A stretch of 29,902 nt of DNA from a virus: positions 1 to 29,902 of the IMG/VR virus record IMGVR_UViG_3300022929_000131; one strand, written 5' to 3'. This document shows, piece by piece, positions 1 through 29,902 of the stretch (its first letter is position 1; the number at the start of each line of letters is the position of its first letter). Below the pieces are notes generated by a model. It was given only the letters and a program-made list of their open reading frames with translations, was not told where the DNA came from and ran no database searches. The translations under genes were made by a program, and so were the position numbers.

Positions 1-257
1 TAGATGCTACGATTCATTTCCCAGTTACTATGCGGTCTGCCCCAACAATGTCAGCAACCTCTGGGACAAACTATTGGTATGCATACACTAATGGCACTGT
101 TGATAATTTTGATAATTGGTCAGGTGCGGCAGGATCTTCTTTAAACTTTGGATCAATGTATGCTAGTCATGGGCAGATTTCTGGGCCAAGTAGTGGAGGT
201 TGCCAAGTGCAGTTTAATAACAGTAATGCGTATTTTCAGGCAGATGCGGAGTTATAA
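1..257 (+). CDS. C-terminal end of a phage tail/fibre protein (5' truncated)
   Basis: The reading frame is open from the left edge (first full codon at base 3) to the TAA at 255-257, so this is the end of a longer gene. An internal ATG at 30 is unlikely to be the true start. The visible 84 residues are rich in Ser, Gly, Asn, Thr and aromatics. They contain a FPVTMRSAPT stretch of the kind (PV-M-R-xP-T) that recurs near the C-termini of phage tail fibre and receptor-binding proteins. Its position just ahead of the lysis cassette and virion genes agrees. Its likely role is part of the tail tip or fibre that contacts the host surface (inference). The next ATG follows the stop directly. Confidence 0.65.
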   Translation, partial: DATIHFPVTMRSAPTMSATSGTNYWYAYTNGTVDNFDNWSGAAGSSLNFGSMYASHGQISGPSSGGCQVQFNNSNAYFQADAEL

Positions 258-437
258 ATGAACATTACATCAGCTAAATATGTAAACGACCCTGCTAATA
301 TCAAAGCAGTGTCAATTACTGCCACGATTGATGGTGATATTTTGTTTGTCCCACTCGATCCAGCAAACCGCCACTACGCCGAAATCATGCGTCAGGTTGA
401 GGCTGGTGAGCTAACCATACAGGATGCGGATGACTGA
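258..437 (+). CDS. Small phage protein, 59 aa, tail-fibre-adjacent
   Basis: The ATG follows the preceding TAA with no gap and the stop overlaps the next start (TGATG), which supports a translated gene in an operon. The 59 residues (start MNITSAKYVND, centre DGDILFVPLDPANRHYAEIM) have a strand-rich first half and a helical acidic end. I recall similar short proteins beside tail genes in marine phages, but no function is known to me. There is no membrane segment and no Cys. Possibly a small fibre chaperone or attachment protein, from position only. Confidence 0.7.
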   Translation: MNITSAKYVNDPANIKAVSITATIDGDILFVPLDPANRHYAEIMRQVEAGELTIQDADD

Positions 438-694
438 TGGACATGATGATTTGGAATATTGTTCTGTCCGCACTCATCACACTGGTGGGCTGGTTCGGTG
501 TACAGATGCACACGGAGTTGCATCGCCTATCCATCCTCCTCAACAAAACCCGTGAAGAAATCGTGCAGTGCCAGTTAACCATAGCAGAGAAGTACGCACG
601 GAAAGACGAAGTCAGGGAAGACATGGAACGACTCATGGATCGTTTGGATGCCCTCGACGCTAAGATTGACCGACTCATAGAAGCACGGACATGA
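437..694 (+). CDS. Membrane-anchored coiled-coil protein, 85 aa (lysis-cassette candidate)
   Basis: The start overlaps the previous stop as TGATG, and the end overlaps the next start as ATGA, so translation is probably coupled on both sides. Residues about 3-23 form one hydrophobic segment (IWNIVLSALITLVGWFGV). The rest is a charged amphipathic helix with heptad-like Leu/Met spacing, ending in a Lys/Arg/Asp-rich tail. A single N-terminal membrane anchor plus coiled coil upstream of a holin and lysozyme is the outline of an inner-membrane spanin or a small holin accessory. No lipoprotein partner gene was found, so the spanin idea is weak. Confidence 0.75.
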   Translation: MDMMIWNIVLSALITLVGWFGVQMHTELHRLSILLNKTREEIVQCQLTIAEKYARKDEVREDMERLMDRLDALDAKIDRLIEART

Positions 695-1140
695 TCTTTG
701 AGGCCATAGCCGCCATCAAGATAGCTAACGAAGCTATCGGGGCTATCAAGGAGTTCGCTGGACACATACAGAGTGTCGGTGAAATGGGGCCACAACTTAC
801 CAAACTCGCTGACGCTAAAGAACAAATAGAAAAAGATGCGAAGGCGGGTGACATGGAAGCATTCTTTGAATTAGAGAAGATACGAAACAAAGAAGCTGAA
901 ATAAAACAAATGTTTATCTACCAAGGGCGAGCAGGTCTTTGGGATGATTATCAAAAATTCATGCAGAACAGGAAACAACTGAAAGAAAATGAACAAAAGC
1001 GAATTGCCGATAAGAAAGCCCGTAGAGCTAGACAAATTAAAAACTGGAGTATTGGTATCGCTGTTACCGTGGCCACCCTTTCTGCTATTGGCATATGCGG
1101 TTATTTCCTTTATTGGCTCATAAGTGTGAAGGGGAAGTAG
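691..1140 (+). CDS. Helical protein with C-terminal membrane anchor, 149 aa
   Basis: Starts inside the previous stop (ATGA). The N-terminal 60 residues are Ala/Ile/Lys-rich and predicted helical (repeated AIAAIK, EAIGAIKEF). The middle is strongly charged (KENEQKRIADKKARRARQ around residues 93-112). Residues about 117-143 form one hydrophobic segment followed by a short basic tail. It looks like a tail-anchored inner-membrane protein with its bulk in the cytoplasm. It sits among other small membrane proteins just before the holin and lysozyme, which suggests a part in lysis timing or membrane remodelling. I do not recognise the family. Confidence 0.75.
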   Translation: MIFEAIAAIKIANEAIGAIKEFAGHIQSVGEMGPQLTKLADAKEQIEKDAKAGDMEAFFELEKIRNKEAEIKQMFIYQGRAGLWDDYQKFMQNRKQLKENEQKRIADKKARRARQIKNWSIGIAVTVATLSAIGICGYFLYWLISVKGK

Positions 1141-1141
1141 G

Positions 1142-1324
1142 GTGTGGCTCGTATACGGGATCATCACGATAGCCCTACAACCCGGTGTATTACAGATCGT
1201 AGAGAAAAAAGAATACACCAACCCACAAGATTGTTTTAAAGACGCAATGGTCATAATGGCAGATGCAGAAGACCCAAGGGGCATGGCCTGTGTACCTATA
1301 CCAAGCGACAAGAAGGGAACATAA
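1142..1324 (+). CDS. Small exported or membrane protein, 60 aa, GTG start
   Basis: Begins with GTG one base after the previous stop, preceded by a purine-rich AAGGGGAAG ribosome site. The end overlaps the next ATG (TAATG). The first 20 residues are hydrophobic (WLVYGIITIALQPGVLQIV). The remainder is soluble and holds two Cys (DCFKDAM and MACVPIP), about 20 residues apart, that could form a disulfide in the periplasm. This matches a recurring class of tiny marine phage proteins with a signal-like start and a paired C-x(n)-ACVP pattern, whose function is unknown to me. Confidence 0.65.
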   Translation: MWLVYGIITIALQPGVLQIVEKKEYTNPQDCFKDAMVIMADAEDPRGMACVPIPSDKKGT

Positions 1325-1641
1325 TGACAGACCAAGAAAAGATGTATGACCTCAATGGTGATGGGGTGATTGATGCTGAAGAACGCAAGATCATGCTGGA
1401 AGACATGCGCAGAAAGATGGAAGATGCTGATGCACAGCGTGACTCCATACGCAAGATGGCTTGGTTTGCTCTGTTTGGTCTTTTACTGTATCCATTTGGT
1501 ATCTTTCTTGCTGATGCCTTCGGTATGGATACAGCCGCTTCCTTAATTGCTAACATCGCCCCTACGTACTTCGCATCCATTGCAGTCCTCGTGTCTGCCT
1601 TCTTCGGTGCCTCAGCATTGCAGGGTAAGAAGGACAGTTAA
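1324..1641 (+). CDS. EF-hand membrane protein, 105 aa (holin-like)
   Basis: Residues 9-20 read DLNGDGVIDAEE, a textbook 12-residue EF-hand calcium loop with Asp/Asn/Asp at positions 1, 3 and 5, Gly at 6, Ile at 8 and Glu at 12. A charged helix (about 21-44) follows, then two hydrophobic segments at about 46-66 and 71-99, and a short basic tail. The start overlaps the preceding stop (TAATG). Two membrane spans in a small protein immediately upstream of a 3TM-type holin and a lysozyme suggest a holin or antiholin. The EF-hand raises the possibility that divalent cations influence membrane insertion (inference). Confidence 0.8.
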   Translation: MTDQEKMYDLNGDGVIDAEERKIMLEDMRRKMEDADAQRDSIRKMAWFALFGLLLYPFGIFLADAFGMDTAASLIANIAPTYFASIAVLVSAFFGASALQGKKDS

Positions 1642-1642
1642 T

Positions 1643-1714
1643 ATGGAATTTGTATCTGGATTAATTGTTTGTCTAGTTGCTATCTGGTTTTTAGTAGGTG
1701 ATAAAGATGCTTAA
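1643..1714 (+). CDS. 23-residue membrane peptide
   Basis: A short frame (ATG at 1643, TAA at 1712-1714) lies between the EF-hand gene and the holin gene. It starts one base after the upstream stop and overlaps the holin start. The peptide is almost entirely hydrophobic (EFVSGLIVCLVAIWFLVG) with a DKDA tail, consistent with a single membrane span. Filling a gap in a tightly packed operon and resembling a minimal transmembrane peptide favour a real gene. Ribosome binding is weak. Possible role: holin partner. Confidence 0.5.
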   Translation: MEFVSGLIVCLVAIWFLVGDKDA

Positions 1715-2084
1715 CTTATTATTAGGTCCAGCACTTGAGCTAGGCAAAGAGTTTATCAAAGGGAAGGCTGACGAGAAGAAAGCTATCCAAGAGCGTAAGA
1801 TTAATGCTATCCAGAACGATGCTAACTGGGAAGACAAGATGGCATCGGCTACTGAGAAAAGCTGGAAGGATGAATGGTTCTCTATACTGTTAAGTTTACC
1901 GTTGCTAGGTGTAGCGTACAGTGTTATAATCGACGATCCCGGTATCATAGCCAGAGTCAACGAAGGCTTTGCCGCACTCAACCAACTTCCTGAATGGTAT
2001 CAGTATCTCCTCTTTATCGCAGTGTCTGCTTCATTTGGATTGAAGTCAGCAGACAAAATCATGAATCTAAAAAAAGGTAAGTAA
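1707..2084 (+). CDS. Holin of the GTA-type 3TM family, 125 aa
   Basis: The protein has an N-terminal amphipathic stretch (LLLGPALELGKEFIKGKADEKK), a charged middle with a conserved-looking SWKDEWF just before the first membrane segment (about 57-76), then PEWYQYLLF leading into a second (about 97-117), and a basic tail. This order is typical of the family described as holin of 3TMs for gene-transfer release (PF11351). I chose the ATG at 1707 because AGGTG sits six bases upstream; an in-frame GTG at 1698 would add three residues. It lies directly ahead of the lysozyme gene, the expected holin-endolysin pair: it would permeabilise the inner membrane so that the lysozyme reaches peptidoglycan. 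Confidence 0.8.
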   Translation: MLNLLLGPALELGKEFIKGKADEKKAIQERKINAIQNDANWEDKMASATEKSWKDEWFSILLSLPLLGVAYSVIIDDPGIIARVNEGFAALNQLPEWYQYLLFIAVSASFGLKSADKIMNLKKGK

Positions 2085-2086
2085 TA

Positions 2087-2581
2087 ATGTCATTTGAAAC
2101 TGTTGTTCATATGGTTCTGGAACATGAAGGTGGATACGTTAACCATCCGTCAGATCCCGGTGGAGAAACTAAGTATGGCATTTCTAAACGTGCTTATCCA
2201 GATGTGGACATTGCTGAGTTAACTAAAGATGAAGCGGCTGATCTTTACAAACGTGACTACTGGGATCGTATCAAAGGCGATGATCTTCCTGTTGGTATTG
2301 CTTGTGTTGTCATGGACTATGCTGTCAATTCAGGAATCTCACGTGCATCAAAAGCTCTCCAATCCGTCTGTGGAATCGCAAACGGTGATGGGGTCATTGG
2401 ACCTGCTTCTCTCAACTCTGTATGGACTACTGTAAAGAATACGAGTGAAGAAGATGTTATCACTGCTGTCACTGAACAGCGTCAAGGATTTATTCGTGCT
2501 CTCTCTATCTACGATACATTCGGCAAAGGATGGGAACGTAGGATTGAAGAGACACGTGCTAAGGCAATGGAGTTAATCTAA
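2087..2581 (+). CDS. Endolysin: glycoside hydrolase family 108 lysozyme
   Basis: The N-terminus carries the GH108 signature EGGYVNHPSDPGGETKYGIS, with the predicted catalytic Glu at residue 14. DPGG and T-K-G-I-S follow at the expected distance. The second half (ASKALQSV..., DGVIGPASLNSV) matches the peptidoglycan-binding domain usually joined to this family. At 164 residues it has the normal length. It cleaves the glycan backbone of peptidoglycan at the end of infection. There is no signal peptide, so it depends on the holin encoded two bases upstream. Start ATG at 2087 follows a purine-rich AAAAAAGGTAAG. Confidence 0.93.
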   Translation: MSFETVVHMVLEHEGGYVNHPSDPGGETKYGISKRAYPDVDIAELTKDEAADLYKRDYWDRIKGDDLPVGIACVVMDYAVNSGISRASKALQSVCGIANGDGVIGPASLNSVWTTVKNTSEEDVITAVTEQRQGFIRALSIYDTFGKGWERRIEETRAKAMELI

Positions 2582-2582
2582 C

Positions 2583-4607
2583 ATGTTTAACCAAGACCAA
2601 ATGGGGCGTATAGCCAGCAAGCTAGGTTATCAAGGTCCGATGCACAAGTTCAATGAGTTCTTGGCGAGTAATCCCGGTGCTCAAAGTGCTTATGCCGGTC
2701 TTGAGAACAAAGCTAAAATGATGAAGATGAATGCTGGTGGCTACGTTAAGAAGCTAGCTGAAGGTGGCATTGTACAAACATCTGAAGGAGTAGGTGCTCC
2801 AACTGTAGGTGCGGCAGTACCACAGATGACACCTTTTGGCCCTAAGCTAGATGAAGCTGGACAACCTATACAACAGCAAGTCCTTGATGTAGAAGGTAAT
2901 CCTGTTACTGATGCTGAAGGAAATCTTACTTACGAAACACAATTCCCTACAATTCCTGAGTACAGTGCTACTCAAATGTTTCAGCCGGGATTACCACCGG
3001 GCGCACAACAGTTAGCTCAGGGCATTGAATTTGGTACACAGCAAGCTATTTCACCGGCAGGTACACAGATAGGTACAGCACCTACTGTGTCCGCTCCTGA
3101 TACCGCTACAACTGCTCAAGCACAAGCTCCTATTACACCTACACCAGAACAATATCAGGCAATGCTAGCGTCAGGACAAGTGCCTGCAACTGCGCCTGCC
3201 ATTGGGACAGTGTCAGCACCTGCAGTAGCTCAGTCAACTGTACCTACATCTACTGAAGTAGCCAATCAGCAAGCGGCACAGATTGATAGTGCAGTTCGTG
3301 TGACAGCACCTGATGCTCGTACATTATCTGCTGAGGAGTTAGTGACTGCACCTGCAGATGCTCAGTTCGCCGCACAGTTCGCTGAAGAAGTACAGGCGGC
3401 ACAGGCACAGCCTACTGAGGAAGCTACTGTACGTGGTCAGTTAACTAACCTCATGGCTGAGTTTGAGGGTGGTGCTACACCTCCATGGGCGGCGGGGGCA
3501 ATGCGTAATGCAACTGCCATTATGGCTCAGCGAGGCTTAGGTGCTTCATCTATGGCTGGTCAGGCTATCATTCAAGCGGCCATGGAATCTGCACTACCTA
3601 TCGCTGTGCAAGACGCACAGACAATGTCTCAGTTTGAGCAACTGAATCTGTCTAATCGTCAGGCTCGTGCAATGTTAGCGGCACAACAACGTGCCCAGTT
3701 TATTGGACAAGAGTTTGATCAGAACTTCCAAGCCCGTGTTCAGAATGCATCACGTATCTCTGACATCGCTAATATGAACTTTAATGCTGAGCAACAGATT
3801 GCATTAGAGAATGCACGTATGGCTCAGACAGTCGATCTGAATAACTTGACCAACCGTCAGGCTGTGCAGATGGCTAACATCGCTCAGATCTCCCAGCTTG
3901 AATTGACTAACTTAAACAACCGTCAACAGGCGGCTGTACAAAATGCTCAGTCTTTCTTGCAAATGGATATGGCTAATTTGTCTAACGATCAGCAAGCAGT
4001 CATGTTTGACTCTCAGTCTAAGGTACAGGCTTTGTTATCTGACCAAGCGGCTGAGAATGCATCTCGACAGTTTAATGCTACTTCAGAGAATCAGACTAAT
4101 CAGTTCTTCGCTAACTTAACTTCTCAAGTGTCTCAGTTTAATGCGACACAAAGCAATGCCATGGAGCAGTTTAACATTGAGCAGGGTACTGCAGTGAAGA
4201 AGTTTAACTCTGAGCTACAGAATCAGCGTGATCAGTTTAATGCGCAGAATCAATTAGTTATCGCACAGTCTAACGCCCAGTGGCGCAGAGAGATTGCAAC
4301 TGCTAACACTGCCGCTATCAATGACGCTAACGCTTTCAACGCACAAGCTGTGTTGGGTGTCAGCGAGCAGGCTTACGCTAATCTGTGGCAGGCATACGAA
4401 GATGAAATGGAATATGCATGGCAGGGTGGACAGAACGAACTGGATCGTATTAATAAGCTAGCACAGCAACGTATCTTAGCAGATGCTGAGTTAAGTGCCG
4501 CTGATGCCGCCGCTGATGCGTCTACAAGTTCTGCACTAGGCTCATTCGCCGCTACCGCATTGTTTGGTACGGGTGGTAGTGCCGGATTCTTAACGAAGTT
4601 TATGTAA
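2583..4607 (+). CDS. Large Ala/Gln/Asn-rich virion protein with an 11-residue helical repeat array, 674 aa
   Basis: Residues 1-80 contain GG-V motifs (MNAGGYVKKLAEGGIV). Residues about 90-280 are low-complexity Ala/Pro/Thr/Gln. From about 356 to 595 the sequence divides into consecutive 11-residue units. Units in the first part often begin L-S/T/N-N-R/D-Q; later ones begin Q-F-N-A. Such hendecads build long right-handed coiled helices. A short Ala-rich region and a hydrophobic end (SSALGSFAATALFGTGG) close the protein. Its place at the head of the virion block followed by other large structural genes suggests an internal virion/ejection protein comparable in role to T7 gp14/gp15 (inference; no sequence similarity claimed). 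Confidence 0.8.
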   Translation: MFNQDQMGRIASKLGYQGPMHKFNEFLASNPGAQSAYAGLENKAKMMKMNAGGYVKKLAEGGIVQTSEGVGAPTVGAAVPQMTPFGPKLDEAGQPIQQQVLDVEGNPVTDAEGNLTYETQFPTIPEYSATQMFQPGLPPGAQQLAQGIEFGTQQAISPAGTQIGTAPTVSAPDTATTAQAQAPITPTPEQYQAMLASGQVPATAPAIGTVSAPAVAQSTVPTSTEVANQQAAQIDSAVRVTAPDARTLSAEELVTAPADAQFAAQFAEEVQAAQAQPTEEATVRGQLTNLMAEFEGGATPPWAAGAMRNATAIMAQRGLGASSMAGQAIIQAAMESALPIAVQDAQTMSQFEQLNLSNRQARAMLAAQQRAQFIGQEFDQNFQARVQNASRISDIANMNFNAEQQIALENARMAQTVDLNNLTNRQAVQMANIAQISQLELTNLNNRQQAAVQNAQSFLQMDMANLSNDQQAVMFDSQSKVQALLSDQAAENASRQFNATSENQTNQFFANLTSQVSQFNATQSNAMEQFNIEQGTAVKKFNSELQNQRDQFNAQNQLVIAQSNAQWRREIATANTAAINDANAFNAQAVLGVSEQAYANLWQAYEDEMEYAWQGGQNELDRINKLAQQRILADAELSAADAAADASTSSALGSFAATALFGTGGSAGFLTKFM

Positions 4608-4619
4608 TAGGTATTAAAG

Positions 4620-4829
4620 ATGTCTAGAAGAATATCACAAACGTACAATGGCTTTTTGTCTTACATGCAACAAAAAGAAAGCACGGCAACGCCTAAGAAG
4701 CAGGAAACTGCTAGTGGACTAGGTGCTCGCATGAAGAGAACAAGCGCAACCCCATCTAAAACTAAGTATTCAGAACTAGATAAAGTGGCTGAGATGGTTC
4801 AGTCAATTCGTGAATATAGGAATGCATAA
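4620..4829 (+). CDS. Small basic protein, 69 aa
   Basis: The ATG at 4620 lies 12 bases after the previous stop, and the stop overlaps the next start (TAATG). The product is rich in Ser, Thr, Lys and Arg (many TPKK, TSATPSK-like stretches) with a short helical C-terminus (ELDKVAEMVQSIREY). It has no membrane segment and no Cys. Operon position between virion genes suggests a minor virion component. I do not recognise the family. Confidence 0.7.
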   Translation: MSRRISQTYNGFLSYMQQKESTATPKKQETASGLGARMKRTSATPSKTKYSELDKVAEMVQSIREYRNA

Positions 4830-5359
4830 TGGCAACCCCAGAAAACTTTCTTGATGCCCCAGTAGCGGGCATGTCTTTGACTGCAGAACCTAAGTCTCGT
4901 CCATGGCGTAGACCATCACAGGTGTCTACTGTGGATGAAGCAGTAGCTCTGTACGCTCCTATCTTCTCAGATAAGACTACCTCTCGTATGTTGCTTGGTC
5001 AGATTCAAACGGGGATTCCTTTGACCTCTATTGCTGATCTTTTAATTACAGGCAATACAATGGAAGGTAAGCACACCCTAGATGTTGGATTGCTTGTAGC
5101 TCCCGTACTGGTAGAGACAATGATCACTATGGCTGAGATGGCTGAGATTGATTACGTCATTGGTAATGAGCGCACAGACGATGAGCCGGGTACTAAGCAG
5201 GACATCATCAATCAAGTCATGAGGAGTATTAAAGAAGAAGAGGGCATGGCAGAAGAGCCAATGCCTGAAGAACAAGAGGTTGCCCCACAAGAAGAAGAGG
5301 GCATGGATGAAGCATCCCCACCGCCTCGCGGGTTAATGGCTCCAAGGAGTGCAATGTAA
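4829..5359 (+). CDS. Conserved marine-phage structural protein, 176 aa
   Basis: The N-terminal pattern (DAPVAGMSLTAEPKSRPW) followed by a helical region with MEGKHTLDVGLLVAPVLVE is one I recognise from cyanophage and other marine phage proteins of unknown function, where P-G-x-SLTAE-P and G-x-HT-DV-x-LIVAP recur. The C-terminal 50 residues are very acidic and Pro-rich (repeated EEEGM and PEEQEV), probably disordered. Both ends overlap neighbours by a TAATG junction. The likely role is a structural or assembly protein of the virion. Confidence in the gene is high, in its function low. Confidence 0.8.
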   Translation: MATPENFLDAPVAGMSLTAEPKSRPWRRPSQVSTVDEAVALYAPIFSDKTTSRMLLGQIQTGIPLTSIADLLITGNTMEGKHTLDVGLLVAPVLVETMITMAEMAEIDYVIGNERTDDEPGTKQDIINQVMRSIKEEEGMAEEPMPEEQEVAPQEEEGMDEASPPPRGLMAPRSAM

Positions 5360-6594
5360 TGCCAGCATTAGATTTTAGAGCATTCGCCGCTGGGTTTGCC
5401 ACCCAAGCACAGAAGATAGAAGAAGAGTCAGCCAAGATTGGAATGGACCTTCTCAAGAAGGCAATGGAAGATTTTCGTGAAGAGGCTAAAGACTACAAGC
5501 CAAAGTATGAAGATGAGATACGAAACAAAAAAGAACAGGCGACGTATCTTAGATCCACTTTCGGATTGAGCGATACACAAGTTAAAGTTTTACTAGATCG
5601 TGGTGATTTAGGTGTTAAAGACTTTGTAACTAAAGCAGAGAAAGCTAAGAATTTCCAGCAGTTAGAAGACTACAAGGGATTGGTTAAGCTGGCAGAGGCG
5701 CAGGAACCTATTACTGGATTTGACGTTATTGACTACATTGATAGCGGCGCATACGTAAAAACAAAAGCTCCTGTTTATGTTGGACCGGAAGGATTCAAGA
5801 CAGGTGTATTTGGCCGTGAGGTTAGCTTGGGGGATAAGAGTACAGTAGAAGCCACTAAGTCTGCGTACATCCCTGAGAAGGGTGGGTATGAAGGTGACGT
5901 GCCATCGTCAATGGGTGCCACTGTAGATTTGACATCTGAACTTAAGCGGGGTGCGTATGAGCCTATAACCCGCACGGACGATAAAGGGTATAGGTCTGCA
6001 TTTACAGAGGCTTTTTCTACTTTTGCGGGTACCAGCCCTCAGCAAAATGCAGATGGAACATTTAGATTTTCTGACAGTAGAGCAGGAGCACAGACAAAGC
6101 TAGAACAGGATATGGAAGGCGCGTATCAGGCATGGATTTCCAGCTTTAAGGGCGAAGACAAACAGGTAGACCCTACAACAATTCGTGCGTTTGCTTTGTC
6201 TTATGTCAATATGCTTAACAACAAGGCTATCGAAGAAGGAACTCCCAAAGATAAACTATTTTACAAAGAAGCAGTTGGCCTAGAGGGTCTGTCAGATCCT
6301 AAAGGCTCGACGTTGGCAACAGGTGCTCCTAAAGTAACAGGTGCTCAGACTCCTAGTCCTGCCACCACAACTCCTGCAGTTACTCAAGCAACTCCATCAA
6401 ATGTACCAACCGATCCTAAACAGCACCCTATAATCAGTACTTTAATTCCCAAACCCACTGCGACTCAGATTCAAGCTAAACAGGGAAAATCTAGAAAGGA
6501 TCGCATCGGCATAATAAAAAATATTCTTATTCAGGAATACGGCTACACAGACATTAAAAAAGCAGAAGCCGATGCAACGGCAATGGTGCTGTAA
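5359..6594 (+). CDS. Putative internal virion protein, 411 aa
   Basis: The first 130 residues are strongly helical and charged (AGFATQAQKIEEESAKIG, then Lys/Glu-rich). A beta-rich middle with a possible globular domain occupies about 130-310. A Thr/Pro/Ala-rich linker (about 318-345) resembles a hinge, and the C-terminal 50 residues are basic (KQGKSRKDRIGIIKNI). The start overlaps the previous stop (TAATG) and the end is two bases before the next gene. Position between two large structural proteins suggests an internal or ejected protein. No motif identifies an enzyme activity. Confidence 0.75.
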   Translation: MPALDFRAFAAGFATQAQKIEEESAKIGMDLLKKAMEDFREEAKDYKPKYEDEIRNKKEQATYLRSTFGLSDTQVKVLLDRGDLGVKDFVTKAEKAKNFQQLEDYKGLVKLAEAQEPITGFDVIDYIDSGAYVKTKAPVYVGPEGFKTGVFGREVSLGDKSTVEATKSAYIPEKGGYEGDVPSSMGATVDLTSELKRGAYEPITRTDDKGYRSAFTEAFSTFAGTSPQQNADGTFRFSDSRAGAQTKLEQDMEGAYQAWISSFKGEDKQVDPTTIRAFALSYVNMLNNKAIEEGTPKDKLFYKEAVGLEGLSDPKGSTLATGAPKVTGAQTPSPATTTPAVTQATPSNVPTDPKQHPIISTLIPKPTATQIQAKQGKSRKDRIGIIKNILIQEYGYTDIKKAEADATAMVL

Positions 6595-6596
6595 AT

Positions 6597-9500
6597 ATGA
6601 AAAAGGCTTACAACTATCTTGACCCAGAAAGCATTACCGCTGAGACCTTGAAAGCAGATGAGGATTTTCTGCTTGACGCGGCAAACTACTTATACAAAAG
6701 CACTGAAGGAGATGTAGACCTAACTGACCCAGAGGAAATCTACGACGAGTTCGCCAAGCGGATGCGTTATCACGATGTCAATGAAGTAGACACTGTGAGT
6801 GACCTGATGTATGCACAGGAAGCAGATGAAGAGAGTAAGGCTGAGATGGCCCGTCTGTTTGATGTGTATGACAAGTCAGAGATAAGCACGGAAGATCTCG
6901 GTGAGAAGATTGTTGATTACGGTTACGGTATTGCAACTGCCCCATCGACGTGGATTGGCTTACTGACAGGTGGCAGTGGTAAAGCTGTGTCTGTTGCAGG
7001 ACAGCAGGCAACTAAAGAGATCGTGCGTAGAACGCTCAAGGGTGCCCTTAAAGGTGCTCTCGTGGAGGGTGCTATTGGTGCTGGTCAAAGTGTGGCACAG
7101 CAAGGCACACGGATGGAGCTAGACCCTGAAAGGGAGTTTAGTGGCACTGAGGTTGCTCTTACTGCAGGACTTTCAGCACTTCCCGGTGTAGCACTGGGTG
7201 GTGCTAATGCACTTCGTTTGGGTGCAAGGGAAGCGGATGCAACTTTACTGAAACAGCAGGGTGAAGCCGCCTTCGCTAAGCGAGAAGCAGACGCAAAGGT
7301 AGCGGCAAAAGAAACTATTGCTAAAGCACAGGACAGCGATGGTAAGTCTGTATCCGAAGTAGAAGAAGTTTTAGCTGAGTTGGAAGCGTTAACGATTGAT
7401 CCAACTACCGGCAAGGCTGTCAAAACAAAGCCACTAGATAAAGTTGAGATCGCAGAAGGTGAGTCCATTCAGATTGGTATTGGGCAACCGGAAGGATTTG
7501 AGATCCGTTTAGAGCAGGGCGACATTGATAAGATGACAGCCGCCATATTAGAAATGAAAGAAGTCATTCCTAGAACTCCCGGAAATAAAATAACTGCTGA
7601 CTTATCTCTTGCTATTGCTAATGGTGATATCCCATTAGATATGTATGTAAAAACAATGGAGAAGTACAATCTAAGTGGCAGGGATATTGGATTAATTTAT
7701 CAGGCTAACGTATCTAACGCCGCGAGACTTCTTAAATCAGCACAAGCTATTGGTGGAAAATCTGCTCAAGATATTCTGTTACTTAAAAAACAGTTAAAGG
7801 CGGCTATTGATAAGGGGCAGGATTTAAGTGAGGCAGTAGGCGCAGATGTAAAGTTAGCAACTGAGGTTGGTCAAGAGGCGACTATTCGTGGCTACGCCAA
7901 AGATACTGCAAATAAGTTTGAGCGTGTCCGTCGATCTATTATGACTTCTCAGCCAGTCACCACATTACGTAACGTATTCGGTGGAGCATCTCGTTTAACA
8001 CTGGACATGTTTGAAGAAGCTGTAGAAGTAGGGACTACCTCTTTATATAATGGCATTGCGAAACGTGTCGGACTCAAACCGATTGAAGCAAATAAACGAT
8101 TCTTAAATTCTGCAGACATGGGTAAGTACGTCCTTAATACATCTGAAGCAGATTTGATTGCAAACTTGTACAAGAATATAGATCAGAAAGGGTTTGATAA
8201 ATTCTTCGGTAACTTTATTGACTCTTCTGTTGCAGGCACAAAAACCGATGGCGGTGGTTGGTTAACAGGCATTGGCAATGGACTAAACATTCTTAACCGC
8301 ATGTCGGATAACTTCTTTAAAAAGACTGCATTTGCCGGTGAGCTTAGCCGCTTAGTCAAGGCCAACTACGATGAAAGTCTTACTGACCTCATAAAAAATG
8401 GTAGGTTTAATAGTATTGATCCTAGACTTTTTAATGAGGCAATGGATAAAGCATTTGAAATGGTGTATCAGAAAACACCAAAGGGTAAAGGTTTCTTTGC
8501 TGAGCAATCCAGAAACTATCTGAACATTGACCAGCAGTACGGATTTGTTACAGGATTAATGATTCCATTTCCTCGCTTCGTGATTAACCAGATTCAATTT
8601 ATGTATGAGCATGCTCCCATTATCGGCATGTTGCAGGCGGAGAAACTGGGCGGTGGTGGAAAGGTAGCAGGAAGATCATTAGCTAAGAGAATCTCTCAAC
8701 AAGCTAGTGGTGCGATGATGCTTTATACTTTTGTTAGCCTTCGTAACACACAAGACCCCGGAACACTTTGGTATAACGTAGAGACTGAAGACGGTACTGT
8801 GGATCTTCGGCCTATGTTGGGGCCGATGAACTTAGAACTGTACATAGCTGATACATATGTTAAGTTGCGCAGAGGTGAGCCACAGCCAAACCTTGTAGGT
8901 TTCTCACAGGACATGGTCCAGACTGCTATTGGTTCATCTATGAGAGCAGGGACAGGTCTTCAGCTAGTCAATGATGTGTTGCCTAGTTTGCTCGGTGATC
9001 TAGATCCAGACGGTGCTACAGGCGGAAAGATTTCTATTGCTAATGAACAGACACTTGGAAGGATTGCAGGCGACTACTTTAACACGTTCACCTTCCCCTT
9101 GCCTGTCAGTATCGTCAGAGATTTGTATTCCTTAACGGATGAGCAAATGCGTCAAATACCGGAAACTAACGGTCAAGTAGATTGGCACGATATCATGTTT
9201 GCTCGCGCTGGTAGAACACTAGGTCCAATTCGTGAAATGCTAGGCATGGAGAACGAGAAAGATCCACGTTACAGCATAATGAGATCTACTCCTGCTAAAA
9301 AGGTAGATCCATTACGTACAGCAACCACAGGATTTAACATCTCTGAGAATGCAAACGAAGTGGAGAAAGAAGCTAACCGCCTTCAGGTCAGACCTTATGA
9401 AATCTATCGCAGATTTAAGTTTGGCCCTGCCGATGTTAGCATACGGGAAAAGGTAGCAAGTGAACTGCCTCAGAAAATGTCAGGGTACATTAGAGGTGAA

Positions 9501-10952
9501 GAATACAAGAAGCAGAACAATGAAAACAAAAGAAAGTTCTTTAAGGAAAAAGCTAGGGAAATTGTTACCGGCATCTCTTCTAAGGTTCTAAATGAGCTTG
9601 GCACGAAAATTGAATTGTTCATGGAAAGAAATCCCGACGCCACAGAGGATATGATCAGAGAAGAGTTTGGATACACTATTAACGATATTATGCAGTATCG
9701 GTATGAGACTGAGATATCAAAAGATAATCGTGCCGCACTTGAATCTGAGATAGGAAAGCCTACAGAGGACTCTAACTTCAGTGAATACTTCTTTGCAGGA
9801 CAAGTTAAGTCGGAGCAAAAGTTAGCTTCTGGTGGTTTAGTGCAGACCTTTAATGTAGGTGGTGACGTAGGTGACCCACTGGCACTGTCAGAGACTGCGG
9901 CAGAAGAAGATGTTGCTACTCGTGAGCAAGAAAGTGAAGACTACGTTAAGCAGATGATTGAGCTAGGTCTTGACCTTGCGCCTGTGACTGGTGAGATACG
10001 CTCAGCGCAGAGTGCTATCAAAGACTATGAAGAGGGTAACTATGGCATGGCGGCACTGGGTGCGTTAGGTGCAGTACCGGGTGTTGGTATAATAGGAAGA
10101 GGCGCAAAGGCTGGTGTCAAAGCACTGCGCTCTGTAGACAAGGCTGAAGATATTGCTGATGCCAAGAAGATACTGGGCGATGAAGACGCAATCCAAGTTT
10201 GGAAGGATGCTAACAGATTACCTGAAAGTCAGAGACAAAAGCGAACTCCAATAGTGCAACAGGCGGCACAAGATCTAAAAGATGGGAATATAACTGGTAA
10301 AGAGTACAGGAAAATTGCTAAGGCAGAAATGCCTATGCGCCCAATCACTCGTGAAACTTTCCCAGAAATGCCAACACTAAAAGAGATTGTTGGTTCGCTA
10401 GGTAAGAATCAGTCTGAAAAAGGAATTGTCGGTTTAAATTTAGAAATACCGGATGGAACACGTGTAGGATCTCGTCTAGATATTCCTGCTTACGACAAAT
10501 ATGACACATGGGTTGTGTCTCTACACGATGGTACAGTAAGAAATGGTAAGGCGATTGGCTATGGTCAAACTGCTGTACTAGATAACGTAGAGTTCTTCAC
10601 TGAAGGGCAAGGCGCTCTAAACATAGCCACAAAGAAACCTAAAGCTACCATCGCTCGTATACATGGGGATTACAAGAATGAAGATCCCGAAGCTGTATAC
10701 AATAAAGTTTTTGAGCTAATGGACGATCCTGAGTGGACGCAGGTTGGGATGAATCCATTCCGCCATTCGTTCTTCTACGATAAGGCAACTGGCAAGCCAG
10801 TCACACGGGCGGATGAAGTGTTGCAGGTAGGACCATTAGTGCTTGCAAAGGGTGCTAGATCAGAACTTAGTGACCTCAAGAAGCTGAAGATCAAATCGGC
10901 GGACGGTAAGGTTCGTGTATTTAACAGTGGCGGATTAATGTCACGCACATAA
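6597..10952 (+). CDS. Giant virion/ejection protein with toxin-like C-terminal region, 1451 aa
   Basis: This is the largest and last gene of the rightward block. Residues 1-100 are acidic and helical. About 105-215 has Gly/Ala-rich hydrophobic segments that could insert in membranes. About 215-1060 is mostly charged helix without a recognisable transglycosylase motif. A GGLVQTFNVGG linker sits at 1079-1089, like the GG-V motif of the 674-residue protein. About 1123-1178 (DLAPVTGEIRSAQ ... GALGAVPGVGIIG) resembles the Ala/Gly pre-toxin segments of polymorphic toxins. About 1278-1421 is a compact domain with IGYGQTAVL, NPFRHSFFYDKATG and EVLQVGPLVLAKGA, a pattern I associate with large polyvalent phage/ICE proteins. 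It ends with another GGL. Likely an internal core protein injected with the DNA, in the manner of T7 gp16 (inference). The ATG lies two bases after the preceding stop. Confidence 0.8.
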   Translation: MKKAYNYLDPESITAETLKADEDFLLDAANYLYKSTEGDVDLTDPEEIYDEFAKRMRYHDVNEVDTVSDLMYAQEADEESKAEMARLFDVYDKSEISTEDLGEKIVDYGYGIATAPSTWIGLLTGGSGKAVSVAGQQATKEIVRRTLKGALKGALVEGAIGAGQSVAQQGTRMELDPEREFSGTEVALTAGLSALPGVALGGANALRLGAREADATLLKQQGEAAFAKREADAKVAAKETIAKAQDSDGKSVSEVEEVLAELEALTIDPTTGKAVKTKPLDKVEIAEGESIQIGIGQPEGFEIRLEQGDIDKMTAAILEMKEVIPRTPGNKITADLSLAIANGDIPLDMYVKTMEKYNLSGRDIGLIYQANVSNAARLLKSAQAIGGKSAQDILLLKKQLKAAIDKGQDLSEAVGADVKLATEVGQEATIRGYAKDTANKFERVRRSIMTSQPVTTLRNVFGGASRLTLDMFEEAVEVGTTSLYNGIAKRVGLKPIEANKRFLNSADMGKYVLNTSEADLIANLYKNIDQKGFDKFFGNFIDSSVAGTKTDGGGWLTGIGNGLNILNRMSDNFFKKTAFAGELSRLVKANYDESLTDLIKNGRFNSIDPRLFNEAMDKAFEMVYQKTPKGKGFFAEQSRNYLNIDQQYGFVTGLMIPFPRFVINQIQFMYEHAPIIGMLQAEKLGGGGKVAGRSLAKRISQQASGAMMLYTFVSLRNTQDPGTLWYNVETEDGTVDLRPMLGPMNLELYIADTYVKLRRGEPQPNLVGFSQDMVQTAIGSSMRAGTGLQLVNDVLPSLLGDLDPDGATGGKISIANEQTLGRIAGDYFNTFTFPLPVSIVRDLYSLTDEQMRQIPETNGQVDWHDIMFARAGRTLGPIREMLGMENEKDPRYSIMRSTPAKKVDPLRTATTGFNISENANEVEKEANRLQVRPYEIYRRFKFGPADVSIREKVASELPQKMSGYIRGEEYKKQNNENKRKFFKEKAREIVTGISSKVLNELGTKIELFMERNPDATEDMIREEFGYTINDIMQYRYETEISKDNRAALESEIGKPTEDSNFSEYFFAGQVKSEQKLASGGLVQTFNVGGDVGDPLALSETAAEEDVATREQESEDYVKQMIELGLDLAPVTGEIRSAQSAIKDYEEGNYGMAALGALGAVPGVGIIGRGAKAGVKALRSVDKAEDIADAKKILGDEDAIQVWKDANRLPESQRQKRTPIVQQAAQDLKDGNITGKEYRKIAKAEMPMRPITRETFPEMPTLKEIVGSLGKNQSEKGIVGLNLEIPDGTRVGSRLDIPAYDKYDTWVVSLHDGTVRNGKAIGYGQTAVLDNVEFFTEGQGALNIATKKPKATIARIHGDYKNEDPEAVYNKVFELMDDPEWTQVGMNPFRHSFFYDKATGKPVTRADEVLQVGPLVLAKGARSELSDLKKLKIKSADGKVRVFNSGGLMSRT

Positions 10953-10956
10953 AAAA

Positions 10957-10973
10957 CCCCTCATTGCGAGGGG
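10957..10973 (-). terminator. Intrinsic terminator of the leftward block
   Basis: Read on the minus strand, a six-base-pair GC stem (CCCCTC with GAGGGG, five-base loop) is followed at once by six T (plus-strand 10951-10956). It lies just beyond the rightward block's last stop codon and would end leftward transcripts coming from nrdB or from the candidate small RNA promoter. Confidence 0.85.
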
Positions 10974-11014
10974 CTGTGCATTTGCTGTGAGGGTGAGATC
11001 AAACAGCGGAGGGA

Positions 11015-11032
11015 AAACTGCCTTAGCAGTTT
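11015..11032 (+). terminator. Hairpin, possible terminator for the rightward block
   Basis: A perfect seven-base-pair stem (AAACTGC with GCAGTTT, loop CTTA) is followed on the plus strand by the pyrimidine-rich CTCTCTTAT. It lies 63 bases after the last rightward stop codon. The T-tract is interrupted, so termination may be partial. On the other strand the same hairpin would sit within the candidate small RNA. Confidence 0.5.
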
Positions 11033-11049
11033 CTCTCTTATAACTAATA

Positions 11050-11077
11050 GTTATACACTAATGAATATAAAAGTCAA
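11050..11077 (-). promoter_or_regulatory. Leftward sigma70-like promoter with palindromic -10 region
   Basis: On the minus strand TTGACT (11072-11077), a 16-base spacer and TATAAC (11050-11055) form a good promoter. The -10 overlaps a perfect palindrome, ATAACTA-A-TAGTTAT (11040-11054), which could be an operator. The same ATTGACT, 16-base spacer, TATAACTA arrangement precedes nrdB at 12214-12241. It begins 10 bases after the 34-residue gene's stop and reads into the candidate small RNA. Confidence 0.6.
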
Positions 11078-11086
11078 TAGGTTATA

Positions 11087-11191
11087 TTAAATCTTTCTTA
11101 TTTGTCGTTTCAGGTGTCTGATGACTGCCTCCATTTCCTTGATCTTTTGGTTAAGTTTTTCAAATTCTTGCTTAACTTGATCTTGGCTCAT
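11087..11191 (-). CDS. 34-residue coiled-coil peptide downstream of nrdB
   Basis: The ATG (11189-11191) overlaps the nrdB stop in a TCAT/ATGA junction, the same coupled arrangement seen throughout this operon. The peptide (MSQDQVKQEFEKLNQKIKEM, then AVIRHLKRQIRKI) has a clean heptad pattern and would form a short basic coiled coil. It is the last gene of the leftward block. Short length limits certainty. Role unknown. Confidence 0.6.
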   Translation of the reverse strand: MSQDQVKQEFEKLNQKIKEMEAVIRHLKRQIRKI

Positions 11192-12150
11192 GCGGCTTGC
11201 CACCCCCAGTCATCACCTTCCATACCTGCGGCATTGTAATCTGTCACAACACCCTCAAAGAAATTCTTGTGAGAATCTCCTGCAACCACCCAGTCAACCC
11301 ATGGTAATGGGTTCTCTTTGACTTTATAGTTACCCTTCAGACCTAACTGAATCAGTCGTCTGTCTGCGATGTACCTAATATATTGCTTAACTTCTTCTTG
11401 GCTGAGTCCTTCCAAGTCTCCCATCTCATATGCAAGCTCAATAACTTTGTCTTCAAGAGAGACTGCATCTCTGACCATTTGGTAGATATCTGATTTAAAT
11501 TCATCTGTCACAATCCTTGGGTGTTCTTCACAAAAGGTTCTAAATAGTTTAGTCATGCCTTCACAGTGCATCGTCTCATCACGGATGCTCCACTCGACAA
11601 TCTCACACATGCCACGCATCTTACCTGTGCGCTGGTAGTTGAGTAGCATTACGAACGCACTGAACAAACTCATGCCTTCATTGATTACTGACCGGGCAAC
11701 TGCCTTGGCTAAGCCTGACTGCGTGTTCACATCAATGTCAGCCATGAACTCAATCTTGTTAGCCATCTGCTCATACTCTAAGAATGCTGAGAACTCTTCT
11801 TCTGGCAGACCTAGCGTGTCATTAAGTAAAGCATAAGAACGCTGATGAACAAATTCACGGTTAGCAAAGCTAGTAAGCATAGCCCGTATTTCGTTATTTT
11901 TAAATTTAGGTATGTAAGATTCCAAGTAGTTCGTTCCAACTTGGACATCCGACTGCGTAAAGAGTCTAAGGATCTGTGTAATATGGTTTCTTTCGACATC
12001 AGTTAACTTCCCGTTGCTCCACTGCGCAACATCATCTTGCAGTTTAGCTTCCCATTCACCCCAGTGTACCTTCTCATGTGAGATAGCTTTTTCCACAGCC
12101 CATGGATATAGAAACGGCTTGTAAGTTTTTGATTCTTCTAGCAATGGCAT
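11188..12150 (-). CDS. nrdB: Ribonucleotide reductase class I, small (beta) subunit
   Basis: Houses the di-metal/tyrosyl radical cofactor that starts reduction of ribonucleotides to deoxyribonucleotides, working with NrdA. All expected residues are visible: metal ligands D68 (TQSDVQV), E99 and H102 (REFVHQ), E158 (INEGMS), E192 and H195 (DETMHC), and the radical Tyr at 106, seven after E99. The Tyr-lacking or alternative-cofactor variants found in some phages therefore do not apply. The 320-residue length is normal for phage NrdB, and the C-terminal tail (GDDWGWQAA) would dock on NrdA. It has its own promoter candidate at 12214-12241, and a terminator-like hairpin lies in its leader. RBS is CGGAGTGG before ATG at 12150. 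Confidence 0.96.
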   Translation of the reverse strand: MPLLEESKTYKPFLYPWAVEKAISHEKVHWGEWEAKLQDDVAQWSNGKLTDVERNHITQILRLFTQSDVQVGTNYLESYIPKFKNNEIRAMLTSFANREFVHQRSYALLNDTLGLPEEEFSAFLEYEQMANKIEFMADIDVNTQSGLAKAVARSVINEGMSLFSAFVMLLNYQRTGKMRGMCEIVEWSIRDETMHCEGMTKLFRTFCEEHPRIVTDEFKSDIYQMVRDAVSLEDKVIELAYEMGDLEGLSQEEVKQYIRYIADRRLIQLGLKGNYKVKENPLPWVDWVVAGDSHKNFFEGVVTDYNAAGMEGDDWGWQAA

Positions 12151-12182
12151 ACACCACTCCGTTTATTGTTAAAGGAAAAAAA

Positions 12183-12198
12183 GCCCACCGAAGTGGGC
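12183..12198 (-). terminator. Intrinsic terminator/attenuator in front of nrdB
   Basis: On the minus strand GCCCAC-TTCG-GTGGGC is a six-base-pair GC stem with a stable UUCG loop, followed by seven T (plus 12176-12182). It would end transcripts arriving from nrdA and the small genes. Because the nrdB promoter candidate lies upstream of it, it could also act as an attenuator in the nrdB leader. Confidence 0.85.
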
Positions 12199-12213
12199 CA
12201 TAAGCACTGAGTA

Positions 12214-12241
12214 GTTATACTCAACGAGGGAAATTAGTCAA
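12214..12241 (-). promoter_or_regulatory. nrdB promoter candidate, palindromic -10 region
   Basis: Minus strand: TTGACT (12236-12241), 16-base spacer, TATAAC (12214-12219). The -10 lies inside the palindrome GAGTA-GTTA-TACTC (12209-12222). It shares the ATTGACT and TATAACTA words and spacing with the promoter at 11050-11077. The predicted start near 12207 is only about nine bases before the terminator stem. Confidence 0.55.
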
Positions 12242-12440
12242 TCGTTTTGTTAGCCAATCTATTGCGAAGTTCGTTAACTTGTTGACGTAATTCAACAATT
12301 TCTTTTGCGGCTCTTTGTGACAGTGCATCTGGTACTACCTTAGTCTGCCACCCATTGTCAGTTTCTTCAACCATTTCAAGTGCTTGCGCTTCACGCAGTG
12401 CTTTGACTAGGTCAAACTCTTCATCAAAATCAATGCTCAT
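12234..12440 (-). CDS. Small acidic coiled-coil protein, 68 aa
   Basis: Preceded by a strong GGAGAAGAAG ribosome site before ATG at 12440. The N-terminus is acidic (SIDFDEEFDLVKALREAQALE) and the C-terminus forms a heptad helix (AAKEIVELRQQVNELRNRL). No known motif. It is one of four small genes between nrdA and nrdB and overlaps the frame before it by 11 bases. Possibly an accessory to replication or nucleotide metabolism by position only. Confidence 0.7.
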   Translation of the reverse strand: MSIDFDEEFDLVKALREAQALEMVEETDNGWQTKVVPDALSQRAAKEIVELRQQVNELRNRLANKTID

Positions 12441-12534
12441 ATTTCTTCTTCTCCAGTTCTAACTGAATCAGCCTGCTCTCTAGCTTAGCTATCTTTCTAG
12501 ATTTGTTCTTGACCGAAGCCTTCAGTAGCTTCAT
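12430..12534 (-). CDS. 34-residue basic coiled-coil peptide (tentative)
   Basis: This frame overlaps the gene before it by 38 bases and the one after it by 11. The likely start is the ATG at 12534 (MKLLKASVKNKSRKIAKLES), giving a Lys-rich peptide with leucine heptads in its second half. The frame is open further upstream (to 12627), but that part lies entirely within the neighbouring gene. It is needed to fill the gap between 12440 and 12497. The RBS is poor, so this could be non-coding. Confidence 0.4.
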   Translation of the reverse strand: MKLLKASVKNKSRKIAKLESRLIQLELEKKKYEH

Positions 12535-12817
12535 CCAAAGCTCTAGCAATTTTTTCTCCACGTTTTGTGCTGTCATCAAATACTCCATTGTTAATGCACT
12601 GTTCAAATGTATTCCATAGCTCGTCAAAGCGCATCTCAGCGAAGATCTCTAGCCCCATAAGGGCATTGATTACCTGATCTTCATCCATCCGCTCAGCGGA
12701 CATATAGAAAGCCTTAATGTCCTCCGTTGTGCGCCATGCTTTCATGATAGCATCTTCTAAATCAGAACGATCTACTGGCTCTCCTCTGCCATTCATGTGT
12801 ATACCTTTAATCTTCAT
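12497..12817 (-). CDS. Hypothetical protein, 106 aa
   Basis: I place the start at the ATG at 12817 (MKIKGIHMNGRGEPVDRSD), 11 bases inside the preceding gene, rather than the in-frame upstream ATG, which would overlap it by over 70 bases. The protein is acidic and helical (EDAIMKAWRTTEDIKAFYM, then QVINALMGLEIFAEMRFDEL). No motif identifies it. It belongs to the small-gene group between nrdA and nrdB. Confidence 0.65.
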   Translation of the reverse strand: MKIKGIHMNGRGEPVDRSDLEDAIMKAWRTTEDIKAFYMSAERMDEDQVINALMGLEIFAEMRFDELWNTFEQCINNGVFDDSTKRGEKIARALDEATEGFGQEQI

Positions 12818-13073
12818 CGTGATCCTCGTATCCATCATGTTCATCGTCATAGCATCCATGCATCTGAGTGAAGAACTCATCTAATCCCGAGTAGCACATA
12901 GCACACATAGCCACAGGCAGTACACCTAAGTACCCATCAATGCCACCCTCAAGTTCAATGTCAAACTCGCAGTGGCAGATGGAGCACACAAGCTCGTTGT
13001 GGCTTCTATCTTTATCTGAAGGCACGTGCTCTATTGGTCCTATTGCTATCTGTAATTGTTTCTTTCTAGGCAT
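12807..13073 (-). CDS. Zinc-ribbon-like small protein, 88 aa
   Basis: Start chosen at ATG 13073 (MPRKKQLQIAIGPIEHVP), seven bases after the NrdA stop. An in-frame upstream ATG would lie inside nrdA. Two CxxC knuckles (CSICHCEF and CAMCYSG) about 35 residues apart form a zinc-ribbon pattern. The end is rich in Asp, His and Glu (DDEHDGYEDHDED), which could also bind metal. It directly follows nrdA, and a role linked to RNR, such as a redox or metal partner or regulator, is only a guess. It lacks the ATP-cone of NrdR. Confidence 0.65.
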   Translation of the reverse strand: MPRKKQLQIAIGPIEHVPSDKDRSHNELVCSICHCEFDIELEGGIDGYLGVLPVAMCAMCYSGLDEFFTQMHGCYDDEHDGYEDHDED

Positions 13074-13080
13074 GGTGTAT

Positions 13081-14853
13081 CTACCCTTGGCATGAGATGC
13101 ACTCATCCCCATCTGCATCAGATGAGAAATCTTTCAGTGCGTTACGTTCAATGGATGCACCTACTTTGTCAGCAGATACGCCTGCGTTTGTACGTAAATA
13201 GTACAGACCCTTGAGTCCTTCCTTCCACGCCTTGATATGTACAGAATTGACATACGGCTTAGGTGAACCAGCAGGGAAGAATAGATTCACCGACTGCCCT
13301 TGGCAAATAAACTCCTGTCTCTTAGCCGCATGTTCAACAACCCATGCTTGATCGAGTTCAAAGGCTGTCTTGAAAACGCCCTTCTCATGATCGCTGAGGA
13401 AGTCCAGATGCTGGACAGAGCCTTCGTTCGCAATGATTGTTTTCCATGTGCCTTCCGTATTTTCACCGTGTTCCTCCAGAACTTTCTCTAGCTCCTTGTT
13501 CTTAACCAGATGCGCACCTGCACGTGTTCTGTGCGTGTATGCATTCGACTTGATAGGCTCAATAGACGCTGAGCACCCACATATGATAGACGAGTTAGCA
13601 TTCGGAGCAATCGCAAGTAGGTGAGCATTACGCCGCCCTGTGCCTGCCATATCCGGTGCTTCACCTCTTTCCTTAGCGAGTTCATGTGTTGACTCCACCG
13701 CATCTTCTTTGATCTTCTTGAACATCTGGTAGTTCTCACTAGCCGCCTGCCAAGATTCCCATGCAATGCCTTTGTTCTGTAGGTAACCATGGAAGCCCAT
13801 CGCGCCTAAGCCGATGGACCGCTCCATGTACGCACTGAACTTAGCCTTCTCTAACTCTTCCGGAGCATTTCGGATAAAGAATTTAAGGACGTTGTCCAAG
13901 AGTCTGACCAAGTCTTGAACCATTCTGGTGTCTCGCCACTCATCCCACTTTTCGAGGTTGACTGAGGAGAGGCAACAGACTGCTGTACGTTCTTTAGATG
14001 TAGCGAGATGGATTTCATTGCACAAGTTACTGCCATTAATTGTGAGTCCAAGTGCTCTTTGAGAATCCGGTAACCCTCGCTGGGCTGTGTCGATAAAGTT
14101 GAGGTAAGGGCTACCTGTTCTGAAGCGAGCTTCAAGTATTCTTTGCCACAGTTCTCTAGCTTGGACTGTAGATCTGATAGCTCCCGAGTTAGGGCATCGT
14201 AGTTCCCATTGTTCTCCATTTTTTACTGCCTCCATAAAAGCATCTGTAATGTTAACTGCATTAAACAAGTTAAAGCATTTGCGGTTCGCATCACCACCAG
14301 TAGGATCTTTGAACCTGACGAACTCAATGATCTCCGGATGAGATACATCAAGGTATGCGGCATAGCTACCCTTACGGGTCTTGCCTTGTTTGTAGGCTGT
14401 CATCTGTGAGTCAACAACCTTCATGAATGGGATCACTCCCGGTGCCTTGTCACTTACAGGGCGTACATTAGACCAGTGACCGCCGACTCCACCTCCCTTG
14501 ACAGATAGCCATGCAACTTCAGCATTGTGAGAAATAAGGGAGTCCAGATTGTCACCAACATAAGTGAGAAAACAAGAGATAGGAAGACCCTTGATGTCCT
14601 CCCCGTCTCCGGGTGCGTTAGACAAGACCGGAGATGCAAACATAAACCAACGCTTGCTAGCATAGTCATAAATCCGTTGAGCAAAAGCATGATCACCCTC
14701 ACAGTATGCAACTGCCGCACGTGCAAATGCCTGCTGTGCATACAGTTCATTATCCAACATGTAATAATCTTTGAGTAGGGCCATCGCCTGATCTGACAGG
14801 TCTTTATCTCTGTCTAGATCTATCTCGATTCCCTTGTACTTTGTAGAGTCCAC
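13081..14853 (-). CDS. nrdA: Ribonucleotide reductase class I, large (alpha) subunit
   Basis: Catalytic subunit that reduces ribonucleotides. Visible active-site features are C94 (PISCFLTY), the N276-C278-E280 triad in GSNLCNEI with the thiyl-radical Cys, C293/C294 in AVCCLSSVNL as the second redox Cys, the radical-transfer pair Y551-Y552 (GLYYLRT), and the C-terminal CISCQG with C585 and C588, which relays electrons from thioredoxin or glutaredoxin. At 590 residues it lacks the N-terminal ATP-cone of bacterial NrdA, so allosteric shut-off by dATP should be reduced, as is common in phages. The start is GTG at 14853, overlapping the previous stop (TAGTG). No glutaredoxin or thioredoxin gene is in the window, so host reductants may be used. 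Confidence 0.96.
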   Translation of the reverse strand: MDSTKYKGIEIDLDRDKDLSDQAMALLKDYYMLDNELYAQQAFARAAVAYCEGDHAFAQRIYDYASKRWFMFASPVLSNAPGDGEDIKGLPISCFLTYVGDNLDSLISHNAEVAWLSVKGGGVGGHWSNVRPVSDKAPGVIPFMKVVDSQMTAYKQGKTRKGSYAAYLDVSHPEIIEFVRFKDPTGGDANRKCFNLFNAVNITDAFMEAVKNGEQWELRCPNSGAIRSTVQARELWQRILEARFRTGSPYLNFIDTAQRGLPDSQRALGLTINGSNLCNEIHLATSKERTAVCCLSSVNLEKWDEWRDTRMVQDLVRLLDNVLKFFIRNAPEELEKAKFSAYMERSIGLGAMGFHGYLQNKGIAWESWQAASENYQMFKKIKEDAVESTHELAKERGEAPDMAGTGRRNAHLLAIAPNANSSIICGCSASIEPIKSNAYTHRTRAGAHLVKNKELEKVLEEHGENTEGTWKTIIANEGSVQHLDFLSDHEKGVFKTAFELDQAWVVEHAAKRQEFICQGQSVNLFFPAGSPKPYVNSVHIKAWKEGLKGLYYLRTNAGVSADKVGASIERNALKDFSSDADGDECISCQG

Positions 14854-15038
14854 TAATCAAGTCCTTCAATTTCAATTCCGATCCGCTTAAGTTCCGCACC
14901 CGGAATGTCATAGACACATGAATCGAGCACTTCGCTAACGATTTCTGTGATGCCATCTTCTGTCCTTTGTCCGGGCGAAACTTCAGTTATATCCACATTG
15001 AATTCTAAGTCAACCTTTACTTCAATTTCTTGTGACAT
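14853..15038 (-). CDS. Small acidic protein, 61 aa
   Basis: ATG at 15038 overlaps the preceding stop (TAATG), and its own stop overlaps the nrdA GTG (TAGTG), so it is translationally coupled on both sides. The protein is strand-rich and very acidic (EIEVKVDLEFNVDITEV, KRIGIEIEGLD) with one Cys. No motif recognised. Its tight link to nrdA suggests co-regulation with dNTP synthesis. Confidence 0.7.
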   Translation of the reverse strand: MSQEIEVKVDLEFNVDITEVSPGQRTEDGITEIVSEVLDSCVYDIPGAELKRIGIEIEGLD

Positions 15039-15370
15039 TACCAGTGTTTCCCTTCCGTCTCTTCCATCATCTCAATCATCTTGTTGAGATACCATCGTGC
15101 CTTCTTGGCATTGGTGATAGGGTCACCCTTGCTCCATAGGCGTGTACCTAAGTACTTGAGTATCTGCCACTGGCATCCCCACATGGGGGCTAGTGGGTGC
15201 AGGAAGCGCATTACATCGCAGATGTAGTCAAAGGTTTCAATCAGTCCGGAGTTGTAGTGCTCAGGCTTATCTACCTCATCAAAGAATCTATCCTCTTCAT
15301 CCTCAAGGACATCATCAAATACATCACCTACAGATTGAATCTTTTCAATGCTCTCTGACTCACTCATCAT
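15038..15370 (-). CDS. DUF3310 family protein, 110 aa
   Basis: The central pattern (DKPEHYNSGLIETFDYICDV, then WQILKYLGTRLWSKGDP and KKARWYLNKMIE) matches the DUF3310 family of phage proteins, in which a P-x-HY-x-G-x-IE-D-I start is followed by NxxKY-R and KA-WYL. The family is often labelled a possible nucleotide kinase, but the activity is not established and no Walker motif is visible. The N-terminal 35 residues are an acidic extension. The start overlaps the previous stop (ATGA); a second ATG follows directly. It lies near the nrd genes, in keeping with a nucleotide or replication role. Confidence 0.85.
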   Translation of the reverse strand: MMSESESIEKIQSVGDVFDDVLEDEEDRFFDEVDKPEHYNSGLIETFDYICDVMRFLHPLAPMWGCQWQILKYLGTRLWSKGDPITNAKKARWYLNKMIEMMEETEGKHW

Positions 15371-15738
15371 GCACTCCCATGTGTCTTCGTATTGAAATCT
15401 AATGTGATCACCTTGCCATCTGCGCTACGTGTAAAAACAGTAGGCTTATTTTCTTCTAGGTCTACTTCGTATTCATCATCGGAGTAGTCAGCAAACTTTT
15501 CTGCAAAGTATGACTTAACATATGTTAGGAACTCTGGGTCTTCTTCCATAAGCATTAGTGTACAGGCCATCATGCCACACACACTACGTAGCTGAGAAAT
15601 ATCTTCATCTGATAAGTCCCCCGCTAACTCTTCGTACATACCGGCAGAGACATTACCTGTCCATACGCCATCAACAAATTCAGGCTCAATATCAATCCCA
15701 AACATTGAATGTTCTTTATCTTTTACTTCATCACTCAT
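15367..15738 (-). CDS. Acidic hypothetical protein, 123 aa
   Basis: Starts with ATG at 15738, seven bases after the endonuclease I stop, and ends in an ATGA overlap with the DUF3310 gene. The protein is acidic throughout, with a helical middle (DEDISQLRSVCGMMACTLML, FLTYVKSYFAEKFADY) and a short strand-rich end. Two Cys (SVCGMMAC) lie five residues apart. No family recognised. It belongs to the replication/recombination operon. Confidence 0.7.
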   Translation of the reverse strand: MSDEVKDKEHSMFGIDIEPEFVDGVWTGNVSAGMYEELAGDLSDEDISQLRSVCGMMACTLMLMEEDPEFLTYVKSYFAEKFADYSDDEYEVDLEENKPTVFTRSADGKVITLDFNTKTHGSA

Positions 15739-15745
15739 TGTATAA

Positions 15746-16213
15746 CTACCTTTTGATTTTCTCTAATGGAAATTCTACAAACTCACTAGGCATTAGCTTA
15801 GCAGGTTTCTTTCTCTCGTCAATCCATTCTTGTGGGACGTCCTTGTCCGCATATAAGAAGCCATTCTTAGTACACCAATCTGCATATGTAGTCTTAGCAC
15901 CCTTACGTAACTTACTGTTACTGTTGCTAAATACAAATCGGATATCCAAGTCCGGGTGTTGCTTCTTGATTGATAGGTGTTTCTTTCTATCGTCAGGTAA
16001 GAACCTGCCCTTCGTCTCTATTATTATTCCATTTGGTAATAAAAAGTCTGGGGTATATGTCCGATAGTTTAGATCTTCCCACTCAATCTTGAAGCACTCG
16101 TACTGGGCAGAACACTTGCGGGACTTCAGTGAGTCCAGTACAACATGCTCTAACCCAGAACGATACCCGTGCTTGAGTGCATTACTTCGTGTCTTGCTTC
16201 TCTTTATACTCAT
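15746..16213 (-). CDS. Endonuclease I (T7 gp3-like Holliday junction resolvase)
   Basis: Cuts four-way and branched DNA, and in T7 also helps degrade host DNA. The PD-(D/E)XK catalytic set is complete and spaced as in T7 gp3: E22 (SGLEHVV), D56 (TPDFLLP), and E66 with K68 (IIETKGRF). The length of 155 residues is close to the 149 of T7. The C-terminal WIDERKKPAKL region is an extension. The start codon lies inside the upstream exonuclease gene (32-base overlap). Together with the endonuclease VII-like gene, the phage encodes two unrelated resolvases. Confidence 0.92.
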   Translation of the reverse strand: MSIKRSKTRSNALKHGYRSGLEHVVLDSLKSRKCSAQYECFKIEWEDLNYRTYTPDFLLPNGIIIETKGRFLPDDRKKHLSIKKQHPDLDIRFVFSNSNSKLRKGAKTTYADWCTKNGFLYADKDVPQEWIDERKKPAKLMPSEFVEFPLEKIKR

Positions 16214-17057
16214 CAGCTATCTCGATATATGCAACCATTGGCGGTTCTTTTGCCTGTGATGCAAGCGAGGGTAGCTCTTGTAAAGAGGGCCAGCACTTGA
16301 AGCGGTACTTACACCAGCCACATTCCTCTGAGAGTACTTTGTTGCCGGTTGGTTTCTTACGGAATGTTTCTTCAACAGGCTCAAAGCACCGCTCAAACTT
16401 ATTCTGAACTAGCTTATTAGCCTTGTCTTCTACTTCATCCAAGATGTCCTGCCTATCGACAGCCATGTCCCATGCAGACACATACTTGAATTCACCTGTC
16501 CCCTTGTTAAGTACCCACCAACCACCGGGTTCAACACCCAGAGCCTTAGAGTAGCCTGCAAGCTGACCGATATAACCAAATGAGTCATGTGCTTTTAGTG
16601 TGGCGTAGTCCTTGAACTTGTTGTTGTAAGACCATGGGGATGCAGACTTGATATCGTCTACACGTTTATCCATGATCAAGTCATGGGTGCCATCAATCTT
16701 GTGCTTACCTGCAGTCAGAGTAGATTTAAACCCATCGCTGAAGTCCACACCCGCTTCTGTCAACACTCCTTTGAAGACAGCTTCCACGATGTCACCAATC
16801 ATCATGTTCATCAGGAAGTTAGCGGGCATGTCAATGCCTTCTTCTGGCTTGTTCTTATCAAACCATAACTGGCAGTAAGGTCTACCGATGTTAGACATAC
16901 GTAATGTGAACTTTCGCTCACTCTGATTGAACTGTTTCTCAACAGCTTCCTGTACGTCCCTTACAATGCGAGCGATAGTGGCACTGCTCATGCCACGTTT
17001 CGCCTTACGTACATCCTCAAGATATCGGTGTATCTTTATCTCAGCAGGATGATTCAT
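16182..17057 (-). CDS. PD-(D/E)XK exonuclease, Cas4/RecB-like with Cys cluster
   Basis: The nuclease core has D126 (GTHDLIM), D135 and K137 (DDIKSASPW) and Q165 (YIGQLAGY), the RecB/Cas4 motif order. Four Cys frame it: C62 (RPYCQLW) and C246-x2-C249-x5-C255 (ECGWCKYRFKC). This matches Fe-S-bearing Cas4/AddB-type nucleases. The length of about 291 is typical of phage exonucleases that replace T7 gp6 (5'-3' resection, host DNA turnover, recombination). I start at ATG 17057, two bases after the previous stop; an in-frame TTG lies six bases upstream. It is placed between the ssDNA-binding protein and endonuclease I genes, a recombination module. Confidence 0.87.
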   Translation of the reverse strand: MNHPAEIKIHRYLEDVRKAKRGMSSATIARIVRDVQEAVEKQFNQSERKFTLRMSNIGRPYCQLWFDKNKPEEGIDMPANFLMNMMIGDIVEAVFKGVLTEAGVDFSDGFKSTLTAGKHKIDGTHDLIMDKRVDDIKSASPWSYNNKFKDYATLKAHDSFGYIGQLAGYSKALGVEPGGWWVLNKGTGEFKYVSAWDMAVDRQDILDEVEDKANKLVQNKFERCFEPVEETFRKKPTGNKVLSEECGWCKYRFKCWPSLQELPSLASQAKEPPMVAYIEIADEYKEKQDTK

Positions 17058-17059
17058 GA

Positions 17060-17938
17060 TCAATCCCCATCGAATTCAATGAACTCATCAACTAACTTAG
17101 CATCTTCATCAGATGCTTGAGGTACGTTCTTCTCATTGAATGAGTTAACGATGTATTGATTGTAGTTACCAATCCACTCAATGAAGTCAGAGAAGCGTTG
17201 CTGATCAGCTTCCTGTAGCTCGACATTATTACTCAGGTCAAGCTCTTGGGTAGGCAGGAAGAAAGATGCTCCTGTAGGCAAGCTACGTTCCTCTGAGCCA
17301 CACTTAATCCAGTGCTGTACAGGTAAACGCTTCTGCCGTCCTAGCTGTGTGAATGGTTCGCCCATCGTCTTGAAGGCATCACGGTTATCAATCTCCCAGA
17401 TGAATGGGGATACATCCGCCGCAACTTCATTACCCTCAGCGTCAACGGGATTGATTAGTTTAACTTCGCCCATGAGTACACGGACACGTTTGATCTGCTT
17501 GATCAGTGTCTTTGTGTCATCAGGGAGAGCTTGGAAGTCTGCAATGTAACCAGCAGGCTTACCACAGTTGAACTTACCTGTGTTGTCTTTCAGATCACCA
17601 TTAAGATCTTCAGCCATGATGGTCTTGACGTAAGACTTCTCATCTGAATTGTAACGCTTGTACATAAAACGCTGTACAAACACACGGATCTCTGCATTTT
17701 CTGCATAGATGTATGAATCGTCTGGCAGTTGAAGACGGTACATACCAGCAGGTACAACCTCCATGTTCTTCATCTTACCCTTGACTTCTACCTGCCCCAT
17801 GACTGCGGAGTTCCATATCCGTAATCGTGGAAGTGTAGATGCTTTAGATGGGCCGCTGTTCATGTCAGCACCCATGCCCATGGCTTGCGCCATCTCTGCG
17901 AAGTTCGCAGTATTTAGTGTAGCTACGTCTGTTGTCAT
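17060..17938 (-). CDS. Probable single-stranded DNA-binding protein, 292 aa
   Basis: The start is fixed by a strong AGGAGG seven bases before the ATG at 17938; an in-frame ATG seven codons upstream lies inside the polymerase gene. After an N-terminal Met/Ala/Gly-rich stretch, the protein is strand-rich with many aromatic and basic residues (RVFVQRFMYKRYN, RVRVLMGEVKLI) and ends in the acidic EFIEFDGD. An acidic C-terminal tip is typical of SSB proteins, where it binds partner proteins. Placement between polymerase and exonuclease supports the role. The sequence itself is not a close match to T7 gp2.5, so the call is by structure-like features and context. A promoter candidate inside the polymerase gene (18000-18028) would drive it separately. 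Confidence 0.6.
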   Translation of the reverse strand: MTTDVATLNTANFAEMAQAMGMGADMNSGPSKASTLPRLRIWNSAVMGQVEVKGKMKNMEVVPAGMYRLQLPDDSYIYAENAEIRVFVQRFMYKRYNSDEKSYVKTIMAEDLNGDLKDNTGKFNCGKPAGYIADFQALPDDTKTLIKQIKRVRVLMGEVKLINPVDAEGNEVAADVSPFIWEIDNRDAFKTMGEPFTQLGRQKRLPVQHWIKCGSEERSLPTGASFFLPTQELDLSNNVELQEADQQRFSDFIEWIGNYNQYIVNSFNEKNVPQASDEDAKLVDEFIEFDGD

Positions 17939-17939
17939 A

Positions 17940-19991
17940 TCAGACCTCCTGTTGTTCAAGCCAGTTTACACCAAGTTTAGCCTCTAATAAAAGAGGAACA
18001 TTAAAATTTATTTTAAATTTATTGTCAATGATTTCTTTTAGGTCACCATTAATTGACTCAATTACACCTATTACCTGTGCCTCTTCATCAGGATGTATGT
18101 CGATAACAATTGAGTCATGCACACTGTTCACGATACATGATTGCATATCAGCCATACGCTTTTGTATTTCAAGCAGTACTGTAGGCACAATGTCAGCGGT
18201 AGCGAATGACTGCACCGGGTAGTTCTTAATTGCTGTGAAGTTAGTCACTGTCCCATTCTTCCTGCGCTTTACATCAGGGAATGAGAACTGTCTACCGCTA
18301 GGTGTAGTGATCTTCTTGTATGTAAGAACTTCCTTGGCTAACTCCCTGTGCCATCTGGCGATACCTTTGTACTTCTCTGTGAAGTGCTCATAGTATCGTG
18401 CTTCGGCAGGTGTTCTTCCGTAGCCTGTTGCTCCGTAGAGCGGCGCAAACGTGTGTGCCTTCGCATCCTGTCTGCTAGTCTTCTGACCCGCTTCCGAAAT
18501 GACTTGTGCTGTGTATGAGTGGACATCAAAACCCTCCGCTACTTCTTTCATTGCTACTTCATCTTGTGACAGGTACGCCGCTACACGGAACTCTAGCTGA
18601 GCAAAGTCAGCCTCCATGATCTTACCTCCTGCAAATCGGGAGATGAACACCCGTTTTACAGGAAATGTACCACCACGTGGCATGTTCTGCATGTTGGGAT
18701 CACGCCCTGAGAACCTGCCAGTAGATGTCATGTGCTGAGTAAGACGTACATGCAGTTTGTTATCTCGCTTAGTGAAAGTACTAATGCCATCAACGAAACT
18801 GGATAGATATGTATCCACTGCTGAAAGCCTAGTCAGCTTAGATAAAAACGATGCGGCCTCATCCATACCCTTACCAACAGACACAGCACGTAGGTACTCT
18901 AACTTATCCTTACTGGTACTGAATCCATTTGCACTGTGCCATTTAGCAGAGGGTGCACTGAACTTCAGCCCCGCTAACTTGGGTAACTCCTTGAGTACAT
19001 AGCCCCTACCGATGCATGTGCCGCACTTAGATGACTTCTTAAAGTCACTGCCATCTTTCTTCTTCTTGAAGAATGTACCATTGCCCCTGCAGTCAGAACA
19101 CTTGTGCGCCTTGGTGCGTCGCACTGGAACACTTGACTCATTAACAAAACGTCTGAAGTCAGTAGGACTCATGTATGGATCAGCATCATTGGCCCATTGT
19201 GTTTTGTTCAATGGCTTACGTGAGTAGATCACCCATGATAACTGCTCAGGTGAGTTGAGATTGATCGGGGTATCACCCATAAGGGATAAGACAGACGCAT
19301 TTAAATCACGAATAAGTGATAATTTTTCTGCCTCAAACTCTTCGCGTACCTGCTCAAGGGCATCTGTATCCACTTCAAATCCATTTTGGTAGATACGAGC
19401 GAGAAGAACACATGTCTCCATTGTCAGGTCAGTCACAGTGTGTAGACCTCTGTTTGCATCCTCTCGCATATCAAGAGACTGCTCATAGTAAAGTGCCATA
19501 GTAGTTCTCAGATCATCGTATAGATACTCTTTAAGTTCTGCGTACGGAATCTTGTCTACTGTGTACCCGTCCTTGAGATACTTCTTCAGTGTGTCCTGCT
19601 TCTTAACTGGTAAATCCCTGCGCTCAGCGACTGCCTCAAGAGACAAGGGCTGTTTAACACCACGCTGTAAAAGGTACTCACCTAACATGGTATCCCACAC
19701 TGGGCCATTGTAAGTAAAATTAGTCTGCCAGATCCACAGTAAATCGTGTGGGGCATTGTGTGCAATCAGGAGAGTTGTCTTATCCAATATGCTTTGGATC
19801 TCTTCACAGTCCTTCTTGCGATCTTCGTACTTACAATCGTACTCTGTGTGATCAAAGGTATAATGCCTAGGCTCCTCACCTTCAACCTGTATGCCGACCA
19901 TAACTAAACTATTCTGCGGCTCATACGGATCAAGGTGTAACTTACCATCCCTTTTGATCACTGTGTTCTCAACGTCAAGAACTATTTTCAT
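17940..19991 (-). CDS. Family A DNA polymerase with 3'-5' exonuclease and DnaJ-type zinc insert
   Basis: Replicative polymerase. Proofreading domain: D6 and E8 (VLDVENT), N79/D83 (AHNAPHDLLW), Y156/D160 (YLYDD). Polymerase: DPNMQNMPR, motif A D462 (EADFAQLEFR), motif B R507-K511-F515-Y519-G520, motif C H625-D626 (SVHDSIV). The residue equivalent to E. coli Pol I F762 is Phe. Between the halves, at 298-330, lies CSDCRGNG ... CGTCIGRG, the CxxCxGxG pair of the DnaJ central zinc domain; this combination is known from HMO-2011-type marine phages. Length is 683. The C-terminal AT-rich codons (about 18000-18028) contain a promoter match. It overlaps the endonuclease VII gene upstream by 17 bases. 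Confidence 0.97.
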   Translation of the reverse strand: MKIVLDVENTVIKRDGKLHLDPYEPQNSLVMVGIQVEGEEPRHYTFDHTEYDCKYEDRKKDCEEIQSILDKTTLLIAHNAPHDLLWIWQTNFTYNGPVWDTMLGEYLLQRGVKQPLSLEAVAERRDLPVKKQDTLKKYLKDGYTVDKIPYAELKEYLYDDLRTTMALYYEQSLDMREDANRGLHTVTDLTMETCVLLARIYQNGFEVDTDALEQVREEFEAEKLSLIRDLNASVLSLMGDTPINLNSPEQLSWVIYSRKPLNKTQWANDADPYMSPTDFRRFVNESSVPVRRTKAHKCSDCRGNGTFFKKKKDGSDFKKSSKCGTCIGRGYVLKELPKLAGLKFSAPSAKWHSANGFSTSKDKLEYLRAVSVGKGMDEAASFLSKLTRLSAVDTYLSSFVDGISTFTKRDNKLHVRLTQHMTSTGRFSGRDPNMQNMPRGGTFPVKRVFISRFAGGKIMEADFAQLEFRVAAYLSQDEVAMKEVAEGFDVHSYTAQVISEAGQKTSRQDAKAHTFAPLYGATGYGRTPAEARYYEHFTEKYKGIARWHRELAKEVLTYKKITTPSGRQFSFPDVKRRKNGTVTNFTAIKNYPVQSFATADIVPTVLLEIQKRMADMQSCIVNSVHDSIVIDIHPDEEAQVIGVIESINGDLKEIIDNKFKINFNVPLLLEAKLGVNWLEQQEV
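18000..18028 (-). promoter_or_regulatory. Internal sigma70-like promoter for the ssDNA-binding protein gene
   Basis: Minus strand: TTGACA (18023-18028), a 17-base all A/T spacer, TTTAAT (18000-18005). Both boxes are near-consensus at ideal spacing. It lies within the last codons of the polymerase gene, and the predicted start (about 17993) is some 55 bases before the ssDNA-binding protein ATG. The surrounding codons are much more A/T-rich than the rest of the gene. Confidence 0.6.
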
Positions 19992-20400
19992 TCTTGTGCC
20001 TCTCTAAATATTCGACAGCCCGTTTTATCCTGTCGATGTTATCTTTAAATGCGCCTAAGCCAGAATTACAATGATGGCATACCCATCCCCGGAATGTTTC
20101 AGTTTCATGGCAGTGGTCTAAGACCCACTTCTGTAATTTTGTTTGTCTAGACATGGATATCTCATCCATATGTCTATCGCAAATAGGGCACTCATAGTCT
20201 TCGTCGGGGTAATCATACTGAGATCTTAGTGTACTTACCAATGCAGAATGATTTCTACGACATGTATTGCACATCCTTTTGATCTCTCCAGATGGCATTA
20301 TTTGGAACTGGCTTGATGGCTGAGCGAAGCCGCACTTATTACAAGTGATGGCATCCTCTCCGCAATACTCCTCCGTGAACCCAAACATGTCTTCCTGCAT
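19975..20400 (-). CDS. Endonuclease VII-like HNH/His-Me nuclease with extra zinc ribbon
   Basis: Residues 70-121 match the recombination endonuclease VII family: zinc ligands C71, C74, C108 and C111, the D95-H96-C97-H98 catalytic segment (VLDHCHETETFRGWVC), and N112 in HCNSGLG. In T4 this enzyme resolves Holliday junctions and branched DNA before packaging. An added N-terminal zinc ribbon (C20, C23, C44, C47) is typical of HNH enzymes that recognise specific DNA, so a homing-type or other nuclease role is possible. I choose ATG 20400, four bases after the helicase stop with GAGG upstream, over the in-frame TTG at 20424. It overlaps the polymerase start by 17 bases. Confidence 0.9.
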   Translation of the reverse strand: MQEDMFGFTEEYCGEDAITCNKCGFAQPSSQFQIMPSGEIKRMCNTCRRNHSALVSTLRSQYDYPDEDYECPICDRHMDEISMSRQTKLQKWVLDHCHETETFRGWVCHHCNSGLGAFKDNIDRIKRAVEYLERHKNENSS

Positions 20401-20404
20401 ACGG

Positions 20405-21616
20405 TCATACCTCGTATCGCCCAATATAATAATTCAGGTTACATGTAATACGCCCATGCCACCCAGTTAATTTATTCTTTGCGACATTGATGTGTCGGGT
20501 AAACCCATCATCTTCAACACCCTCAACAGGTGCATCTTTAGCTACAAGTAGCATCAGGTCAGCCTCACTGGCCTTGCCTGTCTTACTACCCTCCATCATA
20601 GACTGGTTAAGATTAGTACGCCCCTCTGCCTCAGCACTTAGCTGTGACATGTAGAAGATTGCACAGTTATATTCCTTGGCTATCTGTCTAGCGTGGATAG
20701 CACAGAGCTTGAGTCCTTCATGTGATTGATCCTGAGCGAACTTGTCACCCATATCTAACACGACGATGTCAGGCTTGTACGACTTACATACTTGCTCTAC
20801 CCAATTCATGTTCTGCCCAGTAGACTCTTTGAGCTTGATGTTTGCACTTAGCTTGTTCCAACGAGCATGTGCCTCACGGGGATTCTTCCTGATCTCCTTC
20901 ATGGTCATACCAGTTACCGCTGTCAGGTAACGTGTACCGACACGGTGATAGGCTTCCTCGTTACAGAGCACAACACACTTGGCACCCTGTGATGCAAAGC
21001 CATTAGGTCCTGCGATTATTGATGCGTGGAAGGATGTCTTCCCTGTGTTAGGGCGAGCACCACCTACGACTAAGTGTCCTGCATTCACACCCTCAACATG
21101 CTGTGCAAGTGTAGGTAAGTTAAACTTCCATCGTGCCTCTTCATCATCCTTCTCAAGTAATGTCTCAAGAGAGATGTCTTCCCATTCAATGTTTAGGTCA
21201 GGTAAAAAGTCATCACGATGGTTGTCAAGTATCCTACGCAGTGGCTCTAAAGTTACGTCTTCATTGTTTACGTAATCAAAAGACAGGTTGTACAATTGTG
21301 CACCCACATCTTTCTGGAACAGCATAGACAGAATCTCATTGGCTACATCCGCACCAATAGGATCTACATGCTTCATTTTATTAAAGTACGATTTGTATAC
21401 GTCTTCTTGGGCAGTGGTCAGTCCTTTCTCACTAGCTAAGAACAATCCCTCGATCTCACTCACTGTTAAGTCACGCTTGTACTTATCCATTGCATGATCA
21501 ATCAGTGTCTTGATCTTGCCCATGTCCTTGCTGAATAAACGATGTGGGCATCTGTCACCCTTGTACTCATCGTAGAACTTCTTATTCAGTAGGCTCTTCA
21601 GTAGTGCCAGTTCCAT
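20405..21616 (-). CDS. Replicative DNA helicase, DnaB/gp4-type RecA fold
   Basis: Unwinds the fork ahead of the polymerase. Walker A is GGARPNTGKTSF (185-196, K193), the likely catalytic Glu is E220/E221 (LCNEEAY), Walker B is DIVVLDMGD (D288), and the sensor Gln is Q325 (YMSQLSAEAEG). The 403 residues include an N-terminal helical region (about 1-140) in place of the primase found in T7 gp4; the primase is a separate gene nearby. The start at ATG 21616 has a strong GGAGGAG nine bases upstream. An in-frame upstream start (21652) lies within the preceding small gene. Confidence 0.93.
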   Translation of the reverse strand: MELALLKSLLNKKFYDEYKGDRCPHRLFSKDMGKIKTLIDHAMDKYKRDLTVSEIEGLFLASEKGLTTAQEDVYKSYFNKMKHVDPIGADVANEILSMLFQKDVGAQLYNLSFDYVNNEDVTLEPLRRILDNHRDDFLPDLNIEWEDISLETLLEKDDEEARWKFNLPTLAQHVEGVNAGHLVVGGARPNTGKTSFHASIIAGPNGFASQGAKCVVLCNEEAYHRVGTRYLTAVTGMTMKEIRKNPREAHARWNKLSANIKLKESTGQNMNWVEQVCKSYKPDIVVLDMGDKFAQDQSHEGLKLCAIHARQIAKEYNCAIFYMSQLSAEAEGRTNLNQSMMEGSKTGKASEADLMLLVAKDAPVEGVEDDGFTRHINVAKNKLTGWHGRITCNLNYYIGRYEV

Positions 21617-21785
21617 TCTTATCTCCTCCAAATATCTTGTCCCAGTTATCACGGTATGCGTCAGAATTTTTTACACGTGTCCTAGAACCTTTCCCACCTT
21701 CCCATGAACCACCCTTGGGTTTGTCACGGTTCTTTATCCAATCCTGATTACGATCATTCATGGAGTCACGCCAGTGCTTAGTCAT
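21582..21785 (-). CDS. Small basic hydrophilic protein, 67 aa
   Basis: Preceded by AAGGAGAGTG before ATG 21785, and overlapping the helicase start by 35 bases. The product is rich in Lys, Arg, Asp, Asn and Gly (DKPKGGSWEGGKGSRTRVKN) with few hydrophobics, probably unstructured alone; it could bind nucleic acid or a replication partner. A sequence similar to the 19-bp dyad (15 of 19 matches) lies within it at 21658-21676. No family recognised. Confidence 0.65.
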   Translation of the reverse strand: MTKHWRDSMNDRNQDWIKNRDKPKGGSWEGGKGSRTRVKNSDAYRDNWDKIFGGDKNGTGTTEEPTE

Positions 21786-21796
21786 TACACTCTCCT

Positions 21797-22078
21797 TTAA
21801 TACCAGCCCATTGCACGACCGAAGCCGAACACGTTAATGCACACGAAGTACGATGTCAATAACAATACCCATGCCGCACCTCTACGGTAGCTAGCATACA
21901 CTTGTGCAATCACACCTACAAAAGAAACTGGGTACACCACCCTCATGTCAGGCGCACTCGCATTGATTGCTAGGTACATGCTTGCCGCTACTGTGAACAC
22001 GAAGCCTACCAGTTCAAGCCAGAAGGCTTTGCGATCACTTCTGTAACTGGTTACCCAGAACTCACTGATTTTGTTCAT
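21797..22078 (-). CDS. Three-span membrane protein, 93 aa
   Basis: ATG at 22078 overlaps the preceding stop (ATGA). After a short N-terminal amphipathic part (FWVTSYRSDRKAFWLEL), three hydrophobic segments occur at about 22-40, 46-62 and 69-87, separated by short basic turns (SYRRGA). A membrane protein inside a replication operon is unusual. Small phage membrane proteins of this type may alter host transport or superinfection (inference). No signature residue of a known transporter is certain. Confidence 0.75.
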   Translation of the reverse strand: MNKISEFWVTSYRSDRKAFWLELVGFVFTVAASMYLAINASAPDMRVVYPVSFVGVIAQVYASYRRGAAWVLLLTSYFVCINVFGFGRAMGWY

Positions 22079-22356
22079 TCCTGTGGATCACTGCCGGGGT
22101 ACACATACTCAGGTACGTTGTACTTCTTTATCGCTTCTTCTAGATCGTAGTAGTACACAGCGGCAGGCACAGGCTTGCCCTGCTTAGGTGCGAGGTCATC
22201 AGCCATCGACTTCCATTTGGAATACCCAAAGGTGTCATCCGCCATGTCAGCTTCGTTCGCAAGGAACAAAGCCCACAAGTAAGCGCACTCACCAGTTAAT
22301 CCAATGCCATCACCCTGCCACAACAATGGCCTCTCAACGTAGGGTACTTTACTCAT
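22075..22356 (-). CDS. Hypothetical protein, 93 aa
   Basis: Start chosen at ATG 22356, overlapping the upstream stop; a further in-frame ATG at 22371 lies inside that gene. The protein has many aromatics and prolines (VPYVERPLLWQGDGIGL, AVYYYDLEEAIKKYNVPEYVYPG) and a helix ECAYLWALFLANEADMA. No recognised motif. It ends in an ATGA overlap with the membrane protein gene, so the two are probably co-translated. Confidence 0.65.
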   Translation of the reverse strand: MSKVPYVERPLLWQGDGIGLTGECAYLWALFLANEADMADDTFGYSKWKSMADDLAPKQGKPVPAAVYYYDLEEAIKKYNVPEYVYPGSDPQE

Positions 22357-22661
22357 GATGCTTTCTTCCATGGCTTCGTGATCATCCAGTGACCGAATGG
22401 CACAGAGCCTTGCCAGTCACGCTCAAATGGTGTCATCCCCTTCGGGACAGCACTTTTAGTTCCCCTCCTGAGAAGGGATTGATTCCTTGGGGCTAAGTCA
22501 AACTGCTTACGCAATTTACCTAGCTTAGTTTTAACAGCGTCCCCTGTCTTACCAATCTCAATACCAATTTCATGGTTGGTCTTGTGTTCTTTGTACATCT
22601 TGACCGTTGTCTCGATCTCTTCCTGAGTCCAAGGAACATTGTAACCGCCTCGCCTATGCAT
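22353..22661 (-). CDS. Myb/SANT-like helix-turn-helix DNA-binding protein, 102 aa
   Basis: Residues about 10-52 (PWTQEEIETTVKMYKEHKTN, then HEIGIEIGKTGDAVKTKLGKL) follow the pattern of a three-helix HTH: W and acidic residues in helix 1, a short turn, I-x-x-IG-K in helix 2, and A-V-K-x-K-L in the recognition helix. Comparable domains occur in Myb/SANT-like and GcrA-like proteins. The basic C-terminal half may add DNA contacts. It is the clearest DNA-binding regulator candidate in the window. The GGAG-preceded ATG lies inside the primase stop (8-base overlap). Confidence 0.7.
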   Translation of the reverse strand: MHRRGGYNVPWTQEEIETTVKMYKEHKTNHEIGIEIGKTGDAVKTKLGKLRKQFDLAPRNQSLLRRGTKSAVPKGMTPFERDWQGSVPFGHWMITKPWKKAS

Positions 22662-23445
22662 ATAACATCTCCGCTAATTTATCTAAGTCTTCAGTTCGTT
22701 TGTACTTTAAGTCATCACTCAGGTTCAATGCCCTGCAGTTTAACTCCCTTGCAATCTTGATTGTCTTGTCTCGTGCGTCAGGATCTAATGCAACAATCAA
22801 TTTGTCAAACCATTTATTAATGTAGGTACGATGGAAGTCCGTTAGTTGTGTACCTAACAATGCGATGCCCACTACTTCTCTCTCTTTCCATTCCCCAATG
22901 ACATAAGCACTGATTGCATCCTCAACTATGACTGCTACATCGCCTGCCCCATGAACATAAGGCATTGGGGATGATGCGTAGCGTAGCCACTTGGGTGTTC
23001 TGCCTGTCATTGACCTACCTACTGCGTCTACAAGTACATTGTTCTCAGTGTACACAGGGAAAACCACACGATCCTGTCTGATATCGTACATAACATCATT
23101 GTGTTTGATGCCATAGCGATCTAAAAACATAGGATCTATGGGGTTTTGTACCTCTGTGTATGGGGTAAGGTAGGGAGGAAGCTCATAGGTACATAGATCC
23201 TGCTCAGAATGGCTCTCAGAGCTACGTTTTTGTAGCCTTTGCAATTCCATGATAGTACTCGCATCTATGAACTTATGCTGTGTGCCCCTGATGCCACAAC
23301 TATTCTTGTAACAGTTGTACAGAACAGTAGTGTAGTCCCGTGTCACAGTAAAAGTGTTCTTACCATAACAAACAGGACAGTCACATCTGTGTGTTGCATC
23401 GACAGGTAAGTCTAATGAGTCGATAAAATCACTTAATTTAGACAT
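22654..23445 (-). CDS. DNA primase, T7 gp4 N-terminal type (zinc finger plus TOPRIM)
   Basis: Makes RNA primers for lagging-strand synthesis. Zinc-binding Cys are at C23-x2-C26 (CPVCYGKN) and C45/C50 (YNCYKNSCGIRG). The TOPRIM region has E175 (AVIVEDAIS), a G-T-Q segment (ALLGTQLTD) and D221-x-D223 (VALDPDARD). The length of 263 matches the primase half of T7 gp4; the helicase half is a separate gene downstream. ATG 23445 has GGGAGA upstream, and one copy of the 19-bp dyad ends 19 bases before it. Confidence 0.93.
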   Translation of the reverse strand: MSKLSDFIDSLDLPVDATHRCDCPVCYGKNTFTVTRDYTTVLYNCYKNSCGIRGTQHKFIDASTIMELQRLQKRSSESHSEQDLCTYELPPYLTPYTEVQNPIDPMFLDRYGIKHNDVMYDIRQDRVVFPVYTENNVLVDAVGRSMTGRTPKWLRYASSPMPYVHGAGDVAVIVEDAISAYVIGEWKEREVVGIALLGTQLTDFHRTYINKWFDKLIVALDPDARDKTIKIARELNCRALNLSDDLKYKRTEDLDKLAEMLYA

Positions 23446-23463
23446 ATACAGTCTCCCATAAAC

Positions 23464-23482
23464 GTGTAAAACATTTTTACAG
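23464..23482. promoter_or_regulatory. 19-bp dyad, copy 1 (before primase)
   Basis: Plus strand GTGTAAAACATTTTTACAG. The seven-base central arms TGTAAAA/TTTTACA are perfectly palindromic. It lies in the short integrase-primase gap, 19 bases before the primase ATG. Confidence 0.6.
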
Positions 23483-23484
23483 CC

Positions 23485-24408
23485 TTACCTACTAGATGTA
23501 TCACCTGCCATGTGAACAGAGCGGAGCGTACACGCATTTGTAGCACCCGTCAAGGTATTTTTCATGTAAGGTGTTACTGATTGTGGTGACTGGTGACCCG
23601 TGACCTGCATGATCTGGGCAATACCCACGCCTGCCTCAACCATTTCTGTAGTCGCTGTGCGTCTAAGGTCAGCCAGTCGTAGTTCTGGGTTAATCCCAGC
23701 CTCAATGATAACTTTCTTTGCGACACGTGAGACTACCTCCAGTCCATAGGGTGCATACCCATTGTCAGTCCTAGCATTGACGTTAGGTGCAACATACGGT
23801 TGCCAGTCAAATGCCCCATTTTGTTGCCTCAGTATGTCCATCAGGTCATCTGAGATAGGTAGATGCACAACTGCCCTGCGCTTAGACTGCTCTAAGTGTA
23901 AGACATTGTTTTCAAAGTCAATTTTATCCCAAGTAAGCATACGCATGTCACCGATACGCTGTGCCCACTCATACGCCATGTGTGCAATCAACCCAATGCC
24001 ACGGGTATTGAACTTACTATACGCTGTATCTAAGAATTTCTTGACATCATCGGGTTGCCACATCACTTTTCGTGGCTTAGGTGTCTCCATCTGGATACTA
24101 GACCAAGGGTTACCATCTACATGGCCGTACTTCTTGCCAAAGTTGTACATCTTGCGTACGACAGACACGATACGGTTAGCAAATGTGATACCCCGGTCAG
24201 ATATGATGTCGTAGATCTCCTGTGCTTGTGGTGTGGTCACATCATTGTATCTAAGATTGCGTATTGCCTTGCCATTCCACTTAGTTTCACAGAAAACACG
24301 CATCCAGTAACGATACTGATCCTGCGAGGCAGTCACACGATTAAAATCTCGTGAGTTTAGGTACGCATCCACTAAGGATTCCATAAGTACACCATTAATT
24401 TCGTTCAT
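23485..24408 (-). CDS. int: Tyrosine recombinase/integrase, 307 aa
   Basis: Catalyses site-specific integration and excision. Visible catalytic residues are R151 (EWAQRIGDMR), a Lys in the QSKRR turn (about 176), R249 (ADLRRTATT), H272 (VTGHQSPQS) and the nucleophile Y281, nine residues after H272. The first His of the usual HxxR box is Ala here (A246-D-L-R249), a variant I associate with a group of phage integrases. The N-terminal 110 residues form the SAM-like arm. Start ATG 24408 has AAAGGA upstream. No tRNA-like att core was found beside it. Confidence 0.93.
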   Translation of the reverse strand: MNEINGVLMESLVDAYLNSRDFNRVTASQDQYRYWMRVFCETKWNGKAIRNLRYNDVTTPQAQEIYDIISDRGITFANRIVSVVRKMYNFGKKYGHVDGNPWSSIQMETPKPRKVMWQPDDVKKFLDTAYSKFNTRGIGLIAHMAYEWAQRIGDMRMLTWDKIDFENNVLHLEQSKRRAVVHLPISDDLMDILRQQNGAFDWQPYVAPNVNARTDNGYAPYGLEVVSRVAKKVIIEAGINPELRLADLRRTATTEMVEAGVGIAQIMQVTGHQSPQSVTPYMKNTLTGATNACTLRSVHMAGDTSSR

Positions 24409-24595
24409 ATTTCATTGTCCTTTCAAGATTGAGTAGGGCAGAGCGAATGCTACTACCCATACCCATGTAGTCCTCAGTTGAAGCTACCCATGACCGACCA
24501 ACCCAACGCACAGATACCTTATGGTTGTGCATGAAGTTGATCAGCGATGTGTCGCTACGCTTATGCTCATCCGCCATGTCATGTAGATCACTCAT
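24395..24595 (-). CDS. Hypothetical protein upstream of integrase, 66 aa
   Basis: I start it at ATG 24595, which overlaps the preceding gene's stop by 8 bases; longer in-frame starts lie inside that gene. The product (SDLHDMADEHKRSDTSLINF, then HNHKVSVRWVGRSWVAS) ends in a basic helix and overlaps the integrase start by 14 bases. It is His-rich near the N-terminus. Possible excisionase by position and size, but no winged-helix signature is clear. Confidence 0.6.
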   Translation of the reverse strand: MSDLHDMADEHKRSDTSLINFMHNHKVSVRWVGRSWVASTEDYMGMGSSIRSALLNLERTMKYERN

Positions 24596-24794
24596 ACTGC
24601 ATGCACTCTGAGATTGTGTTATGCCCAATGATATTAGCGGCCTCATTGAGACGCGCATTGGTAAACTCACGTTGCTTATCCTTCTGCTCAAAACGCTCAG
24701 CAACTAGACTTGCAACCCATTCGTATGACTCTTTGCTGTCACCGATATTCTTTACAAACTCAACGATCTCATCGTCACTGTAATACTTAGCCAT
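24588..24794 (-). CDS. Hypothetical acidic protein, 68 aa
   Basis: ATG 24794 with GAGGAAAT upstream, immediately after a terminator-like hairpin. The protein is charged and helical (YYSDDEIVEFVKNIGDSKES, VAERFEQKDKQREFTNARL) with one Cys near the end. It is coupled to the next gene by overlap. No family recognised. Confidence 0.65.
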   Translation of the reverse strand: MAKYYSDDEIVEFVKNIGDSKESYEWVASLVAERFEQKDKQREFTNARLNEAANIIGHNTISECMQYE

Positions 24795-24818
24795 GTTTAT
24801 TTCCTCTGATGTAAGTAA

Positions 24819-24845
24819 AGTGGCCTAGGACAATCCCAGACCACT
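24819..24845 (-). terminator. Hairpin terminator after the DUF932 gene
   Basis: A 12-base-pair stem including two G-T pairs, with ATTG loop, is followed on the minus strand by TTTACTTA. It lies nine bases beyond the DUF932 stop and before the next leftward gene, so that gene would be expressed mostly as its own unit. Confidence 0.65.
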
Positions 24846-24853
24846 CATTTAAG

Positions 24854-25762
24854 TTAAGCCGCGAGGCCAACCAGTTGCTTGAACTCAGGCAGATCAACGA
24901 CAGCCTGTGCTTTTTGTTCAATGATGGCTTGCTTCCGTGCCATGTTCGTACCCTCACGGCCAGTAACGTGTGTACCGATGTGAGTGATGACATTGAACAA
25001 GCGGTAGCCTGTGTCGCCAAGGTTGTTGTACATATTCCAGATGCGAGCACCTTCCTCGACAGACTTCTGATTGATCTTGATACCAGATGCAATGCGATAG
25101 GTAGCTACATTCTCACGAATGAACTCCATAGCACGATCCTTGGACAATGGTGTTGCCATCATGTTTTTGTACAACTCAGCCTCAGCCTCAAGGCGAGCAG
25201 GGAAGTCAGCCACGATACGGCCTAGCTTCTCTGGATCAGCAGACTGTGTGTTCTTAGCTGACACCTCTAGCTTCTCAGCGATAGACGCTTGCCCATTGCT
25301 ACACCAGTAGCGGAACAGGCCACACTGGATGTGATGCTTGAACGTCATGTCATGTGAAGCGTAGATACGGAAACGCATTGAGTGTACGTCACCCACAGCA
25401 GGCTCAAACTCATACTGCTTGAAGATGATGTCAGCCGAATACGAACCACCATCCGGTGCGATAAGGAACTTGATCTTGATCTGTGATGTATCCAGACCAG
25501 ACAACTCGATACCCTCACGCATGGAATCCCACATGATGAAGTACGGGTTAGCCACATGGTTATTACCTACAACCTGCATGACCTCGCCCTTGGGCAGACC
25601 AGTCAGTGGATCAATGTCACCAATGGTAGGGTTGATGATTGCGAACTTATCCTTCACAAGCAGGCCATTGTGACGCAAAGGCTCACGCTTAGGCTCAAAC
25701 ACCAGTGATGGTGCTACTTCAGAAAGTGGAAGGATTCCGTTACAGTCTTGATATACGCTCAT
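24854..25762 (-). CDS. DUF932 family phage/plasmid protein, 302 aa
   Basis: The overall pattern (long N-terminal strand region, then SMRFRIYASHDMTFKHHIQC, GLFRYWCSNGQ, and a helical C-terminus) fits the DUF932 family, where a C-x-NG motif after a beta-rich core is conserved. Members occur in phages and plasmids and are linked to recombination or replication only by association. I choose ATG 25762 over the in-frame TTG at 25777 because GGAG is well placed for it. It has its own strong promoter (25804-25832) and a terminator after it, suggesting early, abundant, independent expression. Confidence 0.75.
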   Translation of the reverse strand: MSVYQDCNGILPLSEVAPSLVFEPKREPLRHNGLLVKDKFAIINPTIGDIDPLTGLPKGEVMQVVGNNHVANPYFIMWDSMREGIELSGLDTSQIKIKFLIAPDGGSYSADIIFKQYEFEPAVGDVHSMRFRIYASHDMTFKHHIQCGLFRYWCSNGQASIAEKLEVSAKNTQSADPEKLGRIVADFPARLEAEAELYKNMMATPLSKDRAMEFIRENVATYRIASGIKINQKSVEEGARIWNMYNNLGDTGYRLFNVITHIGTHVTGREGTNMARKQAIIEQKAQAVVDLPEFKQLVGLAA

Positions 25763-25803
25763 AATGTATTGCTCCAATAGCTAATGATAATATTGTGTTT
25801 ACA

Positions 25804-25832
25804 ATTTTAGTGAATAAAAAAATACCTGTCAA
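25804..25832 (-). promoter_or_regulatory. Strong sigma70-like promoter for the DUF932 gene
   Basis: Minus strand: perfect TTGACA (25827-25832), 17-base A/T-rich spacer, TAAAAT (25804-25809, five of six). The predicted start is about 35 bases before the ATG. It is the closest match to host consensus in the window. Confidence 0.75.
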
Positions 25833-26047
25833 CTAATTCTTTTGACGTTCATATAATTCCGATGCTTACCATCGAGACTATACAAAGCGAGTGCTATCTT
25901 ACGCATGGCTGTGTCCAGTGCCTTGCTAGCCTCATCGAGATCCTCACTCTCGTAATCGCCAGTGTTCTGCACGTCACTCCACACACTGAACGTAGCGTCC
26001 AGTGCTTTCTCTAGCCCTTTCATTAACTCTCTATTGATTGTCGTCAT
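25829..26047 (-). CDS. Small helical protein, 72 aa
   Basis: Start at ATG 26047 with GAGGAGAG upstream; a longer in-frame start lies within the preceding gene. The protein is helical with alternating acidic and hydrophobic residues (NRELMKGLEKALDATFSVWS, ASKALDTAMRKIALALYSLD) and a basic end. No recognised family. It ends at the DUF932 promoter. Confidence 0.65.
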   Translation of the reverse strand: MTTINRELMKGLEKALDATFSVWSDVQNTGDYESEDLDEASKALDTAMRKIALALYSLDGKHRNYMNVKRIS

Positions 26048-26198
26048 TGTTTCTCTCCTCTTGTGCTTTGTTCCACATATCCATGACATCCTTCGGTACA
26101 TGGACGACACAGAAGTCTTCAAACTCATGCTGTACGTCCATCACCTCAAGCACGTCAAACGCTAGCTCAAGCATCTCAAGATCGGTTGGCTTACTCAT
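26031..26198 (-). CDS. Small acidic protein, 55 aa
   Basis: ATG 26198 overlaps the upstream stop by 8 bases, and its TAG (26031-26033) overlaps the next gene by 17, a coupled chain. The product (MSKPTDLEMLELAFDVLEVM, then a helical acidic end) has one Cys and no membrane segment. Without it a gap of about 140 bases would remain in a tightly packed operon. Function unknown. Confidence 0.65.
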   Translation of the reverse strand: MSKPTDLEMLELAFDVLEVMDVQHEFEDFCVVHVPKDVMDMWNKAQEERNNDDNQ

Positions 26199-26430
26199 CG
26201 TCATTCACCCTTACGGAAATAATCCGTCCTCTTTTTTCTGTGTCTGCTTCACTCGCATCCTCATCAATTACGGAATCATAATTGCCATTCTCAATTTGCT
26301 GTATTGCATCCACCATACTTTCGGCTTCAACAGTGAAAGTTTTCAGGACAACTACTTCCTGCACAACAACGAATTCCTTCGGTTCTTGTTCCTCATAGTA
26401 GTCCGCCATGTATTTACTTTTGTATTCCAT
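26191..26430 (-). CDS. Small acidic protein, 79 aa
   Basis: ATG 26430 with AAGGAGAG upstream. A strand-rich centre (EFVVVQEVVVLKTFTVEAES) is followed by a helix (MVDAIQQIENG) and an acidic then basic end. This resembles short beta-alpha phage proteins whose fold is often compared to DNA mimics because of the clustered acids (inference). It is preceded by a 19-bp dyad. Confidence 0.7.
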   Translation of the reverse strand: MEYKSKYMADYYEEQEPKEFVVVQEVVVLKTFTVEAESMVDAIQQIENGNYDSVIDEDASEADTEKRGRIISVRVNDDE

Positions 26431-26459
26431 AGTTACTCTCCTTCATTTAGAAATGGGAT

Positions 26460-26478
26460 GCGTAAAAAATTATTACAC
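26460..26478. promoter_or_regulatory. 19-bp dyad, copy 2 (reverse orientation)
   Basis: Plus strand GCGTAAAAAATTATTACAC, the reverse orientation relative to the other copies. It lies 30 bases before ATG 26430, between two small genes. Seven of nine base pairs around the centre are complementary. Confidence 0.7.
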
Positions 26479-26491
26479 ACCCCGTCATTAA

Positions 26492-26773
26492 TTAGAACTT
26501 AAATGCCTGCTGTCCAGACATCTCAAACTTCGACTTGTCACTCGCAATGTAAGTGCAGTCCCCCTTGGCATTCACAAAGAACGTCATCACATAGTGACGC
26601 TTGTATGCCGGTACAAAGATGCGACAGGAGATTGAGTCATCACTGACCCCCTCAATCGCAGTCACTTTGAAGTTTGCTTTGATCATGTCACCGACACGAC
26701 CCTTCCACTCAGCAGTGAAGAAACGGCCTTTGCTGTTCATCAACTGCATCTTTAATAGATCAACTCTTTTCAT
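26492..26773 (-). CDS. Hypothetical basic protein, 93 aa
   Basis: ATG 26773 has AAGGAAAT upstream. The protein is basic and strand-rich (SKGRFFTAEWKGRVGDM, CRIFVPAYKRHYVMTFFV) with two Cys, and looks like a small beta-barrel. No family recognised. It ends just before dyad copy 2, so it may close a transcription unit. Confidence 0.7.
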   Translation of the reverse strand: MKRVDLLKMQLMNSKGRFFTAEWKGRVGDMIKANFKVTAIEGVSDDSISCRIFVPAYKRHYVMTFFVNAKGDCTYIASDKSKFEMSGQQAFKF

Positions 26774-26803
26774 AGTTCATTTCCTTACATTAGTTCAACG
26801 TCA

Positions 26804-26887
26804 TTACTCTGTGTCTTGACGCAACCATCTGATCAACGACTCAATAGATGCCAACACCAAGTGTCCACATACAAGGACACCTAGCAT
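26804..26887 (-). CDS. 27-residue membrane peptide (tentative)
   Basis: A frame from ATG 26885-26887 to TAA 26804-26806 encodes a hydrophobic peptide (MLGVLVCGHLVLASIESL) with a charged end. The frame is open for six more codons back to the upstream gene's stop, but no standard start exists there. It occupies an otherwise empty 135-base gap. Ribosome binding is unclear, so this may be chance. Confidence 0.35.
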   Translation of the reverse strand: MLGVLVCGHLVLASIESLIRWLRQDTE

Positions 26888-26908
26888 CAGCGCGACATAA
26901 AATATAAA

Positions 26909-27139
26909 TTACTCCTCTTCTTTCACTGCAAACAACTGGCCGAATGAATGCATCACCACACGATACGCAGGGCGTATCTCATCTGGCAAATCATCATTCT
27001 CCTCCATCATCACCATGTTCTCCAAGGCGATGAGCATATCCGGGGTATCTGTATCGTGACCATCCACAGTCTTAAATACCCAACCATTCTTTACTGCGTA
27101 CGGCTCAACGATAGCCATCGCTTCTTTAAAGTCACTCAC
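26909..27139 (-). CDS. Small acidic protein, 76 aa, GTG start
   Basis: Begins with GTG overlapping the upstream TGA (GTGA), with GGAGGG seven bases upstream. The product has a folded-looking start (EAMAIVEPYAVKNGWVFKTV), an acidic middle and the C-terminus FGQLFAVKEEE. No recognised family. It is coupled to the YodL-like gene. Confidence 0.65.
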   Translation of the reverse strand: MSDFKEAMAIVEPYAVKNGWVFKTVDGHDTDTPDMLIALENMVMMEENDDLPDEIRPAYRVVMHSFGQLFAVKEEE

Positions 27140-27495
27140 ACTACCCTCCTCAACTTGCCTATAAAATCAAACCCCATTGGATTCACGATAAAGTAATCAT
27201 CCAACTCCACATCACGGATGATGTCACCGACACTCACTGTGTGCATCCGATCAAGACGCTCGATCACCTTCTCATCACCCATACCTGACGCTTCATATAC
27301 GCCCTCCAGTGACGATACATTGAACTTAGCCACGGCACGGTACCCATTCTTCTCAAACAATTCCTGAGCGAGTTGCTTGGTGTACTCATATGGTGAGTCA
27401 GAATACTGCACACCACGGTACATGAATGGACTGGTAGATTTCTCTTCCATCAAACGCTCTGCCACCTCAAACGGTAGCTGATAAACTTCATACAT
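27136..27495 (-). CDS. YodL-like phage/plasmid protein, 119 aa (tentative family)
   Basis: The C-terminal part (HTVSVGDIIRDVELDDYFIV, then NPMGFDFIG) has the SVGD-I ... Y-V-x-x-GF pattern found in YodL-like domains of phage and plasmid proteins of unknown function. The N-terminal half contains tyrosine-rich turns (FMYRGVQYSDSPYEYTKQL). AGGAG precedes ATG 27495, and a 19-bp dyad ends 15 bases upstream. Terminator 27541-27558 separates it from the preceding gene, so it is probably the first gene of a small unit. Confidence 0.7.
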   Translation of the reverse strand: MYEVYQLPFEVAERLMEEKSTSPFMYRGVQYSDSPYEYTKQLAQELFEKNGYRAVAKFNVSSLEGVYEASGMGDEKVIERLDRMHTVSVGDIIRDVELDDYFIVNPMGFDFIGKLRRVV

Positions 27496-27509
27496 ATTTA
27501 TTCTCCTAT

Positions 27510-27528
27510 GTGTAATAAATTTTTACGC
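27510..27528. promoter_or_regulatory. 19-bp dyad, copy 3 (consensus)
   Basis: Plus strand GTGTAATAAATTTTTACGC. It lies between a terminator and the RBS of the YodL-like gene, 15 bases before the ATG. Confidence 0.75.
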
Positions 27529-27540
27529 CGCATTAAAAAA

Positions 27541-27558
27541 GCCCCACCGAAGTGGGGC
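27541..27558 (-). terminator. Intrinsic terminator after the 71-aa gene
   Basis: Minus strand GCCCCAC-TTCG-GTGGGGC is a seven-base-pair stem with UUCG loop followed by six T (plus 27535-27540). It is nearly the same sequence as the terminator before nrdB at 12183-12198. Confidence 0.9.
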
Positions 27559-27571
27559 AATGAGGGAACTG

Positions 27572-27787
27572 TTACATCCAAGAGATGTATTCAGATTCAC
27601 ACATGATCCACTCAACACCTGTCGCCTTAGTCAGGCGATTACGCGCATCAATGGCATCAATCTTGGCGAGCTTATTGTACTTAGGAAAGTACTCTAACCT
27701 CTCACCAGACAACTTGGCAATCTGATACGCTTTCTTGCGCTCAGCACCAGACTGTGTGTTAGGCGATAGTGAATAATGTATAGACAT
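27572..27787 (-). CDS. Small basic protein, 71 aa
   Basis: ATG 27787 is preceded by AAGGAGGTC, a near-perfect ribosome site. The protein is basic at the start (NTQSGAERKKAYQIAKLSGE), helical in the middle (KIDAIDARNRLTKATGV) and ends in aromatics with one Cys. It stands alone between the promoter/dyad module at 27804-27895 and the terminator at 27541, a single-gene unit. Function unknown; such isolated early genes often target host proteins (inference). Confidence 0.75.
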   Translation of the reverse strand: MSIHYSLSPNTQSGAERKKAYQIAKLSGERLEYFPKYNKLAKIDAIDARNRLTKATGVEWIMCESEYISWM

Positions 27788-27803
27788 GATGACCTCCTTA
27801 GGT

Positions 27804-27822
27804 CTGTAATAAATTTTTACAC
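27804..27822. promoter_or_regulatory. 19-bp dyad, copy 4
   Basis: Plus strand CTGTAATAAATTTTTACAC; the central 15 bases match the consensus exactly. It lies 17 bases before ATG 27787 and about 30 bases downstream of the predicted start of the promoter at 27859-27887. Confidence 0.75.
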
Positions 27823-27826
27823 ATCA

Positions 27827-27851
27827 CTGAGAAATCGGGGTGATCTCTCAG
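27827..27851 (-). other. Leader inverted repeat between promoter and dyad
   Basis: CTGAGA and TCTCAG arms enclose 13 bases and would fold at the very start of the leftward transcript. An equivalent but different hairpin lies at 29327-29344 in the sister module. Confidence 0.5.
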
Positions 27852-27858
27852 CCTGTAT

Positions 27859-27887
27859 AGTATCTCACACTATTGACCACTTGTCAA
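27859..27887 (-). promoter_or_regulatory. Early promoter in duplicated module, copy A
   Basis: Minus strand TTGACA (27882-27887), 17-base spacer, GATACT (27859-27864). The -35 lies within the palindrome CACTTG-T-CAAGTG. The 33 bases 27863-27895 match 29363-29395 with one difference. Confidence 0.75.
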
Positions 27888-27895
27888 GTGACACT
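27863..27895. repeat. 33-bp direct repeat, copy A
   Basis: Identical to 29363-29395 except for one C/T change. It holds the -35 box and spacer of the promoter and the palindrome CACTTGTCAAGTG. Confidence 0.9.
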
Positions 27896-28265
27896 AAAAG
27901 TCACCCAAGTTGATACGCATTCTGCGTTCCTCTGCCGCCCTATCAAAGGTGTTAGGATCTACACGCTGTACATACTCCAACTTGAACTCACGGTACTCCA
28001 CATCATGTTCATTACTCATGTCCCACTTAGCCTCCCACTCACGCATGGGTATGCACTCAGAGGGAAACTCTTTCCATCCGATATTGTTACACATACAGAT
28101 GGACGCAACGAATGCCATAGCATCTTGGCGACTGTCCAACCCAGACACGATATAGTCTGTGCCTGACTTGAACTTCCAATAACTTTGATCATCCGCAAAT
28201 TTACCTGTGCCACCATGTGCGCCATAGTTTTCCAGACCCTGTGTTGTTACATAAAATTCAGCCAT
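27894..28265 (-). CDS. Hypothetical protein, 123 aa
   Basis: ATG 28265 overlaps the upstream stop (TAATG). The N-terminal half is Gly-rich and strand-forming (FYVTTQGLENYGAHGGTGKF, YIVSGLDSRQDAMAFV), the middle has Cys pairs (ICMCNN, SECIP), and the end is charged. No recognised motif. It closes a two-gene unit that ends at the promoter repeat. Confidence 0.7.
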   Translation of the reverse strand: MAEFYVTTQGLENYGAHGGTGKFADDQSYWKFKSGTDYIVSGLDSRQDAMAFVASICMCNNIGWKEFPSECIPMREWEAKWDMSNEHDVEYREFKLEYVQRVDPNTFDRAAEERRMRINLGDF

Positions 28266-28537
28266 TAGCTGATCTCCTCATCTAAATTTCTGGGCGCACT
28301 GCTTGGCTCATGAAACAGAACCTCAGTGCGAATGTTTTTGACGTCCGCATAAATTGTGTACACGACACGACCACGCTTAGCCCCAAACTCTTTAACAAGC
28401 ACATCCCAAGCAGGGCGCGACGCTTTTCTGTTCTCCCGAATCTTCAAGAGGGCATTGGGATCGGACGAATATTTTTGAACGAACTCACACGCCATGTGAC
28501 TCAGATTCTCATGCAAAAAAGTTATGTTACCAAACAC
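28265..28537 (-). CDS. Hypothetical protein, 90 aa, GTG start
   Basis: Begins with GTG at 28537, eight bases after AGGAG; an out-of-frame ATG within that space is too close to the RBS. The first half is helical, the centre basic (KIRENRKASRPAWDVLVKEF, GAKRGRVVYTIYADVK), and the end is acidic. A 19-bp dyad ends 16 bases upstream. Coupled to the next gene by TAATG. Function unknown. Confidence 0.65.
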   Translation of the reverse strand: MFGNITFLHENLSHMACEFVQKYSSDPNALLKIRENRKASRPAWDVLVKEFGAKRGRVVYTIYADVKNIRTEVLFHEPSSAPRNLDEEIS

Positions 28538-28552
28538 GATTCATTCTCCTAT

Positions 28553-28571
28553 GTGTAAAATATTTTTACGC
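28553..28571. promoter_or_regulatory. 19-bp dyad, copy 5 (most symmetrical)
   Basis: Plus strand GTGTAAAATATTTTTACGC. Six consecutive inner base pairs are complementary (GTAAAA/TTTTAC). It overlaps the end of the Gp88-like gene and precedes the GTG-start gene. Confidence 0.7.
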
Positions 28572-29276
28572 TACTGCAATCAGATCAGGATTGTCGATGA
28601 CAAACCCAGACGTATCATTCTTTGCATCACCCTTCGGTTTGAGTGCCACAATCGTGTTGCGTGTCTGCACATTAATCAAATCAGACTCATCACCATCAAT
28701 GACAGGCCGTCCCAAGAATGTTTTAGGGAATCCCCCACGAAACACCACAGCAATCGGACGATCAGTCTTGAGCGCAACTTGCACCTGCTTTTGATACTCA
28801 GGCACAGACGAATAGCTGAACATCAGATTGTAGTTCGCGGGAGTGCGAGTCAAGCGGAATGGTTGCTTGGTGTAATCAATGAACTCACAATCGGCAAACT
28901 CCCCCACCATATCAATGCGTTTCTCCCATAGCACATCAGACATTGTATTCAGACGGAACACAGCTTTGACACCCTGCTTGGCACACAGCTTTTGAAAGTT
29001 GCGCATCTCAAGCAATAGCTGATCCATGAACCCTGCATTGTCCGCATGAAACCACGCAGACTTCGCATCGCGTGATTCATTGACAGACGGGAATACTTTC
29101 GCCATGCCGGACGTATCGAGACACACATCACGGCATTTGGCTAGTCCACTTGCAGGACAAAGAACCTCATCTGGACGCAGAGTCAGTGACGCATAACGGA
29201 CAGTCATACCTGCGAGCTTAGTCTTAGCTGACTTCCTAACCTTGGTGTTGCCACCACTTTTATCTAACAATTTCAT
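28566..29276 (-). CDS. Gp88-like phage protein with conserved Cys cluster, 236 aa
   Basis: The sequence follows the Gene product 88 family as I recall it: CPASGLAKCRDVCLDTSGM (C40, C48, C52), VFRLNTMSDVLWE (107-118), FIDYTKQP, TPANYNLMFSYS, AVVFRGG, GRPVIDGDESD (189-199), and an end with DTSGFVID. Family members occur in diverse phages and plasmids with no proven activity. The three Cys plus the alternating strand/helix pattern could suit a metal or Fe-S site in a barrel fold (inference). ATG 29276 lies 20 bases after a dyad and is driven by promoter copy B. Confidence 0.75.
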   Translation of the reverse strand: MKLLDKSGGNTKVRKSAKTKLAGMTVRYASLTLRPDEVLCPASGLAKCRDVCLDTSGMAKVFPSVNESRDAKSAWFHADNAGFMDQLLLEMRNFQKLCAKQGVKAVFRLNTMSDVLWEKRIDMVGEFADCEFIDYTKQPFRLTRTPANYNLMFSYSSVPEYQKQVQVALKTDRPIAVVFRGGFPKTFLGRPVIDGDESDLINVQTRNTIVALKPKGDAKNDTSGFVIDNPDLIAVA

Positions 29277-29295
29277 ATCAACATCTCCATTTGAT

Positions 29296-29314
29296 GTGTA
29301 ATAAATTTTTACGC
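29296..29314. promoter_or_regulatory. 19-bp dyad, copy 6 (consensus)
   Basis: Plus strand GTGTAATAAATTTTTACGC, identical to copies 3 and 7. It lies between promoter copy B and the Gp88-like gene. Confidence 0.75.
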
Positions 29315-29326
29315 CTCACTGGCTGA

Positions 29327-29344
29327 GAAGTGAACAGACACTTC
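29327..29344 (-). other. Leader hairpin between promoter copy B and dyad
   Basis: GAAGTG-AACAGA-CACTTC forms a six-base-pair stem near the predicted 5' end of the leftward transcript, followed by TTCTCAG and AGTGA words shared with the sister module. Confidence 0.5.
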
Positions 29345-29358
29345 CCAACCATGCAACC

Positions 29359-29387
29359 ATTGTCTCACACTATTGATCACTTGTCAA
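29359..29387 (-). promoter_or_regulatory. Early promoter in duplicated module, copy B
   Basis: Minus strand TTGACA (29382-29387), 17-base spacer, GACAAT (29359-29364). Register is identical to copy A. It drives the Gp88-like gene through a leader of about 75 bases containing a hairpin and a dyad. Confidence 0.75.
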
Positions 29388-29395
29388 GTGACACT
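29363..29395. repeat. 33-bp direct repeat, copy B
   Basis: Partner of 27863-27895, one mismatch in 33. It overlaps the stop region of the membrane protein gene, so the repeat is conserved despite coding overlap. Confidence 0.9.
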
Positions 29396-29622
29396 TCTAC
29401 ACACTTCCAGACCTCAATCCGTGTGAACACGAACAGAGAACAGAAACTAAACACGAACCCGATGAAGGGAACGATCCAATCAAACACACTGTGCCACACT
29501 GACAGGTTCTCAGGACGGGTAAACGCAAGCGATAACCCAACCACGAACACGAACAGACCAAGCAACACAAAGAACCCAAACAGCACACGCAATGCGAGCG
29601 CACCAAAGCTAAACTTCCACAT
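29377..29622 (-). CDS. Small membrane protein, 81 aa
   Basis: ATG 29622 has AAAGGTG upstream. Two hydrophobic segments (about 8-34 with LLGLFVFVVGLSL, and 48-67 with FIGFVFSFCSLFVF) are joined by a short polar loop. An overlapping frame of similar size lacks such order. It is expressed with the 71-residue gene ahead of it. Possible roles are host membrane modification or superinfection exclusion (inference). Its last codons overlap the promoter copy B repeat. Confidence 0.7.
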   Translation of the reverse strand: MWKFSFGALALRVLFGFFVLLGLFVFVVGLSLAFTRPENLSVWHSVFDWIVPFIGFVFSFCSLFVFTRIEVWKCVEVSLDK

Positions 29623-29623
29623 A

Positions 29624-29839
29624 TCAAGACACCTTTACAATCAAACCATCCTTAATGACCACACTCGCAAAAAACTCACGCTTGTGACCAGTAAGGTACG
29701 GACGGTTGGAACCATAGACAGTCGCGTTGGAATAATCCTTCGCACCAAAAATATCGGCAGACGGATCGCTATACATTAACGGCTGACCGATACACTCTTT
29801 GAGATTTTTCTTTGATGGATAATCTAGAATTAATGACAT
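29624..29839 (-). CDS. Hypothetical protein, 71 aa
   Basis: ATG 29839 with GGAGTG upstream and a consensus dyad 16 bases before it. The product has turns rich in Asp, Ser, Tyr and Asn (GQPLMYSDPSADIFGAKDY, GSNRPYLTGHK) and a strand-rich end (FASVVIKDGLIVKVS). One Cys. No recognised family. First complete gene at the right edge. Confidence 0.7.
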   Translation of the reverse strand: MSLILDYPSKKNLKECIGQPLMYSDPSADIFGAKDYSNATVYGSNRPYLTGHKREFFASVVIKDGLIVKVS

Positions 29840-29854
29840 TTTTCACACTCCTAT

Positions 29855-29873
29855 GTGTAATAAATTTTTACGC
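29855..29873. promoter_or_regulatory. 19-bp dyad, copy 7 (consensus)
   Basis: Plus strand GTGTAATAAATTTTTACGC, identical to copies 3 and 6, 16 bases before ATG 29839. The remaining 29 bases to the window edge hold nothing assignable. Confidence 0.75.
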
Positions 29874-29902
29874 ATTACGATTTTGCGCTCAGGCACTCAG
29901 GC

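Follow-up and report, generated by a model that had tools for sequence, protein, structure and literature searches.

Dispersed early-region dyads of HMO-2011-type phages appear to change together with a candidate regulator gene

In phage P1 a single repressor, C1, acts at many scattered operators, which are asymmetric and mostly overlap promoters. The repressor of phage φC31, as Ingham et al. are said to have described in 1994, binds conserved inverted repeats (CIRs); we know of no description of operators and regulator being swapped among close relatives in the φC31 system. In the cluster A mycobacteriophages, stoperator sequence and repressor vary jointly from one relative to the next (PMC6550527), and the stoperators of phage L5 are 13 bp long, asymmetric and bound by a monomer (PMC9283540). 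Two main papers on the HMO-2011-type phages make no mention of promoters, palindromes or a repressor; many members of this group carry an integrase, and CRP-3 has been shown to integrate.

The DNA analyzed here (the window) is the 29,902 bp stretch of IMG/VR virus record IMGVR_UViG_3300022929_000131, and represents part of the genome of a podovirus of the HMO-2011 type. Its DNA polymerase is 62% identical to that of HMO-2011 over 100% of the length, the replication genes (polymerase, primase and helicase, in order) are collinear with those of the group, and the genome layout is likewise bidirectional. A tyrosine integrase gene (23485..24408, minus strand; phrog_1) suggests a temperate lineage.

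An earlier note on this DNA had listed seven copies of a 19-bp near-palindrome shortly before leftward genes. All seven are present, and the repeat is real, but the element is longer than was thought; when the relatives are taken into account it is a 23-bp dyad, ATGYGTAAA-n5-TTTACRCAT. Site 1 (29855..29873, minus strand; sense GCGTAAAAATTTATTACAC) lies 15 nt from the start of the ORF at 29624-29839. Site 2 (29296..29314, minus) is 19 nt from ORF 28566-29276 (GP88 family) and centred at about +46 of a strong σ70-like promoter, and site 3 (28553..28571, minus) overlaps the stop codon of that ORF, 15 nt before ORF 28265-28537. Site 4 (27804..27822, minus; sense GTGTAAAAATTTATTACAG) is 16 nt from ORF 27572-27787, with its centre at about +36 of a strong promoter, and site 5 (27510..27528, minus) is flanked by a rho-independent terminator and ORF 27136-27495 (gap 14 nt). 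Site 6 (26460..26478, plus strand) is reversed and stands 29 nt before ORF 26191-26430, and the diverged site 7 (23464..23482, minus; sense CTGTAAAAATGTTTTACAC) is 18 nt from the primase gene (22654-23445). The gaps measured for all seven are thus 14–29 nt. Sites 1, 2, 3, 5 and 6 have counterparts in relative G2 at 761, 1320, 2093, 2762 and 3813, respectively (the last also reversed), and site 5 has another in G8 (161); site 7 is identical in contig L010 and has no counterpart at the equivalent place in G1 or G2.

The copies at 27510, 29296 and 29855 are, as had been claimed, identical over 19 bp; that at 26460 (read in reverse) has one mismatch, those at 27804 and 28553 have two each, and that at 23464 has four relative to the earlier reader's string, yet it matches the dyad. 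Two hundred order-2 shuffles gave a mean of 0.02 and a maximum of one match to the relaxed dyad against the seven observed, and 0.00 copies are expected at ≤3 mismatches. A degenerate copy had also been noted at 21658..21676 (minus strand); it exists, with three mismatches and reversed, but as it sits within ORF 21582-21785 and the relatives have nothing equivalent, it is probably not a member of the array. The suggested tolerance of orientation holds for site 6, which makes the window's array mixed, but one asymmetric orientation predominates there and in most copies elsewhere.

The strong early promoter upstream of site 2 (29359..29387, minus; TTGACA-17-GACAAT) has its -35 hexamer within a TCACTTGACAAGTGA dyad, and a second copy of the early promoter (27857..27887, minus; TTGACA...TACTAT) precedes site 4; these, like all promoters discussed here, are consensus matches only. 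The terminator directly upstream of site 5 (27535..27558, minus; GCCCCACTTCGGTGGGGC followed by a T-run) has similar hairpins in G2 and G1.

In a 52.7-kb relative all eight dyad copies fall inside 6.5 kb of the early region, and in G1 all eight are on one strand, one of them preceding a tRNA gene. The sequence comparisons thus support a dyad family that is real, conserved and early-specific. Relatives without the window's dyad carry other dyads in the equivalent kind of place, 4–10 copies each, and the sites are dyads of 14–23 bp in every lineage that has the system. When four dyads were cross-tested, each had 5–10 copies in its own contig and none in the three others. The earlier note would have counted absence of the motif from equivalent genes of related phages against its operator reading, and such relatives do exist; yet a different dyad, tied to a different gene 1 (below), takes the motif's place there, which strengthens that reading. 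The same search found no dyad family in the cultured phages CRP-2, CRP-603, CRP-207, CRP-3, CRP-212 and HTVC033P, so the system is not universal within the group, and Sinorhizobium phage φM6, considered as a possible laboratory model, has no convincing one. The GC-rich contig L041, which has one G3-like palindrome, is an unrelated virus.

Gene 1 is the first early gene of these phages; the window phage's copy lies beyond the right contig edge, and the gene is seen only in the relatives. G2 and G3 have primases that are 95% identical and differ in both gene 1 and the dyad, while G1 and G2 have primases only 62% identical and have gene 1 (72%) and the dyad in common (family B of gene 1 consists of these two sequences, that of G2 partial). 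All 80 contigs chosen by the family A gene 1 protein alone hold GTCC-N6-GGAC, with 2–8 sites each. This arrangement occurs 392 times; with spacers of other lengths the count is 0–12, and over all half-sites set six bases apart the median is 17.5. The asymmetric centre of the family A sites is oriented with transcription at a ratio of 147:24. Some family A sites lie within gene 1 itself, where they encode SNVG or SDVG, and in G1, G3, HMO-2011, L057 and L127 there are sites on both sides of the gene. These comparisons support the view that across HMO-2011-type phages the dyad sequence tracks gene 1 and not the backbone, and in the control of the early genes the palindrome and regulator gene would seem to act as a lock and key that can be exchanged. 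The window's own small helix-turn-helix protein (22353..22661, minus; phrog_323 match), considered as the binder, is rejected in that role, as it remains 85% identical in G3, whose dyad is completely different.

Gene 1 proteins gave no significant match in Pfam, PHROG or PDB that would identify a DNA-binding fold, and AlphaFold models for G1 and G3 (pLDDT 41 and 44) are too low in confidence for a fold search. HMO-2011 gp74 is linked to CRP gp01 by profile-profile comparison (hhalign E 1.2e-5), which gave no such link for the G1 or G3 proteins; we therefore do not claim a common ancestry for all gene 1 groups, which number at least six and apparently include several unrelated protein families.

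Within family A the half-site GTCCAA or GTCCGA tracks residues 110, 114 and 117 (i, i+4, i+7) in 47 of 47 proteins. The base switch occurred in about eight independent events on the gene 1 tree, each with the same helix-face change; five of these are on strongly supported branches, and a strict sign test on the five well-supported pairs gives p = 0.0625, the lowest value attainable. These residues seem to set the specificity of gene 1.

In families B–F a dyad centre falls at +36 to +64 of 11 of 40 strong promoters, where 1.2 are expected, and a dyad lies over the promoter at only one of the 40. No such rule holds in family A (4 of 118 against 2.7 expected), and it fails in G3 too; peaks in a histogram of loosely scored promoters were set aside as probably caused by TTGGAC within the dyad itself. 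Most window-type sites fall in the +36 to +48 range of strong promoters and do not cover them, which suggests a roadblock ("stoperator"-like) repressor. The best reading of the sequences is a phage-encoded dimeric regulator that binds the dyads, and we think it likely that these form one operator set for a dimeric gene 1 product which represses the early genes by roadblock. The dimer would occupy the 23-bp dyads that punctuate the early region, in the window's type mostly at about +36 to +48 of strong early promoters and in intergenic gaps, and would most likely halt RNA polymerase there, so that abundant gene 1 product would leave the early genes silent in a prophage, on a superinfecting phage or at the end of the early phase. 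For the window phage, we infer gene 1 binding, repression by blocked elongation and a role in lysogeny or immunity. An integrase lies within reach at 34 of 40 loci, and this linkage leans toward lysogeny over an early/middle switch. The bacterial genomes searched yielded no prophage that carries gene 1, and primase matches in that set were on contigs of metagenome-assembled genomes that resemble mis-binned phage.

The same protein at the same dyads might instead activate or restart early or middle transcription. Sites upstream of strong promoters in G3 (centres at -74 and -55) and L127 (-68), and, in G1 and HMO-2011, the first site, which precedes the likely promoter of gene 1, are placed as an activator's would be, but most promoter-linked sites in families B, D, E and F lie on the downstream side, at +36 to +64, which is unexpected for an activator, and the remaining sites are intragenic or directly 5' of ribosome-binding sites; we consider activation unlikely. 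Decidedly unlikely in our view is an RNA element, a hairpin beside the ribosome-binding site that is bound by gene 1 protein or cut by a nuclease and controls translation or mRNA stability. The short distance to the start codons, the G1 copy before a tRNA gene and the possible sense-strand folds, strong in G3 (-12.1 kcal/mol) and in the reversed window copy (-12.6), would fit it, but most window-type copies fold weakly (-1.6 to -4.8 kcal/mol) and have a conserved C-A mismatch in the sense strand, the L125 dyad ATTTACTGGTAAAT has almost no loop, and the promoter-upstream and intragenic sites (as in family A gene 1) have no ribosome-binding site to control.

The resemblance of the sense sequence CACATAGGAG to a start region raises the idea that the sites are T7-like promoters read by a single-subunit RNA polymerase of the phage, and site 5 has only about 35 bp free between terminator and gene. 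This is very improbable, as the ORF list of the G1 early/replication region holds no unassigned ORF of polymerase size, the ATAGGAG that follows downstream is not a conserved feature of the copies, and dyad symmetry is unexpected for such promoters. The earlier note's operator for a dimer acting over the accessory/early region stands as an operator-like dimer site; it had left the source of the dimer as phage or host, and the phage is most likely. The hosts do differ (SAR116, Roseobacter), so dyad differences might mirror host differences, but the sites in all 80 contigs picked by a phage protein alone, the half-site base that tracks residues of that protein, and the presence of GTCC-N6-GGAC in both CRP-1 and HMO-2011, which infect different bacteria, make a host regulator extremely improbable.

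The gene 1 reading gives this group a candidate regulator, its operators and putative specificity residues, and with these, sequence data could allow immunity groups to be predicted in a set of marine phages that is abundant and for the most part uncultured. The naturally occurring pairs of regulator and operator (at least six protein groups, and one specificity switch made about eight times) would also make it possible to study how DNA recognition changes across an array of 4–10 sites that is kept intact. With somewhat less than even confidence, we propose that gene 1 represents an undescribed class of immunity-type regulator acting at dispersed dyads downstream of promoters, and that joint change of regulator and operator array between close relatives, through a switch on the helix face inside one family or through whole-gene replacement, creates heteroimmune types on a shared genome.

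Compared with the known systems, the dyads share dispersal with the P1 C1 operators but are symmetric and lie downstream of promoters or in intergenic gaps. The φC31 CIRs are also palindromic and placed between genes of the early region, and the φC31 repressor gene is autoregulated; gene 1 here has sites on both sides and may be autoregulated too. Protein, sequence, host and genome type are all different. The cluster A stoperators (L5, Bxb1; gp71-type repressor) resemble the window type in having many sites for one regulator in short intergenic gaps, mostly off promoters, and share with these phages a mostly single orientation (clear in family A and G1, mixed in the window) and the co-variation of site and regulator among relatives. 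L5, however, has 20–30 sites over its genome, against 4–10 dyads confined to the early region here, and gene 1, for which no resemblance to any described repressor was detected, was not matched to the L5 gp71 family.

The window, a 29.9-kb IMG/VR fragment, is by its sequence from an HMO-2011-type podovirus, with a DNA polymerase that shares 62% identity, over its full length, with that of Puniceispirillum phage HMO-2011. (Its ribonucleotide reductase has separate large and small subunit genes, at 11188–12150 and 13081–14853, unlike the B12-dependent enzyme annotated in the records of phages CRP-1 and CRP-2.) The seven near-palindromes that the earlier note placed between 23464 and 29873 are all present at those positions, with the start codons of leftward genes 14–29 nt downstream, and they far exceed chance, a relaxed form of the dyad being seen seven times against 0.02 expected in shuffled sequence. 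The element is also present in the related contigs G1 (IMGVR 3300030060_001275, 52.7 kb), G2 (3300007345_000381) and G8 (3300025759_006756), and 21 copies, taken from G1, G2 and the window, define a 23-bp dyad, ATGCGTAAAAATTTTTTACACAT, with half-site ATGYGTAAA. All eight G1 copies lie inside 19977–26469 of its 52681 bases, with the late genes on one side and the integrase on the other. A tRNA-Cys (gca) gene directly follows a near-perfect copy in G1 (contig L011 5521–5651; G1 23789 onwards).

Relatives carry distinct dyad families in comparable positions. A repeated-dyad search, in which shuffled controls gave at most four copies, found GGTCTSGGAATTCCGAGACC eight times in contig G3, AGTCCGACAGCGGACT five times in HMO-2011 and GTCCAACGTTGGAC four times in CRP-1 and CRP-345. 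Among 26 additional loci taken from a primase search, the HMO-2011 type recurred in L057 (five copies), and other types were TGTAACGGCGTTACA in L080 (seven), GTCCAATGTTGGAC in L114 and L130 (seven and five), ATTTACTGGTAAAT in L125 (five) and GTAATCACTGATTAC in L127 (eight or nine). The same search found no dyad family in six cultured relatives. Four of the patterns, run against four whole contigs, each gave 5–10 copies in their own contig and none in the others.

The candidate regulator is the product (about 190–275 amino acids) of gene 1, the first of the early genes, which has sites on both flanks in G1, G3, HMO-2011, L057 and L127. Its protein groups match the dyad types group for group, several of these assignments being based on one or two genomes: family A (HMO-2011, L057, CRP-1, CRP-345, L114 and L130) has GTCC-N6-GGAC throughout; the G1 and G2 proteins (family B) are 72% identical and have the window's dyad in common; and those of G3, L080, L125 and L127 differ, with only a weak 71-residue match between L080 and L125. 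Dyad type does not track the phage backbone: G2 and G3 share 95% identity in the primase yet are unlike in gene 1 and dyad, whereas G1 and G2 share 62% in the primase yet agree in gene 1 and dyad. The window lacks its own gene 1 because the contig stops about 30 bases past the last site; by synteny with G2 the gene should lie just outside. (Direct repeats of TGCCTGAG(T), at window 29885–29902, L017 721–750 and L011 2743–2770, have gene 1's terminator on one side and the next site on the other; the window contig ends there.) No entry of Pfam, PHROGs or the PDB matches gene 1 significantly, and structure prediction gave no usable model for the G1 and G3 proteins.

Eighty contigs were retrieved solely by similarity to the family-A gene 1 protein, and all 80 have 2–8 GTCC-N6-GGAC sites (the set includes some near-copies, with 44 proteins left below 90% identity, and a few family-defining contigs, e.g. 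L114 = L136 and L130 = L161). These total 392, against 0–12 for each of the other spacer lengths (0 to 12), and against a median of 17.5 copies for the 256 half-sites at N6 spacing. The half-site is of two classes, GTCCAA or GTCCGA, divided by residues 110, 114 and 117 (L114/L136 numbering; i, i+4 and i+7 in 'SLTALQAAMRKA'). A residue other than T at 110 together with K114 occurs in 10/10 GTCCGA proteins and 0/37 others, a perfect score that is descriptive only, as the rule was derived from the same proteins; its support comes rather from repeated recurrence. On a gene 1 tree computed without the class-separating columns the class switches about eight times, five on strongly supported branches, and the helix changes each time (sign test on five strict pairs, p = 0.0625, the minimum attainable). 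Column 143 (N/D; L136 numbering) also tracks the class, but not independently, because an operator copy within family-A gene 1 encodes that residue, its codons reading SNVG or SDVG by operator type. The repeated joint change of helix and half-site class, drawn from family A, gives the best support for gene 1 as the likely source of the dyad binder; for family B, the window's own, the link runs through synteny and analogy.

Among 40 strong promoters, taken as sigma70-like consensus matches only (from the window, G1, G2, L080, L125 and L127, plus four from G3, 0/4 with such a dyad), 11 have a dyad centre at +36 to +64, mostly +36 to +48, where 1.2 are expected. Only one is overlapped by a dyad; other sites are intergenic without a nearby promoter, or downstream of a terminator. 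Such positions suit a roadblock rather than an occluding operator, so our best guess is a 'stoperator'-like repression, in which bound dyads would halt transcription downstream of early promoters. The +36 to +64 rule is absent from family A (4/118 against 2.7 expected), and certain sites are upstream of promoters, so activation of transcription by the bound regulator keeps a low probability. Action as RNA hairpins is less likely, given that most hairpins of the window type are weak and carry a conserved C-A mismatch, and that some sites lie inside genes or upstream of promoters.

A repeated early promoter, AGTGTCACTTGACAAGTRGTCAATAGTGTGAGA (window 29359–29391 and 27857–27891, minus strand; also G1 and G2), has its -35 within a separate dyad, CACTTGACAAGTG, possibly a second operator. 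At L017 2655–2760 a terminator stands about 50 nt downstream of a promoter and the gap holds no gene, where the window has one; this is a possible small RNA or empty gene slot.

In 34/40 loci gene 1 has an integrase no more than 7 kb away, and CRP-3, a phage of the same group, has been shown to integrate (PMC6918029); both suggest a temperate role for the system. Against this, the repeated-dyad search found no dyad family in CRP-3, and no prophage carrying gene 1 was found in the bacterial genome contigs searched. Two metagenome-assembled genomes, Flavobacteriales TMED123 and Neomarinimicrobiota MED589, include HMO-2011-type phage contigs (L216–L219; 55 and 63 kb), probably through contamination of the bins.

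The HMO-2011-group papers searched, within open-licence text, are silent on promoters, palindromes and a repressor. In anatomy the dyads seem nearer to the conserved inverted repeats of phiC31. The stoperators of cluster A mycobacteriophages differ in being asymmetric sites bound by a monomer, a feature the HMO-2011-type dyads do not have, and in a second defining feature, their repressor family, outside which gene 1 falls; by analogy, however, the working mode of the two would be alike (PMC6550527, PMC9283540).
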